NCBI RefSeq assembly: GCF_036226445.1
Contig: NZ_CP108474.1
Location: 372,001-436,000 of the forward strand
Length of the DNA: 64,000 nucleotides
Reading direction: 5' to 3'
Origin: Streptomyces sp. NBC_01255
Lineage (GTDB): Bacteria > Actinomycetota > Actinomycetes > Streptomycetales > Streptomycetaceae
The position numbers and the translations under genes were made by a program. The notes under the pieces are model-generated. The model was not told where the DNA came from. It searched no databases and saw only the letters and a list, made by a program, of their open reading frames with translations. Below are positions 1-64,000 of the stretch, in pieces; position 1 is the first letter of the stretch; each line of letters begins with the position of its first letter.

Positions 1-853
1 CGGGCGGCGCGATCTCCAGGCGTACACAGCGCCGCAGGAACGCCGGAGGGAAGTCTCGTTCACCATTGCTGGTGAGCACCACCACGGGGAATTCCGTGCA
101 GCTCACCTGACCGTTCCGCAGCTCAGCCCAGTGGCCCGGGTCCGCCGTCATCACCTTCGCACTGTCCTGGGACAGCCGTGCCAGCTCGGGAATGAGGAAC
201 TCACCCTCTTCGAAGATGTTCAGCAAGTCGTTCGGCAGGTCGAGATCGCTCTTGTCGATCTCGTCGACCAGCAGCACGCGGGGCCTTCGCCAGGGGAGCA
301 ACGCCGTACCGAGTGGGCCGAGCCGCAGGTAGGGCCCGATGTCCGGCGGCTCCACCGCTTCTCCGGCCCCGTCGTGTCCCGACAGCACCTTGTCGCGGTG
401 AAGCCCCACGTCCTGGAGCCGCCCGATCGCGTCGTAGTGGTACTGCCCCTCGAGGAGGGTGGAACGGCTGGTGATGGACCATCGCAGCACAGGCCCCAGC
501 TTCAGTTCATGAGCGATGCTGTACGCCAGGGTCGACTTGCCGACCCCGGGCCGACCGGTGACGAGCAGCGGACGGCGCAGGTGGAGAGCCATGTTGACCA
601 GGTTGATCTCCTCAGGATCCGCCTGGTACGTCATGCCGCGCAGATTGCGACCGAGGCGGCGCGCGCCGGCCTGCCCCACCTCGCCCGACGAAGGCGTCGA
701 CCCCGGTGCGATGTCGTCGGCAACTTGTCGTGCGAAAGCTCGCCACGGCGGCGGATCGGGCAGCCGCTCGATGCCGTCATGCGGTTCCGGGGTACAACGG
801 TAGATCCACCAGCGCGGCGGCTCGGCAGCCTTCGGTTCCTCGATCTCTTCCAT
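1..853 (-). CDS. MoxR-type AAA+ ATPase of a VMAP system (partial, runs off left edge)
   Basis: The first 284 residues are inside the window; the C-terminus is missing. Visible motifs are a Walker A (GRPGVGKST, about residues 100-108), a Walker B (VLLVDEID, 193-200), a sensor-1 TSN (261-263) and an arginine-finger-like FLRRC (272-276), which together indicate a MoxR/dynein-related AAA+ ATPase. The ATG at 851-853 overlaps the upstream TAA stop as TAATG, so translation is coupled to the VMAP gene. In known VMAP ternary systems the MoxR ATPase works with a vWA protein, which would be expected just beyond the left edge (inference). The likely role is an ATP-driven remodelling switch in a biological conflict pathway. 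The family call is strong; the physiological trigger is unknown. Confidence 0.88.
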
Positions 854-2649
854 TATTGCTCCCGTTCCTGCTCGATCGTGGTCCAGACCGGAGCAGCGAA
901 TTGGCGTGCATGACTCACGTCGATACAGTCCGGGTCGTCCCACAAGAGGGTCAGGTGGTTGTGCATGTCCGCGACGTCGTCCTCCTGCGCCGAACGCCGC
1001 CAGCGACGCAGCAGCTCGGGCAGCGATGGCAGCTGTTCGGCGGCGAGTTCGCCGAGCCGGGAGACCAACGGCCCGGGATCTCCTCCGTCGCGGCGCCAGA
1101 TAATAGCGGGAATCCCCTCACGCACGGCGTCCTTCACCCCGCGCACGACCCGTTCGTCGGTCGGCTCGTAGGCGAAGGCGAGACCCAGGCAGGCGACGTC
1201 CGCATGGGTGTCGAGCCAGCGCCGTACGTCACCGTCCTTGCCTCGTAGCCGCAGCACGGGTCCCCGGTCCTTCAAGCCCGCCAGCCGCTCCGGGGCACCG
1301 GCCCCGGGTTCGTCGATGGCCAGCCAGCCGCATCGGGCCAACACCTGCGCCTCGGCTGGCCCGTTGTGCAGCAGTTTCCAGCGGTCCTGCCACGGGCGAC
1401 GCCACGACGGCTCTCGCAGTCGGTCCAGGGACCGCACCACCACCGGGCACCGGAATCCGATCCGGTACCCGTCAGCGTCGATCCCCCACAGATCCGCCGG
1501 GTGGCCGAGGAGCGACCAGGGCAGCAGGAACTCGATCCGGAAGTCCTCGCCGTGATCGCCTGTGGCGACAAGGTCGTTCCAGGTGACGAGAACGTCGGCG
1601 CCGCTCGCGACCAGTTCCCTCCTCCCGAGACGTTCCTGACGCTCCCGCTTGGCGAGCAGCCGCAGCCCCGCCTCGTCGCGCTCGTAGAGGTGTGCCTCGA
1701 TGACGTACTGCTCGCCACCGGCAGGCGCCGATACCTCCTCCACCCTCAGTTGGAGGATCATTCGGCCGCCGGGTGCCGGCTGTCTGGTCCGGGCGGACAG
1801 CGCGAGCCTGTCCTCGTCCCTAAGACCGAGCAGTCCAGCCGCAGCGCCGATCTCCTCGCGTAACTCACCGCGCAGCCGGTTCGGGAGACGGGCGGCCAGT
1901 TCGGCGAGGAACAGCAGCACCAATGGCACGTTGTCGTCGTCGCCCCGCACCTGGTCGAGCCGATGCACGGCCTCCGGCAGAGACTCCCTCCCCCGCAGAG
2001 GCGCGCGCCGGCCGGCTCCGCAGGCCGCCTGCGCCGCCTGCTCCATCACGGCACGCGGCACGGACGGGGCGATCCGATCGCAAAGTTCCTCAAGTCTGGC
2101 CAACTGCCGCTCCGGCAGCCTGCCCCTGCGGGTCAGCCAGTCGATGCATCCCTTCAAGTCGACCAGGGCGGCTTCGTCACGGCGCAGGAATTCCAGGGTG
2201 GTCCACAGGGCATGCAGGGCCGTCTCGGGATCACGATGACGCTCGCAGAAACGGGACAGCTCCAGCACATGCTCGGACGCCGTGGCGGACTGGCGGATCT
2301 CGACAGGTCTCCTGTCGTGATGGAGCTGGGCTCCCATCTCCTTCAGGACGGTATGTCGGAATTCGGCGTCGATAGCGTCCGGAAAGCCGAGCAACGCCTC
2401 GGCGAGCCGCACCGCTCCACCCCGCGGCCATGCGCTGCCGTACGAGGGGGTGGTCGCCGCTGCCCGTACGCCTGGCGTCCGTGACACAGGCGTCGAGGGA
2501 GGCTGGAGTCGTTCACCATCGTTGCCCTGCGTGTCCGGCGCGTCCGGTGTGTCCCGCGCGTCCTGAGTGTCCGGCGCCGGGTCGGCGGCTCCGCTCGTGG
2601 CCGGGTTCGTCAGGAGATGCCGCAACCGTTCCCGCCAGGATCCCCTCAT
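853..2649 (-). CDS. VMAP-like protein (vWA-MoxR-associated) with N-terminal effector-associated domain
   Basis: 598 residues. A low-complexity Asp/Pro/Thr linker (about 20-60) precedes a helical module at about 79-168 ([10 protein letters not shown], then [20 protein letters not shown]). This aligns by eye with the C-terminal module of the protease encoded just upstream, so both carry the same effector-associated domain. The remainder contains repeated WxxPW-type and acidic motifs and ends with [10 protein letters not shown], typical of VMAP-C. The start ATG overlaps the protease stop (ATGA), and its own stop overlaps the MoxR start (TAATG). In the family model VMAP couples the MoxR ATPase to an effector. 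The homotypic module suggests recruitment of the trypsin-like protease (inference). Confidence 0.82.
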
Positions 2650-3578
2650 GCCAGTCCGCCGAGCACCGTGCGCAGCTCATGAACCGCAGCCTCGCCGGGA
2701 CGCAGTGATTCGACCGCATGTCCCAGCGCCCGGTAGGCCAGTCGTGGGTTCCGGTAACTGCGGCACCGTTGGACGATCTCCAGCAAGTGATCACGGGGGT
2801 GGGGGCGGTACGCCGCTTGAAAGGCCGTCGTGAGGCCGAGTTCCTCACCCATGAGTCTCAGGATCTGGCGGCGGAAGTCGGGGTCCTCCGCATCGGGAAG
2901 GCCCTGCAGTACCGCGACGATCCGCATCGTGTAGGGCAGCGCGTCGGGTACGAGGACTGTCCGGGGTTCTGGCAGAAGGTCTGCCAGCCAGGCGCGTAAC
3001 GCGGACACGGGGGTGATCCATCCCCCACGGGGGCTGTCGTAGTCGCGACTCCCCTTGAGCACCCCGCAGACTTCCCCCGTACCGGCGCGCATCACCATGC
3101 TGCCGCTCATTCCGTCCTTCACCTCGTCGCCACGAACTCGGACGTACGGACCGACCGGCCCGGTCACTTCCAGGAGCAGCGAGTCGGGGTGGACGCCCTC
3201 GTCCGGTGCGTAGGTGGAGAATCCGAGAACGTGCACCTGCTCCGCCGGTTCGGGATCGGCCGCTGCCAGTTCGGCGTACGGACGTCCGTCGTGGTGCTCC
3301 AGCGTGAGCAGAGCAAGGTCGGGGAAGGGGTAGGAGGTGCCGGTTCCGCCGTGCTTCGGGGACGCCTTGATATCGCTTTCCCGTACCAGCAGCCGTTCGC
3401 CCCGGTGGAGAACTGTCACGCACTCCTGAGATCTCCAGGATGCGACCACCACGTGCGCCGCCGTGACCACATGCCGGGGCGTCACCAGGAATCCGCTTCC
3501 CAGGAAGCCCGTCGCATCACTCAGCCAGACGGCGGCATCCCGCATGCCGCCCGCTCGGGGCACATCTGCGATATTCAT
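2646..3578 (-). CDS. trypsin-like serine protease with C-terminal effector-associated domain
   Basis: 310 residues with no signal peptide, so probably cytoplasmic. The S1 protease triad is visible as His42 (VTAAHVV), Asp87 (PFPDLALL) and Ser158 (DGMSGSMV). Residues about 217-305 (MRIVAVLQGLPDAEDPDFRR, then PRDHLLEIVQRCRSYRNP) form a helical module matching the N-terminal module of the next gene. This is the pattern of an effector-associated domain that tethers a protease to a VMAP hub. It overlaps the VMAP start by 4 bp and lies 9 bp downstream of the trypco1 gene, so the four genes probably form one operon. Substrate unknown; probable role is regulated proteolysis in a conflict or cell-death response. 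Confidence 0.87.
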   Translation of the reverse strand: MNIADVPRAGGMRDAAVWLSDATGFLGSGFLVTPRHVVTAAHVVVASWRSQECVTVLHRGERLLVRESDIKASPKHGGTGTSYPFPDLALLTLEHHDGRPYAELAAADPEPAEQVHVLGFSTYAPDEGVHPDSLLLEVTGPVGPYVRVRGDEVKDGMSGSMVMRAGTGEVCGVLKGSRDYDSPRGGWITPVSALRAWLADLLPEPRTVLVPDALPYTMRIVAVLQGLPDAEDPDFRRQILRLMGEELGLTTAFQAAYRPHPRDHLLEIVQRCRSYRNPRLAYRALGHAVESLRPGEAAVHELRTVLGGLA

Positions 3579-3587
3579 GACGAGTCG

Positions 3588-3998
3588 TCAGGCTGGGTCG
3601 CCTGGAGAAGGTGTGCCAGGTGCCTCTGTCGCCGCCTGGGAGCGCTCGCGCCTAGACGCTGTGTCCCAGCTCATCCGCACGGTGAGAGAGGCCTCACTCG
3701 CCGCCTCCGCGATCACGCCCACCAAGTGTCCTGACTTGACGGCCAGCTTGAGGCCGAACTCCAATTCGAAGGTGTCGGGTTGTCCGGGGCCACCACCGGC
3801 GATGGTGTCGGCCGCCCAAGTCCCCATACCGCTGATCAACGTACGGACATCGTCCAGCTTGAGCGCTACCGCCTCGGTCGCCCGGCCGCTCGCCCTGCGC
3901 AGTCCCGCGTCCCCACCGCTGCCTGGCTTGGTCAGCTCGATGACCTCGGCCCGGATCTCCGTGCCGTCCCCGATGTCGATCGTGACCAGAGCACTCAT
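3588..3998 (-). CDS. trypco1 (trypsin-co-occurring domain 1) protein, CU044_2847-like
   Basis: 136 residues. The ATG at 3996-3998 is preceded by a GGGGGAAGG ribosome-binding site, which decides this start over longer upstream frames. The body (SALVTIDIGDGTEIRAEVIE, then FELEFGLKLAVKSGHLVGVIAEA) is the beta-rich trypco1 fold found next to trypsin-like proteases and VMAP genes in actinobacteria. It is the first gene of the operon, 9 bp ahead of the protease. Its role is unproven; a regulator or substrate-adaptor of the protease is the usual suggestion. The last 30 residues are polar, Ser/Thr/Pro-rich and probably disordered. Confidence 0.85.
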   Translation of the reverse strand: MSALVTIDIGDGTEIRAEVIELTKPGSGGDAGLRRASGRATEAVALKLDDVRTLISGMGTWAADTIAGGGPGQPDTFELEFGLKLAVKSGHLVGVIAEAASEASLTVRMSWDTASRRERSQAATEAPGTPSPGDPA

Positions 3999-4119
3999 AG
4001 GCACCTTCCCCCTTCGATGGGCTGTCAGCATAGGGACTACCAGGGGACGTTGGCAGCAGTTCGACCTTGGTTCCCCCCCCTTCCGTGCGATGACCTTCTC
4101 AGCACCCCCGCGGAGACAG

Positions 4120-4540
4120 TCACTCTCCGAGGACGACGTTGAGGCGGCGTGGTCCGTGGACGCCCACGACACGGTCGAGCTCGATTTCGCTGGTGCGGAG
4201 GGACCGGAGATCCAGGCCAGGGGGCGGGTTGAGTCGAGGCGTTCAAGGGCCTGGGGCACGGAGGCGATGACCTGGTCGGAGTACGGACGACACGGATGCG
4301 GTGCCCGGGGACGAGCGTGATGCGGCGGCCCTGCCCCGGGCCGGCGTCGAGGACGAGGGTGACGGTCTCGGCGACGGGCACCGCCCAGCCGGTCACGACA
4401 CGGTCGACGGCGTCCAGGTCACGCGGCGCGAGGTCGGCCAGGTCCGTCACGCGCACGGCGTCCGTAGGACTGAACGGACGGTCCGGCAGGCCAGTGGTAG
4501 TCCGCCAGGTTCCCGGCGAGGAGACCGACGGTCTGCCCAT
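4120..4540 (-). pseudogene. lutC-like LUD-domain remnant (lactate utilisation protein C)
   Basis: Pieces of a LUD/LutC C-terminal half can be read in more than one frame on the minus strand. First comes VVTGWAVPVAETVTLVLDAG with GPGQGRRITLVPG, then, one frame away, SVPQALERLDSTRPLAWISG. A third frame gives TSEIELDRVVGVHGPR followed by LNVVLGE and a stop at 4120-4122. The order matches LutC (GPGQGRR motif, WISGPSA, SDIELDRVEGVHGPR), so this is one gene broken by at least two frameshifts and truncated at the 5' end. No lutA or lutB is recognisable nearby. Not expected to be functional. Confidence 0.75.
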
Positions 4541-5039
4541 GGGTACGCCCGCCGTGCTCCCGCTCGCACCCGCGCGCCACGGCCTGGCCGCATGGCATGT
4601 CGGCTGCGGGCACGCCCGTGAGGCCCCGACGGATCCGGGCGAGTGTTCAGCAGATTCCCGGACCTGAACACGAGAAGTCGTACACCGCGACGTCGTGACC
4701 GTGCGGTATCCGATCCCCTGGTAGAGGCCGTTGCTGGTGGGGTTGGCCAGGTCTGCGAAAGTAGGACTTGGCAGGCCAGCCCCTACACGTTCCGTGCGTA
4801 GCAGGTCCGTATACCCGAATCACGCCGCTGACCGGCATCATCTGCACGCCGCGAGACCCTCGGCTGGGGAGGATCTGGGGAGAGTGAAGCAGCCCTGGGG
4901 AGCGGCTGGGGAGAATCGACCGTGGCCTACGGCATCACTGTGAAAGCGTCGGAGACATGCAAACACGCAGGCCGGCCTCCCTTCCAGGGTCATTCACGCA
5001 GGTCAGCGCGTTGAGTGTGACGACTTCAAGAAGGTCTTG
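4541..5039. other. gene-poor stretch between the lutC remnant and the STAND gene
   Basis: No open frame here has a convincing start, ribosome-binding site and recognisable sequence. Short frames on both strands look like decayed coding DNA. The only structured element is the G-rich repeat at 4861-4920, annotated separately. Confidence 0.5.
4861..4920. repeat. dispersed CTGGGGA-rich repeat, copy 1
   Basis: About 60 bp built of GGCTGGGGA-type units. It includes TGGGGAGCGGCTGGGGAGAA, which recurs almost unchanged near 30259-30309 in another intergenic region. Runs of four G are spaced 6-12 bases apart on the plus strand. It lies between a remnant and the 3' end of the STAND gene. Function unknown; a structured 3' or intergenic element is possible. 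Confidence 0.5.
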
Positions 5040-7553
5040 TCATTCTCCGGAGGACGGAACTTGGGCAACCTTCAGCACCGAAATCAACAGGGCTGCGTCT
5101 TTGTCGCCAGCGTCTGCCGCACTGCGTAGGACCTTCCTGAGATAGGTCTGTTCGGCGGGGTCGGTCAGCACCGTCGCGAGTGCGATCGCCGCATTGGGGT
5201 CACCTGCTTCGGCGGCCTCCTTCCACTGCGCAGTGGCTTCCTCCTGGCGGTCGGTCTGGCTTAGGACGTCGCCGAGCTGGAAGAGGGCTTCCTGTTGTCC
5301 TTCCGCTGCCGCCCGGCGGAAGAACTCCTCGGCCTCCGTGAGGCGCTTCTGCCTCGCGAGAAGGAGGGCCAAGTTGTACAGGGCGCTGGTGATTCCGGCA
5401 TCGGCGGCTTTCCGATAGAGCGGCTCGGCAAGGTCCGGACGATCGTCGTCCCGATGGAGGTTCGCCAGGTTGAAGCAGGCGCGGGCATCACCAGTGTCGA
5501 TCGCGCGCCGATACCAGTGCGTTGCCTGCAGCAGATTTCCTTTCACCTTCGCTGCGTTGGCGAGGCAGAGCATCGCGTCTCCCTGGCCCGTTTCTGCGGC
5601 CTGCCGTAACAAGGGTTCTGCCTCGGTCCATCGGTCCTCTTCAAGTAGCAGCATCCCCCAGTTGGTCAGTCCGCTTGCGTCCCCAGCGTCGTATGCACGC
5701 GCATACGCAGCTTTGGCCTCGTCAGCTCGCCCGAGCTCGTCCAGGAGCACCCCAAGGTTGTACTCGGCGTCAGGGGCGCCGGCCAGGGCAGCGCTGCGCA
5801 GACAGGTCTCGGCGCAGGCGTACTCGCCCCGGTCCTTCAAGAGCAGCCCGAGGTTGTTCCAAGCCTTCGCCTGCCCCCGTGCACCCGACTTCCGGTATAC
5901 CTCTTCGGCTTCTTCGTGGCGGCCTGTCTTGCACAGCAGGTTGCCGAGGTTCAGCAGGACCACCGCATCCTCAGAGTTCGCTTGGGTCCGGAACACGTGC
6001 TCGGCTTCTTCGTGTCGGCCCAGGTCGGCCAGTGTGACACCGAGGTTGTTCGCGGCCTCGTTGAGGCCGGCGTCGGCTAGTGATCGCCACAGGAACACCC
6101 CAGTGGAAGGGGCATGAGTACTGGCATTGAGCGCCACCTTGAACATGTCGTCCAGATCGCCGGCCGCGCCAAGCGCCTGGAACCAGGTGAACGGGTGGAC
6201 CGTGACGCCCTCCTCGTCGGCTGCTGCGGCCAGCTGGGGATGGGTCGTCCAGGCGTCCTCGCCCGCAGGCAGCAGCATGCTGCTGACGCCGAAGCGCACC
6301 TTGCCGGCCCAGGACAATGCGTCATCGGCCGGTTCGGGGCGCAGTACGGGACCGCCGCTGTCCGCGAGATAGGGCAGGTGGGCTTCGAGGAGCAGCGAGG
6401 TGGGCAACGGGCCTGCAAGGCCGACCCGAACGAGGTCGATACCGGCCCGGATCAATGCCGCCCCCCGCGGCTGCCCGCCCGCCCGGTCGGCCAGCTTCAG
6501 TTCCTGCCACAGCCAGGGTCCAGCGGCCAGGCATTCGGCGACTCCGATGGCCGGGGCGACCCGTGCCGCCTGGACGACTCGTGAGTCCGGCGCCGCAGCC
6601 GCCCGCTGGCGCTCGGCCAGGCTCCAGCGCCGATCGAGCACAAGGGTCTGCATCTGACGCAACACTGGCAAGCCGTGCCAGTGTTCGTGGGCCGACGCCC
6701 TGAGCGTGGCCAAGACGATGGCCCTCGCGCGGCGCAATTCCCCGAGCCCGTGTGGCGTGAGGCAGCGGCCGTCCTCCAGGTAGCGGTGCAACTCGTCGAG
6801 CCACAAGACGCAGGGCCCCGCCGCAGCAACGATGCCTGGGATCAGCAAAGGGACGTCGCTGGGCTGCATGGGGTGCACCAAGCGGTGGCCGGGCAGCTCC
6901 GCGCATAAGGCTTCATAGAGTGTGCGGGTCTTGCCCGCAGCGGAATCACCCACGATCACGAGCGCTCCGCCTGACTCAGCCGTCGCTCGCATCCGATCTC
7001 GCAGGACAGGATCGATGTCACGCGCTACATAAGGAGGAATGTCTCCGCTCTCGGGCACGGCGAGGCCAGCATCGATCGGGCTGGTGTCCGCCACCCGAGG
7101 CCAGTTCAGCAGGGCAGCCAACGGCGCTTCTGGCTGGAACAGGGCATCGATGGCCGGGTGTTGGTGGGACTTGGTGTTGAGCCAGTTCAGATCGTGGCAG
7201 TCCAATGAGAATGGGAAGCCGTCGCGGAGTCCATCGAACCAGTCCCACTCATTCGGTGTAAGACGAAGTGGTACGACGAGAGTCCACCGCGTGGGCTCGC
7301 CCTCAGCCGCTCGTTTCAGCGATCGCTCCACCTGACGGCGCTGGACCGGCTTCAGACGCCCTGTGAAGCCCTTCACCTGGAAGACATGCCGCCCACCTCC
7401 CGGCAGTCGAAGGACGGCGTCCTCCCCCCGGTCACCGCCGGAACCGTCAACATGCCTAAGGCCCGGATAGACCATGGCGAGGAGCATCGTCACGCCCTCT
7501 TCGAACGCCTGCCGTCCCCCGGCGAGCTCTTCCCAACGCTGCCGCACACCCAT
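5040..7553 (-). CDS. nuclease-like/STAND P-loop NTPase/TPR protein, candidate defence effector
   Basis: 837 residues in three parts. Residues 1-65 resemble a PD-(D/E)xK nuclease core: Glu18/Glu19, Asp45 in RGEDAVL, and a Q-x-K at 59-61 (FQVKGF). Residues about 180-480 are a STAND-like NTPase with Walker A GDSAAGKT (202-209) and Walker B CVLWLDELHRY (248-258). From about residue 500 to the end there are roughly nine TPR/Sel1-like units (for example ANNLGVTLADLGRHEEAEHV). This sensor-switch-nuclease layout is that of bacterial STAND defence proteins. It is divergent from the HNH gene that starts 190 bp away. The nuclease assignment rests on motif spacing only; the NTPase and TPR parts are firm. 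Confidence 0.83.
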   Translation of the reverse strand: MGVRQRWEELAGGRQAFEEGVTMLLAMVYPGLRHVDGSGGDRGEDAVLRLPGGGRHVFQVKGFTGRLKPVQRRQVERSLKRAAEGEPTRWTLVVPLRLTPNEWDWFDGLRDGFPFSLDCHDLNWLNTKSHQHPAIDALFQPEAPLAALLNWPRVADTSPIDAGLAVPESGDIPPYVARDIDPVLRDRMRATAESGGALVIVGDSAAGKTRTLYEALCAELPGHRLVHPMQPSDVPLLIPGIVAAAGPCVLWLDELHRYLEDGRCLTPHGLGELRRARAIVLATLRASAHEHWHGLPVLRQMQTLVLDRRWSLAERQRAAAAPDSRVVQAARVAPAIGVAECLAAGPWLWQELKLADRAGGQPRGAALIRAGIDLVRVGLAGPLPTSLLLEAHLPYLADSGGPVLRPEPADDALSWAGKVRFGVSSMLLPAGEDAWTTHPQLAAAADEEGVTVHPFTWFQALGAAGDLDDMFKVALNASTHAPSTGVFLWRSLADAGLNEAANNLGVTLADLGRHEEAEHVFRTQANSEDAVVLLNLGNLLCKTGRHEEAEEVYRKSGARGQAKAWNNLGLLLKDRGEYACAETCLRSAALAGAPDAEYNLGVLLDELGRADEAKAAYARAYDAGDASGLTNWGMLLLEEDRWTEAEPLLRQAAETGQGDAMLCLANAAKVKGNLLQATHWYRRAIDTGDARACFNLANLHRDDDRPDLAEPLYRKAADAGITSALYNLALLLARQKRLTEAEEFFRRAAAEGQQEALFQLGDVLSQTDRQEEATAQWKEAAEAGDPNAAIALATVLTDPAEQTYLRKVLRSAADAGDKDAALLISVLKVAQVPSSGE

Positions 7554-7743
7554 GGACCCAGTGTGCTGCGATCACGATGAGGCGCACTGCTGGATCGCAG
7601 GATTCACCGATGCAGTCGTTTCCGCTTACAGGAGGATTCGTTGCCGGCACCGCCCCTCCCGGCCACTGTCAGAGCCGTCGGGCAGAATCCGCAGGAGCAG
7701 GGCGGCCGCTGCAGGCGCGCGGAGCCGAGATGGGGGTGGGGCA

Positions 7744-9225
7744 ATGACGGACGACGACACCTTCTATCAAGGGCCACTCGGGGAAATGGCTCAAGCCCAG
7801 GCCGGCTCGGCGGGGATGGATCCGGCGGACCTCTACCTGGCGGCAATCAGCTGGTGGTCTGCGGCCGTCGCCCCCGCGGTCTCGGTCAGCTCATGGCCGG
7901 ACGCCCCGGTGACGGTCTGGACGTCTCTCGTGCGTTCTGACGTGCGCGAAGGCGACTCGCTTCATCATCTACTCCACCGGCTTCTCAACGGGCCCGGCCC
8001 GTTGGCAGTCCACAACGACGTTACGGACCGGAAGCTGCTCAGCGCGGCCTCCCACTCCACCCGCCGAGCGGGCAACGCCGGCGCAGGCACGCCCACCTTT
8101 CTCCTGACCGGTTCGCCGTTCACATCGGGTCGCGGGGGATCCAGAATCAGCACGTCGCTGGAAGGGCACATTCGACAAGCGTGGGACGGGCGACACACCC
8201 TGCCCACGCGGGGCATCGGCCGCTACCGGGCAGCCAGGAGACCCAATCCACCGCACTTCGGATCCCTGTGGGACCTGTCCGCAAGCGAGTGGCGGGGCTT
8301 CCTTTCCACGGACGCCGCCACCTATTCCCGCGTCCTGCACTTCGCCCGGCGGCCGGCGCCCGCCCTACGCGCCGACTCGACGTCGGGCAGTTGGCGGCAC
8401 AAGCTGGCAACAGCGTACGGCTGGGCCTTCAACACCCGGCCGATCCTGACCTACACCACCCGCGCGGTGCAGCAGTGGCACACGATTCGCGAGGCCGAGC
8501 GCAGCTGGGACGCCACCCTGCCCGAGCAGTACGCCGACTTCTTCGTCCGGATCGGCGATCACGTCTCCCGCATCGCCGGAACGCTCGCGGCTACCGAACG
8601 CACCGCCATCCACAGCATCCACATCGAGGCCGCCTGGTCTCTTGCCCGCCGTGCCGTCCTGGACACCGCGCGCCTCGCCGCCATGGACCGCAGCACGGTA
8701 GAACCCGTCGTCAAGCACCTGGACGACCGGCTCTTCGAGATGTCAGCACCTGAGGGAGAAGCCTCTCCGATTCGCTCGAACGCGCCCGAGTCCGAACAGT
8801 GGCAGCCGCTCGGCAGAGGCACGCACAGGAATCGGCCGCAGACCGGCAGCAGTGCCGTGCGCAAGCTCAAGCAGTGGTACCAGGACCGTTGCCAGATGTG
8901 CGCCGAGGTTCTGGTCCTGCCCTCACCACGCCATCGCTACAGCGAAGCGGCCCACATCCGGGCCAGAGAAGACAACGGACCCGACATCGTCGAGAACCTG
9001 CTGTGCCTCTGCCCGACCTGCCACGTCCTCTTCGACGCGGGAGCACGGGTCCTGGCCGACGACCTCACGATCGTCGACACCGTGACGGGCCAGTCCGGGA
9101 AAAGGATCGAGCTCCACCGGTGGCACTTCATCGACTCCCGGTACGTTCGCCACCACCGCCAGCGCTGGGCTGGCAACGACGTGCGGCTGCTCGCAAGCGC
9201 GCCGTCGGCGCAACCCAAGCTCTGA
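7744..9225 (+). CDS. HNH endonuclease with a large uncharacterised N-terminal region
   Basis: 493 residues. The ATG at 7744 follows a GGGGGTGGGG run and is preferred over an in-frame start 90 codons upstream. Residues 1-370 match nothing I recognise. Residues 383-445 form a zinc-type HNH nuclease: CQMC (Cys383, Cys386), SEAAHIRARE (His404), NLLCLCPTCHVLFD. Proteins of this layout occur as restriction-like or defence nucleases. It is divergent from the nuclease-STAND gene with 190 bp between starts, so the two may be co-regulated. The substrate and the N-terminal function are unknown. Confidence 0.83.
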   Translation: MTDDDTFYQGPLGEMAQAQAGSAGMDPADLYLAAISWWSAAVAPAVSVSSWPDAPVTVWTSLVRSDVREGDSLHHLLHRLLNGPGPLAVHNDVTDRKLLSAASHSTRRAGNAGAGTPTFLLTGSPFTSGRGGSRISTSLEGHIRQAWDGRHTLPTRGIGRYRAARRPNPPHFGSLWDLSASEWRGFLSTDAATYSRVLHFARRPAPALRADSTSGSWRHKLATAYGWAFNTRPILTYTTRAVQQWHTIREAERSWDATLPEQYADFFVRIGDHVSRIAGTLAATERTAIHSIHIEAAWSLARRAVLDTARLAAMDRSTVEPVVKHLDDRLFEMSAPEGEASPIRSNAPESEQWQPLGRGTHRNRPQTGSSAVRKLKQWYQDRCQMCAEVLVLPSPRHRYSEAAHIRAREDNGPDIVENLLCLCPTCHVLFDAGARVLADDLTIVDTVTGQSGKRIELHRWHFIDSRYVRHHRQRWAGNDVRLLASAPSAQPKL

Positions 9226-9378
9226 GGCCCTCCATCGACGACTATCCTTCGGGGCCCTGGCCCGGAACAACAGTGCGACCTCACTCCCCCACGACCAAGA
9301 TCCGGGCCAGTTGCGGGCCAGCACCGGCCAGCCGAAGGCAGATACCTTCATTTTGCCTGGTCAGGAGCGAGGCAGCGC

Positions 9379-9444
9379 GTGTACCACCAGCACTCGAAGA
9401 ATCTGCTGGTCAGCTACTCGCCGAAGAAGCTCGGCTTCTTCTAG
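9379..9444 (+). CDS. mini-peptide locus 1 (VYHQHSKN...PKKLGFF)
   Basis: From GTG 9379 the frame encodes a 21-residue tail starting VYHQHSKN and ending SYSPKKLGFF, then TAG. The same tail is encoded at 17739-17804, and every nucleotide difference over these codons is synonymous (CTG/CTT, CTG/CTC, GTC/GTG, AGC/TCG, GGC/GGG). That points to selection on the peptide, not on DNA. The upstream flank (from about 9290) also aligns without gaps to locus 2, so the true start may lie further upstream. A strong hairpin follows the stop. I do not recognise the family. It may be a small protein, a leader peptide, or the 3' end of a lost longer gene. Confidence 0.5.
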   Translation: MYHQHSKNLLVSYSPKKLGFF

Positions 9445-9454
9445 GGACACAAAC

Positions 9455-9494
9455 AGAGGCGCCTGACCTGGGCTTTTACCCGTCAGGCGCCTCT
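9455..9494. terminator. hairpin after mini-peptide locus 1
   Basis: AGAGGCGCCTGAC (9455-9467) and GTCAGGCGCCTCT (9482-9494) form a perfect 13-bp stem, extended by a partial inner CTGGG/ACCC pairing. It lies 10 bp after the mini-peptide stop and also faces the convergent integrase remnant, so it could serve as a bidirectional terminator. A near-identical hairpin follows copy 3 at 23671-23708. Confidence 0.7.
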
Positions 9495-9559
9495 CGACAG
9501 CCTCATCCATCACAGCAGCCGACTTGCGCCGGAACTCCCGGTTCATCCCACCCGTATCC

Positions 9560-10645
9560 CGCTCCTGACCAGCTGTTCCGGTCTATTCCCGGTCCAAGCT
9601 CGGTCCACCGGCGAGAGTCCCGCCTCGGTGGATGCGGTCCCATTCCCCCATCGACTGCTCGACGAGGCGATTGACCTGCTCCCGGACCCCGTCCAGGAAC
9701 TTGGCGTAGAAGCGGAAGAGGACCTCGATGCTCTGGCCGGCCCGGCGGGCGCACTCGGCCGGGTCGACGCCGGAGTACAACCAGGAGGAAGATCCCGGCG
9801 TGCCGAAGATCGTAGGGCCTCTTGGCCAAACCTGAGGCGCGCTCCAGGCGCGTCAGGCCGCACTCACTCGCCCGCGCCCATGTGACGCCGCATGCCGCTG
9901 CATCCACATGGGTTCCCCTTCCCGTTCCGAAATAGCCGACCGTCCTGTGCCACGCCGAATCGTTCGACGTGGGCGGCAAGCACACGGACGAACTGCGGTG
10001 GGATGGGAACGGGCCGCGTAGCCGTAGCCGCACGACGCTTGAGGGAGTGCACCTCGTGCACGCTGCCGTCGTCGGTCCAGTCCTTACCCGCGATGACGAC
10101 ACCCCGAGACAGATTCAGCAGCCCCCATCCCGACTCCGGCAGATGACACTGTTCGACGCGGAGATTGATGACCTCGGCCGGCCGCATGGCCGCGTAGTAC
10201 ATGCAGCCGAAGAACGCCTCCAGGTGCGGGCCGCGGCCAGGGAGCTCGCGACCGCCGCAATCAGTCGCGCCACCTGTCCGGGTTTGGGCACGCCAGCCGG
10301 ATCGACCTCCTCGTTGACGGCCGGAGGGCTCCACCTGACACCGTTGAGCGGGTCCCGCTCGAAGTACCCCCTCTCCACGGCCCGATTGAGTACTTCGCCG
10401 AACGCCGCCCTCTTACGCCGGGCTGTTCTCGCGCTCGCCGCCCTGCCGCCGAGCTTGCATCCCAGGGCGTCAAGCCCCCGTCGCAGGACATCAGCATCCA
10501 TGAGCTCACCGACGGGAACTGAGTTTCGCTTCATCCACTCCAGGGCCTTGCGCCAATCCTCGTTGGGCTCGTGACTCCAGGCGTTCTTGTTGAAGGCCCA
10601 GGAGTACAGAGCTCGCCGCAGCAACCGCGGATCCGGATAGGTCAT
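9560..10645 (-). pseudogene. tyrosine recombinase (integrase), frameshifted
   Basis: Read in order on the minus strand, three frames give one integrase. The N-terminal SAM-like region (MTYPDPRLLRRALYSWAFNK to GVPKPGQVARLIAAV) is followed by a catalytic block (AFFGCMYYAAMRPAEVINLR), then RPYDLRHAG, then SGVDPAECARRAGQSIEVLF and YAKFLDGVREQV. The Arg (AAMRPAE), His and Arg (DLRHAG) catalytic residues remain, but at least two frameshifts separate the blocks. An IS5-type element begins 7 bp beyond the 5' end and probably removed the original start. A second decayed copy of the same integrase family lies at 39831-40031. Confidence 0.82.
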
Positions 10646-10653
10646 CCCTGGCC

Positions 10654-11274
10654 CTACGAGCTCGTAACACGATCATGAGTTGTGTTTCGTGAGGCGTCGC
10701 CAGCAGATGAGGCTGCAGGCGAGGGAGACGAAGGCGTCGTGGAGTTCGGTGCGGCGTTCCCAGCGGACGGCAAGGCGTGTCTGAACTGGTGGAGCAGGGC
10801 GAAAGTCTGCTCGACGACGTAGCGGAGCTTGCCCAGGCCTTCGATGTTCGGGGCGCCCCTGCGGGAGATGACCGGCAGGATCCGCTGCTTGCGAAGTTCG
10901 CGGCGGTTGGGGCCGGAGTCGTATCCCTTGTCTCCGAGCAGGGCCTGCGGGCGTCGGCGGGGCCGGCCAGGGCGTCCGGCGACGGGAGGGATGCCGTCGA
11001 CCAGAGCGAGGGTCTGGGTGACGTCGTTGACGTTGGCCGCAGTGGTGATGACCTTCAGCGGGGTGCCGCGTCCGTCGCAGATCATATGGTGTTTGCTACC
11101 CGTCTTCCGCCGGTCGACCGGCGACGGACCGGTGTCGCCTCCCCCCCTTTTTTTCGCGCGGACGTGGGAGCCGTCGACGCACGCTCTGGACCAGTCCAGC
11201 TCGCGGCCGCGTTCATCTCGGCGATCAGATCCGGTGCAGCCGGTCGAAGACCCCGGCCTTCTGCCACCGCTCAA
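10654..11274 (-). CDS. IS5-family transposase, C-terminal catalytic frame
   Basis: 206-residue frame overlapping the N-terminal frame by 50 bp. It carries the DDE-type region: LDWSRACVDGSHVRAKK, TGPSPVDRRKTGSKHHMICD, ALLGDKGYDSGPNRR and LRYVVEQTFALLHQFRH. On the coding strand a run of seven A followed by seven G (11141-11156) lies within HVRAKKRGGGD, a slippery sequence of the kind IS elements use for frameshifting. However, the frame switch needed to join the two halves falls before this run, so the element may be inactivated by an indel. The last residues overlap the inverted repeat. Confidence 0.75.
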   Translation of the reverse strand: MSGGRRPGSSTGCTGSDRRDERGRELDWSRACVDGSHVRAKKRGGGDTGPSPVDRRKTGSKHHMICDGRGTPLKVITTAANVNDVTQTLALVDGIPPVAGRPGRPRRRPQALLGDKGYDSGPNRRELRKQRILPVISRRGAPNIEGLGKLRYVVEQTFALLHQFRHALPSAGNAAPNSTTPSSPSPAASSAGDASRNTTHDRVTSS

Positions 11275-11512
11275 GGCGCCGCCAGCAGGTCTGGCCCGAT
11301 CCGAACCCCAGCTCCAGCGGCAGCAGTTGCCAGGCGATGTCGTTGCGGAGCACGTACAGAATGCCCTGCAGACACAGCCGGTCCGGAACCGGCCGCGGGC
11401 TGGGAGCCTTCTCCGGCCAGGGCGGCAGCAACGGCTCGATCAGCACCCACAAGTCATCGTCCACATCCACGGCCGGGTACTCACACCATCCCGAACGGCC
11501 GGATCGCCACAC
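11225..11512 (-). CDS. IS5-family transposase, N-terminal frame (DUF4096-type)
   Basis: 95 residues. The sequence (DDLWVLIEPLLPPWPEKAPS, then GILYVLRNDIAWQLLPLELGFGSGQTCWRRLERWQ) is the N-terminal DNA-binding part of IS427-group transposases. It stops after FDRLHRI, where intact relatives continue into the catalytic half. The continuation is in another frame (annotated separately). Either programmed frameshifting or decay explains the split. Confidence 0.85.
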   Translation of the reverse strand: MWRSGRSGWCEYPAVDVDDDLWVLIEPLLPPWPEKAPSPRPVPDRLCLQGILYVLRNDIAWQLLPLELGFGSGQTCWRRLERWQKAGVFDRLHRI

Positions 11513-11673
11513 CGGTCACGGCCGACCGGGACGCTTCAACAAGATCGTGTTACGAGCTCGCAGGGAACAGGATTCTGGGGCCGACACGTGTTGAGAGCGC
11601 TCCCAAAACCTGCGGCACCGACGCAAGGCTCACGGAGCTGTGGGCGCTGCTGGACGGTGCCCGGGGCCAATCC

Positions 11674-12339
11674 TCAATTGTATTCGAACCAGGCCAGAAT
11701 GGCCTTGACGCGCCGATTGTCCTCGTCGGGAGGCATGCCGAGCTTCACGAAAACGTTCGCCACATGCTTACTCACGGCAGCGCCGGAAAGAAACAGCTCC
11801 GTCGCGATTTCTGCGTTGGAGTGCCCTTCGGCCATGTGGGCGAGCACTTCCCTTTCCCGAGCGGTGAGCCGGGCAAGCGGCCCCTGTGGCGAGTCCGCTC
11901 GGGTGACGTGGCGAACAACCTCGGGGTCGATCACGACGCCACCTGCGGAGACCGTCTCGACAGCTCGCAGGAAGTCGGCGACTCTGCCCACTTTCTCCTT
12001 GAGCAGGTATCCGACGGCTCCGTCGGCACCCGGGCCGTTCAGAAGCTCCCTCACATAGGGGCCCGTGACGTAGGCGGAGAGAACCAACACCGGCAGGTCC
12101 CGGTGACGGGAGCGCAGATCGATCGCGGCACGCAGTCCGTCGTCGGTGTTTTTGGGGGGCATGCGGACATCCGTGATCACCATGTTCGGGGCGGCTCCGG
12201 CATGCACCAGCTCGTCGACTGCGGCAACCAGTTCGTCGGCGTCCTCGCATTCGCGGATGACATCATGAGCGTGGGAGGTCAAGATTTCCCGGATGCCGGC
12301 CCTTATCAGCACGCTGTCATCTGCCAGAACAATTCTCAT
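11674..12339 (-). CDS. NarL/LuxR-family response regulator
   Basis: 221 residues. The receiver domain (1-120) has Asp8/Asp9 acidic pocket residues, the phospho-acceptor Asp in VITDVRMPP (near 57), and Lys in YLLKEK. The C-terminal LuxR-type helix-turn-helix reads LTAREREVLAHMAEGHSNAEIA then LFLSGAAVSKHVANVFVKLG. It is encoded 36 bp downstream of the histidine kinase and is presumably phosphorylated by it. A perfect palindrome in the divergent promoter upstream of the kinase is a plausible binding site for its dimer. Confidence 0.93.
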   Translation of the reverse strand: MRIVLADDSVLIRAGIREILTSHAHDVIRECEDADELVAAVDELVHAGAAPNMVITDVRMPPKNTDDGLRAAIDLRSRHRDLPVLVLSAYVTGPYVRELLNGPGADGAVGYLLKEKVGRVADFLRAVETVSAGGVVIDPEVVRHVTRADSPQGPLARLTAREREVLAHMAEGHSNAEIATELFLSGAAVSKHVANVFVKLGMPPDEDNRRVKAILAWFEYN

Positions 12340-12375
12340 GACCCCCCTCCCCGGGGAACGTCCTGCTTCAATTTA

Positions 12376-13563
12376 TCACCATGGGGGTTGGCTGGGAGCG
12401 GACGCTACAACCAGCGTCCCGCCACCCGGTGGGCTGAGAACTTCGAGATTCCCGCCGACGCTTCGCATTCGCTCGCGCAGTCCGGCGAGCCCGGAGCCCG
12501 TGTCGATTCTCGCACCGCCGACACCATCGTCGTGCACACGCACGTGTACGTCTGTCGTGGCGCATCGTAGGTCGATCCGAGCGTTTCCCACACCTGCGTG
12601 TTTCGAGATGTTCGTCAGGGCTTCGGACACCGTGAAGTATACGGCGGTCGCAGTCGGTGACGAAAGCTGGGCGTCATCGCCGGTGCTGGTCAGTTCGACC
12701 CGCAAAGGTGATCGTGCGGCCAGCTCTCGGACGGCGGCGATGAGACCGAGGTCGCTCAGTTCACGGGGATGGATGTCGCGCACCGTGTCCCTCAGCCGTT
12801 CGAGTGCGCGCTCCGCGTGAGCCTGGGCCTGCCGTGCCAGCCGCACGATTCGTTCCTGGTCGGCGGCTGCGGCCGTGGCCGTGGCCGTGGCTTCCAGCAT
12901 CCCGAGACGCATGACGACGGCGACGAGTTCCTGTTGGGCGCCGTCGTGCAGATCGCGTTCGATGCGTTGTCGCTCGAATTCGAAGGCCGCTGTCAGCGAA
13001 GCCCGACTGGTCCGGAGCTCCTCCAGTTTCGCGAGCAGATCCGGGTCCCGGTTTCTGGAGAAGGCGCGCAGGAGAAAGTCGCGAAGAAATGATGTGCCGG
13101 TCAGTACGGTAGTGGTGACCGCGCCGAGAACGATGCCTGCGGGCATCGCCAGGAGGGTTTCCCCAACGGATTCAGGGGTGAATGGACCGACCTGCGCAGC
13201 GATACCGAAGAGCCAGAAGACGGGGGAGAACACCAACGCGGCAGCGCCGATGAATCCGAAGAAGGCCACCAGCAGTGACAGTGCGGACAGGAGTACGGTG
13301 GTCACGAAAACCGGGAGGTCGGTGCGCCACATCGACCGTGAACGCAGCCGGAGTACCACCCACTTTGCCCAGCTGTGGTCCGAGGGTTTCAGGGGCATCG
13401 TCTCGACGCCGCACCACCGGGCTCTCGAACGGTCCGTCTCCGCCACCACCGGGGCCGAGACCGGCGCGACGAGAATGGAAAGCAGCAGAATCGGAAAAGC
13501 CATTGCCGCGATGCATTCCGTCAGCACCCTCCGGGCAATACGAATCTGCGCCATGCCCGCCAT
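12376..13563 (-). CDS. sensor histidine kinase (HisKA_3, NarX/DesK type)
   Basis: About 395 residues from the ATG at 13563; an in-frame start at 13587 would abut the promoter palindrome and is less likely. Two hydrophobic stretches near the N-terminus and two more around residues 90-160 make a membrane sensor module. The dimerisation helix carries the phospho-acceptor His in ERDLHDGAQQELV, and the ATPase part has EALTNISKHAG (N box) and DDGVGGARIDTGSGLAGLRERM (G boxes). It forms an operon with the downstream response regulator. Divergent from the ABC transporter and DUF4097 lipoprotein genes, it probably controls them in response to envelope stress (inference). Confidence 0.92.
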   Translation of the reverse strand: MAGMAQIRIARRVLTECIAAMAFPILLLSILVAPVSAPVVAETDRSRARWCGVETMPLKPSDHSWAKWVVLRLRSRSMWRTDLPVFVTTVLLSALSLLVAFFGFIGAAALVFSPVFWLFGIAAQVGPFTPESVGETLLAMPAGIVLGAVTTTVLTGTSFLRDFLLRAFSRNRDPDLLAKLEELRTSRASLTAAFEFERQRIERDLHDGAQQELVAVVMRLGMLEATATATAAAADQERIVRLARQAQAHAERALERLRDTVRDIHPRELSDLGLIAAVRELAARSPLRVELTSTGDDAQLSSPTATAVYFTVSEALTNISKHAGVGNARIDLRCATTDVHVRVHDDGVGGARIDTGSGLAGLRERMRSVGGNLEVLSPPGGGTLVVASAPSQPPW

Positions 13564-13587
13564 TGTCGCATACTGCGGATCGCGCAA

Positions 13588-13609
13588 AAGGTAGACCTAG
13601 GTCTACCTT
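13588..13609. promoter_or_regulatory. perfect 22-bp palindromic operator between kinase and ABC transporter
   Basis: AAGGTAGACCT is followed directly by its exact reverse complement. It sits 25 bp upstream of the kinase start and 54 bp upstream of the ABC ATPase start, in a 99-bp divergent intergenic region. Position and symmetry suit a dimeric regulator, most simply the response regulator encoded two genes away. Confidence 0.7.
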
Positions 13610-13662
13610 CAAGCAGTGCAGACACCCGTGTGGCTCCCGCCGCGCCCTGCTTAGCTCGATGC

Positions 13663-14442
13663 ATGCCTATCTCAGCTGCCGCTTCCGTGCCGTGCATCCG
13701 TTTGCGCGGCCTACATATGGACTTCCCCGTCCCGGGCCGTCGACGCGAGACGACGCGCGTCCTGCACGATATCGACCTGGACATTCCCGAAGGCCGGCTG
13801 ACCGCCATCGTCGGCCCCTCCGGGTCGGGCAAGTCGACGCTCCTGCTCTGCATGGCTGGTCTGGAGCAAGCGACCGCGGGTTCCATCGAGGTCCTGGGAA
13901 CGGATGTCCTGTCGCTCCCCCCTCGCAAGCAGGCCGCATTCCGCAGTGAGAACGTCGGATTCATCTTCCAGGAGTACAACCTCGTCAGCTCGCTGACGGT
14001 CGAGGACAACATCGCCCTGCCGGCGCGACTCGCCGGCCATCGGGTACCCAGGTCGAGGGTCGGCGACGCCATGTCGAGGCTCGGTATCGCCCAGCACGCG
14101 CGGCGGCGCCCCGACCGGCTCTCCGGAGGGGAACGCCAGCGCGTCGCGGTGGCCCGGGTCGTCGCGAATCAGCCGCGGATCGTCTTCGCCGACGAGCCGA
14201 CCGGCGCGCTCGACCTCAAGTCGGGTCACGTCGTGCTCGATTGGCTGCAGGCACTTCCCGCGCAGGGAACCACGGTCCTCATGGTCACACACGATCCTCA
14301 TGCGGCCGCACGTGCTGACCAGGTCGTGGTGCTGGGGTCCGGGCGAGTGCACGCCGTCATTCCTGGTGGCGACTCCCACGCGGTGAGCGATGCCGTCCTC
14401 GCGGCGCAGTCGGAGGACGAAGCGGGTGAGCAGGCGTCGTGA
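13663..14442 (+). CDS. ABC transporter ATP-binding protein (MacB/LolD-like)
   Basis: 259 residues; the ATG at 13663 is the first start that leaves the promoter region free. It has Walker A GPSGSGKST, Q-loop FIFQEYN, signature LSGGERQRVA, Walker B RIVFADEPTG and the switch His in MVTHDPHA. It belongs to the family pairing with FtsX-type permeases for lipoprotein or peptide export or antimicrobial-peptide resistance. The stop overlaps the permease start (TGATG). It is probably co-transcribed with the permease and perhaps the DUF4097 lipoprotein. Confidence 0.93.
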   Translation: MPISAAASVPCIRLRGLHMDFPVPGRRRETTRVLHDIDLDIPEGRLTAIVGPSGSGKSTLLLCMAGLEQATAGSIEVLGTDVLSLPPRKQAAFRSENVGFIFQEYNLVSSLTVEDNIALPARLAGHRVPRSRVGDAMSRLGIAQHARRRPDRLSGGERQRVAVARVVANQPRIVFADEPTGALDLKSGHVVLDWLQALPAQGTTVLMVTHDPHAAARADQVVVLGSGRVHAVIPGGDSHAVSDAVLAAQSEDEAGEQAS

Positions 14443-15779
14443 TGCGACTTGTCCTGTCGGACATTCGGATGCAGGCGTCCATGTGGTTGTGGACGTTCCT
14501 GTGCGCAGTGGTCGGTGCGGCATGCGCAGCGGGCTCGGTCATCGCCATGTTCACCGCCGTCTCGGCAGCGCGGGCGGCGGGTGATGCGCGGATGGTCTCC
14601 GCGTCGATCGCACTCGGCGGCAACATCGTCTTCTTCACCCTGCTTGCCGCCGTGGGCATCGTCGCATCCACCGTCGGACTGACCTTGACGACCCAGCGAC
14701 GCGATCACGCCCTGTGGGCGATCCTCGGGATCCCGCGCAATCGCATCAGATCCATTCTGCGCACGGAACTGATCGTGCTCGGCACTGCAGCCGGCGCGCT
14801 GGCAGTACCGCTGGCCCCTCTTGTCGCGAGCACCACCCTCTCACAGTGGACGACCACGGGACTCGACCTGCACGGAGCCACGGCCGGATTCCAGCTCTGG
14901 CACGTCGGGGCGAGCGTGCTGTCCGGAGTGGTTCCGTGTCTGCTCGGCGGCTGGGGAGTCACGCGCCGCGCCGCCAAGACACCGGAGATGCGCGCGTTCC
15001 GAGACCTCTCTGATCCACCGGCGCGGCCCGGCGTCACGCGCAGCGTTCTCGCCCTCTGCCTCCTCGCCGGTGTGGTCGGGATGTGGATTCCCGGGCTGGG
15101 ACTCGAACTCGAAGGCGGGATCGCACAGCGGACGGCCTTCGCTTTCGCCGGCGACCTCTTTCTCATCTGCCTGTTGCTGCTGATGGGGCCGTGGGTGCTC
15201 ACACCTCTGATGAGGTTCTGGACCGCACTCCTGCCCTCGCGCGGTGTCGCCTGGCACCTTGCCGTGCAATCGTGCCGCACCCGCGCGGCGAGAAGCGTCG
15301 CCACGGTGCTGCCCTTCGCCCTCTCCTTGTCGTTCGTCGGACTCTTCATGGTCATGGGGAACGTCATGCCCGGAAGCGCCGCCGGGCTGGACGATGTCCT
15401 GGTCGTGCTGGGCTGGGTCTTCGTCGTGTCCTGGGTCGGCGGCCTTGCTGTGATCGCTCTGGTCGGGCGGGAACGCACACGTGATTCCGCCATCGTGTCG
15501 GTCGCCGGTGCGCGACCGGGCGTGGTCACCCGATCAACGATCTATGAGGGAGTGATCTACGCGGGGACGGCGATCATCTTCGGTGCGATCTCCATCGCGG
15601 TGACGAGTGCCACTATCGCCGTGGGCGCCAAGATCAGCGTCGTCCGGGTTCTGGACGGCCTCCCCTGGGCGACTCTCGGCGTGCTCGCCGGCGTGACGCT
15701 TGTGACCACCTGCCTCGCTCTGGCTCTCCAAGCCGCCCGTGTGTCGCGCACGGTCGCAGCCCGGGCTCTGCGCTCGTGA
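14442..15779 (+). CDS. FtsX-like ABC transporter permease
   Basis: 445 residues from the ATG that overlaps the ATPase TGA; a GTG one codon upstream is also possible. About ten hydrophobic segments are arranged as two FtsX-like halves, including LCAVVGAACAAGSVIAM, NIVFFTLLAAVGIVAST and VIYAGTAIIFGAISIAV. The loop TLTTQRRDHALWAILGIPRN is the usual permease-ATPase coupling motif. It acts with the preceding ATPase in the membrane. Substrate unknown; the neighbouring two-component system suggests an envelope-stress or antimicrobial-peptide function. Confidence 0.9.
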   Translation: MRLVLSDIRMQASMWLWTFLCAVVGAACAAGSVIAMFTAVSAARAAGDARMVSASIALGGNIVFFTLLAAVGIVASTVGLTLTTQRRDHALWAILGIPRNRIRSILRTELIVLGTAAGALAVPLAPLVASTTLSQWTTTGLDLHGATAGFQLWHVGASVLSGVVPCLLGGWGVTRRAAKTPEMRAFRDLSDPPARPGVTRSVLALCLLAGVVGMWIPGLGLELEGGIAQRTAFAFAGDLFLICLLLLMGPWVLTPLMRFWTALLPSRGVAWHLAVQSCRTRAARSVATVLPFALSLSFVGLFMVMGNVMPGSAAGLDDVLVVLGWVFVVSWVGGLAVIALVGRERTRDSAIVSVAGARPGVVTRSTIYEGVIYAGTAIIFGAISIAVTSATIAVGAKISVVRVLDGLPWATLGVLAGVTLVTTCLALALQAARVSRTVAARALRS

Positions 15780-15955
15780 AGCAGGGCGACGTCCGTACCT
15801 GTCGCCGCGACAGCAGAATCCCCCGCCCGGTATTCAGGTTGCCTGCTGACGCCACGGAACGAACTCGCCTCCGATGCGATCGCGCCCTTTGAACCAACCA
15901 CCACCATGAACGGCATGCGTCACCTGCATGTCCAGAACTATGAAGGAATGAATCA

Positions 15956-16717
15956 ATGGGAATTAGGCCTCACGCTGTGCTCGTCCTCGGGGGTGTCGCG
16001 ATCCTCACTGTCGCAGCCACGGGATGCAGCCCGGACGGTGCCCCGGCGAACACAGTCGTGGAATCGAAAATGTTTGATTTCAGTGGGGACAGCCTGACCG
16101 TGAAGTCCGACTCCGCCGACCTGGAACTCGTAGCCGCCGATGTCAAGGGCGTTCGGGTGACGCGACAGGTCAGCGGTACGAAAGTTGGCGGCGAAATAGA
16201 ATCCGGATGGAAGCTCGAAGGGGGCGTTCTCACGCTCTCGCTGGACTGCACGGGCCTCTCCGTCAACTGCGGCGCGAAGTACACCGTGAAGGTACCGCGC
16301 GACGTCGCGATCACTGCCGAGAACGACAAGGGTCTTGTTGAAGCCACAGGCTTCACCGCAGACTTCTCGGCCAAAGCCGGCGACATGCGGTTGTCGGACC
16401 TCAGCGGGCCCCATCTGGATCTGGAAGGCCGCGATGGAACCATCGAAGGCGACAGGATCTCCGCAAGGTCGGTCACCGTCGCCTCACGGAACGGCGACAA
16501 CGAGCTGAACTTCGTCTCCGCACCTGACCTCGTCGATGTGCGAAGCCAGGACGGCGACGTTCGGCTCGGCCTGCCGGAGGCGACGTACGCAGTCGACACG
16601 GCCGCCAAGAAGGGCGACATCACAATGGATGTCACGAAAGACGACACAAGTGACCATGCCGTGAGGATTCACACCCGTAACGGAGACATCGTCATCGGCA
16701 AGGGGGAGGCGCCTTGA
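15956..16717 (+). CDS. DUF4097-type adhesin-like lipoprotein
   Basis: 253 residues, preceded by an AAGGA site. The N-terminus is a lipoprotein signal (hydrophobic VLVLGGVAILTVAATGC, lipidated Cys24). The mature part is a repetitive right-handed beta-solenoid typical of DUF4097 (LTVKSDSADLELVAADVKGV, VASRNGDNELNFVSAPDLVD, IHTRNGDIVIGKG). DUF4097 proteins are frequent partners of envelope-stress two-component systems. It lies 176 bp after the permease, in the same direction, and probably acts at the outer face of the membrane. Confidence 0.85.
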   Translation: MGIRPHAVLVLGGVAILTVAATGCSPDGAPANTVVESKMFDFSGDSLTVKSDSADLELVAADVKGVRVTRQVSGTKVGGEIESGWKLEGGVLTLSLDCTGLSVNCGAKYTVKVPRDVAITAENDKGLVEATGFTADFSAKAGDMRLSDLSGPHLDLEGRDGTIEGDRISARSVTVASRNGDNELNFVSAPDLVDVRSQDGDVRLGLPEATYAVDTAAKKGDITMDVTKDDTSDHAVRIHTRNGDIVIGKGEAP

Positions 16718-16948
16718 TGGCTGTACCGCAAATGCTCCCTGGGTCGGCGCCAGTGGGGCGTGCGACGTTACAGGACATGATCGTCTCGCTGGGTGCCCTG
16801 CTGCCCACCGCAGCCGGGCCACCTACTGAAGTACGGTCGCCGTGCGGGACTGCGCCGAGATTCGAGCACCTGATTGAATAAGTGGATGGCATTCTTCCGC
16901 TCCCCCGACGGCCTGATCGGTCTCAGGCGCCGACAGACCGCATCTTAA

Positions 16949-17589
16949 GGGCTGTCCCGTAAATGATCTCCGAGCCGCCTCGGACATGGTCGATCGCGGT
17001 CAAGCCCGTTGGTCTATCCGGCGAGGGCGAGGTTGTGCATCCGCGCGATGCCGAGTACGGCGTGGTGGACGCCAGCGCCCTTCAAGCGGCAGTCTCGGAG
17101 GATCTTCCAGGTCTTCATCCGGGTGAAGACGTGCTCGACGCGGGCCCGGACCTGCTTGTGGGACTTGTTGTGCTCCTCTTTCCAGCCGTGGAGTTCGGCC
17201 TGACCGCGCTCGCGGCGGTACGGGATGACCAGTCCGGTGCCCGGGTAGCCGCCGTCGGCGATCGTGAGCGTCTTGCCGACGGCGGCCTTGGCCCCGGACT
17301 CCTCCCACGCCTTGCAGTCGTTGCGGTTCCCAGCGAGCGGCCGGCCGACCACGACGACCAGCCGTATGTCGGCGTCGATGACGACCTGGTGGTTGGTGGA
17401 GTACCGATAGTCCTTCGACCGCTCGGCGATGGCGTGGTCACGGGTGGGGACCAAGGTGCCGTCCACGATGAGCACGGCGTCGTTCGCGAACCGCTTACGG
17501 GACTGGAGCGCGAACATCGGCCCGAGGTGGTCGATGATGCAGTCCGCCGCCGACTTCGACACCCCGAACAACAACGCGAGCCGCCTCAT
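16949..17589 (-). pseudogene. IS5-family (DDE superfamily endonuclease) transposase remnant with one IS end
   Basis: The minus frame from 17589 to 17014 encodes the catalytic part of an IS5-type DDE transposase: LLFGVSKSAADCIIDHLGPM, VLIVDGTLVPTRDH, LTIADGGYPGTGLVIPYR and KQVRARVEHVFTRMKTWKIL. A stop codon lies in frame just upstream, so the N-terminus is missing. The left end is recognisable as GGGCTGTCCCGTAAATGATC (16949-16968), bordered by TTAA, which fits the YTAR target of IS5 elements. No matching right end was found. Confidence 0.8.
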
Positions 17590-17729
17590 GGTCAGGTTCG
17601 TTCACCGGCTCGCCGCCGCCACGGGCCATCGGTCAGGGACCCACTCCGTGCCGACCAAGATCCGGGCCATACGCGGACCAGCCGCCCGCAGCCGGGTCGA
17701 GTCGTGGCCGTTTACGCTGGTCAGAGGCC

Positions 17730-17804
17730 ATGCGAGGCGTGTACCACCAGCACTCGAAGAATCTTCTCGTGTCGTACTCGCCGAAGAAGCTCGGGTTCTT
17801 CTAG
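17730..17804 (+). CDS. mini-peptide locus 2 (MRGVYHQHSKN...KKLGFF)
   Basis: 24 codons from ATG 17730 to TAG 17802-17804. Residues 4-24 are identical in protein sequence to locus 1 at 9379-9444, but seven nucleotides differ, all at synonymous positions. The 66 bases upstream align to locus 1 without gaps in the same frame (RSGP-A-Q and W-S shared), so the coding unit may be longer than shown. A GC-rich hairpin follows. It sits between the IS5 remnant and the terminator of the wall-anchored protein. Family unknown to me. Confidence 0.5.
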   Translation: MRGVYHQHSKNLLVSYSPKKLGFF

Positions 17805-17814
17805 GGGCACAAAA

Positions 17815-17854
17815 AGGACGCCTGGCCTTGGACTTTGCCCAGGCAGGCGCCCAT
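17815..17854. terminator. imperfect hairpin after mini-peptide locus 2
   Basis: GGACGCCTGG and CCAGGCAGGCGCCC pair imperfectly around a short loop, 12-50 bp after the peptide stop. It is the counterpart of the perfect hairpin that follows locus 1. It is preceded by an A-run and may act in both directions. Confidence 0.5.
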
Positions 17855-18033
17855 CGGTCGCCTCGGCCAGCGCGAGAAGAGGCCACGGGGATGCGGAGCC
17901 TGCTTCATCTCGTTCGACTCCGGCCCACGGCCGTCCGACTCCCCGGGCCTTGGAACAGCCCTCGGGCCCATGACCGGACGTCGATCCCGCGTGGGCGTCT
18001 GGTCCGCCAACACCCAGCACCCCAGCACACATG

Positions 18034-18076
18034 GGAAGGCCCCCACCCCGGGGCGAACCGGGGTGGGGGCCCTTCC
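18034..18076 (-). terminator. strong hairpin downstream of the LAXTG protein gene
   Basis: GGCCCCCACCCCGG (18038-18051) and CCGGGGTGGGGGCC (18058-18071) form a perfect 14-bp stem with a 6-base loop. It lies 22 bp after the stop of the minus-strand gene ending at 18098, as expected for its transcription terminator. Confidence 0.8.
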
Positions 18077-18097
18077 TGTTTGTGCTGCTCGTTCAGG

Positions 18098-20512
18098 CTA
18101 CTCCTGGACGGTGCGGCGACGCCGCGTCCACCACACCAGGGCCGCGCCGGTGGCGGCGATCGCCGCGGCGATGCCGGAGATCAGGCCGATCGGGGTGTCC
18201 GATCCGGTGTCGGCGAGGCCGCCGTCCGGGTCCGGCCGGTTCGCCGGAGGCGTCGCGCCCCCGCTGCCGCCGGTGTCACCGTTGCCGGGCTTGGTCGGGT
18301 CCGGGCCCGGCGACGTGGGCGGATCGGTCGGGTCGGTCGGCGTCGGACTCGGCGTCGGACTCGGCGTCGGCGTCGGCGTCGGCGTCGGGTCGGGCTTCCC
18401 GTCATCCGTCAGGGCGGCGCCGTTGCCACCCAGGAACGCGGTGTCGCTGTCGCGGGCGGAGGTCTCGGTGCGCACGGAGTCCTTCGTCGCGCGGGGCAGT
18501 TCACGGTGCTGGGCGGTGAACTCGACTCCGGTGATGTTCCGCTTGGGGACCTTTGCGAAGTCGATGCCGCCGACGAAGAACGTGTAGATCCGGCCGTCGC
18601 CGAGGGGCCATTCGTAGGTGAATTCGCCCTTGGTGAAGGACTTCACCATCTCCTGCCACACGGTCCGCTTGTCCCAGTGGGCGTTCTCACCGCGCAGCGG
18701 CCACCGCTTCAGGTTGTTGCTGTTGATGATGGGACGGAAGTCGGTGGCCTTCTTGGCGTCCTGCTGGCGGATCCACTCGGCCGCGACGCGGGACTTGTAG
18801 ACGCGGCGCAGGTCAGCGTACTTGGGGTCGGTGTTGATCTGCTTCTCGACGTGCGGGACGAGATACTGGGTGATCAGCCGGTGGCTGCGCTCCTTCTCCT
18901 CCTTGCTGAGCTCCTTCGAGCAGTCCTCTCCCTCTACGGGGGTGTCGAAGTCCATCGCGGCGTGGTTGACCTCCAGCGGGGCGTCGAGGATGTAGATCCC
19001 GCCGTCCTGCTCGCGGACCTTCGCCCGGCCGGGAACGATCCAGTTGCGTCCCGATCCCCAGCACGGCACCCCGTCGACCTTGGGGGCGGCGTCCATGAAC
19101 TCCTTGCCCGGGGACTTCTTGGGGTCCATGGCACGGGAGAAGTCCCGCTTCATCTCCATGTCGGCCACGAGGAGGACACGGCCGGCGTCGGTTTCACCGA
19201 ACGCCTTGTCCATGATGGTGTCCGGCTGGTCGGGGTTGAGGTTCACCCACTGCCGGTCCGGGGTGAGCGCCAGCCACGTGAACAGGGCATCTGAGGCCAG
19301 TTCGACCTTCGCCTGTCCGCCCCAGCCCGGGTTGTTGTCCTCATCGGGCATGAGGTCGGCCTTCATGGAGTAGTCCAGAGCCTTGCCCTTGACCGGGTCG
19401 CCGACGTACTGGAGCTCCAGAGTGGAGAAGTCCACCCCGCCCGGGCCCCGGCCGAGCGCGGACCGGGCGTTGTTCGACAGGTACTGGTTCTGCAACTGCC
19501 GGGCCTGGGCCGGGTTCTGTCCCGACCCGTAGGCCATCGAGGCGCCCGGGCCCTGGGTGCCTCGGTTCGGCAGCGGGTTGAACACGTTGTACGTCTTCGT
19601 GTACTTCGTCTGCGGCCACAGGCCCTTAGCGGTCGCCCGGCGCTCCGCGATCCGGATCGGATTGTTCCCCGTCCCCCGCTCCGTCCGCAGCTTGTCGTTC
19701 TCGGCCTTGTAGTCGCGGAGGGTGGCCCCGTTCGGCTTCTCCGACGTGAACATCGTCAGGCGGTGCCGGGTGAAGTCGTACTTCGCGTCCTTGTGCCGCA
19801 GGATGATCCTGTCGGCCCGGAGCTGGGCCGGCTTGCGCTTCCCGTCGGACTTGAACTCCCCCAGGTCACCGGTGCGCTGGTTGTAGGAGTCGTACCGCCG
19901 GGAGGCGATCTTCTTGCCGTCCTTGTCGAAGATCTCGATCGTGACCTCGCACAGCCAGTCAGGGCCGACCATGTTGAAGTCCTGAACCGCCTTGACCTCG
20001 AACACGCCCCCCTTCTGCTTGCTGACCTGCGCGCTGATCAGGTTGACCCTCCAGCTGCCGAACGGCTTGGGGTTGTTCGATTCGTTCCGATGCCGCTGAT
20101 AGCGGGAGTAGATCGCTTTGCGCATGTCCTCCGGGTCCTTGGAGGCCGCATATGCCTTGTCCCACTTGTCGATGTCCGCGCGGCTGCCGGTGACCTGCCC
20201 CAGCTCGGCCGCAGTGGGCGCGGGAACGTTCTCGAAACCCTTGAACGCGTTGTTGTAGTAGTACTCTTCGTCCGGCCCGGACTTCGTCCAATGGTGCTGC
20301 CCCGTCGGCGCACCCGAGTTGTTCGGCGTACGCGGGACGGTCCTCTTCAGGTGCATCTGATCGCACCGCTTACCGCCGGTGATCTTCGCGTAGTCCCCGG
20401 GCGCGGCCGACGCCACGGACGGCAGGCCGACCAGCAGCACCGCCGCCGAGGAAACGACCGCCAGCGCGGCAGATATGCGCCTTTTCAGGCGCTGTCGTAT
20501 GAGTGTGCTCAC
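18098..20512 (-). CDS. secreted cell-wall-anchored protein with LAXTG-type sorting signal
   Basis: 804 residues from GTG 20512 (AGGGAC upstream). An Arg-rich n-region and hydrophobic core (ISAALAVVSSAAVLLVGLPS) ending ASAAPGD form a signal peptide. The C-terminus has a Pro/Thr repeat spacer (PTPTPTPTPSPT), LADTG, a hydrophobic segment (GLISGIAAAIAATGAALVWW) and RRRR, which is a sortase E-type LAXTG anchor. The 600-residue exported domain between is hydrophilic, rich in aromatic and charged residues, and not recognised. An in-frame extension upstream to 21379 lies antisense to another gene and was rejected. Divergent from the acidic protein at 20714. Confidence 0.85.
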   Translation of the reverse strand: MSTLIRQRLKRRISAALAVVSSAAVLLVGLPSVASAAPGDYAKITGGKRCDQMHLKRTVPRTPNNSGAPTGQHHWTKSGPDEEYYYNNAFKGFENVPAPTAAELGQVTGSRADIDKWDKAYAASKDPEDMRKAIYSRYQRHRNESNNPKPFGSWRVNLISAQVSKQKGGVFEVKAVQDFNMVGPDWLCEVTIEIFDKDGKKIASRRYDSYNQRTGDLGEFKSDGKRKPAQLRADRIILRHKDAKYDFTRHRLTMFTSEKPNGATLRDYKAENDKLRTERGTGNNPIRIAERRATAKGLWPQTKYTKTYNVFNPLPNRGTQGPGASMAYGSGQNPAQARQLQNQYLSNNARSALGRGPGGVDFSTLELQYVGDPVKGKALDYSMKADLMPDEDNNPGWGGQAKVELASDALFTWLALTPDRQWVNLNPDQPDTIMDKAFGETDAGRVLLVADMEMKRDFSRAMDPKKSPGKEFMDAAPKVDGVPCWGSGRNWIVPGRAKVREQDGGIYILDAPLEVNHAAMDFDTPVEGEDCSKELSKEEKERSHRLITQYLVPHVEKQINTDPKYADLRRVYKSRVAAEWIRQQDAKKATDFRPIINSNNLKRWPLRGENAHWDKRTVWQEMVKSFTKGEFTYEWPLGDGRIYTFFVGGIDFAKVPKRNITGVEFTAQHRELPRATKDSVRTETSARDSDTAFLGGNGAALTDDGKPDPTPTPTPTPSPTPSPTPTDPTDPPTSPGPDPTKPGNGDTGGSGGATPPANRPDPDGGLADTGSDTPIGLISGIAAAIAATGAALVWWTRRRRTVQE

Positions 20513-20713
20513 GTAGTGTCCCTGGTCGTGGGGGCCACGGGACTCAAGACTGCGAGGGCAGGCCGGACAAGGGCCCCCGTATCGTGCCCGCTCCTGCCGA
20601 CCCACCACACTAGAGGCCGTCAACACCTCGCGTAGAAGGTGTTGTTGACGCGTCGTGTGATGACTCCGCGAAGATCCTGCGCGGGTGACAGCGCGGTTCG
20701 GTAGGTTCTGGCC

Positions 20714-21235
20714 ATGACCACACCCCACGCCGACTACGACTCCACCCGCCACCCCGACCTCCTGGCCTGGCTCACCGAACGCCAGGCCGCCTTCGAGAGC
20801 TGGGCTCGGGAAGCCGGCGGCGTCGACAGGTTCGACTTCTCCGACGCCTCCCTCGACGCCTTGGAAGACCTGGTCAAGGAGACGTTCGCCGAGTCGGAGG
20901 AGATCACCGCACAGCGCCGCTCCCCCTTCGTCCAGGGTGCCGTGTGGTACATCGGCGAGACCCTGCGCCGGCGACGCGAGGGCTGGGCATGGAAGTTCGA
21001 ACCGGACGTCACCTTCGGTCTGCTCCCGGCGTTCTATCCGGCGGTCCCGGACCCCGCATACCTGGACACCCCCTGCGTCGGCGCACCCGACGCCAAGCCC
21101 GGCGAACACTGGTACCCCCTGAACACGCTGCGCCGACTCCTCGCCACCGAAGACGAGTTCGACAACCCGATCGACGAACGACTCGTCGGCATGATCGAAG
21201 GCTGGTACGACGAAGACGAGGGGGACGACGAGTAA
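20714..21235 (+). CDS. small acidic hypothetical protein
   Basis: 173 residues, ending in a strongly acidic tail (YDEDEGDDE). It is Trp- and Asp-rich with a central FVQGAVWYIGETLRRRREGW block and no signal peptide or membrane segment. It is divergent from the wall-anchored protein gene, with 201 bp between starts. Acidic, helix-rich proteins of this size next to secreted proteins can be immunity-like, but nothing here proves that. I do not recognise the family with certainty. Confidence 0.7.
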   Translation: MTTPHADYDSTRHPDLLAWLTERQAAFESWAREAGGVDRFDFSDASLDALEDLVKETFAESEEITAQRRSPFVQGAVWYIGETLRRRREGWAWKFEPDVTFGLLPAFYPAVPDPAYLDTPCVGAPDAKPGEHWYPLNTLRRLLATEDEFDNPIDERLVGMIEGWYDEDEGDDE

Positions 21236-21385
21236 CCGGCGCCGACAGTGCGGGCGCCAGGCCATGTCTGACGCATTGATCTCACGGCGGGTCGTAGTGA
21301 GCTGACGGCTCGGCCCGGCCTCGCCGAGGGGGACCTGCGCGTCCGTCGTCGCGAACCGCGTGGCCGAGACCGGCATCATGGTCAG

Positions 21386-21808
21386 TCATGCCGTCGAACA
21401 GCCCGAGCCCACCTGTAGGCCCGCCCCTCGTTGGTGCGGCGGGGCGGCCGCGCCCTTGCCCTGGCCGGTGGTGGTCGTCACGATGTACACCTGCCCCGGC
21501 TTGAGGGTGAGGGTGTACTTACCGCCGACCGGCGTGATGGTCTGCTGGTGGACGAAGTGCCGTGCGGTGTCCGCGGAGTTGACGCCGGTGGCCCACACGT
21601 GGACCTGGTTCCGGGAGAGGCCGCTGCTGACGGTGAAGTTCGTGGTCTGGTCGGCGGTGGCGTCCATGGTCTCGATGACCGTGCTGTAGTCCGCGCCGTC
21701 GGTGGAGAAGTACAGGTTCGGGCAGAGGGCGGCGATCACCGGCCAGTTGAAGTAGGCCGTCATCTTCCCGTCGATGTGACCACGGTTGACGGACCGCGCC
21801 GGCCGCAC
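21386..21808 (-). pseudogene. C-terminal fragment of a secreted glycosyl hydrolase (galactosylceramidase-like)
   Basis: The 140-residue frame lacks a plausible N-terminus. It reads KMTAYFNWPVIAALCPNLYF, then LSRNQVHVWATGVNS, then ITPVGGKYTLTLKPGQVYIV and TTTTGQGKGAAAP, the pattern of the C-terminal beta-sandwich of GH59/GH30-like enzymes. Catalytic residues are absent. It abuts, head to head, the phytanoyl-CoA dioxygenase remnant, so a deletion junction near 21810 is likely. The exact hydrolase family is uncertain. Confidence 0.55.
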
Positions 21809-22282
21809 CCCCTGGCACCGTGACAGCGACCACTATCCCCTGGACTCCCCCGCGGTGGTGACCTCGTGGGTCCGGTCGCCCTGCACGACATCCCGACGGA
21901 GATGGGTCCGTTGGCCTGCCTGGCACGGCAGCTGACCCCGGCGGCACTCCACGCCCTACCTGTGTCTCCCCAGGAGCGGTGGTACGACGAGCACGTTGCC
22001 GGTGAGATCCGCGCGGCGGGCGTGGTTCCCGATGCGAGCCCGTTGTCTCTGGGCGAAGTCTCCTGCCACGCAGCGAACTGCTTCCACACCGCCGGCGCCA
22101 ACCTCACCGCGGTTCCGCGTCGGATACTCTCCTCGACCTACTACGCCGACGGCACGCGGATCACCGCGCGGCCCACCATGCTGAGCGGCAGCTGGACGGA
22201 CTTCGTCCCGGGCCTCGAACCGGGCGCCCCGGCCGCGGCGCCACTCAACCCCGTAGTCGGGCTCGGGAACCGGCCGCCCTAG
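21807..22282 (+). pseudogene. phytanoyl-CoA dioxygenase (PhyH) remnant
   Basis: Two frames together give a PhyH-type Fe(II)/2-oxoglutarate dioxygenase C-terminal half. First is WHRDSDHYPLDSPAVVTSWV, with the iron-binding HxD as HRD. Then, after a frameshift near 21860, come VALHDIPTEMGPLACLARQL, ERWYDEHVAGEIRAAG, SCHAANCFHTAGANLT (second metal His) and RRILSSTYYADGTRI. The N-terminus is missing. Probably inactive. Confidence 0.72.
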
Positions 22283-22553
22283 GCGTACTGACGGCTCACC
22301 GACCAAGGACGACGCGGATGCATCTCCGCTCACGCCCGTTCGAGCGGCAGATCACGCGGAGTCGAGGCTGGGCGGCACCGCCCAACCGCATATCCTCGCC
22401 GGGCGGCCGTCCATCACCACTCCGGACCGTCGGTGGGAGCGCCCGACAACCGCGGCCGGTCCGGGCGACGGCATCGAGGCCAACTCGCTCACCACCCGTC
22501 CGCCGGCACCAGGCGCCAGGACTGCTCCGGCCACGCGGCGTAGGAGCGCCGCT

Positions 22554-23456
22554 TCAGGCTGCCGGTGCCCCGCCGTCCACGGGGACGCCCAGTCGGCCGG
22601 CCAGGGTGGTCAGGGTCGGCCCCAGAGGAAGAGCGACCCGGGCGACGGCGTGCCGGTCGCCCCGTGTGGGGTCCCGGTTGACGATCAGCACCGGCTTTCC
22701 CGTCTGGGCCGCCTGGCGGACGAACCGCAGCCCGGACATCACCGTCAGCGAGGAGCCCAGGACCAGGAGCGAGGTCGCCGCATCGACCAGTTCTCGGCAG
22801 TACTCGACCCGCTGCGGCGGAACGGCCTCGCCGAAGAACACCACGTCCGGTTTGAGGATGCCGCCGCACGCGGAGCAGGGCACCACGGAGAAGTCCCCGA
22901 CCTGCTCGTCGGTGAGGTCGGCGTCGCCGTCCGGATTCAGTCCGGCGGCCACCGGCGCGAACCCCGCGTTGGCCTCCTCCAGTCGCCGGGCGAGTTCCCG
23001 GCGCGAGCCGGAGGCACCACAGGAAAGGCAGACGACCCTGCCCAGGCTTCCGTGGAGCTCCACCACGCCCTCGCTGCCGGCGGCGTGGTGCAGGCCGTCG
23101 ACGTTCTGGGTGATCACACCCGAGAGCAGACCGTGCCGCCCGAACGCCGTCACAGCCCGATGCCCGGCGTTGGGCCGGGCCCGGCCGAACGTGCGCCAGC
23201 CGAGGTGACTGCGCGCCCAGTACCGGCGCCGGGCCCGGGCGCTGGCCGTGAACTCCTGGTAGGTCATCGGCGTATGCCGCCGCAAGCTCCCGCCCTCACC
23301 CCGATAGTCAGGGATGCCCGACTCCGTGGACAGGCCCGCCCCGCTGAGCACCAGCACACCGCCGACTCTCAGCACGTCGGCGACCGGCTCGGGATCGGTG
23401 ATGCCTGGCGGCAGATCCTGGGGCGGAGTCCAGCTCAGAGTGGGGCGCATACGCAT
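22554..23456 (-). CDS. Sir2-family NAD-dependent protein deacetylase
   Basis: 300 residues from ATG 23456 (MRMRPTLSW); an upstream in-frame start is less likely. It has the NAD-binding GAGLSTESGIPDYRG, the catalytic TQNVDGLHHAAG with its His, two zinc Cys pairs (CLSCG and CSACGG) and the GSSLTVMSG and IVNRDPTRGD motifs. It removes acyl groups from lysines using NAD. Length is normal. It is flanked on both sides by decayed genes but looks fully intact. Residues 230-300 are typical of class II/III bacterial sirtuins. Confidence 0.95.
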   Translation of the reverse strand: MRMRPTLSWTPPQDLPPGITDPEPVADVLRVGGVLVLSGAGLSTESGIPDYRGEGGSLRRHTPMTYQEFTASARARRRYWARSHLGWRTFGRARPNAGHRAVTAFGRHGLLSGVITQNVDGLHHAAGSEGVVELHGSLGRVVCLSCGASGSRRELARRLEEANAGFAPVAAGLNPDGDADLTDEQVGDFSVVPCSACGGILKPDVVFFGEAVPPQRVEYCRELVDAATSLLVLGSSLTVMSGLRFVRQAAQTGKPVLIVNRDPTRGDRHAVARVALPLGPTLTTLAGRLGVPVDGGAPAA

Positions 23457-23594
23457 GCCGCCAGCGTACGGAACGGGCCCGACAACGACACAGGCCACGA
23501 CCCCGCGGAGCCGATGGCAACCTAAGGCCGTCTGCCGCGGACGTTAGGGCACACTCCCGGCAACCGCGCCGGGAGCATCGCGCACAACCTGCAC

Positions 23595-23660
23595 ATGTAC
23601 CACCAGCAGACCAAGAACTGCTGGTCTCGTACCCCCCGAGGAAGCCCGGCTTCTTCCAGA
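23595..23660 (+). pseudogene. mini-peptide locus 3, degenerate
   Basis: ATG TAC CAC CAG starts MYHQQTKN as in loci 1 and 2. A one-base deletion then shifts the frame, and the continuation LVSY-PP-RK-PGFF is readable only in the next frame. The TAG stop is replaced by CAG. It is followed by the same hairpin as locus 1. This is a decayed third copy of the peptide element. Confidence 0.6.
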
Positions 23661-23670
23661 GTTACGAGAA

Positions 23671-23708
23671 GAGGCGCCTGACCTGGGCTCTTGCCCGTCA
23701 GGCGCCTC
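23671..23708. terminator. hairpin after mini-peptide locus 3, convergent with glxA remnant
   Basis: GAGGCGCCTGAC (23671-23682) and GTCAGGCGCCTC (23697-23708) form a perfect 12-bp stem. The stem and 14-base loop are nearly identical to those at 9455-9494. It also lies 40 bp beyond the stop of the minus-strand glxA remnant. Confidence 0.7.
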
Positions 23709-23748
23709 TCGGCAGCCTCATCCATCGCCCCGGAGGGAACAGCGGGTG

Positions 23749-24905
23749 TCAGTCGCCGGCCTTCACCTTGGTGGCGGTGGCACCCGTGGCGGCGGCTGCC
23801 GCCGGGGGCTTGAGCTGGACCCAGCCGGCCTTGCTCGGTGCGCCCTCCTCGTTGAGGAGGAAGAGCATGTAGTGGCCGGGAGGGGCTGCGGCGGCGGTCG
23901 GCGGCGCCTGGAGCTCCAGGAAGTTGCCGCTGCGGCTCTTGATACGCAGTTCGAGGTGACGCTGGCTGGTGTTGATCGAGTGGGTCGCGGTGGTCGGGGC
24001 CAGCAGCACGGCGCGGGTGACGTCGTTGGGCGTGCTGGTGCTCACCGTGATCTTCTCGTTGTAGCCCACGCTGGGGTTGAAGATCAGGCCGAGCGCGGGG
24101 CGGCTGCCCTGGTGGAGGTAGGCCGGCTCGTAGATCTCGATGCTGCCGTTGTTGTCGTCGTTGATGTCCGGGTCGTTGGCGAGCTGCTGGAGCTCGTCGC
24201 CCGTGATCATGACTCGGCCGTCCGGGAGGACCACGCCGTTGGAGTGGTAGCCGCGCGGCAGCCGCTGGACGGGGCCGAGCTTCCAGTCGCCGTTCTCGTC
24301 GCGCAGTTCGACCTGGCGGTACTTCAGGTCGGCGTTGGGGTTGTACGGTCCGTTGCCGTAGTCGCGGATGTCGAAGGCACCGTTGACGGTGAGCAGGTTG
24401 CCGTTCGGCAGGAGCAGCGTGTCGTCCTGGGTCCGCCCGAAGGCGCGGGGCTTCTCGGTGTTCCACTTGCCGCCGGCCAGACGGTAGGTGTTCGGGTCGT
24501 TGCGGTCGCCGCCGAGGACCAGGACCGAGTCGGGACCTCTGAAGCCGGCCGGCAGGGGGACCGCGGAGCCGTAGTTGCGCCTCCACTCCCCGCCGTCCGG
24601 GCCGGGCTTGTCCTTGTTGACGTCCGGGCGGTTCGGCAGGTCGGTCCTGGTGTCGGCGACGGTGTCGAAGAGCCACTGCTGGTCCACCGAGCGGCCGAGA
24701 CCGTAGATTTTCCCGTCGCGCAGCGAGAACAGATGCGGATAGTCCCATTTGAACGGGGCTTCGGTCGTGAGCCTGTCCACTCCCCAGCCGATCGGCTTGA
24801 CCGACTTGTCGAACGACACCTGCTGGGTCGCGGCGGGGAAGCGCTCGACGACCGGGGTGGGGGTGCCCCAGCCGAGCTCCGACTGCCCGGACATGATCAC
24901 CTGGC
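23749..24905 (-). pseudogene. glxA: glxA-like radical copper oxidase, 5'-truncated
   Basis: About 385 residues of the C-terminal two-thirds of a GlxA/galactose oxidase-type enzyme. The Kelch-like propeller (FGRTQDDTLLLPNGNLLTVN) holds the copper ligands Tyr-His in RGYHSNGVVLPDGRV and His in TATHSINTSQRH, then a DUF1929-type C-terminal domain (PGHYMLFLLNEEG). The N-terminal third is gone: the cysteine and tyrosine that form the cross-linked cofactor are absent, and homology stops at about 24905 where a plus-strand gene begins. The frame continues to 25155 but only as antisense. No cslA neighbour is present. Inactive by expectation. Confidence 0.8.
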
Positions 24906-24939
24906 GTCTCCGGCGATTCTGTCCGGCGCCGCGGGGATC

Positions 24940-25775
24940 ATGGCGCAGCTCACGCTGCAGCACGAGATGAGCGAGATCAAGAGCCATCTCGCGGCGATCG
25001 GCAGGAAGGTCGACGACGTGCTCCGCGCCCAGAAGGACGCCGAGTTGGCGAAGATGTTCGGAGCGGGCCTCGACATCGAGTCCGCCATGACAATTCTGGA
25101 AGTGGAGGGTCGGGTCGACGACGACACGTGGTCGACCATGCAGGGCAGGACCCACACGATCACGGACACCCTGGGGTGGGCACTGCGTCGCCTCGACGCG
25201 CTCACGGAGAGGATGGAGGGCACGAACAAGATCGGTGATCTCGCCAAGACGGCAAAGGAATTGGAGTCCGAGGTCCGGGAGTCGCTCATCGTTCTGGCCC
25301 GTTGCTTCGAACTGCAGGGCGCGCTCGACCTGCTGCGGCCGGCACGGGCGCTGGACAAGTCACCGGACGAGCTGGAAGCGCGTCGGCGCGCGCTGGCCGT
25401 CGACCGACAGAGGCGGCGGGAACTCATCTCAGAGAAGATCGAGCGACTGATGGCACGGATGGATGCGGCTGCAGGCACGGCCCACTCGCATGTGCTGCTG
25501 CACTTGCCCGCACACCGGGCTGTGTGGTGGGTTCGATCAGCCGCATCGGGATCGCCGTCGATGAATTCCAGAGGCTGCTCGGAGTCGAGTCCACTCGGCA
25601 CTCATGGGAGGCGACACGGTGGTGGGACGCCGCCCGTGACCCGGGGCAACTGAAGACCGCGGCCGCAGAGGCAGGGCGCAAAGCTGCTGCGGGTGCGGTG
25701 GTCATGGGGGCTGCGGCGGTACTCGTGGCGAACCGTGCCGCCCTTGCCGGCAGTGAACGCGGCGAAGAGGAGTGA
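24940..25775 (+). pseudogene. coiled-coil hypothetical protein interrupted by one frameshift
   Basis: ATG 24940 starts a helical, charged protein (MAQLTLQHEMSEIKSHLAAI, then KVDDVLRAQKDAELAKMFGA and VREWL-type segments). It reads well until about 25510 (SHVLLHLPAHR). The sensible continuation, VVGSISRIGIAVDEFQRLLG to RKAAAGAVVMGAAAVLVANR and GSERGEEE, is one frame away and ends at 25775. A single indel near 25510-25530 therefore splits a roughly 275-residue gene with a C-terminal hydrophobic segment. Sequencing error and real decay cannot be told apart here. Family unknown. Confidence 0.65.
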
Positions 25776-26103
25776 GCGCTCCCCCAGCGACCTGAGGCGC
25801 CCTGCCAAGCGACTCGTGTACGAGTGGAACGGTCGCCGGGTCCGGGAGAAGGTCGCCCTGCCCAGCGAGCCCATCCTGGTCACCATCGACAAGAGCAGGC
25901 ACCAGTGGGAACTCACCCTCGATCCATCCGACCCGAGCGAGCCGTCCCGAGGGGCGCGAAGGGCATGGCGTCGCCAGGTCTTGTCCGACAACGGATCTTG
26001 GAGGGGTTCGCGGAGCCGGAGGGTGAGTGCGGCAAGGTGGGCTCCGGCCCTGCAGCGGACTGCGAGTTCGTCGAAGCGGGTGGCGATCGCGTCGCGAAAC
26101 TGA
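25753..26103 (+). CDS. hypothetical protein, C-terminus possibly frameshifted
   Basis: 116 residues from GTG 25753, overlapping the end of the preceding gene. The first half (KRLVYEWNGRRVREKVALPS, EPILVTIDKSRHQWELTLDP) has protein-like composition with alternating strands. After about residue 75 it becomes Arg/Ser-rich and looks out of frame. No family recognised. It may be a companion of the coiled-coil gene just upstream. Confidence 0.4.
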   Translation: MNAAKRSERSPSDLRRPAKRLVYEWNGRRVREKVALPSEPILVTIDKSRHQWELTLDPSDPSEPSRGARRAWRRQVLSDNGSWRGSRSRRVSAARWAPALQRTASSSKRVAIASRN

Positions 26104-26374
26104 CCAGGACGCCGCGACCTCCCTTATCGCGGTGACCGCCGGGCCGAAGAGGTCGAAGGCCGACCAGAACCCGAGGGAGTGGATGCCACCGCTCCCCGAC
26201 GTGCACTGCCGATACGTCTCCGGGTGGGTCGCCACCAAGCTTCCCTGCCCAAAGTCAGGCCGGCGCCCTCGTCGCCACCGCAGGTCGCGTCCTCCGACAC
26301 CACCCTCAACCAGACCGGTAAAAGGCCAAGTCGAACCGTTCCGACTTTCCTGCCGGTGGTTTGTTGGACGGTGA

Positions 26375-26790
26375 TCAGTCGGCTCGTGGTTCTGTGTCAG
26401 CGGAGTGGGCTGTCTCGAACTCGGTGGGGCTGATCATGCCCAGACTCGAGTGCAGCCGGCGGTTGTTGTACCACTCAACCCACGAGGCGGTGGCGTACTC
26501 GACGTCCGAGACCGTTCTCCAGGGACCGTCGTGGAAGACCTTGGTGCGTAAGGCCAGCCGGCGGACCGCGTCCTCGACCAGGGCATCGGTCACGGTTCGG
26601 ACCGCGGCCCGGCTGGACGGGCCGGCTGGGGCGGACCAGGCGCCCGCAGGGTTCATGCCGCGATCTTCAGTCCTGCCCGTTCCAGGGTGGTGAGGATCGA
26701 CTCGACTGCATACCCGTTGGCCCGCATCTGATCGGCGAACGCCACAATCACCAGTTTCGTGGGGTGATCGACGCCTGGGGACCCGGCTCC
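26375..26790 (-). pseudogene. IS3-family transposase (orfB) remnant with internal deletion
   Basis: In the minus direction, KLVIVAFADQMRANGYAVES with LERAGLKIAA (N-terminal orfB region) is followed in a second frame by AAVRTVTDALVEDAVRR. Then, after a large internal deletion that removed the catalytic core, comes the C-terminal VSDVEYATASWVEWYNNRRL and HSSLGMISPTEFE. The DDE residues of the core are missing. Non-functional. Confidence 0.8.
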
Positions 26791-27365
26791 GTGAGCGTCG
26801 ACCTGCAGGTCCGGGAACCTTGCGAGCACGCAGCACTGCCAACTGAGCTCGTACCCGCAAACACACAAGTCCATGGCCCGTCCGGCGCCTATGTCGGCCA
26901 CATCCTCGTATGGACGGGCCAAGGAGCCGCTCTCGCAGCCATGGAGTTCGCCTGGGTCACCGACGAGAGGCGGCACTGCGTGAAGCCTCTGACGCACACC
27001 GGAGATCATGCCGGTGTCTCCGGAGAAGGCCGCGCAGCAGCTGATCAGACGCAACGCCCTCGACAAGCTGATCGTCGGTTTCACCAAGGATCGCCACCTC
27101 GCCGTTCAGGAGTTGCCGACCGCCAAGCTCACCCGCGACACCTCGGCGGATGCCAGGGCAGCCGTGGCACTGAGCGCCCATTCCGAGCAGCGAACGTCTC
27201 GCGAAGGCCGCCTTCGGGAGGAACGAAACCTCGCGCTTCGATAGGTGGCCTTGACCCTTCTCCAGCGGGAGATGCTCGCGACGATGGACCCACACCTCGC
27301 TGACCTGCACCCATTCAGGACAGAGAGGCCAGTAGACCCCTCACGAGATCCCCAGCCCCTCCGGA

Positions 27366-27384
27366 ATACCCCCCAGGGGTATAT
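27366..27384. promoter_or_regulatory. CsoR-type copper-responsive operator
   Basis: ATACCCCCCAGGGGTATAT contains the inverted TACCCC/GGGGTA half-sites typical of CsoR operators. It lies 62 bp upstream of the copper-associated gene at 27446, with a TATGAT-like -10 element just 3'. No csoR gene is in the window, so repression would come from elsewhere. Confidence 0.8.
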
Positions 27385-27445
27385 GGTTATGATCGTCGTC
27401 GCGAATGGGACACCGCCCGAAGCGGCATCAGACAAGGGAGACGTC

Positions 27446-28258
27446 ATGATGAATCACGCTGGCCACGACCACGGAGGTCACGGGGGCCACGGCGGAGGCC
27501 GGCCCGGTGGGCTGTCGGTCTCGGAGAACGGGTACACCCTCGAACTCGACGCGACGATCCTCGCCGCCGGCGTGCAGCAGATCGGCTTCAAGGTGATCGG
27601 CCCCGACGGGCACGCGGTGACCGAGTTCGTCCCCGAGCACGAAAAGGAACTGCATTTCATCGCCGTCCGGCGGGACACGGCCGGGTTCCAGCACGTGCAC
27701 CCGGTGCGGGACGAGAAGGGCACCTGGAGCACCGACCTGACCCTGGAGCCCGGGGACTGGAGGTTCTTCACCGACATCCACCCGGTCGGCCACGACGGGA
27801 CCCTGACGCTGGGGATCGACGTCGCGGTCGCCGGACCGTACGACCCGCGACCGCTCCCCGAGGCCACCGGGACCGCGCGGATCGGCGAGTACACCGTCGC
27901 GCTCGACGGCGCGCTCGTGCCCGGCGAGGCAAGCGCACTCACCCTCACCGTCAGCCGGAACGGCCGTCCCGTCACCGACCTGCAGCCCTACCTGGCCGCT
28001 TACGGACACCTCGTGGCACTGCGGGTCGGCGACCTGGGCTACCTCCACGTCCACCCGGAAGGCCACCCCGGTGACGGCATCACCGCGCCAGGCCCCGACA
28101 TCGCCTTCATGGCGGTCGCGCCCTCGGCCGGCACCTACCGCCTGTACCTGGACTTCCAGCACGACGGCGTCGTGCGGACGGCCGAGTTCACGGTGCACAC
28201 CGCCGAGGCCGCGCATGTACACGGGGACCACCACCGCGGACACCACGCACACCACTGA
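27446..28258 (+). CDS. copper-associated His-rich protein
   Basis: 270 residues from ATG 27446, with AAGGGAG just upstream. The N-terminus (MMNHAGHDHGGHGGHGGG) and C-terminus (HVHGDHHRGHHAHH) are His-rich metal-binding tails. The core has two beta-sandwich-like units with conserved His positions: TAGFQHVHPVRDEKGTW, GDWRFFTDIHPVGHDG and LGYLHVHPEGHPGDG. No signal peptide is evident. The CsoR-type operator upstream implies copper induction. It is probably a cytoplasmic copper buffer or chaperone in an operon with the small CxxC protein and the MFS exporter. Confidence 0.8.
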   Translation: MMNHAGHDHGGHGGHGGGRPGGLSVSENGYTLELDATILAAGVQQIGFKVIGPDGHAVTEFVPEHEKELHFIAVRRDTAGFQHVHPVRDEKGTWSTDLTLEPGDWRFFTDIHPVGHDGTLTLGIDVAVAGPYDPRPLPEATGTARIGEYTVALDGALVPGEASALTLTVSRNGRPVTDLQPYLAAYGHLVALRVGDLGYLHVHPEGHPGDGITAPGPDIAFMAVAPSAGTYRLYLDFQHDGVVRTAEFTVHTAEAAHVHGDHHRGHHAHH

Positions 28259-28284
28259 CCGCGTGTGACCGCGTGGACGGAAAC

Positions 28285-28312
28285 GAGCGCCCGCCGCACT
28301 TGAGGGGGCGCT
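28285..28312 (+). terminator. hairpin after the copper-associated gene
   Basis: GAGCGCCC (28285-28292) and GGGCGCTC (28305-28312) form an 8-bp stem, 27 bp after the stop. It could end or attenuate transcription before the small CxxC gene. Confidence 0.6.
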
Positions 28313-28348
28313 CGCCCCGTCGATACCCACCATCCCGGAAGGAGCGTC

Positions 28349-28474
28349 ATGCCCTACCTGGCCCGACGCACGCCCGACACGGCGGTCGGCACCTCGCGCG
28401 ACCCCCTCGCCGCCCAGACCCCGCAGGAATGCGGGCTGTGCCCCGACACCCCGGAGAGCGACACCCGTGCCTGA
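28349..28474 (+). CDS. 41-residue CxxC protein
   Basis: ATG 28349 follows a strong GGAAGGAG site at 7-base spacing; stop TGA at 28472-28474. The 41-residue product starts MPYLARRTPD and contains PQECGLCPD, a CxxC that could bind a metal. It lies between the copper-associated gene and the MFS exporter, flanked by two hairpins. The ribosome-binding site and location argue that it is real; no homologue is recognised from sequence alone. Confidence 0.55.
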   Translation: MPYLARRTPDTAVGTSRDPLAAQTPQECGLCPDTPESDTRA

Positions 28475-28496
28475 GAACACCCCCGCCTGTACTCGC

Positions 28497-28528
28497 GGGG
28501 CACGGCCTCCATCGCGAGGCCGTGCCCC
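28497..28528 (+). terminator. perfect 13-bp hairpin before the MFS gene
   Basis: GGGGCACGGCCTC (28497-28509) and GAGGCCGTGCCCC (28516-28528) pair perfectly around a 6-base loop. It lies between the CxxC gene stop and the MFS start (28556), so it may partly terminate transcription or stabilise the upstream mRNA. Confidence 0.7.
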
Positions 28529-28555
28529 GCCGCATGGATACGGAAGGAACCCGCC

Positions 28556-29830
28556 ATGCGTCTGTTCGCCGTCCGCGACTACCGCCGTCTGTTCGGCGCC
28601 CAGGTCATCGCCCTGTTCGGGACCGGGCTGACCACGGTGGCCCTCGGTCTGCTCGCCTACGACCTCGCCGGTCCGCGCGCCGGTGTGGTGCTCAGCACCG
28701 CCCTGACCGTCAAGATGGTCATGTACGTGCTCATAGCGCCGCTGGCCGCCGCCTACGTCGGCCGGCTCCCCAGAAGAACGTTCCTGTTCGGCCTCGACGC
28801 GGTCCGCGGCATGGTGGTCCTGGCCCTGCCGCTGGTCACCGAGGTCTGGCACATCTACGCGCTGATCGGCCTGCTCCAAGCCGCCTCCGCGGCGTTCACC
28901 CCGACGTTCCAGGCCGTCATCCCCGACATCATCACCGACGAGGCCGCCTACACGCGTGCCCTGTCAGCCTCACAGGTCGCCTCCACCATGGAGAGCCTGC
29001 TCAGCCCCGTGCTGGCAGCCGTCGCCCTGACGTTCCTGAGCTTCGACCGGCTGTTCCTGGGCACCTCCGCCGGATTCCTGGCTTCCGCCCTGCTCGTCCT
29101 GTCGACGCGCATCCCCGACGCCCGCCCCAGTGACCACACCAAGGCGTGGGACAAGGCGGCGGCCGGGATCAGGACCTTCCTCAGGACTCCGCGGCTGCGC
29201 GGCGTCATGGCGCTGAACCTCGTGGTCGCGGCGGCGGGGTCGATCGTCGTCGTCAATACCGTCAACCACGTCCGTGACGAGCTCGGCGGCTCCCAGTCGG
29301 ACGTCGCCTGGATGCTGGCCGCCTCCGGCACGGGAACTCTCCTGGCCGCACTGGTCGTCCCCCGCGTCCTCGACCGGATCGCCGCCCGCACCGTCATGAT
29401 GACCGGTGCGGCAGTCCTCGTCGGCGGCACGACCACCGCAGCGACGGTCACCGCGACCGGCCTCACCACCTGGACCGGTACGGCGATCATCTGGACCGTG
29501 ATCGGCATCGGCATGGCGCTGATCATCACACCAACCGGCAAGGTCCTGCGCGCCTCCGTCGGACGGAACGCGATCCCCGAGGCGTTCGCGGCCCAGTTCT
29601 CCCTGTCACACCTGGCCTGGCTGATCACCTATCCCGTCGCGGGGTGGCTCGGCACGAGCGTCGGCTTCACCCTCACCTGGTCCGTCCTTGCGACCCTCGC
29701 CGGGGCGGGAGCGATCGGCGCCCTCCTTCTCTGGCCGCGCCACGACGGACAAGGCGCCACGACCGGCCTCGCGACACCCGCCCGGCACGCGCCCGGCTCA
29801 GACCGATCCACCCTGACCAAGGCCGCTTGA
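28556..29830 (+). CDS. MFS transporter (EntS/MFS_3 type)
   Basis: 424 residues, about twelve hydrophobic segments, starting MRLFAVRDYRRLFGAQVIAL, the usual N-terminus of MFS_3 exporters. The loop between segments 2 and 3 (AAAYVGRLPRRTFLFGLDAVRG) is the MFS signature loop. GGAAGGA precedes the ATG. Location after the CsoR operator, copper-associated gene and CxxC gene suggests a role in efflux under metal stress, though MFS_3 members usually export siderophores or drugs. Substrate unproven. Confidence 0.88.
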   Translation: MRLFAVRDYRRLFGAQVIALFGTGLTTVALGLLAYDLAGPRAGVVLSTALTVKMVMYVLIAPLAAAYVGRLPRRTFLFGLDAVRGMVVLALPLVTEVWHIYALIGLLQAASAAFTPTFQAVIPDIITDEAAYTRALSASQVASTMESLLSPVLAAVALTFLSFDRLFLGTSAGFLASALLVLSTRIPDARPSDHTKAWDKAAAGIRTFLRTPRLRGVMALNLVVAAAGSIVVVNTVNHVRDELGGSQSDVAWMLAASGTGTLLAALVVPRVLDRIAARTVMMTGAAVLVGGTTTAATVTATGLTTWTGTAIIWTVIGIGMALIITPTGKVLRASVGRNAIPEAFAAQFSLSHLAWLITYPVAGWLGTSVGFTLTWSVLATLAGAGAIGALLLWPRHDGQGATTGLATPARHAPGSDRSTLTKAA

Positions 29831-30374
29831 AGCACCGTGCACAGCGCCCTGGCCGGCTGGTCCTGCCCGGCAAGCCTCCCTGGCCAGACACACCGCATAC
29901 GCCGTGGCCGCCCCCTCTTCGCGCGGGCGGCGCCCACGGCCTCCTTGCTCCGGACCGAACACAGCGGTTGGATGGGAACGTGCGGGCCGAAGGGCCGATC
30001 CCACAGGCAGCACACGAGAACACGGCGGCCTTCGGCTGTCCTTCATGGTCGCCGTGCCCCCGGCTACGGCCTCTGCCCTCGCCACACCCGCGCACTTCAA
30101 CGTCCAGACACGTCTGCGAACGCCCACGGACGGCAATGAACCGACTGACGGCATGATGGCCTTCCCCGGCTCCTCCTCCACGTAGGGCAGTCAGTCCCGC
30201 CGCCCGGGTCGAGCCCTCGCCGGCGGCGATGCCCCATCGGCTGGGGCTGGGGCTGGGGCTGGGGCTGGGGAGAATGAAGGCCCGTTGGGGAGCGGCTGGG
30301 GAGGATCGGCTGCACAAGCGGGCACTCGCCCCGCCAGGGAGCCAGCGGGGCGAGTGGTCGGAGTGGAGCGGGTT
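29831..30374. other. intergenic stretch between convergent MFS and PLC-SGNH genes
   Basis: No supported gene. Short frames here have atypical composition and no ribosome-binding sites. The 3' part contains the G-rich tandem repeat at 30241-30309. Both flanking genes point into this region, so it holds their transcription ends. Confidence 0.55.
30241..30309. repeat. CTGGGG tandem repeat plus dispersed repeat copy 2
   Basis: CTGGGG is repeated five times head to tail (30241-30270), followed by AGAATGAAG and TTGGGGAGCGGCTGGGGA. The second half matches the element at 4861-4920. Five evenly spaced G4 runs could form a G-quadruplex on the plus strand. It lies between two convergent genes. Confidence 0.6.
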
Positions 30375-32930
30375 CTAGATGCGGACGCGGTAGCCGGGGG
30401 CTCCGGTACCGGTGGCGATCACTCCCTGGTCGGACCACTTGACGGTCCCGGTCGTGCTGGTGGTGTGGAGGTAGGCGTGGATGGCACCGTTGTCGTCCAG
30501 GACGAGATAGTCGGCGCGGCCGTCGGCGTTGATGTCGGCGAAACGGATCTGGCCGGCGAGCCAGAGGGAGGAGCCGGTGGCGACGACGCCCTGGTCCGAC
30601 CAGCCACCGCGGCCGTTTCCACCGGTGTTGACGTACGCGTGGGTGGCACCCTGGTCGCCGACGACGAGGTAGTCGGCCCGGGCGTCGCCGCCGACATCGG
30701 CGAAGCGGACCTGGCCACCGGTCCACGCAGCGGAGCCGGAGGCGATGACGCCCTGGTCGGTCCACTTGATGACGCCGGTCGTGGCGTCGGTGGTGTTGAG
30801 CAGGGCGCGGGTGGCGCCGTTGGGGCCGACGACGAGGTAGTCGGCGTGGGCGTCGCCGCCGACGTCGGCGAAGCGGACCTGGTCGCCGGTCCACCCGCTG
30901 GACCCGGTGGCGATGAAGCCCCTGTCCTGCCAGCCGCCGCGGCCGTCGCCGCCCATGTTGACGAAGGCGCGGACCGCCCCGTTGGCGGGGTCCACGACCA
31001 GGTAGTCGACGCGGGCGTCGCCGCCGACGTCGGCGAAGCGGACCTGGTTGGCCGACCAGTCGTTGGAGCCGGAGGCGATGAAGCCCTGGTCGGTCCACTC
31101 GACGGCGCCAGTGGTGGGATTGGCCGTGTTGAGCCAGGCGCGGACGGCTCCGTTGTCGTCCACCACCAGATAGTCGGCCCGGCCGTCGCCGTTGATGTCC
31201 ACGTCGTAGTCGCCGGAGTCGGCGCCCTGGCGCGGCGGCGCGGGCTTGACCTCGACAGTCTCCTTGATCCAACCCTTGCCGGCGGCCTCCCCGATGCCAC
31301 GCATGAACGCGTTCGTCATCTTGGCGTAGCCGCTGTTGTTGGGATGCAGGTTGTCGTTGAGGTCGTCAGTGGTCACTGAGCCCATGCCGACCTGCTGGAT
31401 CTTGTAGCCCCGCTGGAAGCGGTCCAGGACGATCCCCGGGATCGCCTGGTTGTAGGTGTCGATCCGGGCCTGGACCGCGGGGTCGGTGGCCGGCACCAGG
31501 GTGGCGACCACGACCACGGTGTCGGGCGAGGCCGCATGGATCTGGTCGATGAGCGCAGCCAGCCGCTGGGGCGCGGTCGCCACCTGGTGGTTGCGGTTCA
31601 TGTCGTTGGTGCCGATGTGCAGCGTGATCAGATTGGGCTTCGCCGCAGCCAGCCAGGTCTCGATGTTCGCCTGCAACTCGTCGATACGCCAGCCCGAATG
31701 TCCCTCGTGACGTGTCACGCCATCGGCATCGACCAGCGAACCTACGAACTCCACCAGGCCGCCCGAACGCTTGACGAGTCTCTCCGCCAGGGCGGGCCGG
31801 TAGCCGGTCCGGGTGGTGCTGCCCACGCCCAAGGTGATCGAATCGCCCAGGGGCATGACCGTGAGCCGGGGCACCTGCCAAGTGAGGCCGTCCCACGGCC
31901 GGTTCGCGGCGATGATCGTATTGATCATGGCGTAGCCGGGGTAGTCCATCATGATCTCGCCGGTACGGTTCTTCACTTCGCCCAGCGGCCCGAGAACCTT
32001 TTCGTTCACTCGGTCCGCGACGGCCTTGGGATAGGCGAAGGCGCTGGAGCCGCTCGTGTGGTTCACGTAGATACGTGAGGCGTCATTGTCGTTGTCCGCC
32101 GCGGTGAGGTGGTCCGTGACCTTCTGGACCTTTGATTCGATGTCACCGGGGAGGATGGTCGCTACTTTCCAGTCGTCCTGGATGGAGAGGCTGCCGTCGT
32201 TGATGCCGTACTTGCCGCTGGCCTCACCTATGTTACGGAAGCGCTCCAGGACGATCTTTCCGCGTACATCACTCAGCTTCGGAACGACCGCCTGACCCGC
32301 CCCGCTGACCGACGGCCCCCAGAATTTCTTGGCGTTCGGGTCTCCGTCGATGTACGTGCGGAAAATCGCGGCGCGTTGCGCGTCGGTCGTACTTTGCGGT
32401 TCGTCATTGCAGACTTCGATGGCTTCGCTGCTGTTGTCGCACTCGGCCCGCATGTGCATCATGACTGTTTCGGAGGGGTGCGCCGACAGGAAGTCGTTCA
32501 GCACCCTGAGGACATCGCCGAAGTTCGCGTCCTGGTACACCGCGCCGTGGTGGATCGTGAAACTTCCGCCAATGGCCCGCACGCGGATGTCGATGGACCT
32601 GATGCCCGCCTGGAGCTGAGCGGCGAGCGTCTGGGCGCCGGGGCCGCCGTTCTGCTGCGTGTACGTACTGTCGCCGCCGCGGATCGACAGCGTGTCGTGG
32701 GTGCCGGGCACGGACAGCCAGCCGAGCGGCGTCTCACCATCGATACCCTTCATCCAGTCGGGATTGTTCGCCTTTCCCAGCGACCGGTAGGCCGGGTTGT
32801 CCGTGTCGTCATCCAGCGCCCATGCCGTTCCAGGGGCCAGGACGGTGAGGATTCCGGTCATGGCTATGAGTGTCGTGAGCAGGGCGACAACTCTGTGCCA
32901 CCCGGTCCTCTTCGCAATGCAATGTCTCAC
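30375..32930 (-). CDS. secreted PI-PLC X domain / SGNH hydrolase / FG-GAP fusion protein
   Basis: 851 residues from GTG 32930 (GGAG site upstream). Signal peptide 1-38 (VVALLTTLIAMTGILTVLAP, cleavage after AWA). Residues about 55-345 are a phosphatidylinositol-specific phospholipase C X domain with catalytic His78 (VPGTHDTL) and His127/128 (FTIHHGAVY). Residues about 355-550 are an SGNH esterase/lipase: GDSI with Ser364, GTND (440-443) and the C-terminal His529 in NLHPNNSGY. Residues about 585-851 hold five FG-GAP/VCBS repeats (VDINGDGRADYLVVD type), probably calcium-binding. Two lipid-active enzymes on one secreted chain is unusual. It probably acts on host or environmental phospholipids. 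Confidence 0.9.
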   Translation of the reverse strand: MRHCIAKRTGWHRVVALLTTLIAMTGILTVLAPGTAWALDDDTDNPAYRSLGKANNPDWMKGIDGETPLGWLSVPGTHDTLSIRGGDSTYTQQNGGPGAQTLAAQLQAGIRSIDIRVRAIGGSFTIHHGAVYQDANFGDVLRVLNDFLSAHPSETVMMHMRAECDNSSEAIEVCNDEPQSTTDAQRAAIFRTYIDGDPNAKKFWGPSVSGAGQAVVPKLSDVRGKIVLERFRNIGEASGKYGINDGSLSIQDDWKVATILPGDIESKVQKVTDHLTAADNDNDASRIYVNHTSGSSAFAYPKAVADRVNEKVLGPLGEVKNRTGEIMMDYPGYAMINTIIAANRPWDGLTWQVPRLTVMPLGDSITLGVGSTTRTGYRPALAERLVKRSGGLVEFVGSLVDADGVTRHEGHSGWRIDELQANIETWLAAAKPNLITLHIGTNDMNRNHQVATAPQRLAALIDQIHAASPDTVVVVATLVPATDPAVQARIDTYNQAIPGIVLDRFQRGYKIQQVGMGSVTTDDLNDNLHPNNSGYAKMTNAFMRGIGEAAGKGWIKETVEVKPAPPRQGADSGDYDVDINGDGRADYLVVDDNGAVRAWLNTANPTTGAVEWTDQGFIASGSNDWSANQVRFADVGGDARVDYLVVDPANGAVRAFVNMGGDGRGGWQDRGFIATGSSGWTGDQVRFADVGGDAHADYLVVGPNGATRALLNTTDATTGVIKWTDQGVIASGSAAWTGGQVRFADVGGDARADYLVVGDQGATHAYVNTGGNGRGGWSDQGVVATGSSLWLAGQIRFADINADGRADYLVLDDNGAIHAYLHTTSTTGTVKWSDQGVIATGTGAPGYRVRI

Positions 32931-33394
32931 GCAAGGTCTCCAAGAAAGCGTTCACACATATCTGCCCTCGATGCCTCGTGCGGGGTTTTGATAATCTTCA
33001 AGAAGACGAAGAGGCGGAGCTTCTTCCCCGCAGGGCGACAGGCCTTTCGTGAGCATCCCGCATCCTGCTGTCGTTTCGATAACGTGCCGCTAACGGCCGA
33101 CCGGTGGACAAGCGCGTGGGAAGGAACCGACGAGCCGGATATTGCCGCCCCAAGGCTTCTCCTTCGGGGCCTCGGGGAGGCGGATCGTGGCGGTGAGGCC
33201 GCCGGTGGGTGGGGGTGTCGGTGGGCGCGAGCGACGCTGTGGCGATCCATCTGATCGACCTGGGTTCGCCGCCAAGATCTGGTCGGCCGGCGGTGGCGGG
33301 AGGTGACTAACGCCGGGTCGACCACCGGCCACCGGCCACCGGGTTGAACGTCGGGGGGCACTGGTGGGCATGAAGAGGTCCGGGGCGCTGGGCT
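32931..33394. other. stretch without a recognisable gene
   Basis: It contains the promoter side of the PLC-SGNH gene and then low-information Pro/Gly-rich frames without starts or ribosome-binding sites. The 3' end merges into the integrase remnant. Confidence 0.5.
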
Positions 33395-33565
33395 TACCGG
33401 CGAGCGCGGGCGCCACGGGGCGCTGGCTGCGCTCGCTGCTGATCTCCCCAGCCCGATCCTCGCCGACGTGACCGGGATGCACCGCCACACCGCGCTCCGC
33501 GCCTATGCCAGGCGTGACTGGGTCGAATACCTTGCCGCCCGAGCGAAGGACGAGGTCAACAAGGG
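33395..33565 (+). pseudogene. C-terminal fragment of a site-specific integrase
   Basis: The plus strand reads RHGALAALAADLPSPILADV, then TGMHRHTALRAYARRDWVEY and LAARAKDEVN. This is the C-terminal tail common to a family of Streptomyces integrases (ILADLLGIHxxTAxRW...RRDWAEYLAxRA). Everything upstream, including the catalytic residues, is missing. It lies just ahead of the NACHT locus and may mark an old island boundary. Confidence 0.65.
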
Positions 33566-33758
33566 GCAGCGGAATTGGCCCCGTCGTCGCAGCTGGGGAC
33601 GCCGGCGGCATCCGGCCTCGGCGCTGGTTTCACGGCTGGTCCCTGGCGCACCAGCGGCCAGGGAACCAAAGGACCCTGTGGACAGTATCTTGTTAGGGAT
33701 GCTGCGGCTTGAGCAACCGTCGAGATCGCAGGCGAGCCGACGGACTAGGGGGTAGCAC

Positions 33759-34223
33759 ATGCTGGAGGAGGGGTTGACCGTGCTGGCCGCTGCGGGGGGC
33801 GCCGCGGTGGTGCAGGCTGCGGGAACCAGCTCTTGGCAAGGGTTCCAGCAAGCCGCGGCACGATGGTTCGGCCGCGGGGGCGAGGAACGGGTACACGTCG
33901 AGCTGGACCGCAGCGCCCATGCCTTGGCAGCTGTGCAGGACGGCGAGGCGGGCACGGTCAGACGAGACCAACAGGCCGCGTGGCAAGCACGTTTCGAGGC
34001 GGTGCTGGTGAGCCTCAGTGACGCCGAGCGGAGGTCGGCCGCCGATGCCTTGGACACGCTGCTTCAGGAGCATCGGCGCGACGACGGAGTATCGGCGGCG
34101 GGGGACGGACAGGCGGTTCGCGGTGACGTCCAGATCCGGGCCGAGCATGGGTCCGTTGCCGCCCTGCGCATGGGGGACGTCTCGCTGGGAAACCCTTCAC
34201 AGCCGGGTCCGCCGCGGGGCTGA
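33759..34223 (+). CDS. helper protein of the NACHT locus (uncharacterised)
   Basis: 154 residues; ATG 33759 with AGGGGG upstream. The N-terminus is small-residue and hydrophobic (GLTVLAAAGGAAVVQAAGTS), followed by WQGFQQAAARWFGRG and a long charged helix (RRDQQAAWQARFEAVLVSLS). The C-terminal third (GDVQIRAEHGSVAALRMGDV) looks like a short beta-repeat. It is 69 bp upstream of the NACHT gene in the same direction and ends in a frame different from an upstream extension of the NACHT frame, so the two may be coupled. Function unknown; a membrane-proximal or regulatory partner is likely. Confidence 0.65.
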   Translation: MLEEGLTVLAAAGGAAVVQAAGTSSWQGFQQAAARWFGRGGEERVHVELDRSAHALAAVQDGEAGTVRRDQQAAWQARFEAVLVSLSDAERRSAADALDTLLQEHRRDDGVSAAGDGQAVRGDVQIRAEHGSVAALRMGDVSLGNPSQPGPPRG

Positions 34224-34291
34224 GCGCGCCCGAAGGCACCGAAGCCCCACATATCAACGCCGACATCGCCATCACCGCTTACGGAGGAGGG

Positions 34292-36742
34292 GTGGCGGTC
34301 GGGTACGCCGACCATGTCACCTACAACGTCCTGCCGCCGGGATCGCGCGATGCCGCCCGCAGGGGCGACGCGCAGCTGAACTCCTACCTCTACACCGCTT
34401 CACGGATCGCCGACCACCACCCCTATCCGGGCCTGGTCGAAGGCCCAGGGCCGCTGCCGCTGGCCGAGATCTACGTTCGTCAACTGGCCCAGGGGCAGCG
34501 CGACGCTGAGGACCAGGACGATACCGACACACGCGGAGCGGACGTGGCCAGCGTCCCGGTGCCTGCAGAAACCATCTTCACGGGGGGCGGTCGCGTTCGC
34601 GTGGTCCTGGCCGGCGCCGGGGGCGGAAAGTCGGCCCTGCTGCGCCACCACCTGGCCACCGGAGCCGGTCACTGGCTGGTTCACGGGAAGGGTGATCGGG
34701 TTCATGCGTCGATGCCGGTCCTGGTACGCGCCACGACCCTGGCCGACAGCCCCCTGCTGACCCAGGGTCTCGCACAGGCCGTCGTGGACGAACTCGGCCC
34801 GTACGGGCTGCGTGAGACGCTGACCTCGGAGTTCTTCAGCCGACCCCCGCACCCACAAGTGCCCTGGCTGGTGATGGTCGACGGCCTTGATGAGGTTCCG
34901 GACCGCACCACCCGCGTCACTCTGATGAATCGGCTGGCTCGCGAGGCGGACGACGAGTCGTCGCCGTACCGGTTCATCGTGGCAACCCGCCCTCTGCCGG
35001 GCGGGGAACTCGACCGGCTGGGGCCTGGTGCCGAACACTTCGAACTGCAGCCCTTCAGTCCGGCGGACGTGTGGGCGTACGCCCGAGGATATTTCCGCGA
35101 CCTACCGGACAGCGAACGTCAGGTCAGGATCTTCACGGCGGGACTCAAAGAGTCGGGGCTGGACGGTCTGGCTCGCACGCCCCTGATCGCCTTCATCCTC
35201 TGCCAGCTGTACACCGCCGACCCCACCCGGCCCCTGCCCGAAGGCCGTACCGGTGCCTACCAGTCGTTCGTCGAGCTGCTCTACGAACAGAACACCCACA
35301 AGAGCATCCGCCACACCCACGACGAGGTGATCCGGGCCCTCAAGGACCGCCACCAGATCCCCAGGGACCAACAGGCCGCCGAGCAGGCCGCGCAACTGGT
35401 TCGAGAGGGCCTACCCGAGCTGATCGATCACGTGGCTTACGAGAGGATCAACGGGAACACTGCCCCGGCCGTCGAGATTCTCTCTCTCCGACTGGACGTC
35501 CAACGCCCGGCGAAGGTGAAGCCGCCGCTCTGGAACGCATTCCTGGGTGATCTCCTGCGGCCCACCGGCCTACTGGCCGAGCACTCGGGCGACTTCCACT
35601 TCCTGCACCAGACCCTCCTCGAGTATCACGCGGCCCGCCACGCGACGCGCGACGAACAGGCCCGCGCCGCACTGCTTCACGAGTTGTTCCTCCGTAATCG
35701 TGCCTATGCCGATCACGATCTGCAGCCACGTCGTCCCATACAGCCGTCCCACCTCAGCTTTCTCCTCGACGGGCTCCTCGCCCCGGCAGATCACATCGCG
35801 ACCCAGACGATCCGGGTCCTCGACGACCTCTCAACGTCGGGCCACCCCACCGCCTGCAAGCTCCTGGTCAAGCTGGTAGAGCTGCGCACCAAACTCCCCC
35901 CGGACTCCACCGCACGCCAACTCGCAGCTCATGCCCGCCACCAGAGCCTGTCCACCAACCGTGTACTGGCCGCCCGCACTTTGGCCACGGTGTCCGGGCA
36001 CCAGGACGAAGGCGCCACGCTTCTGGCCGGTTTCGTCGGCGATACCAGCCTCCCATTCCGCGATCGAGTAAGCGCGGCCACACTTCTGGCCACAGTGGAC
36101 GGCCACCGGTCACAAGCCGCTCAGCTCCTCCTCGATCTGGCAGGCGACCGAACCCTCAGCTTTGAATTTCGTGTCGCCGCTGGCTACGGCTTGGCCAGCT
36201 TGAAGGAGCGCCGCGACGAGATCGTCCAACTCTTTGCCCCTTGGGCCGACAGCGTCACCCTTCACATCAAGGACCGAACAACCGCCGCCTCGCTCCTAGC
36301 GGCGGCCGGCGATGAGCGCGCCAATCAGCTGCTCTTCCGCGTGGCCAACGACAGTAGCTTGGATATCCGTATACGCGTGCACGCCGCCCGCGGCCTGGCT
36401 CAGATCGGTGACGAACGCATCGCGACCGTACTCATCGCCCTCGCTGAGGTTAACGACCCCGAGGGCGATATTCATGGCCATGTGCGCGCGGCCGAAGTTC
36501 TGTCGTTTCTGCCCCGGTACCGGGGCACGGCAGCCGGAGCGCTCACGCGAATCGCCACTGACAGCGCGCACTGGGACGGACTCGCCCGCGTAGAGGCTGC
36601 CGAGTACCTGGCCTGGCTGGACGGATACCGGGCGCACGGCACCGATCTGCTCACCCGCCTCGCCGAGGGAGGTCGTAGCCGCGACCATGCGACGAGAGCG
36701 CTGGCCAAACTCCGTACCGGTCGACGCCCCACGTGGCGGTGA
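34292..36742 (+). CDS. NACHT-domain NTPase with HEAT-like repeats, candidate defence protein
   Basis: 816 residues from GTG 34292. Walker A GAGGGKSA (108-115), Walker B PWLVMVDGLDEVPD (191-204) with the extra acidic residues typical of NACHT ATPases, then the FIVATRP sensor and a winged-helix region containing FHFLHQTLLEYHAARH. From about residue 520 to the end are HEAT-like helical repeats (RVSAATLLATVDGHRSQAAQ type). The coding frame extends about 60 bp upstream (INADIAITAYGGG) without an obvious start, so the real start or a frameshift joining it to the previous gene is uncertain. Domain order matches bacterial NACHT antiviral sensors; no separate effector domain is visible. Confidence 0.88.
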   Translation: MAVGYADHVTYNVLPPGSRDAARRGDAQLNSYLYTASRIADHHPYPGLVEGPGPLPLAEIYVRQLAQGQRDAEDQDDTDTRGADVASVPVPAETIFTGGGRVRVVLAGAGGGKSALLRHHLATGAGHWLVHGKGDRVHASMPVLVRATTLADSPLLTQGLAQAVVDELGPYGLRETLTSEFFSRPPHPQVPWLVMVDGLDEVPDRTTRVTLMNRLAREADDESSPYRFIVATRPLPGGELDRLGPGAEHFELQPFSPADVWAYARGYFRDLPDSERQVRIFTAGLKESGLDGLARTPLIAFILCQLYTADPTRPLPEGRTGAYQSFVELLYEQNTHKSIRHTHDEVIRALKDRHQIPRDQQAAEQAAQLVREGLPELIDHVAYERINGNTAPAVEILSLRLDVQRPAKVKPPLWNAFLGDLLRPTGLLAEHSGDFHFLHQTLLEYHAARHATRDEQARAALLHELFLRNRAYADHDLQPRRPIQPSHLSFLLDGLLAPADHIATQTIRVLDDLSTSGHPTACKLLVKLVELRTKLPPDSTARQLAAHARHQSLSTNRVLAARTLATVSGHQDEGATLLAGFVGDTSLPFRDRVSAATLLATVDGHRSQAAQLLLDLAGDRTLSFEFRVAAGYGLASLKERRDEIVQLFAPWADSVTLHIKDRTTAASLLAAAGDERANQLLFRVANDSSLDIRIRVHAARGLAQIGDERIATVLIALAEVNDPEGDIHGHVRAAEVLSFLPRYRGTAAGALTRIATDSAHWDGLARVEAAEYLAWLDGYRAHGTDLLTRLAEGGRSRDHATRALAKLRTGRRPTWR

Positions 36743-36836
36743 ACTGCTCATCAGGGAGCCGGGATAGGAATAGTGCACAGTTGCAATATCCCCTCCCACC
36801 AGTAACGCGCAGCCTGGAAAACGGCTGTTGCCCCGA

Positions 36837-37075
36837 TCCGGGCGCCGGACGTCCGCCGACGCGGCGCCGAACTGCTCTTCCAGGTCCTGGCCGAACGCGA
36901 GGAGATGAACAGCGTCGCCATCGCCTCCAACGAGTGCTTCTCTGGCTGGACCAAGACCTTCACCGACCCCCGCCTCTGCGCGGCCATCATCGAACGCCTC
37001 ACCTTCAACGGCACCATCATCGAAACCGCACCGACTCCTACCGGCTCGCCTCGACGCGGGCGCGGGCTGTAGAAC
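36837..37075 (+). pseudogene. IS21-family istB remnant
   Basis: The plus strand reads RRRGAELLFQVLAEREEMNS, VAIASNECFSGWTKTFTDPR and LCAAIIERLTFNGTIIET. Then, after a one-base shift, it reads TDSYRLASTRARAVE and stops. This is the C-terminal part of the IstB helper ATPase. The Walker motifs are absent. No istA partner is present. Confidence 0.8.
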
Positions 37076-37194
37076 CGGCGAAGGCTGGCTGATCGCTGCA
37101 GGCGCTGCTTGACGGCCCTTGCCCTCCGGGCGAAGCGCCGTCACCGTTGCTGAGGATCCGCATTCGCGTCTTCACCAGCTTGGCGCGGTGACCT

Positions 37195-38022
37195 TCAGTT
37201 TCCGGTAGAGAGTGCAACGTGGCGCCACTGGTCAAGTTCACGTCGCACCAGATCTAGCTTGGCCTCGACGCGCTCGATTGCGTCCGCGCCCAGCTGCAGG
37301 CGCAGCGGTGGCTCGGCGACCTCGGTGATGTCGACGATGGCTTTCGCTGCCTTCACCGGATCGCCTGGCTGGCGGCCGTCGTTCTTAGCCAGTGCCTCGC
37401 GCACCGGTCCCGCGCCGGCGATGTAGTCAGCGATGGAGGCCGGCTCGACCTGCATGCTCAAGCTGCTGAGGAAGTCAGTGCGAAACCCGCCCGGCTCCAC
37501 GATCGTGACGCGGACGCCGAGCGGGGCCAGCTCGCCGTGCAGCGCCTCGGAGACGCCCTCGAGGGCGAACTTCGAGGCGCCGTACAAGCCCACCGCCGGA
37601 GCGGTGGCGAAGCCGCCCACGGAGCCAATGTTCAGGACGTGTCCGGAATGCTGGGCGCGCAACGTCGGCAGGGTCGCCCGCAACGTGTTGAGCACGCCGA
37701 AGACATTGACGTCGAACAGTGCCCGGGCGGCCTTGTCGGAGATCTCCTCGATCGCGCCGATGAGGCCGTATCCGGCGTTGTTGGCCACGATGTCGATCCG
37801 GCCGAATTTTGCCAGGCCGGCCTGCACTGCGGCCGTCAGCTGCTCCGGTTCGGTGACGTCCGCGTTCACCGCCAGCAATCCGTCCGGCTCTTGCGGGTAC
37901 GCCCGGAGCAACGCTGACGCATCCCTCGCCGTAGCGATCACGCTGTGCCCTCGATCCAGCGCCTCCCGGGTGATCTCCGCGCCGAGCCCACGCGATGCCC
38001 CGGTGACAAACCAAACGCTCAT
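37195..38022 (-). CDS. SDR-family NAD(P)-dependent oxidoreductase
   Basis: 275 residues from ATG 38022; the longer frame to 38100 runs over the promoter and was rejected. It has the cofactor motif TGASRGLGAEI, Asp-Val (NADVTEP), NNAGYG, and the catalytic Ser (NIGSVGG), Tyr and Lys (YGASKFALEG). It is a classical short-chain dehydrogenase of normal length. Divergent from a MerR regulator with a shared operator, so the reductase is probably induced by a small electrophile or redox signal (inference from MerR pairing). Substrate unknown. Confidence 0.93.
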   Translation of the reverse strand: MSVWFVTGASRGLGAEITREALDRGHSVIATARDASALLRAYPQEPDGLLAVNADVTEPEQLTAAVQAGLAKFGRIDIVANNAGYGLIGAIEEISDKAARALFDVNVFGVLNTLRATLPTLRAQHSGHVLNIGSVGGFATAPAVGLYGASKFALEGVSEALHGELAPLGVRVTIVEPGGFRTDFLSSLSMQVEPASIADYIAGAGPVREALAKNDGRQPGDPVKAAKAIVDITEVAEPPLRLQLGADAIERVEAKLDLVRRELDQWRHVALSTGN

Positions 38023-38072
38023 GCTCTCCCCTGTTCCGATGGCCCGATGGGCCGACAACCCGAATCTAGAAC

Positions 38073-38088
38073 CTAGAGTCGTGTCTAG
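38073..38088. promoter_or_regulatory. MerR-type operator between SDR and MerR genes
   Basis: CTAGAGTCGTGTCTAG is an inverted repeat (CTAGA, 6-bp spacer, TCTAG) lying between promoter-like elements of the SDR gene. A further TCTAGA is 3 bp away. This is the usual placement of a MerR-family dimer site. It is 51-66 bp upstream of the SDR start and 30-45 bp upstream of the merR start. Confidence 0.65.
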
Positions 38089-38117
38089 ATCAACAGTCAT
38101 GTGAGGGAGGGGCGCTC

Positions 38118-38570
38118 ATGGACCTGAGCATCGGCGAGGTGGCACAACGTAGTGGGCTGAGCGTGCACGCACTGCGGTTCTACGAGGGGGAGGGCCTGTT
38201 CGCCAACCCGGTGCGCCGCCTGTCCAACGGCCGCCGGATCTATCACGAAGAAGACCTGGAGTGGCTGGCCATCTGCACGAAGCTACGCTCCTCCGGCATG
38301 CCCCTGGCGATGATCCGGCAGTACATCAAGCTGGTCTGTCAGGGCCCGGGCAACGAACACGAGCGCCTTGAGCTGCTGCGCCGACACGAAAACCACGTGG
38401 AGACGCAGATCCGCGACCTGCAGGACACCCTGGATGTGATGCGGCACAAGGTGCGGATCTACGAAGACCACGTCACCCGCGGCGAAGCCGATCGGCTCTG
38501 GAATCCTTCCCACCCGGTTGCCACACAGACCAGCACTCACCAGGAGTGCCATCCGCCAGAGGGCACGTGA
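38118..38570 (+). CDS. MerR-family transcriptional regulator
   Basis: 150 residues; GGGAGGGG precedes ATG 38118. The N-terminal winged HTH (LSIGEVAQRSGLSVHALRFY, then RRIYHEEDLEWLAICTKLRS) is followed by the long dimerisation helix. No cysteine cluster typical of metal sensors is present, so it more likely senses an organic or redox signal. It controls, in all likelihood, the divergent SDR gene and itself through the inverted repeat in between. Confidence 0.93.
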   Translation: MDLSIGEVAQRSGLSVHALRFYEGEGLFANPVRRLSNGRRIYHEEDLEWLAICTKLRSSGMPLAMIRQYIKLVCQGPGNEHERLELLRRHENHVETQIRDLQDTLDVMRHKVRIYEDHVTRGEADRLWNPSHPVATQTSTHQECHPPEGT

Positions 38571-38649
38571 TCGTCCGGTTACGATCTGTGCGACATCGGC
38601 CGCGACGTCTAGGGCCTGTCCGGCGGGTCGTTCGCAAGCAGCCGGGGTC

Positions 38650-38923
38650 GCGCAGGACTGGCGAGATCACGATCACCCGCGGCATTGACAAGAGCACCGC
38701 GTTCACCGACTGGATCAAGGCAACCCTGGTCAACGCCGACCTCGACGCTGCCCGCCAGAACATCACCATCGCATTGAAAGATGCGCACAAGCAGACCGTC
38801 CGCCGCATTCACCTCAGCACCGCCTGGGCGTCCCGTTGGGACGGGCCGTCGCTGGGATCCTCCGAGTCCGGGATCGCGACGGAGCAGGTGACGATCACCT
38901 ACGAGGACATCGCCGTCGAGTAG
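38650..38923 (+). pseudogene. orphan contractile-injection tube protein (T4 gp19-like), 5'-truncated
   Basis: The frame reads GEITITRGIDKSTAFTDWIK, ARQNITIALKDAHKQTVRRI, HLSTAWASRWDGPSL and TEQVTITYEDIAVE, which is the C-terminal two-thirds of a phage-tail or eCIS inner-tube protein. The N-terminal strand region is missing, and the preceding residues are unrelated Arg-rich sequence. No sheath, baseplate or ATPase gene is nearby. An IS5-type end (GGCCTGTCCGGCGGGTCG after CTAG, 38608-38629) lies just upstream and probably caused the truncation. Confidence 0.7.
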
Positions 38924-38944
38924 CAATCGACTTCTGTCCGACGG

Positions 38945-39601
38945 ATCACGTCCGAAGCCATAGCCGGATCGCGGCGACAGTGACGGTGCCGTGGAAGACG
39001 TAGGCCCGCTTGTCGAAGCCTCGTCCCCGCTGACACGGTCCGGGCGAGTCCGGGGGCGCCCGCCGTTCGGGCGGGGTACCCGGGTTCGTTCGAGGACGTC
39101 AGTCATCTGCGGGGCGTCGCCCCACTCCCCCGGTGTCACCAGGAGTGCGAGAGGGCGGCGGTCGCCTTCCCCTGCAAGATGAACCTTTCAGGTAACACCG
39201 CCCCGTGACCGTCCGAGCCCCTCGTCGGTGCGATGGTGTCGGGGCGTCGTCCTTTTTCGGGATCCGAGGTGTGGCTTTCGGGGCACCGGCTGCGTGCTGG
39301 TGGGCCCGGCACGAGGTCGAGTCCACGCCGACCATGCTGCAGTCGATCCGTCCGCCGAGATCGGCGTGAGCCTGGGCGGCGCGCAGGCTCCTGTCCCAGG
39401 TTCCGTCCGCCGACCAGCGGCGATGCCCTTCCTGGACGGTCTTCCAGGCACCACATACCGGTCCGGTAGGTCACGCCAGGGAACCCCAGTGCGGACCCGG
39501 AACATGATCCCGTTGATGACGGTGCGGTGGTCCCTCCACCGGCCCCCACGTCCGGCCGACGGTGGCAGATGAGGCTCCGGCAACGACCACTCACAGTTCA
39601 T
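38945..39601 (-). pseudogene. IS5-family transposase, frameshifted
   Basis: From ATG 39601 the minus strand reads GRWRDHRTVINGIMFRVRTG, VPWRDLPDRY, then in other frames VDSTSCRAHQHAAGA and VPRPNGGRPRTRPDRVSGDE, ending near 38945. The order is that of IS5 transposases, with at least three frame changes. It belongs to the same subgroup as the remnant at 54010-54535. Confidence 0.75.
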
Positions 39602-39830
39602 CAGATCCCCCGACCCAGGCCTGAACCGACGAACACCCGACCGGAAGGTCTCATGATCCGCCGGACGCGGCCCAGCGGTACCAGACCCGCGGTGCCCAGT
39701 CCTCCGGCCTCCGACGTCATCCGGCCACGCACCGTCCGGAACCCCGTTCGAACCGACAGCCCCATCAATCGGTATGCGGATGGCTTCTAACGCCACATAT
39801 CCGCACCGACGCGCCCACTCGGGTCCATGC

Positions 39831-40031
39831 TCAAGAGGCCTTCGTGAAGGCCCGAGAGGGGACGGCCGGTGGAGCATCCGTTCTCGCCAGACTCCATGAC
39901 CGCCCTGTGGATGCGCCGCGAGACCCGACGGAACGAGCGGCGTCCCGGACGCCGTCCAGTAACTTGGCGTAGTGGCGGAAGAGGACCTCGATGCTCTGCC
40001 CCGCGCGACGAGCGCATTCCGCCCGGTCCAC
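39831..40031 (-). pseudogene. integrase C-terminal fragment, same family as 9560-10645
   Basis: The frame reads MDRAECARRAGQSIEVLFRH, YAKLLDGVRDAAR, almost identical to the tail of the integrase remnant at 9583-9780. All catalytic residues upstream are missing. Its 5' side joins directly to a tfoX-like fragment, so this is a deletion junction. Confidence 0.75.
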
Positions 40032-40047
40032 ATGGCCTGGCCCTCAC

Positions 40048-40216
40048 CGGCGGGTGCCTCCTCGGCCGGGTCCGCGCCCACCCGGGCGGATGAGCTCGTC
40101 GCCGACCACGCCACGGTCATGTTGCCGCCCAGCAGGAAGGACAGCCTGCCGAGCATCCGCTTTTCGGTGCGGCCCGGTCGCTCGCCGATCTGCCCCCTGA
40201 TCCGCTGGGCGTCCAC
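40048..40216 (-). pseudogene. TfoX N-terminal-domain fragment
   Basis: The minus frame from 40216 gives AQRIRGQIGERPGRTEKRML, GRLSFLLGGNMTVAW, matching the conserved first half of TfoX/Sxy N-terminal-domain proteins (ERPGLTEKRMFGGLAFLxxGNM). It loses homology after about 40 residues and runs into the integrase fragment. Non-functional. Confidence 0.65.
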
Positions 40217-40400
40217 GAGCCTGACGCAGCAAAAAGGACGCTCCTGGCACTCGATGACACCGTCCGTGACCTTCCCGTTTCTGCGAGTCAGTGACGAATC
40301 ATGCGGTCGCGCCCTCGCGAGCCGACAGGCGGGGCCCTGTCACACGCGGAGCCCACTTGTCACGTCGCTGAGCGAGCCCCTCGCGGATACTCTGGGATTC

Positions 40401-41492
40401 ATGATCGAGCCCGGACGGCCGCGGCTCCGTCGGAGCAACGGCTACGGCAGGCTCGTGCGGCTGTCGCCGGTGATTCTGACCGTCGTGATCGCCAGCCTGG
40501 CCTACGCCACTCCGCCGGAGATGGCCTTCAGCCGCCTCCTGCCCGCGGCGCCGGCTCTCGCCGCCGCCATGTGGCCGGTCCTCCCGACTGTCCTCCTCGG
40601 GACCGTCTGCCTCCTTCTGATGATCGGCCTCAGCTTCGTCTTCCCCGATCTCGGGACGTGGTGGACGTGCGGCGGAATCGTCGCGGTCACCGTGGCCGCC
40701 GCATACGGAAGCCACGTCCGGCTGCAACGGGAGCGCACGCTCTTTCAGGTACGGCTCGTCGCCGACGCGGCCCAGCAGGTGGTACTGCGGCCCCTGCCGC
40801 ACCGTTTCCGGAACGTCGAGATCGAATCGCTGTACCTCGCGGCCGCCGCGGAAGCCCGCATCGGCGGGGACTTCTACGAGGTGGTCGATACGCCGTACGG
40901 GGTACGGCTGCTCATCGGCGACGTGCGGGGCAAAGGCCTGCCGGCAGTGGGGGCGGCCGCGGCGATCGTCAACGCCTTCCGGGAGGCGGCACATGGCGAG
41001 GCCTCCATGGCCGACGTCGCCCGCAAGCTCGACGCGAGCTGTGCCCGGCACAACGCCGCCCATCCACCCGAGGCACCGATGGAACGCTTCGCCACCGCGC
41101 TGCTCGTAGAGATCCCGCATCAAGGCAGCCACATCACCATCGTCAACTGCGGACATCCCCCGCCCTTGATCCACAGCCTCAAGGAGGTACGCATCCTCGA
41201 GCCCTCCGTCCCATCGCCTTTGCTCAGCCTCGCGGAATTGCTCGGCGACCATTACCGTGCGGACGCCTTCGACTTCGCTCCCGGCGAACTTCTCCTCCTC
41301 TATACGGACGGGATCGCCGAAACCCGCGCCCGGGACGGTGAGTTCTTCCCGTTGACAGCGTGGATGCGCCGACAGCCCCCCACGCCTCCCCGTGATCTGC
41401 TCACGGCGCTGCACCACGACCTCCTCCGTCACAGCAGAGGCAGCCTCGACGATGACATCGCCGCCTTGGCCGTACGCCTGCGCACGCCGTGA
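40401..41492 (+). CDS. membrane PP2C-type serine/threonine phosphatase (SpoIIE domain)
   Basis: 363 residues from ATG 40401; the frame continues 143 codons upstream over decayed DNA and was not used. Residues 25-120 hold four hydrophobic segments in two hairpins (LSPVILTVVIASLAY, LPTVLLGTVCLLLMIGLSFV, GGIVAVTVAAAYGS). The SpoIIE/PP2C phosphatase follows with metal ligands in ARIGGDFYEVVDT, LLIGDVRGKG, VNCGHPPPL, LLYTDGIAETR and the final SLDDDIAALAVR. This family commonly dephosphorylates anti-sigma-factor antagonists. No partner is in the window. Confidence 0.92.
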   Translation: MIEPGRPRLRRSNGYGRLVRLSPVILTVVIASLAYATPPEMAFSRLLPAAPALAAAMWPVLPTVLLGTVCLLLMIGLSFVFPDLGTWWTCGGIVAVTVAAAYGSHVRLQRERTLFQVRLVADAAQQVVLRPLPHRFRNVEIESLYLAAAAEARIGGDFYEVVDTPYGVRLLIGDVRGKGLPAVGAAAAIVNAFREAAHGEASMADVARKLDASCARHNAAHPPEAPMERFATALLVEIPHQGSHITIVNCGHPPPLIHSLKEVRILEPSVPSPLLSLAELLGDHYRADAFDFAPGELLLLYTDGIAETRARDGEFFPLTAWMRRQPPTPPRDLLTALHHDLLRHSRGSLDDDIAALAVRLRTP

Positions 41493-41537
41493 GCCATGCC
41501 CGTGGGCGAGGTGTCGCCTCACGAGCCCTGGAGGCTC

Positions 41538-42914
41538 TCACCGGCTGAACCTTCGCCGCCTTCCGAGGCAACGGCCTGGACTGCCTCGAACTCCTCCACC
41601 CACGGCTGGCAGCGCGTGGCCGTCAAGGCACGGGCAAGGCGTCTCGTCGTTGCCGGCATAACGGGCATGCGGTGAGGTGTGCTGCGAGTCGGAGACCTCA
41701 CAGATGAGAGAACGGTCCCGGATCAAGCGCAGACCGATCGGGCCGGAGGCGTGACGGATCGCGTTGGTGACCAGTTCACCGACCACCGGTTCCGTGGTGA
41801 ATGCCAGATCGTCCAGTCCCCACCGCACAAGCTGTTCCGCGGCCATCGAACGTGCGCGTGCGACGAGCGCGGGGTCCGAGGGCAGCTCCCAGGCCGCCAC
41901 CTGGCGTGCGTCCAGCGCACGGGTGCGCACGACAAGGAGCGCCGCGTCGTCCAGGCTTCCTGCGGCGAGCGCCACTTCCGTGCCTTCGCACGGAAGCCGT
42001 CCCACGCCCAGAGGAGGCCCCGGTGGCAGACGAAGGAAGCTGACGGGGCGGTGCGGCTGCACCGCAGCCGACGGCAGGTGTTGCGCCACCGCCCGGGTGC
42101 TCGTTCGAGAAGCTGGATCGTAGACCCCGTAGACTCCGTAGACACACGTCGCTCCGACGACGCCACTGCCGTCCGGGCCTTGCACGTTTTGGTCCGACGC
42201 GTCCTTGCCGACTTGATCGTTCAGCCGGGTCAGGAGTTCGTCAGGCGCGAGGTCCAGCTCGGCCAGGGTGCGCACCATCGCGCGCACGCGTCCCATCGTG
42301 GCAGCGGCTCCCAGCCCGTGGCCGACAACGTCCCCCACGACGAGTCCGACACGTGCGCCGGACAGCGGAATGGCGTCGAACCAGTCGCCGCCGGCGCCGA
42401 GGTGGCTGTCGGCGGGCAGGTAGCGACTCACCGCCTCGACCGCGCTCAGCTCGGGCAGCGATCGTGACAGCAGACTGCGCTGGAGCATGAACGCGGCGGT
42501 GCGCTCTCGTCGGTACCGCCGGGCGTTGTCGATGCACACAGCGGTCCGCGACACCAGCTCCTCTGCCACCGCCCGATCGTCGTCGCCGAAGGGTCCCGAG
42601 TCCTCGCCCCGCACGAAGGTGACAAGGCCCCATGGCGTCCCCAGCACGATCAGCGGGACGTACAGTCATGTCGGCGCGACCACGGCGTCCGCGGTCGCAC
42701 GGCTCCCTGCCAGGCTTTCGGCCTGCGACGATCCGGTGGCGTACGCGACCCGCTCCCACCCGGGAGGGTTCTCCGTCGGAATCGGCCACGCGCACCAGGT
42801 CCCCAGCCGTGACGGGCTTCGGTTCCTCTCCCCCAGTACCGGTGGAACCACTCCGGCGCTGCCACCGTCACCAGCCAGTCCCCCCTTGCATGCCCATCCC
42901 GCCGGGCGCCTCAA
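41538..42914 (-). pseudogene. RsbU-like SpoIIE phosphatase/HATPase protein, decayed
   Basis: From 42914 the minus frame gives a GAF-like region (WERVAYATGSSQAESLAGSR) that is cut by an in-frame TGA at 42666-42668 (VVAPT-stop-LYVPLIVLGTPWG). The frame then continues through RTAVCIDNARRYRRERTAAF, the SpoIIE core (GGDWFDAIPLSGARVGLVVG, DVVGHGLGAAATMGRVRAMV) and an HATPase part (PVVGELVTNAIRHASGPIGL). Between EVALAAGSL and AALLVVRTRALDA about 45 residues that carry the YTDGL phosphatase motif are missing. The C-terminus diverges after CEVSDS. Three independent lesions make it a pseudogene. Confidence 0.8.
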
Positions 42915-42950
42915 CAGCGCACAGGAGTGCTGGCGCCGACTTCTTCGCCG

Positions 42951-45900
42951 TCAGGTGCGGTCCGGTGCCCTCCCCGTCGCCAGCTGTCGGACTTCGTCCG
43001 GCGTGAGGTCGGTGCGCGAGCGCAGAGCCGTCCGGACGAGTTCGGCCTTCTCCGTTGCGCCGTGGTCAGCGAGCCAAGTGAGAGCCAGGGAGACAGCCCG
43101 CCGGGCGTCCGGTGCTGTGAGGTCGGGCCGTTCGAGCAGCGGGGCGATCACGTACCGGGCACGTGCGGCGGGAGCGTGGTCGTCGAGCCAGGCGAAGGAG
43201 ACCGTGATCGTCCTCACGAGGTCCGCGGCCGTGAGATCGGTGCGGGAGAGGAGTGCCCGCAGAAGCAGGGGCGCCCCGGGGATGGCGGCGAAGTGGTCCA
43301 ACCAGGCGAGCGACAGGGAGAGGGCTCGCCGAGCCTGGTCGGCGGTGACATCGGTGCGCGTGAGGAGCGGGGCGAGGACGAACCGGGACCGTGCGGACGA
43401 CACGTAGTGGTGGAGCCAGACGAAGCCGGCGGAGACGGCACGCTCTGCGTCTGCCGCCGTAAGGTCGGTGCTCCTGAGAATCGGGGCGAGGACGTGCCCG
43501 CCGCCGCCGGCGGCAGGGTGGCCGTCGAGCCAGATCAGGGCGTGGGTGACGGCCTGCCGCACGTCGTCCGCCGTGAGTTCGGTGCGGGTGAGAAGAGGTC
43601 CGAGTACGCGCCCGGCGGAGGGAGTGGGAGCGTGATGGCCGAGCCAGGTGAGGGCGTGGATGACGGCCTGCCGCACGTCGCCGGCCGTGAGTTCGGTGTG
43701 GGCGAGCAGCGGGTCGAGTACGTAACTGGCGGTGGGCGTAGGGGCGTGTTGGTCGAGCCAGGTCAGTGCGTGCGTGACGACCTGCCGGGCGTCACGCGAC
43801 GTGAGGTTTGTGCGGGCGAGCAGCGGTTCGAGGACGAAACGGGCCTCCGCGATCACCACATGGCGATCGAGCCAGGTGAGGGCAAGGGGCACGGATGGTT
43901 GGGCCGCTTCAGGCGCCAGGTCGGCTCGGGCGAGCAGCAGTCTCAGCACGTATCTGGCGTCTGCGATCGTGGCGTGGTCGTCGAGCCAGGTAAGGGCATG
44001 GGTGACGGCCTGCCGCACTTCGTCGGCCGTGAGGTCGGTGCGGGCGAGCAGTGGGTCGACGACGTATCTGGCGTCTGCGATCGTGGCGTGGTGGTCGAGC
44101 CAAGTGAGGGCGTGGGTGACGGCCTGCCGCACTTCGTCGGCCGTGAGGTCGGTGCGGGCGAGCAGCGGTCCGAGGACATGCCGGGCGCCGCCGCTTTCGC
44201 CGTGCTCGTCGAGCCAGGCGAGGGCCGTCCCGTTCGAGCGGCGCGCGTCCGCGGGACCAAGGCCGCCGGCGCTCAGCAGTGGCTTGATGACGAAGCGGGC
44301 CTCCGCCGAGGCCACGTGGTGGTCGAACCAGGTGAAAGCGGCTGTCAGGCCCCGCTGCAGGTGTTCGGCACTGAGATCACTGCGGGAGAGCAGAGAATCC
44401 AGCACGAACCCCGCGTTCGGAGTGGTGGAGTGGTGGTCGAGCCAGGCCAGTGCCACCGTCGCCGCCCACCGGACGTTGTCGGCACCCATGTCGGTGCGGT
44501 TCAGCAGCGGGGCGAGCACGTACCCGGCGTTGGGGTTCGCGGTCTGGTCACCGAGCCAGACGAGCTGAGTGGAGAGGGACCGGCGGGCCTCCCCGGCACT
44601 CATGGCGTCGCGCGCCTTCAGGGCGTCGCGAACCATACGCGAGTCCGCCGTCCCGGCGTGGTCACCGAGCCAGGCCAGTGCGGTGGGCAGCAACCGCTCG
44701 GCATCACCGCGCGGGAGGTCGGAACGTGCGAGGAGCCGGGCGAGGACGTATCTGGCGTCGGGCAGGGCCGCGTGGTGGTCGAGCCAGGTGAAGGCGTCGG
44801 CGAGCGCTTGCCGAACCTGATCGGGAAGCAGGTCCGTCCGGGACAGCAGACCGTTGAGTACGAAACTGGCGCCCGATGTGGTCACGTACGAGCGGAGCCA
44901 GGCGAGCGTGGTGCGGATCGCATGCTCCCTGCCGGCTTCCGAGAGATCCGTACGGAGGAGCAGGGGTTTGAGAACGTGTCCGGAGTCGTCGGTGGTGTGG
45001 TGATCGAGCCACACGATCGCGGAATGGAGAACCCGTCGGGCATCGTCGGGCGTGAGATCGGAGCGTTGGAGCAACGGGCCGACGATGTGACAAGCCTGGG
45101 CGTCGGTGCTGTGGTGGTCGAGCCAGAGCAGGGCGGTCGACGTCGATCGGTGCGTGTCCGCATCGGAGAGATCGTCCAGTGCGAGCACCTGCTTGAGGAC
45201 GAAGGACGCCTTCTCCACCGCGCCGTGGCGGTCGAGCCATTCCCTGGCCCAGCGCCGCACCCGCAGGGAGTCCTCGGCTGAAAGGCCGGTCCGCGCGAGC
45301 AGCCGACCGAGGATGTACTCGGCCTCGACCGCGGTGTGGTGGTGGTCCAGCCAGTCCAGACTGGCGCCGAGCGTCTGCTCCGCGTCGTCGGCGGACAGAT
45401 CGGATCGTCCCAGCAGCCGGGAGAGGACCGACTCGGCGTTGATGTCGTCAGCGTGGTGGCCGAGCCATTCCATGGCGCTGCGCCGCGCCCGCACGCTGTC
45501 GTCGGCCGACAGGTCGGGGCGGGGGACGAGAGTGCGCAGGACATGTCTGGCCTGCGCCGTTGTGGCGTAGGTGGTGAGCCAGTCGAGGCTGATCCGGACG
45601 ACGTGCGCGTCGTCCTCCGGCGGCAGGTCCCGGCGGGCGAGCAGTGGGCTCAGGGCGAATTGGGCTCTGTCGGTGGTCGCGTACCGGTCCAGCCAGGTGA
45701 GAGCGGCCCGCAGAGCAGCGTGGAGGGACGAGGGATCCAGGTCCGTGCGCGCAAGAAGCGGCCGGAGGATGTAACTGGATTCGGGAGCGGTGGTGTTGTG
45801 CTCCAGCCAGTCGAGGGCGATGGGAAGGCCGCGCCGGACGTCGTCGGGGTCGAGGTCGGCGCGCCCGAGAAAGACACCGAGGACAAAACCGGTACTGGGG

Positions 45901-48320
45901 TTGGCCGGGTGTCGGTTCAGCCAGGCCCGCGCAGCGGAGAGAACCCGCCGTGTCTCGAAGGGACTCAGGTCTGCGCGGGCGAGCAGCGGCCGGAGAATGT
46001 ATGCGGCGTTGGGGGCGGTGGTGTGGCGGTTGAGCCAGGCGAGCGCGGATGCGACGGCCTGCCGTACGGCGGAGGCGTGCACGTCCGTACGGGAGAGCAG
46101 CGGACCCGTGACGTAACTGGCCGGGCCCGTCACTCCGTAGGTGTCCAGCCAGGCCAGTGCGGCGGGGACGAGGGACTGGGCTCCGTCACCTGAAAGATGG
46201 CGCAGGCCGCGGTGGAGGACGTGCCTGGCGTCGGAACCCGCACCGAAGTCCGTGAGCCAAGGGCTGACGACCTGATCCCAGGACTCGACGGCCGCGTCGG
46301 ACCACGGCGGTCCGGAGCAGATCGCGCCGAGTGCGTAACCCCCCACGTTGGAATCGTGGCGTGTCAGGCCGCCGATGGTGCCGGCATGTGTGGTGAACCA
46401 GTCGTGCAGTACCGGGGTGACCGCCGACGCCCGTTCGGTGAGGGCGAGGTCGTTGACCAGGCGGCCCAGGTTGACGGAGAAGCGACCGACAGTGCGTGCG
46501 CCGGTGAGACAGCCGGCGAGCAGCGCATGGGTTCCGGCGACGTCCGGGGAGTCGGTCCGCTCGGGTAGCACGACCGACTCCATGAGCTGGTCGGCGACGA
46601 TGTCGTGAGCGACGGAAAGAACACCGTCCCGGCTCTCCAGCCAGCCCAGCGACACGAGCGTCGCCACGACACCCTCGGCCGGCGGCACGTCACCCGTCGC
46701 CCCGGCCAGGGCGGCGTGGGCGCTGGCCACCACCTCGGCATAGTCCTGCGGGCATGCCGCCGCGGCGGCAGCGGCGGCCAGCAGCCCGTGCGGGGCACGT
46801 GCGGGGGTGTACGGCTGTTCGGGGGCGCGCCCGGGCACCGTGAAGCCGTCCTCACCCAGCCGCTTCAGGAGCCATCCGGGCAGTTCGCCGTCGGACCGCA
46901 GACCGACGTCCTCGGGCAGGGAGAGCCCCGCCGCGTACCGGCGTTCGATCTCTCTGGCCACGAGCAGGGCGACGATCGGGCGGTTGCCGCTGACCTTGAG
47001 CATGCGCTCCGCGCCCAGCTCACGGACGGCGGTGGGGGCCAGCGTCTCCAGAGCGTTGCGGGTGACCAGCTGCTGGAACTCCTCGTCCTGCCGCAGCCGT
47101 ACCTCGTCGAAGAGTTCGTACACCAGTGCGCGATCGGCCTTCAGTAGCCACCCGGGTCGCACCGTGGCGAGGAAGACCACGAGGGCGTTGTGGCGGCGCG
47201 CCTCGGGGAGGAGCTGATGCCGCAGGGCCTGCAGGTCGAGGTTGGTCTCGTTGAGGTCGATCACCACCAGCACGTAACCGGCCTCCACGAAGGCCCGCTC
47301 GGCGATCTCGTCGATGATCTGGTCGGCCGTCGACTCGCCACGGGTCCGGGGTACGACGTGCAGTACTCGCCAGCCCTCGTCGAGGGCGAGCTGTCCCACT
47401 TCGAGGGCGGTACGTGACTTTCCCGTGCCCGCCGCTCCGACCAGCAGGACGCCGCGGTCCGGCGATCTCACCAGCCTGGTGAGCAGCTTGGCCGGAGCGG
47501 TGACGTGGTCGCTGCCCGGCGACACGAAGGGTATGTGGTCCGAGGTGAGGTTCTTCTCGAAGTCGCCGAAGCCCTTGACGAGTTCCTGCTGGGTGACCAC
47601 CAGCCGCAGTCGGCTTCCCGGCTCGCGACCGGGCAGCTCCACGTCCACCGGGCGGTCCGGCAGATAGTTGTCGCCGAGCACGCGACGGAACTCCGGGTCG
47701 TCGAAGGCCTTGGCAACGGGCTCGGCCTCCGTGTTGCCGGTTCCGGCGGCGGGCAGCCGATGCGTCTGCACCCCGACGAGCTTGCCGCCGGGAGTGAACA
47801 GAGCCATGCCCGACGCACCCTTCCAGGAGTCCGTCCCGTCCGCCGCCCTCTCGTTGGGCGGCGCATTCGTCATGGTGAGATGCAGCAGCCCCGACTTCAT
47901 GTTGGAGCCGAGCTGGACGAATCCGTTGAACTGGTAACTGTCGCGTCGGCCCCACCCCTGGAACCTTTCCGAGGCGGCTCGCTGCGCGAATCGGGGGAAT
48001 CCGATCCCGACGACCGGCACGCTGCCCACGGTGTCCGGCAGGCGGCCCAGGGAGATGCCCGACGCCGGGCCGAGACGCGCCGGCACGGCGTCGAGCCGCA
48101 ACAGCGCCAGATCCTGCCCGTTCACCGCCCGCCACACGCGCGTGGCGGGCACCTCCTCCTCGTCGAGGCCGATCATCACGGTGCAGGCGCCCGGGGCGGC
48201 GAGTAGATGGAGGGCGGTCAGGATCAACCGGTTGCTGATCCGGTAGCCCGACCCGTACTCGACGGCTTCCCCCTGCCGGACGACGACCTCGGCAACCCGG
48301 TTCTTGTCCACGGGAGTCAT
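42951..48320 (-). CDS. giant trypsin-like protease / P-loop ATPase with 28 tandem 38-residue repeats
   Basis: 1789 residues, no signal peptide. Residues 1-215 are a trypsin-like protease: His38 (LTALHLL), Asp70 (GQDLALLRL), Ser170 (WKGASGMALF). Residues 285-560 are an AAA/STAND-type ATPase with Walker A GAAGTGKS (295-302) and Walker B YVLVVIDLNE (349-358). Residues about 721-1783 are 28 consecutive repeats of 38 residues with consensus ALTWLDHHAT-x8-PLLARTDLT and ADEVRQAVTH, predicted helical. It is encoded 8 bp after the trypco2 gene and surely forms a two-gene operon with it. Protease, switch and sensor on one chain suggests self-contained regulated proteolysis in a conflict response. Confidence 0.9.
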   Translation of the reverse strand: MTPVDKNRVAEVVVRQGEAVEYGSGYRISNRLILTALHLLAAPGACTVMIGLDEEEVPATRVWRAVNGQDLALLRLDAVPARLGPASGISLGRLPDTVGSVPVVGIGFPRFAQRAASERFQGWGRRDSYQFNGFVQLGSNMKSGLLHLTMTNAPPNERAADGTDSWKGASGMALFTPGGKLVGVQTHRLPAAGTGNTEAEPVAKAFDDPEFRRVLGDNYLPDRPVDVELPGREPGSRLRLVVTQQELVKGFGDFEKNLTSDHIPFVSPGSDHVTAPAKLLTRLVRSPDRGVLLVGAAGTGKSRTALEVGQLALDEGWRVLHVVPRTRGESTADQIIDEIAERAFVEAGYVLVVIDLNETNLDLQALRHQLLPEARRHNALVVFLATVRPGWLLKADRALVYELFDEVRLRQDEEFQQLVTRNALETLAPTAVRELGAERMLKVSGNRPIVALLVAREIERRYAAGLSLPEDVGLRSDGELPGWLLKRLGEDGFTVPGRAPEQPYTPARAPHGLLAAAAAAAACPQDYAEVVASAHAALAGATGDVPPAEGVVATLVSLGWLESRDGVLSVAHDIVADQLMESVVLPERTDSPDVAGTHALLAGCLTGARTVGRFSVNLGRLVNDLALTERASAVTPVLHDWFTTHAGTIGGLTRHDSNVGGYALGAICSGPPWSDAAVESWDQVVSPWLTDFGAGSDARHVLHRGLRHLSGDGAQSLVPAALAWLDTYGVTGPASYVTGPLLSRTDVHASAVRQAVASALAWLNRHTTAPNAAYILRPLLARADLSPFETRRVLSAARAWLNRHPANPSTGFVLGVFLGRADLDPDDVRRGLPIALDWLEHNTTAPESSYILRPLLARTDLDPSSLHAALRAALTWLDRYATTDRAQFALSPLLARRDLPPEDDAHVVRISLDWLTTYATTAQARHVLRTLVPRPDLSADDSVRARRSAMEWLGHHADDINAESVLSRLLGRSDLSADDAEQTLGASLDWLDHHHTAVEAEYILGRLLARTGLSAEDSLRVRRWAREWLDRHGAVEKASFVLKQVLALDDLSDADTHRSTSTALLWLDHHSTDAQACHIVGPLLQRSDLTPDDARRVLHSAIVWLDHHTTDDSGHVLKPLLLRTDLSEAGREHAIRTTLAWLRSYVTTSGASFVLNGLLSRTDLLPDQVRQALADAFTWLDHHAALPDARYVLARLLARSDLPRGDAERLLPTALAWLGDHAGTADSRMVRDALKARDAMSAGEARRSLSTQLVWLGDQTANPNAGYVLAPLLNRTDMGADNVRWAATVALAWLDHHSTTPNAGFVLDSLLSRSDLSAEHLQRGLTAAFTWFDHHVASAEARFVIKPLLSAGGLGPADARRSNGTALAWLDEHGESGGARHVLGPLLARTDLTADEVRQAVTHALTWLDHHATIADARYVVDPLLARTDLTADEVRQAVTHALTWLDDHATIADARYVLRLLLARADLAPEAAQPSVPLALTWLDRHVVIAEARFVLEPLLARTNLTSRDARQVVTHALTWLDQHAPTPTASYVLDPLLAHTELTAGDVRQAVIHALTWLGHHAPTPSAGRVLGPLLTRTELTADDVRQAVTHALIWLDGHPAAGGGGHVLAPILRSTDLTAADAERAVSAGFVWLHHYVSSARSRFVLAPLLTRTDVTADQARRALSLSLAWLDHFAAIPGAPLLLRALLSRTDLTAADLVRTITVSFAWLDDHAPAARARYVIAPLLERPDLTAPDARRAVSLALTWLADHGATEKAELVRTALRSRTDLTPDEVRQLATGRAPDRT
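42972..46160 (-). repeat. 28 tandem 114-bp coding repeats
   Basis: Each unit is 114 bp (38 codons; unit 11 is one codon shorter). Most units are diverged, but units 18-20 (about 43960-44260) are nearly identical in DNA, including a repeated stretch encoding RTDLTADEVRQAVTHALTWL, which shows recent duplication. The fixed positions are Trp-Leu near the start, Leu-Leu-x-Arg in the middle and Asp-Leu-[ST] before the second helix. Confidence 0.92.
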
Positions 48321-48328
48321 TCAGCGGC

Positions 48329-48634
48329 TCAGCGGGCCGGGAAGAGGTCCGAGACGTCGTCGCCGGTGAGGACCGGCTCGCCGGTGGAGGTCTCGGCGCC
48401 CAGACTGAGCCGGACCGTGTGGGTGTGCGCCGACTTGGCGGCGCCCTTGGCACCGAGCGAGACCACCCAGAACTTCATTCCGGCGGTGGCCTCCGCACTC
48501 TTCTCGACGGCGACCTGAAGTTCCAGGTCGATGGAGTCGATCCGGAAGCGCACGTCCTGGCCGGCCGCATCGAGTCGGGCACGGCTGATCTCCGAGCGGA
48601 GCGACTTGAGCAGATCGGCGAGTTCGATGTCCAT
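48329..48634 (-). CDS. trypco2 (trypsin-co-occurring domain 2) protein
   Basis: 101 residues starting MDIELADLLKSLRSEISRAR, with a middle FRIDSIDLELQVAVEKSAEA and a C-terminal KFWVVSLGAKGAAKSAHTHT, then VRLSLGAETSTGEPV. This is the trypco2 pattern: an N-terminal helix and a beta-sheet domain found next to trypsin-like proteases. It is 8 bp upstream of the protease-ATPase gene. It probably binds the protease or its activating signal (inference). An apparently unrelated trypco1 protein occupies the same position in the VMAP operon at 3588. Confidence 0.87.
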   Translation of the reverse strand: MDIELADLLKSLRSEISRARLDAAGQDVRFRIDSIDLELQVAVEKSAEATAGMKFWVVSLGAKGAAKSAHTHTVRLSLGAETSTGEPVLTGDDVSDLFPAR

Positions 48635-48837
48635 GCGGTCCCCCGAGGCGAAGAGAGGAACAACCGGCCGCGGCGGTGCGGCGTGCCGGGTGGTTCCGTG
48701 GTGAGTGGCTCAGATGGTAGGGCGTCGGAGGCCGATCCGGATCACCTCCGATCACGCACAGATCAGATCCGGCCACTCGGAGAAGGGAGGTCCGGGCGCT
48801 TCGCGGCCGCGGCGGGACGGCCGGCGTTCTTGAGGTG

Positions 48838-49402
48838 GGGAGCCGGGCGCGCATGCCGATCTCTGCTTTCAGGACGGCGAAGAAGCTCTCCGCGGCAGCG
48901 TTGTCGAAGCACGAACCGGTGCGTCCGGTGCCCTGCCGGATGCCCGACTCGCCCAGCAGGTCACGGAATTGACGGGACGTGTATTGCGACCCGCGATCGG
49001 AGTGAAAGATCGCGTTTCCTGCCGTGTGCCCACCCTCATGCCCACCCTCAAATGGGCCATCCGGATGGCGTCTGCGACCAGTTCGGTCCGCAAGTGGTCG
49101 GCCATCGACCAGCCCACGACCTCCCGCGTGCACAGATCGATGACCGTCGCCGGATACAGCCGTCCCTCGGCCGTCGGCAGGCAGGTGATGTCCCCGACGA
49201 ACTTCAGACCCGGCAGCGGCGCGGTGAAGTCCCGCAGAATCAGATCCGGCGACGGCGGCGCCCGAGGTGAGCTCCGCCTCTTGGCCCACCAGATCGACTT
49301 GGGATCACACCCCCCTTCGATCCTCTGCTTCCGGCAGAAGGGAAGAGCCCTGGGCGTCTGCATTCCGGGAATGCCGGGCCCCCGCAGCTCGGGCTTCTGC
49401 AC
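48838..49402 (-). pseudogene. IS3-family orfB transposase, frameshifted
   Basis: The minus strand reads LRDFTAPLPGLKFVGDITCL, PTAEGRLYPATVIDLCTREV, VGWSMADHLRTELVADAIRM. After a small insertion and frame change it continues GHTAGNAIFHSDRGSQYTSR, TGSCFDNAAAESFFAVLKAE. The three catalytic acids (GDIT, HSDRG, NAAAESFF) are present but not in one frame. C-terminus degraded. Confidence 0.82.
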
Positions 49403-49721
49403 TCAGGGTGTCGGCTCGGCCGGGGCGTCGCGCGCACTGCGCCCTTCGACGACCATGCAGACATGGGCCTTCCAGACGCCGACGGCGCTAGGCATGAGGT
49501 GCTGCTCATGCTCCGCCCTCCGCGGCGGTGAGCGCAACCGCGTGGGCCCGGGGTGGTTGTCCCCGTCCGCAGCCGGCTGGCCGATCGTAGGAATCACCAG
49601 GTCACACCTGCGGAGCGGCCCCCGGAACTGGTGGGACATCCACTGAAATTTCCCGGCGCGGCGGTGTTGACTGCGTCCGACTCTCCCAACACACCACCGC
49701 AGGTCGACTCCTCCCGTCGGC

Positions 49722-51212
49722 GTGCCTCAACATCGTCAAGGGGCAGGTACGTTCAAGACTTCCACGCCACGCAGAGCCGGGCTCCTGCTCGGCTCCGCAG
49801 CCGCGCTCGTAGCCGGGCTGTGTCTGGCACCGACCGCCCAGGCCGTACCGGATCCCAGAGTCTCCTTCGGCGGGGCGACCGCTGTCCCGCTGCCCGCGGG
49901 CTCCGGGAAGGGCACCGCCCCGGCGCTGGGCGACCTGAACGGCGACGGCAAGGCCGACCTCGTCACCCCAGTCAAGGGATCGAACACCCTGGTGGCCGCG
50001 CTCGGCGACGGCAAGGGCGGCTTCGGCCCCGGTGTCTCCTTCGGGCTCGACACCGGCACCTACCCGACGGCGGTCGCCCTCGCGGACCTCAACGGTGACG
50101 GCCGACTCGACGCGGTTGTCGCCGCGGCCTTGACCAAGCAGCCCACGCAGCACGGCATGGAGAGCATGGGCGGCATCGTCGAGCTGCTCGGTGACGGCAA
50201 GGGCGGTTTCGCCCCGGCCACCTCCTACTTCGCGCCGACGCTGGTCAACCCGTCGACGAACGCCATGTTCCCGGTAGACATCACGGTCGCCGACATGAAC
50301 GGTGACGCCAAGCCCGACGTGCTGACTTCCCACACCAACGGCGACAACGTCTCGGTGTGGACCAACGACGGCACCGGCGCGCTGGGCACCGCGAGCAACT
50401 ACTACGTCGGTGGCGGCCGGCCCAGCAGCTACTCCGCCGGGCAGCTGCGCCCTTCCGGCGTGAAGACCGGGGATGTGAACGGCGACGGCAAGCTCGATGT
50501 GGTCACCGTGAACATGGGTACTTCCGACATCTCCGTCCTCCTCGGCGACGGCACGGGCACCTTCCGCAACGCCGGCCCGCTGTACGACGCGAAGGGTGGC
50601 GGGAACGGCTCGTACGCTGTCGGAGACCTGAACGCCGACGGTCGGCCCGACTTGGCGGCCGCCTCCACTGCTGCGGGCGTTGCGGCGCAGGTGCTGCTGA
50701 ACACCTCGAAGCCGAACCGCACAGCCCAGTCGATGTCGATGCAGGTCGCCAAGGCGCCCGGTGTCCTGTCGATGGGGGTGAACCTGCCGGCCGTCAATTT
50801 CGGCACGCCGGCACCCGGCACGGTCAGTACCCCGGCCGGACTCGGCACGTTCACGTACACCAACACCCTCTCCACCACCGCCCCCTGGTCGGTGACCGTT
50901 GCCACCACCGACCTGGTCAGCGGCACGGACTCCATCGGGTGGAACAATCTGAAGATCACGACCGGCGGACACATCAACGGGACCGGCGGCCAGTGGACGG
51001 GCATCGCCAAGCCCGGCCCGGGCGGCCACTTCCCCGAGGGCGCCAACCCGCAACCGGGCGCCAGCCTCTCCCCGGCCGTGACGATGGCGACCGGCGACGG
51101 CAGCACCCGCGGTGTCTTCACCCACGCCGGGTCGACGGCGCAGTGGAACATCCCCACGGAGACAGTCCCCGGCTCGTACCGCGGCACCCTCCAGTACACG
51201 ATCACCGGCTGA
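49722..51212 (+). CDS. secreted FG-GAP/VCBS repeat protein with WxL-like C-terminal domain
   Basis: 496 residues from GTG 49722; the start is not well fixed. Signal peptide: RRAGLLLGSAAALVAGLCLA, cleavage after AQA. Residues about 65-330 contain five FG-GAP motifs (LGDLNGDGKADLVT, LADLNGDGRLDAVV, VADMNGDAKPDVLT, TGDVNGDGKLDVVT, VGDLNADGRPDLAA), probably calcium-binding propeller blades. The last 160 residues (FTYTNTLSTTAPWSVTVATT, ending VPGSYRGTLQYTITG) resemble a WxL surface domain, with TLQYTI in place of LTWTL. It is 4 bp upstream of the WxLIP-like gene, so the two are one operon and may bind each other outside the cell. Confidence 0.8.
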   Translation: MPQHRQGAGTFKTSTPRRAGLLLGSAAALVAGLCLAPTAQAVPDPRVSFGGATAVPLPAGSGKGTAPALGDLNGDGKADLVTPVKGSNTLVAALGDGKGGFGPGVSFGLDTGTYPTAVALADLNGDGRLDAVVAAALTKQPTQHGMESMGGIVELLGDGKGGFAPATSYFAPTLVNPSTNAMFPVDITVADMNGDAKPDVLTSHTNGDNVSVWTNDGTGALGTASNYYVGGGRPSSYSAGQLRPSGVKTGDVNGDGKLDVVTVNMGTSDISVLLGDGTGTFRNAGPLYDAKGGGNGSYAVGDLNADGRPDLAAASTAAGVAAQVLLNTSKPNRTAQSMSMQVAKAPGVLSMGVNLPAVNFGTPAPGTVSTPAGLGTFTYTNTLSTTAPWSVTVATTDLVSGTDSIGWNNLKITTGGHINGTGGQWTGIAKPGPGGHFPEGANPQPGASLSPAVTMATGDGSTRGVFTHAGSTAQWNIPTETVPGSYRGTLQYTITG

Positions 51213-51216
51213 TCCC

Positions 51217-52347
51217 ATGAACTGCTGTCTGCGCGCCCGGGGCGGCGCCACCGCCACCCACCGGGCACGGTTCCCCGCCCTGTGGAGCCTCCTCCTCACG
51301 GGTCTCGTGCTCGCTCTGGCGCCGGGCGCGCAGGCAGCGCCGGCCCCCGTACCATCGCCCACTCCACCGGAACCCGCTGCGGGCGCGCCGTTCGGCGTGC
51401 AGGCCGGGCTCTACGGTCTGACGACGCTGACCGGCGGGCACTTCGGGTACGCGCTGAAGGCCGGCGCCCGGATCGAGGATTCCGCGGTCATCTACAACGA
51501 GAGCGACGAGGCCCGGACCTTCCACGTCTACGGCGCCGACGTCACCAACGCGGCCGGCGGCGGCCTGGCCCCCGCGCAAGAAGGCCAGAAGATGGGCGCG
51601 GTCGGGGCCTGGCTGAAACTGGACTCCGAGGCCACCGTCATCGTGCAGCCGAAGAGCAGCGCCACAGTCCGCTTCTCCCTCGCTGTCCCCGACGGCACCC
51701 CGCCGGGCAGCTATCTCGGCAGCCTGGTCACCGCGCTGCGCACCCCCGCGGTCAGCGGCAGGGTGAACACCGAGACCCGTATCGCCCGGCTCGTCGAACT
51801 CACCGTCCCTGGCACCGCAGACCTCCAGGTCTCCCTCACGGAACTGGAACACCGGCCTGCGGGCGGCGGCGAGGAGTTCACCGTGACCGTACGCAACACG
51901 GGCAACGTCCTCTACACCTTCGCCGGAACGCTGAACATCACCGGCGGCAGCTCCGCGCGTACCGTCCCGCTCACCCCCACGGGGATCTACGTGATCCCCG
52001 GCGGCAGCGCCACCATCACCGGCCGCCTGGCCGACCTCCCCGCTCTCGGCCGCCGCGCGGTCACCGCCTCGGTGACCGCCACGGTTCCCGGCGGCGCGGC
52101 GAAGACCGTGGACAGCAACACGGTCCGGCTGTCCTACTTCCCCTGGCTCATCGTCACCCTCACCGTCGGCGGCCTCCTTGCCCTGGGCCTTCTCCTCGTC
52201 ATCACGCGCAAGCGACGGCGTGCCTGGCTGCGGCGTCGCGCGGAGGAACGTACCGCGCTGCGCGCACTGCGGCGGGAACTACGGGCGGGGAACCCGCCTG
52301 CCGACGACCCTCGTGAAGGGCAGGCAGGCGGCACCGAACACCCCTGA
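51217..52347 (+). CDS. WxLIP/DUF916-like surface protein with C-terminal membrane anchor
   Basis: 376 residues from ATG 51217, 4 bp after the previous stop. Signal peptide LWSLLLTGLVLALAPGAQAA. Residues about 45-180 (FGVQAGLYGLTTLTGGHFGY, VIYNESDEARTFHVYGADVT, VRFSLAVPDGTPPGSYLGSL) are a DUF916/WxL-interacting-protein-like beta-sandwich. A second Ig-like domain follows (FTVTVRNTGNVLYTFAGTLN). A transmembrane segment (FPWLIVTLTVGGLLALGLLL) and Arg-rich tail end it. In Firmicutes such proteins tether WxL proteins to the surface; the layout suggests the same pairing here. Confidence 0.82.
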   Translation: MNCCLRARGGATATHRARFPALWSLLLTGLVLALAPGAQAAPAPVPSPTPPEPAAGAPFGVQAGLYGLTTLTGGHFGYALKAGARIEDSAVIYNESDEARTFHVYGADVTNAAGGGLAPAQEGQKMGAVGAWLKLDSEATVIVQPKSSATVRFSLAVPDGTPPGSYLGSLVTALRTPAVSGRVNTETRIARLVELTVPGTADLQVSLTELEHRPAGGGEEFTVTVRNTGNVLYTFAGTLNITGGSSARTVPLTPTGIYVIPGGSATITGRLADLPALGRRAVTASVTATVPGGAAKTVDSNTVRLSYFPWLIVTLTVGGLLALGLLLVITRKRRRAWLRRRAEERTALRALRRELRAGNPPADDPREGQAGGTEHP

Positions 52348-52765
52348 CCGGGGCAACGGACTGTGGCGGGGCCGACCGTGTTCCCAGGCCGGGCGGAGGA
52401 CCCCACTGGATCCTCGGGATCCTCGGGATCCGATTCGTGGACAAGAGCGCCGGCCATGCGCCGGTCGGCGCGGAACTGCTCAATCTCCCTGCGTGGTGAC
52501 CGTACGCGTGGGCGGGGCACATGTGCCGCTGTGCAGTGCCCCCGACCCGCCGACCGGTACGGGCTCGCTCTCCGGCATCGTGACTGCGGTATCCGCCTGG
52601 GCCGCACCGCTCTCGCAGGGCTCGACGAGCGATCGCCTCCGTACGCGGCGACGGACGCTCGGATGCCCCTTTTCGGGCTCTTCCCGGTACCGAGGTCCGC
52701 ACACTGCGACACGTCCCCAAGCCGGTCACCCTGCACGGCTCGTCGTTCCTTCTCCGCTCAGCCCG
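52348..52765. other. intergenic stretch between convergent genes
   Basis: No supported gene. A short GGATCCTCG direct repeat (two and a half copies, about 52411-52431) is present. Open frames lack starts with ribosome-binding sites and do not resemble proteins. Confidence 0.5.
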
Positions 52766-53425
52766 TCACTCGTACCGGTACTTCAGCGAGTCCGCCTCCG
52801 CCTGCTCGATGTCGGCGATCGTCAGCTCCGGCATCCGCAGCTGCGCCAGTGTCACCTCGGCCGAGGTCGGCTGGGCGTCCGCCGGCAGCCACTGCTCCGG
52901 CCTCCAGGCCCCGCTACGCAGAAGCGACTTGGGGCAGTGCGGGTACACCTCCTCGACCCCCACCACCAGCGCGCTGGCCGGCGGCTTGCCCACCGCGGTC
53001 AACTGCGAGAGCAGATCCGGACGGGTGGAGACACAGGCCCGGCCGTTAACCCTGAGCGTCGTGGTGCGCCCCGGGATGACGAACAGCAGTCCGGCGCGTC
53101 CCGTGGCGATGACGTTCTGCAGGGTGTCCAGACGCTTGTTGCCCGTCGCGTCCGGTATCGCCACCGTCCGCGCGTCCAGGACGGCGACGAACCCGGCGGG
53201 GCCCCCGCGCGGGGAAACGTCACAGTTGCCCTCGGCGTCCGCACTGGCGACCAGGACCAACGATGAGCTTCCGATCAGCCGGCGGGTCTGCTCGGTGAGT
53301 TCGGTCATCTGCTTCCGCAGGGCCGTGTCCTTGGGGAGTTCGTAGACCTGGCGCAACGCCTGCTGGTCGGGCACGGCGTCAAGGAAAAGCGAGTCGAAGG
53401 CACTGCCGGTAAGGGGTGTCGTCAT
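52766..53425 (-). CDS. FMN-binding pyridoxamine 5'-phosphate oxidase-family protein (MSMEG_1061-like)
   Basis: 219 residues. A split-barrel flavoprotein: LVLVASADAEGNCDVSPRGG, PAGFVAVLDARTVAIPDATG, NKRLDTLQNVIATGRAGLLF and VIPGRTTTLRVNGRACVST. The RLDTLQN and PGR-TLR motifs bind the FMN phosphate. Length is normal for the MSMEG_1061 subgroup, whose substrates are not established. The gene stands alone, convergent with the WxLIP-like gene. Confidence 0.9.
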   Translation of the reverse strand: MTTPLTGSAFDSLFLDAVPDQQALRQVYELPKDTALRKQMTELTEQTRRLIGSSSLVLVASADAEGNCDVSPRGGPAGFVAVLDARTVAIPDATGNKRLDTLQNVIATGRAGLLFVIPGRTTTLRVNGRACVSTRPDLLSQLTAVGKPPASALVVGVEEVYPHCPKSLLRSGAWRPEQWLPADAQPTSAEVTLAQLRMPELTIADIEQAEADSLKYRYE

Positions 53426-53719
53426 GCCTCGAACCTAGTAGGCCGATCTGCGGTCGTTCTTGGGAGGGGGAACGGGGACGACCCACATGAGTTGCCCGAC
53501 GGGGCGCACGCCAGCAGGAGGTCGGGAACCGGTTCGAACCGTCTACCGGGATTCGTGTCGCCCTTCCCGGAGCTGACCGGATTCCGATAGGCGGACCCGC
53601 CTCGGCACTATTGCCCTTCCAGCCCTCGATTCCCCACGCCCTCCTTCCCAACGGCCTCATCGGCCTCATCGGTTAGGGTGCCTGTCCGGCGGATCATGAG
53701 GCCATAGGGTCTGACCGTG

Positions 53720-54010
53720 ATGAACCTCCAGGTCCGAGGCGAGAACGGCACGATCGAGGCCCGCGCGAAGCACGGTGTGGTCTGGGGTCCTGAGCTGGCT
53801 GGTCTTGATCAGTCAGTGTTTCCCATGCTGGGACACCTGCTGCCGTACGCGGACACTGTTTTCAACCACCGGCAGGTGTCGACCCTGTTGGACGAGGTAC
53901 CGCGGCTGCCTGCAGGCGTGCTGACTGATGAGTTCGCGCGCGAGTTGATCGAGCTGGGTCAGGTAGTTCTCGACGGACAGGGCCTGTACCTGTGGTTCCT
54001 CGGGGACTGA
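53720..54010 (+). CDS. hypothetical protein (96 residues)
   Basis: Start GTG 53717 or ATG 53720. The product (NLQVRGENGTIEARAKHGVV, PELAGLDQSVFPMLGHLLPY, FNHRQVSTLLDEVPRL) is compact with alternating strands and helices, no signal peptide and no membrane segment. Its composition is like a real cytoplasmic protein. An IS5-type end (GTGCCTGTCCGGCGGATCA after TTAG, 53675-53699) lies just upstream and an IS5 transposase remnant just downstream, so it may have been carried within or beside an IS. Family not recognised. Confidence 0.6.
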   Translation: MNLQVRGENGTIEARAKHGVVWGPELAGLDQSVFPMLGHLLPYADTVFNHRQVSTLLDEVPRLPAGVLTDEFARELIELGQVVLDGQGLYLWFLGD

Positions 54011-54535
54011 GACTGCAGGTCGGCTCGGTCCCGGAGCCATAGCCGGACAGCCGCGGTGGTGACGGTGCCGTGGAAGACGTAGGCCCTCTTGTCGTAGCGA
54101 GTGGCGACGGCCCGGAAGTTCTTGAGCCGGTTGATCGTCCGCTCGAGCTCGTTGCGGCGTTTGTGGATCTCGCTGTCGAAGCCGGTGGGCCGGCCGCCCC
54201 CACTGCCGCGGCGCTTACGGTTGGCCCGCTGGTCCTTCGGCTCGGGGATGGTGTGCTTGATCTGGCGTCTTCGCAGGTAGCGCCGGTTCCGACGTGAGCT
54301 GTAGGCCTTGTCTCCACCCAGGTGGTTCGGCCGAGTGCGGGGGCGACCGCCCTGCGGGCGGGGAACGCGGATCCGTTCGCTTGCGAGCTCGTAAACAGTC
54401 TTCCAGCTGCCGAAACGCTCGGGAAGGTCCCGCAACGGTACGCCCGTCCGGACCCTCAACGAGAACCCGTTGATCACCCTGCGGTGATCGTTCCACCGTC
54501 CCCCACGCAACCCAGCAGTGCTCGACTCCAGTTCA
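54010..54535 (-). pseudogene. IS5-family transposase, truncated and internally deleted
   Basis: The minus frame gives GLRGGRWNDHRRVINGFSLR, VRTGVPLRDLPERFGSWKTV, then jumps to ELASERIRVPRPQGGRPRTR, LGGDKAYSSRRNRRYLRRRQ, IKHTIPEPKDQRANRKRRGS, RRNELERTINRLKNFRAVAT and RYDKRAYVFHGTVTTAAVRL. About 50 residues between KTVYE and ELASE are missing, with the first catalytic Asp. The N-terminus is also lost. It is the same subgroup as 38945-39601. Confidence 0.8.
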
Positions 54536-54612
54536 GGCGCCGCCGCGTGTCCGGTAGATTGAGAATCTTCGGCCGGTGGGAGCCGCCCGGAGTCCGCGAA
54601 GGCGATCCTGCG

Positions 54613-55392
54613 ATGAACATGGACGAGACCCGCGTGCGTCTTGACGACGCGCTGAGCACTTTGGCCGAGGCCTTTCAGGGGATGACCGCCCACCCGGATG
54701 AGTCCCAGTGCGACTGCCACTGGGGCAGTGCGGAAGAGCTCGCGTTGTTGAAGACGGCCAATGTGCAGCTTGAGGCCGACCTCTTGAACCGTACCTGGCA
54801 AGCGACCGACTGGCGGGACCGTGCGGCCATCCTGCGCCGCATCCTCCCCCAGTTCACGAGGGCTCTCGTCGGCGGCTGCCTCGATCTCACCAGTCCTCTG
54901 GGGCACCCTGGTGCCGTATTCGCTGCCGGTGAGTGGCAGCAGTGGCCCGCCCGCCAGTCCCGAGCAGTATGGGAGTTCCTGCACGCCTGGTGGGCTCACA
55001 CCCTCAACGACGCGCATCCCGCCGTGCCCGCTGACGACGTACTCGCCGTGTGCACCGAGGCAGCCGGCACGCTCACCCCGTGGCTCTCCGTCTGGGAGCA
55101 GCAGAGCCATCCCACGGCCACCGAGCACCTGGCCGAATCGCTGGACGGCTGGGAGTACGACCTGCTGATGGACGTACTTCCCTGGCGTACCGACCGGGAC
55201 GAGGAAGGTGCGGAGGAGACACGGGTGGAACTCACGACCTGGACGATCAGCCATGCCCCTGCCCGGCTGCGGGCCCAGCATGCTCCCGAGCACTTGCTCC
55301 ACGCGGTACGGCTACTCGGCCTCACCGGCCCCGACCGCTGGTACGACCCTCACTGGCCTGTCCCCACTCCGCTTGGACCGGCCGCGGAATGA
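54613..55392 (+). CDS. hypothetical protein (259 residues, alpha-helical)
   Basis: ATG 54613; the frame upstream is antisense to the IS5 remnant and was excluded. Trp-rich helical protein (DWRDRAAILRRILPQFTRAL, WEFLHAWWAHTLNDAHPAVP) with a small Cys pair near residue 34 (CDCHW) and no signal peptide. The composition and continuous frame support a real gene. I do not recognise the family. It is followed after 175 bp by the GNAT-like gene in the same direction. Confidence 0.7.
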   Translation: MNMDETRVRLDDALSTLAEAFQGMTAHPDESQCDCHWGSAEELALLKTANVQLEADLLNRTWQATDWRDRAAILRRILPQFTRALVGGCLDLTSPLGHPGAVFAAGEWQQWPARQSRAVWEFLHAWWAHTLNDAHPAVPADDVLAVCTEAAGTLTPWLSVWEQQSHPTATEHLAESLDGWEYDLLMDVLPWRTDRDEEGAEETRVELTTWTISHAPARLRAQHAPEHLLHAVRLLGLTGPDRWYDPHWPVPTPLGPAAE

Positions 55393-55567
55393 CACACGAT
55401 GGCGGGCCGCCTCAGAACCCGTTGCCATACCGATCATGGAGTCTGTCGATCGAACGGGAGTCTCGATCGGTTGATCGCGGGCACTGCCCGGCATGAGAGC
55501 CGGTCCTGGCGGTACACGGGCAAAATCCAAAGGAACGGAGGGCCGCGCGCTGCTACGGTCGGGCGCT

Positions 55568-56071
55568 ATGAGCTGGCTTCCCGATGACTTCGTCCATCCC
55601 GTCCTGGTACCGCTGCCGGGCGGTGGCCATCACCTGCGGCCGATCCGGGAGGCGGACACCCCGCTCGACTATCCGGCTGTTATGGGTTCGCGCGAGCGGC
55701 TGTGGACCATCTTCGGCCCGGCCTGGGGCTGGCCTGCGGCCACCATGACCTACGAGGCCGACCAGGCCGACCTGTTGCGGCACGAGAAGGAGATAGCCGC
55801 ACACCAGTCCTTCAACTACGCGCTGTTCGACGCGGCGGAGACAGCTCTGCTCGGCTGTGTCTACATCGACCCACCGGAGAGGGCCGGCGCGGACGGCGAG
55901 ATCTCCTGGTGGGTGGTGGACGAGCTGGTGGACAGCAAGGTCGAGCAGGCCCTCGATGAGCTGGTGCCGCAGTGGATCGCCGCCGACTGGCCGTTCGAGC
56001 AGCCGCGCTTCCTCGGCCGAGAGATCTCCTGGTCGGACTGGCTCGCCCTGCCGGAGCACTCCGACGCGTAA
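55568..56071 (+). CDS. GNAT-like N-acetyltransferase-fold protein
   Basis: 167 residues from ATG 55568. The N-terminus GHHLRPIREADTPLDYPAVM and the middle NYALFDAAETALLGCVYIDP, ISWWVVDE follow the GNAT order of beta-strands, but the acetyl-CoA-binding R/Q-x-x-G-x-G/A loop is poorly preserved. It could therefore be a degenerate or non-catalytic member. It may be co-transcribed with the upstream hypothetical gene. Confidence 0.65.
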   Translation: MSWLPDDFVHPVLVPLPGGGHHLRPIREADTPLDYPAVMGSRERLWTIFGPAWGWPAATMTYEADQADLLRHEKEIAAHQSFNYALFDAAETALLGCVYIDPPERAGADGEISWWVVDELVDSKVEQALDELVPQWIAADWPFEQPRFLGREISWSDWLALPEHSDA

Positions 56072-56189
56072 ATCGCTTTTGTCGCACCGAGAGGTTCGGT
56101 TGCGGGTCGGACTTGGGTGCTCGGTTGGGTGCTCGGCTCGTGGCCGGTGAATGAAAGCAGGGCCTCCCGCACAGCTCATGGGTGTTGAA

Positions 56190-56385
56190 GTCCGTTTCCC
56201 GCCTGGCACCGGGTCTACGTGTTCTGCTGCCGCTGGCGGGACAAGGGCCTGGTCAAAGAGTTCCACGACCGGCTGCGTGGGAAGACCCGCGCCGCGGCCG
56301 GCCGGGACCCGGAGCCGACCGCAGGCATCATCGACTCCCAGTCGGTCAAGGCCGCGGCGTCCGTGCCCGCCTCCTCGTGTCCTCG
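56190..56385 (+). pseudogene. IS5-family transposase fragment
   Basis: The plus strand reads CRWRDKGLVKEFHDRLRGKT, AAAGRDPEPTAGIIDSQSVK, AAASV. This is the region around the first catalytic Asp (GIIDSQSVK) of an IS5-type transposase. Nothing upstream or downstream remains. It joins, at about 56385, the minus-strand remnant next to it. Confidence 0.75.
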
Positions 56386-56857
56386 TGTCCTCGACGAGCC
56401 AGCCTCGCGCGGTCAGACGCTTCGCCTTGGACCGCACCCCTTCGATCTTCGCCGGAACGAGCTCGAGGTCCAACAAGCTGGCGAGTTGCCGGCAGATCGC
56501 AGACCCTCGCCGGCCCGCTCACGATCGGCCAGGACGCGCATGATCCGCTGGTAGTCCGGCGGCAGCACCGTCACGTCCAGCCCTTCCCGCCGCACCGGCA
56601 CCACTGAGCCGGGCACCGCCCGGACCACCGCCGGTTCCGGCTCAACCGGCCGGGCATGGAAGGACTCGCACGTCCTTGGGTTCGCCGGCCTCGGACAGCA
56701 CCTCACTCACCGTTTCCTTCGCGATCACCAGGCGATCCCGCGCGGCCTCCGCCTCCTCCAGCTCGGCAACAAGCCGGTCCAGCTCGTTCCGCAGCAACTC
56801 CACCCGCTGCCGGGCAGCGACCTCCCGCTCCTCGATCAACCCCATCACCAACGGCAT
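56385..56857 (-). pseudogene. coiled-coil/HTH protein remnant, interrupted by IS5 fragment
   Basis: From 56857 the minus strand reads MGLIEEREVAARQRVELLRN, ELDRLVAELEEAEAARDRLV. After frame changes it gives VTVLPPDYQRIMRVLADRER and LDLELVPAKIEGVRSKAKRL, TARGWLVEDT. These segments fit, in order, a widespread actinobacterial gene with an N-terminal coiled coil and a C-terminal winged-helix-like region. It is broken by at least two frameshifts and cut by the IS5 piece. Function of the intact family is not known to me. Confidence 0.6.
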
Positions 56858-57124
56858 CTGACGCCTCCGCCAAAGAGAGAACACGACGTGTCATCTCTAT
56901 TGCAGCGGAGGCAACTTCACGCTTGACCAGCGGAAACCCGGCCATCACACCCGGAAGGACAACAGATTCTCAGTCCCCACCGTAAGCGTCACAAGATCTG
57001 CGGCAGAGCCGATGAACACGCTCACTTTGGATGCGCTGAACGCCGCGCCCGGTTCGCCCTCAACCCTTTGGAGAGTGCTGACCCCCTGTGACGCAGTCCC
57101 GGACGTGAGCCGCCTGCTGGGTGG

Positions 57125-57607
57125 TCAGCGCGCGAGCCCGCACAGCATCCGTACATAGGGGCTCCAGCGTGCCGGGCGGTCCACCGTGCCCGTGCAGGCC
57201 AGTTCGGCGCGGTCCAGGCTGTCTTCCAGGAGGGCGTCATGGAGGGGGCGGAAGACGAGCGGCCAAGTGAGGCGGGCAGGGCCGTGGACGGCCATGGCGA
57301 GGGTGTGGCGCAGCAGTGTGTGGTCCTGATCGACGGTGAACGCGGCGTATTCGTGGAATCCGTGGAAGCCGCGCGGGCCGCTGAAGGTGAAACGGACCCA
57401 TTGCGAGGGGATGTGCGTGGCGACGGTGTAGCGGACCGGGCCGTGTCCGCCGGCCGCCCCGGCCGCCAAGGGGCGGTCGAACTCCATGGAGGGCCAGCCT
57501 TCCTGTGGCCACAGTTTGTCGTCGCTGCTCGCCAGGGTGTCTATCAGCGCTCCCACCTCGCTTCGCTTCGCGGCCAGCAGGCGCTCGTGCACGTTGTAGA
57601 CGCCCAT
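57125..57607 (-). CDS. SRPBCC-like protein
   Basis: 160 residues, starting MGVYNVHERLLAAKRSEVGA. Middle PSMEFDRPLAAGAAGGHGPV, VRFTFSGPRGFHGFHEYAAF and LLRHTLAMAVHGPARLTWPL are consistent with a START/SRPBCC lipid- or ligand-binding fold. Cytoplasmic. Divergent from the TetR gene with two palindromes in between, so it is probably the regulated target. Ligand unknown. Confidence 0.75.
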   Translation of the reverse strand: MGVYNVHERLLAAKRSEVGALIDTLASSDDKLWPQEGWPSMEFDRPLAAGAAGGHGPVRYTVATHIPSQWVRFTFSGPRGFHGFHEYAAFTVDQDHTLLRHTLAMAVHGPARLTWPLVFRPLHDALLEDSLDRAELACTGTVDRPARWSPYVRMLCGLAR

Positions 57608-57626
57608 GCGTCCTCCTCAGACTGTT

Positions 57627-57664
57627 TTAGAGAATGGTCTCTAATATTGTGGAGAGTACTCTCC
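57627..57664. promoter_or_regulatory. two palindromes in the SRPBCC/TetR divergent promoter
   Basis: TTAGAGAATGGTCTCTAA (57627-57644) is a 7-bp inverted repeat with a 4-bp spacer. GGAGAGTACTCTCC (57651-57664) is a perfect 14-bp palindrome. Both share the GAGA/TCTC core and lie in the 62-bp region between the two starts. They are the obvious operator for the TetR-family protein; the second is 5 bp upstream of its start codon, indicating autorepression. Confidence 0.75.
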
Positions 57665-57669
57665 AACTC

Positions 57670-58263
57670 ATGGCAAGACCACCCCGCTTCGATGTGAACC
57701 AGCTCCTCGACGCCGCCGTGCGACTGGCTGCCGCAGCGGGCCCGGCCGCAGTGACGATGTCCGCGGTCGCCACGGAGGTCGGCGCCCCAAGCGGTTCGGT
57801 GTACCACCGCTTCCCCAGACGGACCGCGCTGCTTGCCGAGGTGTGGCTGCGGACGGTGGAGCGCTTCCAGGAGGGCTACTTCGAGGCCGTCGAATCAGGC
57901 ATCGACGCACGGCGGGCGGCTTGTGCGGCGGCGCGCCACGTCGTCGCCTGGAGCCGAGCACACCCGCAGGAAGCCGCGCTCCTCCTCTACGGCGCCGAGG
58001 ACTTCGGGCGCGCGGACTGGTCCGAGGCAGACCTCCAGCGCGCGGACCGCGGCAACCAGCGGGTGCGTGCCACCCTCGCTTCTCTCGCTACCACCCTGGG
58101 CGCTGAAGGTCCGCAGGCCACGGAACGTGTCGCGCTCGCCGTGGTCGACCTGCCCCTCTCGCTGGTCCGCCGCCACCTCCGGGCCGGCGACCCCCTCCCC
58201 GCCCACGCCGAGGACCTCGCCGAGGAATGCACCGCGGCACTGCTGACGAGCGTCACCGCTTAG
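57670..58263 (+). CDS. TetR-family transcriptional regulator
   Basis: 197 residues from ATG 57670; a start 12 codons earlier would cover the operator. The N-terminal HTH (LLDAAVRLAAAAGPAAVTMS, AVATEVGAPSGSVYHRFPRR) is standard. The ligand domain is all-helical with WSRAHPQEAALLLYG. It presumably represses the divergent SRPBCC gene and itself via the two palindromes. Effector unknown. Confidence 0.92.
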   Translation: MARPPRFDVNQLLDAAVRLAAAAGPAAVTMSAVATEVGAPSGSVYHRFPRRTALLAEVWLRTVERFQEGYFEAVESGIDARRAACAAARHVVAWSRAHPQEAALLLYGAEDFGRADWSEADLQRADRGNQRVRATLASLATTLGAEGPQATERVALAVVDLPLSLVRRHLRAGDPLPAHAEDLAEECTAALLTSVTA

Positions 58264-58681
58264 CGGATCCCCTGGAACCCAGGTCCCAGGCCGCGCCGGC
58301 TGGGCCGACGTCGAGTTCGCGGGGCGGGCAGCGCTCCTGGCTCCGGCGGCGTGGCCGGCTCCGGGGCTGGGCGGTACGCAGGCGAGGCCTGGTTCCGGCC
58401 GCCGAGGCGGAAACCCCGGCATCGGACTGCGGCTTCAGGGGCGAGGCTCTTGCCGACAGGTGTGTTTCTCGGCCAGCTCGAACCGCGGGTGGTGCGGCCT
58501 GCCCGACGTGAGGCACCAGGCCCGGCTTCCTGGCTACAGACGGGGCAGGCCACGTCGTACACCTGCCACACAGGCCGGGCCTCCCTCTCCTCCCGCTGCC
58601 GTTCTTCACGCTCGTCGATGATGGGCATGGACCGGACGCGTTCGCCAGACACCCTGTCTGACCAACCCCAGGAGGACTTGG
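58264..58681. other. stretch without a convincing gene
   Basis: A minus-strand frame from about 58628 starts MPIIDEREERQREEREARPV, with WQVYDVACPVCSQ giving a CxxC, but it degenerates into Pro/Arg-rich sequence. It could be a decayed small zinc-binding protein. No other candidate is seen. Confidence 0.4.
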
Positions 58682-59605
58682 ATGCAGAGCCTGCCCTTTG
58701 ACCGACCGGGCCGCTTCTGGCGAGGGAATCTCCATACGCACTCCGACCAGTCCGACGGCGCCCTGTCCCCCGAGGCCACGGCGCAGTACTACCAGGACGC
58801 CGGATACGACTTCCTGGCTGTCACCGACCACTTCCGATCCGAGTACGGCTTCCCGCTGACGGACACCAGGCCGCTGCGTACGGAGGGGTTCACCACCCTG
58901 CTCGGCGCCGAGCTACACGCGCCGCGCACGGAGGCCGGACCGTCGTGGCACATCGTCGCCGTCGGGCTCCCGCTCGACTTCACACCGCCCACCCTGGAGG
59001 AGACCGGACCGCAGCTGGCCCGCAGGGCACGAGCCGCCGGCGCGTACGTGGGCATGGCCCACCCCGCCGCCTCTCTCCTGAGCACCGCGGACGCCGAAAG
59101 CCTGGACGCAGCGCACGCGGTGGAGGTCTACAACGCGCTCGCCGCCCGCGAGGACCGCGGGGACAGCTGGCACCTGACCGACGTCCTCCTCAACCGGGGC
59201 CACCGGCTGCACACCTACGCGGCCGACGACGCCCACCTCCAACCCCAGGACCCGCCGGGCTGCGCCGCCTGGGTCCAGGTCCGCGCCGAGTCCCTCGACC
59301 CGGACCAGCTCCTGGCCGCGCTCAAGGCCGGGCACTACTACTCGTCCACCGGCCCCGAACTGCTCGACGTCAGCCTCACGAGCGAGCACATCACCGTCCA
59401 CTGCTCCCCCGTCCGCAAGATCCTGATCACCGGCTGCGCCCCCGGGGCACAAGTCGTGCAGGGCAAAGACCTGACGGACTGCACCCTGCCCCTGGCGATG
59501 TTCGGCAACGGATTCTGCCGGGTCACCGTCGAAGACGAGACCGGCGGACGAGCCTGGAGTAACCCCATCCACCTGGCGCCCACCGCGGCCGCCGGCACTC
59601 GATGA
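58682..59605 (+). CDS. PHP-domain metal-dependent phosphoesterase
   Basis: 307 residues; AGGAGG precedes ATG 58682. It has the PHP motifs NLHTHSDQSDG (metal His residues), AVTDHFRSEYG, GAELHAPR, GMAHPAA and AADDAHL, giving the trinuclear metal site of the PHP family. The C-terminal 80 residues (VRKILITGCAPGAQVVQGKD, FGNGFCRVTVEDETGGRAWS) are an Ig-like domain often fused to PHP proteins that act on polysaccharides or phosphodiesters. No signal peptide. Stands alone. Confidence 0.92.
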   Translation: MQSLPFDRPGRFWRGNLHTHSDQSDGALSPEATAQYYQDAGYDFLAVTDHFRSEYGFPLTDTRPLRTEGFTTLLGAELHAPRTEAGPSWHIVAVGLPLDFTPPTLEETGPQLARRARAAGAYVGMAHPAASLLSTADAESLDAAHAVEVYNALAAREDRGDSWHLTDVLLNRGHRLHTYAADDAHLQPQDPPGCAAWVQVRAESLDPDQLLAALKAGHYYSSTGPELLDVSLTSEHITVHCSPVRKILITGCAPGAQVVQGKDLTDCTLPLAMFGNGFCRVTVEDETGGRAWSNPIHLAPTAAAGTR

Positions 59606-60207
59606 CTCCTCCTACGCCTCCCACCCGCCCTCCGAAGGGAACCCCTGGCATGCTCTGGCCCGCCCTGCGCGCGCCTACGGGCGCATGGACAACGACCAAC
59701 TGACCTCAACCAGGAACGTCCGAGCCGAGGGCCCCGGCGCTGCGCAGAGCGCCGCCCACCGCCCCCTCACCGACGAGGAGGGCCCCCTGGTCCTCGACCT
59801 CGCCCGTACCGGGGACACCGGCCGGCCGCGGGGTGCCGACCGGTGCCGCAGGCGGGCGGAGAACTGGGCGGAGGCGTTCCTGCCATCGGCAGCAGGGCAG
59901 GCCGATCCGGTCGGGGGGCAGCCGAGTGCATCCACCCGACCACATCGTCGGCCCGCCCGGCGCATTCGCCGGACCGGCCGTGCCGAGCGGCCTTCCCGGC
60001 CCCATGGGCGGCCCGAGACTCACCCGTGACCTGCGGAAAGATCCACGACGGGGATTACCTCGGGTTCCGTCGCCGCACACAGGATCGTCACCGAACCGAC
60101 ATACCGAGCGGTCGGAAACCTCTTACGCAGGGGCTATACCCATGAGTAACGTACGCGGACCACCAGCGCCACCCGCCCGTTCCCCGGGGCTGCAAGGAGC
60201 AATATCG
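59606..60207. other. upstream region of the DUF485/symporter operon
   Basis: About 600 bp with no supported gene. A 114-codon plus-strand frame from 59685 has biased Arg/Pro composition and no ribosome-binding site, so I treat it as non-coding. The promoter of the operon starting at 60208 should lie here. Confidence 0.45.
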
Positions 60208-60810
60208 ATGTCGTACCACCAACCTTTCCCCGGCCCACCGCCCGTACCGCAGCACCGGAATGCCGGGCGGCACCGCCAAGAGGCGGCGTCGCAGTCCTGG
60301 GAGGGTGGATCGCCGTCCTGGGACACCGATCCACAGGCAGCCTGGGACTCGTCCCCGCGAGCGTGGGACTCCTCGCCGCAGGGCTGGGACTCCGCGCAGC
60401 AGCCCTGGGACGCGTCCCCGCAGCCGCAACCGCCCGCCGCCACCGACGATCGTGATGATCTGCGCCGGCTCGGATCGGCCTACCGCAGGCTCCGCCGCGT
60501 CGCCACCTTCACCGCGCTCGGCTACTTCGTCATCTTCCTTTTCCTGTCCGGCTACGCCCCCTCGATGATGACCAGCAACATCACCGGTGGTCTCACCACC
60601 GGTCTGGTCCTGGGGCTCCTCCAGCTGCCCGTGGCGCTGGCTGCGATCGCGCTGTACGAGCGGATCGCACGCAACCGCGTCGACCCGCTCGCCGCGGCGA
60701 TCCGCGAACGCGCCGAGCAGGCGGCCGCGGCAGCCGCGCCCCGGCCGGAACGCCAGAGCCGCTCCGGACGTCCCGCGTGGCAGCAGCCCACCGGAGGTGC
60801 GCGCGCATGA
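60208..60810 (+). CDS. DUF485 membrane protein with Trp-Asp repeat N-terminus
   Basis: 200 residues; AAGGAG precedes ATG 60208. Residues 1-85 are disordered with repeats of WDSSPxxWDS type (SWDTDPQAAWDSSPRAWDSS). Residues 87-170 are a DUF485 domain: YRRLRRVATFTALGYFVIFL, FLSGYAPSMM, TTGLVLGLLQLPVALAAIAL, YERIARNRVDPL. DUF485 proteins pair with acetate-type sodium:solute symporters. The stop overlaps the symporter start (ATGA), so they form one operon. It probably assists assembly or activity of the transporter. Confidence 0.9.
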   Translation: MSYHQPFPGPPPVPQHRNAGRHRQEAASQSWEGGSPSWDTDPQAAWDSSPRAWDSSPQGWDSAQQPWDASPQPQPPAATDDRDDLRRLGSAYRRLRRVATFTALGYFVIFLFLSGYAPSMMTSNITGGLTTGLVLGLLQLPVALAAIALYERIARNRVDPLAAAIRERAEQAAAAAAPRPERQSRSGRPAWQQPTGGARA

Positions 60811-62426
60811 CCAGCTTCAGCTCCGGGGCCCAGACCATGTCGCTGATGGCGTTCATCGCCGTCATCACTGTCACGCTGCTGCTGTGCGTGATGACCGGCC
60901 CCGATCGTGACGACCTGGGCGAGTTCTACACCGGCTACCGCTCACTCTCCCCCGTGCAGAGCGGCCTCGCGATCGCCGGCGACTACATCTCCGCCGGCAC
61001 CGTACTCGGCACCATCGGCATCATCGCGCTCGTCGGCTACGACGGCGTCACGCTCGCCCTGAGCACCGTGCTCTCGCTGGTCCTGATGATGTTCCTGCTC
61101 GCCGAACCGCTGCGTAACGCCGGCCGGTTCACGATCGGCGACGTCTTCACCCGGCGTCTCCCCGGCCCCGCCGTGCGGATCATCACGGCCGCGGTCACCC
61201 TGACCGCACTGCTGCCGCTGGTGATCTTCCAGCTCGCGGGCGCGGGCGATCTCCTCTCCGTCATCCTCGGCTTCGACGCCGACGGCTTCAAGACCGGGGC
61301 GATCGTGTTCCTCGGCCTGCTGATGATCGCGTACGCGGCGATCGGCGGCATGAAGGGCACCGCCTTCATCCAGATCGTCAAGACCGTCGTCCTTCTCGGC
61401 GCGTCCCTCGCGATCGCCGCGCTCATCCTCAACCGCTTCGACTTCAGCCTGCCCTCCCTGCTGGACGCCGCCAAGCGCGGCAGCGGGGCGGGAGACGCCT
61501 ATACCGCCTCCGGTCTGCAGTTCGGCGGCAACGAACTCGACATGATCAGCACTCAGTTGACGGTCGTGCTCGGCGCCGCGGTGCTGCCGCAGATCACCAT
61601 GCGCATGTTCACCGCACGCAGCGCGGCAGCCGTGCGGCGCTCGATGTCCTGGGCCGTGTCGACCGTCGTCGTGACCTGTCTGCTGATCGTCATCATCGGC
61701 TTCGGCGCGGCGGCGATCGTCGGCCACCAGGGGATCGTCGCCGGCGACCCGCAGGGCAAGACAGCGTTCCTCATGGTCAGCCAGGCTGTCATGGGCACGG
61801 ACCAGACGACCGTCGAGACACTGCTGTTCGCGGCCGTGGCGACAGCCATCTTCCTCACCCTGCTGGCCTCGGTCGCCGGGATCACCCTCGCCTGCGCCAA
61901 CACCCTGGCGCACGACCTCATCACGCACGGGCTGCGTCACAAGGTGCAACTGAAGGACTCCGCAGAGATGGCCATCGCCCGGACCGCCGCGGCGGGCGTC
62001 GGGCTCGTGGCGATCGCGATCGCCGCCGGTGCACGGCATCTGAACCTTCAGGCACTGCTCACCCTGTCGTTCTGCATCGGCGCGTCCGCGGTCGCACCGG
62101 CCCTCATCTACAGCCTCTTCTGGCGCCGCTACTCCCGTACGGGACTGCTCTGGACCCTCATCGTGGGCAGCGCCTCCGCGTTCATTCTCATGACCGGCAG
62201 CAACCTGGTGTCCGGATCGCCCCAGGCGATCTTCCCGGACCAGGACTTCAACTGGTTCCCGTTCACCACGTCGGGCATCCTCTCGGCCCCGCTGGGCTTC
62301 CTCGCGGGCTGGCTCGGCACGGTGCTCTATGAACGCGACCCGGCCGACCAGCGCATGCGGTACGAAGCGGAGGAGGGGACGATCCTGGCCGGCACACCCG
62401 CGGCGAACAGCGCCTCCGCGTCCTGA
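60807..62426 (+). CDS. sodium:solute symporter (ActP/MctC-like monocarboxylate permease)
   Basis: 539 residues from ATG 60807, overlapping the DUF485 stop. About thirteen membrane segments; signature regions GEFYTGYRSLSPVQSGLAIA, GDYISAGTVLGTIGIIALVG, GGMKGTAFIQIVKTVVLLGA and QITMRMFTARSAAAVRRSMS match the acetate/monocarboxylate branch of the SSS family. It probably imports acetate or pyruvate with Na+ or H+. A terminator follows directly. Confidence 0.93.
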   Translation: MTSFSSGAQTMSLMAFIAVITVTLLLCVMTGPDRDDLGEFYTGYRSLSPVQSGLAIAGDYISAGTVLGTIGIIALVGYDGVTLALSTVLSLVLMMFLLAEPLRNAGRFTIGDVFTRRLPGPAVRIITAAVTLTALLPLVIFQLAGAGDLLSVILGFDADGFKTGAIVFLGLLMIAYAAIGGMKGTAFIQIVKTVVLLGASLAIAALILNRFDFSLPSLLDAAKRGSGAGDAYTASGLQFGGNELDMISTQLTVVLGAAVLPQITMRMFTARSAAAVRRSMSWAVSTVVVTCLLIVIIGFGAAAIVGHQGIVAGDPQGKTAFLMVSQAVMGTDQTTVETLLFAAVATAIFLTLLASVAGITLACANTLAHDLITHGLRHKVQLKDSAEMAIARTAAAGVGLVAIAIAAGARHLNLQALLTLSFCIGASAVAPALIYSLFWRRYSRTGLLWTLIVGSASAFILMTGSNLVSGSPQAIFPDQDFNWFPFTTSGILSAPLGFLAGWLGTVLYERDPADQRMRYEAEEGTILAGTPAANSASAS

Positions 62427-62442
62427 CGCGCACGCCCCGACG

Positions 62443-62482
62443 AAAGGACGCCCGGCCTGAAGTTCCAGGCCGGGCGCCCTTT
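62443..62482 (+). terminator. rho-independent-like terminator of the DUF485/symporter operon
   Basis: AAAGGACGCCCGGCCTG (62443-62459) pairs with CAGGCCGGGCGCCCTTT (62466-62482), a 17-bp stem with a single mismatch and a 6-base loop, ending in TTT. It lies 17 bp after the symporter stop. Confidence 0.85.
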
Positions 62483-62499
62483 CGGCTGTCCCGGGGTGC

Positions 62500-62878
62500 C
62501 TAGGGCCTCTCGTTTGGATCTTGCCGGGCTCGCGTGCGGGCGAGTCGAGCATGACCGGTGGTCCGCTTGGAGAGGTTCCGGCTGATCGTTGCAGGTCAGG
62601 TGGCGGTGTCGGTGCAGGCTGTCGACTCGGACGGGCTGTTGGTGGAGCGTCAGCTTCGGCAGGGTCGGCTGATTTGTCCGGCGTGTGAAGCGGTTCTGGC
62701 GCCGTGGGGTCATGGCCGGCCGCAGTCGATCCGGGGTGACCTGGGAGCCCGGCTGTTTCTGCGGCCGCGCCGTACGCGGTGTTCGGGCTGCAAGGTCACG
62801 CAGCGCGAAGCGCATCCGAGCAGCTGCGCTTGTCGCGCTACCTGTAACTCACGGTGCGGAGGAGAGCCCGGGGGGTGA
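62500..62878 (+). pseudogene. zinc-ribbon (DUF6431-like) IS-associated fragment with IS end
   Basis: CTAG followed by GGGCCTCTCGTTTGGATC (62500-62520) looks like an IS terminus with its target. The frame from 62558 reads RQGRLICPACEAVLAPWGHG, RPQSIRGDLGARLFLRPRRT, RCSGCKVTQRE, a two-CxxC zinc ribbon of the DUF6431 type found at the start of IS-linked HTH proteins. It degenerates after about 90 residues and lacks the expected HTH and catalytic parts. Confidence 0.6.
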
Positions 62879-62922
62879 TCCTTGGGGCAGCCGTGTGTTC
62901 GTTCACTGTCAGGAGGCTTGCC

Positions 62923-63174
62923 ATGGCACTTACCACCGTCGTTTCGATGACTGTCAGCGACGATGCGCTCGACGAGGCTCGCAGGGCTCTACGGAGCCTG
63001 GCTGGTAGCACTATCGGTCCAGTGGAGAGCTCCATTCCCCGGGTCGACGGCCCGGGGACGAGAACCAAGATGGTGCTGTCGCTGGCCGGCGATGTCCGGG
63101 AGCAAGTGGACGAGCAGCTCGCCGCGGTGCCTGTCCTCGCGTACGAGGTCAAGGTCGTGCCGAATGCGGCTTGA
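62923..63174 (+). CDS. small hypothetical protein (83 residues)
   Basis: AGGAGG precedes ATG 62923 at good spacing. The product (MALTTVVSMTVSDDALDEAR, RTKMVLSLAGDVREQVDEQL, VPVLAYEVKVVPNAA) has an alternating strand/helix pattern like a ferredoxin-like or ACT-like fold. No motif allows a functional call. Confidence 0.65.
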   Translation: MALTTVVSMTVSDDALDEARRALRSLAGSTIGPVESSIPRVDGPGTRTKMVLSLAGDVREQVDEQLAAVPVLAYEVKVVPNAA

Positions 63175-63644
63175 GCGACGCATCAAGCGTTCGCAGTACG
63201 GCGAGTCTCAGCGTCCCCGGTATTCGAACAGGCCTTTCTTTTGGGCCGTGGTCGATACCTTGCCGCAAGAGTGCTCCCCGGCCATGCGGACCCTGCCTGT
63301 GATCGCATGCCCTGCGGCTACCCGGTGACGCGGACCCGGAGCTTGTACCGCGCCCCGCGCCGCCGGGCCCGTGCAGGTTCACACGAGGCACTGACACGGA
63401 GGCGCAGGCTGGGCAGGCGCACGTCGTCTTCGTGTGTGAAGGATGGCCCGGCTGTGCGAAGAAACGTGCGGAACGGCTGTTACCCGGCCTGATCACACTG
63501 ATGGCGGAGTGTGCTGAGTGGTGCGACCGATGGCGCGCCGGAGTACGCAAGGGGCTTGTGGTTGATCAGGCAACGGGTGGGCGCGGCGGTCAAGGAATGT
63601 CACGGCCACGTCTGTCGCATCTGCGTGCCCCGCGCGGGTGATAG
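63175..63644. other. stretch without a recognised gene
   Basis: Frames on both strands are short or of poor composition, and none has both a ribosome-binding site and recognisable sequence. It separates the small plus-strand gene from the convergent DUF6300 gene. Confidence 0.45.
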
Positions 63645-63935
63645 TTACGGATATGTCCGTACCTGGTAACCGGCCCTAGTCGGCATTCCGACAGGGCCGA
63701 CGGGGCTGCAGAGTCTGGGTCCTCGGCCCGCACCGGACCGGGACCCGCACCGCAGCAGAGACGGGGCATCGGCAGCTGCGGGCCGCTCGGTGTCGCCGGT
63801 GTCGCAGGCCGGGCACAGCTCCAGGTGGACCGGGCGCCCGCGGGCATCGTCCACCGGCGCGACCGCACTGATGACGAGGTCCCCGCGGCAGCGGGAGCAC
63901 TGCGGCAGACGATTCTTGGTCTCGATCATGGCCAT
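63645..63935 (-). CDS. DUF6300-like small zinc-ribbon protein
   Basis: 96 residues; start at 63935 (MAMIETK) or two codons later. It has LPQCSRCRGDLVISAVAPVD and VHLELCPACDTGD, two CxxC pairs forming a zinc ribbon, typical of actinobacterial DUF6300 proteins. After about residue 55 the sequence becomes Gly/Ser/Arg-rich and may be out of frame, so the C-terminus is doubtful. Function unknown. Confidence 0.7.
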   Translation of the reverse strand: MAMIETKNRLPQCSRCRGDLVISAVAPVDDARGRPVHLELCPACDTGDTERPAAADAPSLLRCGSRSGAGRGPRLCSPVGPVGMPTRAGYQVRTYP

Positions 63936-64000
63936 GTCCGCCGCTCCCCTCCGCCGGCCCCGCCGGGCCCGTACCGGTGGCAGGCGGTACCGCCCCGCCC

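Follow-up and report, generated by a model that had tools for sequence, protein, structure and literature searches.

A Trypco2-linked protease–STAND NTPase–repeat protein of Streptomyces as a candidate two-gene conflict receptor

A gene pair of Streptomyces sp. NBC_01255, located in the 64,000-nucleotide stretch of DNA analysed here (the window), probably encodes an NLR-like conflict receptor with a protease effector, most likely acting against phages, as judged by sequence comparison. Its intact large protein of 1789 residues carries, in this order, a trypsin-like domain, a P-loop STAND-type NTPase and a long repeat arm, and is preceded by a small Trypco2 gene, which among the homologous loci comes and goes with the protease.

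RESULTS

Domain architecture of the gene pair

The pair lies on the minus strand, as do all its features given below, at ~415–421 kb of an 8.43 Mb contig, and consists of a first gene of 101 codons (48329..48634, ATG start) and, after an intergenic gap of 8 bp (48321..48328), the gene of the 1789-aa protease–NTPase–solenoid protein (42951..48320, ATG start). The small protein was assigned to Trypco2 (PF19631; 91 bits versus the cut-off of 24.2, E = 5.8e-26), with its trypsin-like neighbour 8 bp downstream, and no enzyme domain was found in it by Pfam and NCBIfam. A preceding sequence-only reading had described a trypco2 gene 8 bp upstream of a 1789-residue protease-ATPase, and both the partner and the pair were confirmed by the ORFs, the gap, the Pfam match and the motifs. 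Eleven of 32 homologous pairs, with the window locus (L001) included, are spaced by 7 or 8 bp; the others range from overlaps up to 48 bp, a spread partly due to start-codon choice. Genome searches returned no second match of the large protein anywhere, and none of Trypco2 at E 0.001.

The trypsin-like peptidase domain occupies residues 1–205 (47706..48320; PF13365, E = 1.8e-8), with the Trypsin_2 match (PF13365) covering residues 23–184 at 35.7 bits versus the cut-off of 27.6. Motif reading located the catalytic triad, which had been called intact and indeed is, at His38 (48207–48209), Asp70 (48111–48113) and Ser170 (47811–47813), the last within GASGM. The same His-Asp-Ser residues were identical in all 57 protease-bearing proteins of the homologue set, query included, so that a lack of triad conservation, by which the proposal could have fallen, was not observed.

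Residues 271–480 (46881..47510) were assigned to a STAND-type P-loop NTPase through sub-threshold Pfam matches, i.e. nSTAND_NTPase5 (PF25199; residues 282–388, 23.3 bits, below the cut-off of 34) and AAA_16, together with conserved columns; PF25199 is also a precomputed Pfam domain in 34 of the 78 homologues listed. The STAND motif set comprises a Walker A, a Walker B aspartate and a downstream GxP-type motif, and all three were found, namely GAAGTGKS (residues 295–302; 47415–47438), Asp355 and G445/P448, with Arg388 as a further conserved column. Lys301 and Asp355 were kept in 56/56 protease-bearing proteins, query included, and the P-loop ATPase of the earlier description thus held. The region behind the NTPase (residues 481–640; 46401..46880), with the conserved columns W483, W560, H572, D573 and R620, may be winged-helix-like, as suggested by its position.

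A 28-unit repeat arm with gain or loss of whole units

The repeat arm (residues 714–1776; 42993..46181) contains 28 units of 38 residues, just as had been counted, plus one degenerate unit at residue 678 that precedes the 28 good ones; the unit at residue 1094 is one residue short. Unit alignment showed Trp11 to be invariant in 29/29 units and Leu12 to be present in 28/29. The autocorrelation of residues 651–1789 at lags 20–89 peaked at 38 (0.382) and 76 (0.370) versus 0.056 to 0.121 at the remaining lags, a periodicity that far exceeds chance. Since most units are too diverged in DNA, Tandem Repeats Finder reported only two overlapping arrays with a period of 114 and 6.2 and 2.1 copies, and together with the homologue comparison it placed the units most alike in DNA (a 114-bp tandem repeat) at units ~18–24 (43454..44225). 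Within this very region the closest relative is longer by one 38-residue unit, and 38-residue indels were seen in two pairs; the repeat number therefore varies among homologues by whole units, a point that the sequence-only reading had raised for checking.

The arm is predicted to form a solenoid. The HEAT_2 match in it reached 19.2 bits versus the cut-off of 27.7, which does not place it among the HEAT/TPR families by sequence, no named repeat family was found in Pfam for the 38-aa unit, and the best solved chain for the arm profile was 9hnh (E = 0.0047). Other Pfam matches within the arm (T2SSK_1st, Pec_lyase, DUF3107, BACK, SBD_N, Glycos_trans_3N and others), a few of which exceed their cut-offs, were judged spurious because they cover one or two repeats and differ between relatives.

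The solenoid had a higher dN/dS than the NTPase in 11/11 pairs, with the narrowest margin being 0.36 versus 0.32 (L036/L056), and repeat misalignment could inflate the arm dN. Other parts of the chain also change fast: the effector exceeded the arm in 2 of the 11 pairs, L065/L074 and L050/L053, the latter with an effector rate inflated by an over-long ORF start, and the linker (residues 206–270) had a dN/dS of 1.0 in the window pair. On one repeat face, dN was 0.56 versus a dS of 0.42 between the window protein and L091, but ten other pairs did not show this excess (0.18 versus 0.32), so that positive selection on a binding face is not firmly indicated.

Effector and helper genes switch together on a shared chassis

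Among 59 core-bearing loci, which are partly dependent, as some genomes contributed two and L058 and L066 of one strain may be halves of a single gene, Trypco2 was located upstream of 32/33 protease N-termini versus 0/26 other N-termini. The exception was L059, a protease locus with no detected Trypco2 neighbour, and the trypco2–protease gene order, which the sequence-only reading had put forward for checking, is thus conserved. EACC1 was found at 10/10 caspase-type loci versus 0/34 protease loci and Pfam-checked at 3 loci, the caspase-type label having been read by eye at the 10 loci with a Pfam scan of one (L043, 5.4e-10). Trypco1 stood beside the divergent trypsin of L081, one further protease locus. 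Alternative N-termini included DUF4062 (1.5e-4, below the cut-off) and restriction-endonuclease-like domains (0.0026 and 0.021, below the cut-off); the labels of the Cys-peptidase-like (5 loci) and REase-like (4 loci) N-termini combine reading with sub-threshold or absent Pfam matches. In a second set (16 of 29 new loci), which probably overlaps the first, Trypco2 was present at 10/10 protease loci and EACC1 at 3/3 others; L102 of this set has the core and neither helper, and L104 and L105 are without the core.

On an NTPase-core tree of 57 rows, a quick tree in which several branches are long and 16 of the 54 inner ones are left open, the effector label needs at least nine changes, and the 10 caspase rows form one branch (SH-aLRT 96) within a clade (100) shared with 17 trypsin rows. 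By sequence comparison, the NTPase–solenoid is thus the constant chassis, on which the effector and its helper gene switch together. Trypco2 goes with the protease and not with the sensor, because it is absent where a caspase with EACC1 replaces the protease; it also adjoins trypsin-like proteins in which the NTPase–solenoid chassis went undetected. Trypco2 as a sensor component was accordingly dropped. At the window locus itself neither EACC1 nor, by Pfam, a caspase domain in the large protein was found. No conserved third operon gene was found either, with the widest neighbour clusters spanning 7/34 protease loci; one of these seems to consist of reading frames antisense to the Trypco2 region and the other has no fixed place.

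Distribution and genomic neighbourhood

Matches were detected in 16 of 150 same-genus genomes, a lower bound with three candidates scored per genome; 14 of them have the NTPase core, and the loci of the other two (G115 and G143) were without it in the profile search. The homologue set (78 listed) was scored among the 8000 candidates sharing most words. This patchy distribution does not suit a housekeeping role, which the sequence-only reading had named as what would refute it. None of 50,697 phage records matched, and none of 72,556 plasmid records covered ≥80% of the query in one place; five plasmid records matched at ≤61% of the query, within the repeats, and these searches thus lend no support to mobility of the pair. 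The same repeats occur on Streptomyces plasmids in a large gene adjoining an AAA/MoxR-type ATPase gene, and one such repeat gene adjoins a VMAP-M2 gene, so the repeats occur in a predicted conflict system.

In the window, a Trypco1–trypsin–VMAP–ATPase cluster is situated ~39 kb from the pair, at 853–3998 and beyond. An integrase-core (rve) ORF (48869..49402, minus strand; PF00665, E = 1.2e-9), read as a transposase remnant, lies upstream of the pair, and another transposase-like ORF is at 39188–40216. Two SpoIIE-phosphatase-domain genes (39972–41492 and 41538–42647) adjoin the pair. No PADLOC model matched either gene of the pair (E up to 1), and when four other genes of the window and three relatives were scanned, the only match was a caspase model for L043.

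DISCUSSION

Relation to known systems

Trypco2 received its definition from its place beside trypsin-like peptidases in predicted conflict systems, and the available text of PMC7159879 describes Trypco2/trypsin modules of VMAP (vWA-MoxR) ternary systems as enriched in multicellular bacteria. Those systems likewise combine a small Trypco gene with a trypsin-like domain fused to a larger protein (PMC7159879), whereas in the present pair neither a VMAP domain nor a conserved neighbour of MoxR or vWA type was found, and a STAND-type NTPase and the 28-unit arm follow the protease in the same chain. The caspase-type relatives share the chassis and have EACC1 upstream, like the two-gene EACC1-caspase system (PMC7159879, System 4; PF19953), the N-termini of which are caspases or, less often, cNMP-cyclases in the account given there (section 33); in contrast, the window locus carries trypsin and Trypco2. 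That source also mentions fusions of trypsin domains with STAND NTPases, and the NucA-peptidase operons (System 3) similarly place an N-terminal trypsin on a STAND NTPase, yet their protein also has a bDLD2 death-like domain, for which the window protein has no Pfam match, and they adjoin NucA nuclease genes, mostly in alphaproteobacteria, as far as PMC7159879 describes them. AVAST (Avs), bNACHT and CARD-NLR systems share a STAND-type NTPase, an effector and C-terminal repeats in the descriptions drawn on here, and trypsin-like proteases occur in Avs1 and CARD-NLR systems. Unlike these, the pair has no PADLOC match, joins protease, NTPase and repeats in a single chain, and has a 38-aa unit for which no named family was found. 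The sequence-only reading could name no described system with this architecture; the exact combination does differ, while its parts belong to classes already predicted in the available text of PMC7159879.

Proposed function and its alternatives

That reading had also taken the protein for an all-in-one sensor, switch and proteolytic effector, which is still the best reading given the conserved triad and the patchy distribution, except that Trypco2 belongs to the protease and a precedent in kind exists. In the proposed receptor, the resting chain would be an inactive NTPase whose repeat arm binds an invader-derived molecule, upon which nucleotide exchange would let chains assemble, and the clustered N-terminal trypsin-like domains would be activated, cleaving proteins of the host or the phage or else themselves; this proteolysis may stop growth of the infected hypha or kill it. 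Trypco2 would stay outside the sensor as a dedicated protease helper, i.e. an activator, an inhibitor or holdase, or the first substrate. No functional study of Trypco1, Trypco2 or EACC1 was found in our literature search, and these names are based on co-occurrence.

The protease could instead be an initiator that cuts a dedicated proenzyme, with Trypco2 as the substrate or as a signal carrier to an effector encoded elsewhere. In AVAST/Hachiman, trypsin domains cut nucleases encoded upstream, and the substrate is the product of the gene directly preceding the protease fusion, according to the available text of PMC12799240, which matches the gene order here; Trypco2 moreover tracks the protease. 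We nevertheless regard this as unlikely, since Trypco2 has only 101 aa and yielded no match to an enzyme domain in either Pfam or NCBIfam, and a conserved third gene was not found near the pair. The pair might also be a proteolytic signalling switch for an internal cue, such as stress, development or antibiotic production, in which an endogenous ligand leads to processing of a host regulator with no invader involved; the two adjoining SpoIIE-phosphatase-domain genes would fit, and transcription regulation is among the roles in which STAND proteins are implicated (PMC8195603, in the part available). A match in only 16/150 same-genus genomes (a lower bound) and a widest neighbour cluster of 7/34 protease loci make this quite improbable, and the exchange with caspase and nuclease-like domains is easier to reconcile with killing than with tuned signalling.

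An anti-plasmid or addiction-type module mainly securing its own maintenance would agree with the patchy distribution, the position ~415–421 kb into the 8.43 Mb contig and the transposase-like ORFs at 48869–49402 and 39188–40216, but is very improbable, given that no phage record matched and 0/72,556 plasmid records cover ≥80% of the query in one place. The 1789-aa chain, to our knowledge, also far exceeds addiction toxins in size.

Beyond the conflict-receptor reading of this one pair, we tentatively consider that the 38-residue repeat may be a portable recognition module, so far undescribed, which serves actinobacterial immunity and changes length by whole units, carried on a STAND chassis with an exchangeable cassette of a killer and its cognate helper (trypsin with Trypco2 or Trypco1, caspase with EACC1), and also found in the large partner of MoxR/VMAP-type systems. 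If so, the family would correspond in bacteria to the NLR receptor repertoires, and the Trypco and EACC1 proteins would be interchangeable licensing factors, each for its own protease. Receptors that share switch and arm and differ in protease and helper would make the helper roles testable by cassette exchange, and the natural series of 38-residue arrays of varied length may reveal how a bacterial receptor shifts its target.

Gene pair and genomic context

About 415–421 kb into the 8.43 Mb contig, a minus-strand Trypco2 gene of 101 aa (48329–48634; PF19631, Pfam E = 5.8e-26) is followed after 8 bp by a gene encoding a 1789-aa protein (42951–48320, minus strand), both ORFs running uninterrupted from ATG to stop. 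The larger protein begins with a Trypsin_2 domain (Pfam E = 1.8e-8), continues with a P-loop NTPase, whose nSTAND_NTPase5 match of 23.3 bits lies under the 34-bit Pfam cut-off, and closes with a repeat arm. Autocorrelation of the arm peaked at lags 38 (0.38) and 76 (0.37), with 0.056–0.121 at other lags, and 28 well-ordered units span residues 714–1776, with a degenerate extra unit at 678. The intact ORFs, Pfam and autocorrelation thus agree with the sequence-only reading, which had described a trypco2 gene 8 bp ahead of a 1789-residue protease-ATPase with 28 repeats of 38 residues. Trp11 is invariant in 29/29 units and Leu12 in 28/29, and each unit has two amphipathic stretches, suggestive of an alpha-alpha solenoid; in profile searches the arm matched solved chains no more than weakly (best E = 0.0047), and its HEAT match in Pfam was sub-threshold.

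Transposase-like ORFs, both on the minus strand, lie on the two sides of the pair, namely an integrase-core (rve) ORF immediately upstream (48869–49402) and an IS4/5-family (DUF4096) ORF on the other side (39188–40216). An 816-aa NACHT-like protein with HEAT-like repeats is encoded at 34292–36742 on the plus strand (NACHT 23.7 bits, under the 26.7 cut-off); less than 7 kb away, this may be another NLR-like gene. At the window start, a Trypco1 gene (3588–3998; PF19493, 3.7e-16), a trypsin-like ORF read by eye (2646–3578) and a VMAP gene (853–2649; PF20028, 1.8e-35) were found on the minus strand; beyond the VMAP gene, genes for an AAA_5 ATPase that was read as MoxR-like and for a protein of 1676 aa bearing a tubulin-like domain (Tubulin_2) run past the window start into contig G000:C1 before 372001. 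This cluster, from 853–3998 (minus strand) onward, is predicted to be a second conflict system.

Family and linked exchange of effector and helper

Scoring the 8000 best candidates yielded 78 homologues of the 1789-aa protein, with named hosts being mostly Streptomyces and also Micromonospora, Actinoplanes, Catenulispora, Actinosynnema, Yinghuangia, Sorangium and Phycisphaerae. A protease N-terminus was picked out by motif in 56 proteins, the query counted, and His38, Asp70, Ser170, Lys301 and Asp355 were each invariant in all 56. The triad was also present in P0063, one further protease found by profile among 23 proteins outside the filter, as well as in all 33 protease loci described below and in L081. 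Among 59 homologous loci fetched, the NTPase core was detected by profile in 58 (all except L090), which together with the window locus made 59 core-bearing loci. Of these, 33 had a protease N-terminus by profile, and a Trypco2 gene adjoined it upstream in 32. Eleven of these 32 pairs are spaced by 7 or 8 bp, and the others range from overlapping to 48 bp apart, part of this range being due to ORF starts set at the first possible codon. Counted repeats varied from 0 (cut-off contigs) to 35 (L055), with 7 in the 1268-residue L049. The refuting condition named from the sequence alone, a protease triad that varies across the family, did not hold.

The 26 loci without a protease by profile all lacked Trypco2 by the same search (0/26), and their N-termini were labelled by reading as caspase-type (10), possible cysteine-peptidase (5), DUF4062 (3) and restriction-endonuclease-like (4), in addition to L055, L066, L081 and L084. 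Pfam, run on nine N-termini and full-length L055, placed a caspase at L043 (5.4e-10) and a trypsin at L081 (3e-11) above cut-off, and DUF4062 (L071), Mrr (L076, L083) and a transglutaminase-like domain (L088) below it, and found no effector domain at L063 (AAA match only), L084 or L085. The L081 protease has Trypco1 upstream (1.6e-19). EACC1 (PF19953) was present at 3/3 caspase loci tested with Pfam, and a search profile built up from a single EACC1 protein found it at 10/10 caspase-type loci and 0/34 protease loci. In a second set, of which 16 of 29 new loci were examined and which probably overlaps the first, Trypco2 was found at 10/10 protease loci, and 3/3 EACC1 loci carried neither protease nor Trypco2; L102 was a core locus with neither Trypco2 nor EACC1, and no NTPase core was seen in L104 or L105. 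One genome (G139) has both the EACC1-linked and the trypsin/Trypco2 chassis versions (L095 and L107).

On a 57-row NTPase-core tree, built by a quick method and with several long branches, at least nine changes of effector label were needed, and the 10 caspase rows formed a single branch (SH-aLRT 96) nested in a clade (100) also containing 17 trypsin rows. At these loci, effector and helper gene are exchanged jointly on one chassis. Trypco2 itself tracks the protease, not the NTPase or the arm: in 30 loci read from 63 Trypco2 matches listed (own genome included), a crude search found a trypsin-like N-terminus immediately downstream in 20 and no protease match in the remaining 10, and the NTPase core was seen by profile in 5 of the 20 (~440–630 residues visible). 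At L059, the protease locus where no Trypco2 was detected by profile, a small ORF with no Pfam match and a membrane-like ORF with pentapeptide-like repeats lie upstream of the protease (6691–7948); possibly a diverged helper is encoded there.

Parts on other chassis

Five Streptomyces plasmid records match the 1789-aa protein within the repeats. In the two examined, the repeats belong to large genes (L120, 3400–8019; L121, 2503–7557) annotated as SAV_2336-related or WD40-related, and the ATPase gene that directly precedes them carries an AAA or MoxR annotation; in one case the repeats stand behind WD40 repeats and the next gene upstream of the ATPase is VMAP-M2 (1.1e-46). A protease of the same kind sits on a NACHT protein, P0080, where no 38-residue repeats were detected by profile. 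Together, P0080 and the plasmid genes argue that protease cassette and repeat arm can each sit on another chassis. Four relatives with short arrays of 8–13 units (P0018, P0033, P0053, P0064) have a NusA-like KH domain in precomputed Pfam; in P0018, KH_5 was confirmed behind the repeats.

Evolution of the arm

The closest relative, L091 (73% over the best stretch), carries one exact 38-residue insertion within unit 19, in the stretch of highest DNA likeness between neighbouring units (units 19–20, 0.82; 22–23, 0.78; 23–24, 0.75; all-pair median 0.56). L039/L049 is a second pair with a 38-residue gap. Identity between window and L091 was 85% in the protease, 89% in the NTPase and 60–67% in the arm thirds, and the 65-codon linker had a dN/dS of 1.0. 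In 11 locus pairs, no locus entering more than one pair and ratios being taken from dN and dS, dN/dS was higher in the arm than in the NTPase in 11/11 (window pair 0.56 versus 0.26; narrowest 0.36 versus 0.32), and higher than in the effector part in 9/11. These ratios show that the arm changes faster than the NTPase. A positively selected binding face of the repeats was not supported, the dN excess on one face in the window pair being absent from the ten other pairs.

Relation to known systems

In PMC7159879 (2020), Trypco1 and Trypco2 are named as genes that adjoin trypsin-like peptidases of VMAP systems and exclude one another; these systems share the Trypco2-trypsin pairing with this gene pair. 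Many C-terminal fusions of the EACC1-caspase pair, STAND NTPases and repeats among them, are described there, and a STAND protein that begins with a trypsin domain is mentioned. Other sources count trypsin among the domains that stand N-terminally in STAND-FGS and EAD10 systems (PMC8195603, 2021), describe a trypsin domain activating a nuclease encoded upstream in AVAST and Hachiman (PMC12799240), and report trypsin-like peptidases together with an ATPase-TPR protein in CARD-NLR-like systems (PMC13236601). Within the literature searched, a listing elsewhere being possible, no description was found of Trypco2 with a trypsin-STAND-38-residue arm, or of the linked protease/Trypco2 versus caspase/EACC1 exchange. 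The layout is one without a found description, built from known part classes.

We infer the defence role, the ligand and the mechanism of Trypco2. The gene pair is, by its sequence features, a real and conserved candidate two-gene NLR-like conflict receptor, and quite probably serves as a receptor of the immune type whose effector is a protease.
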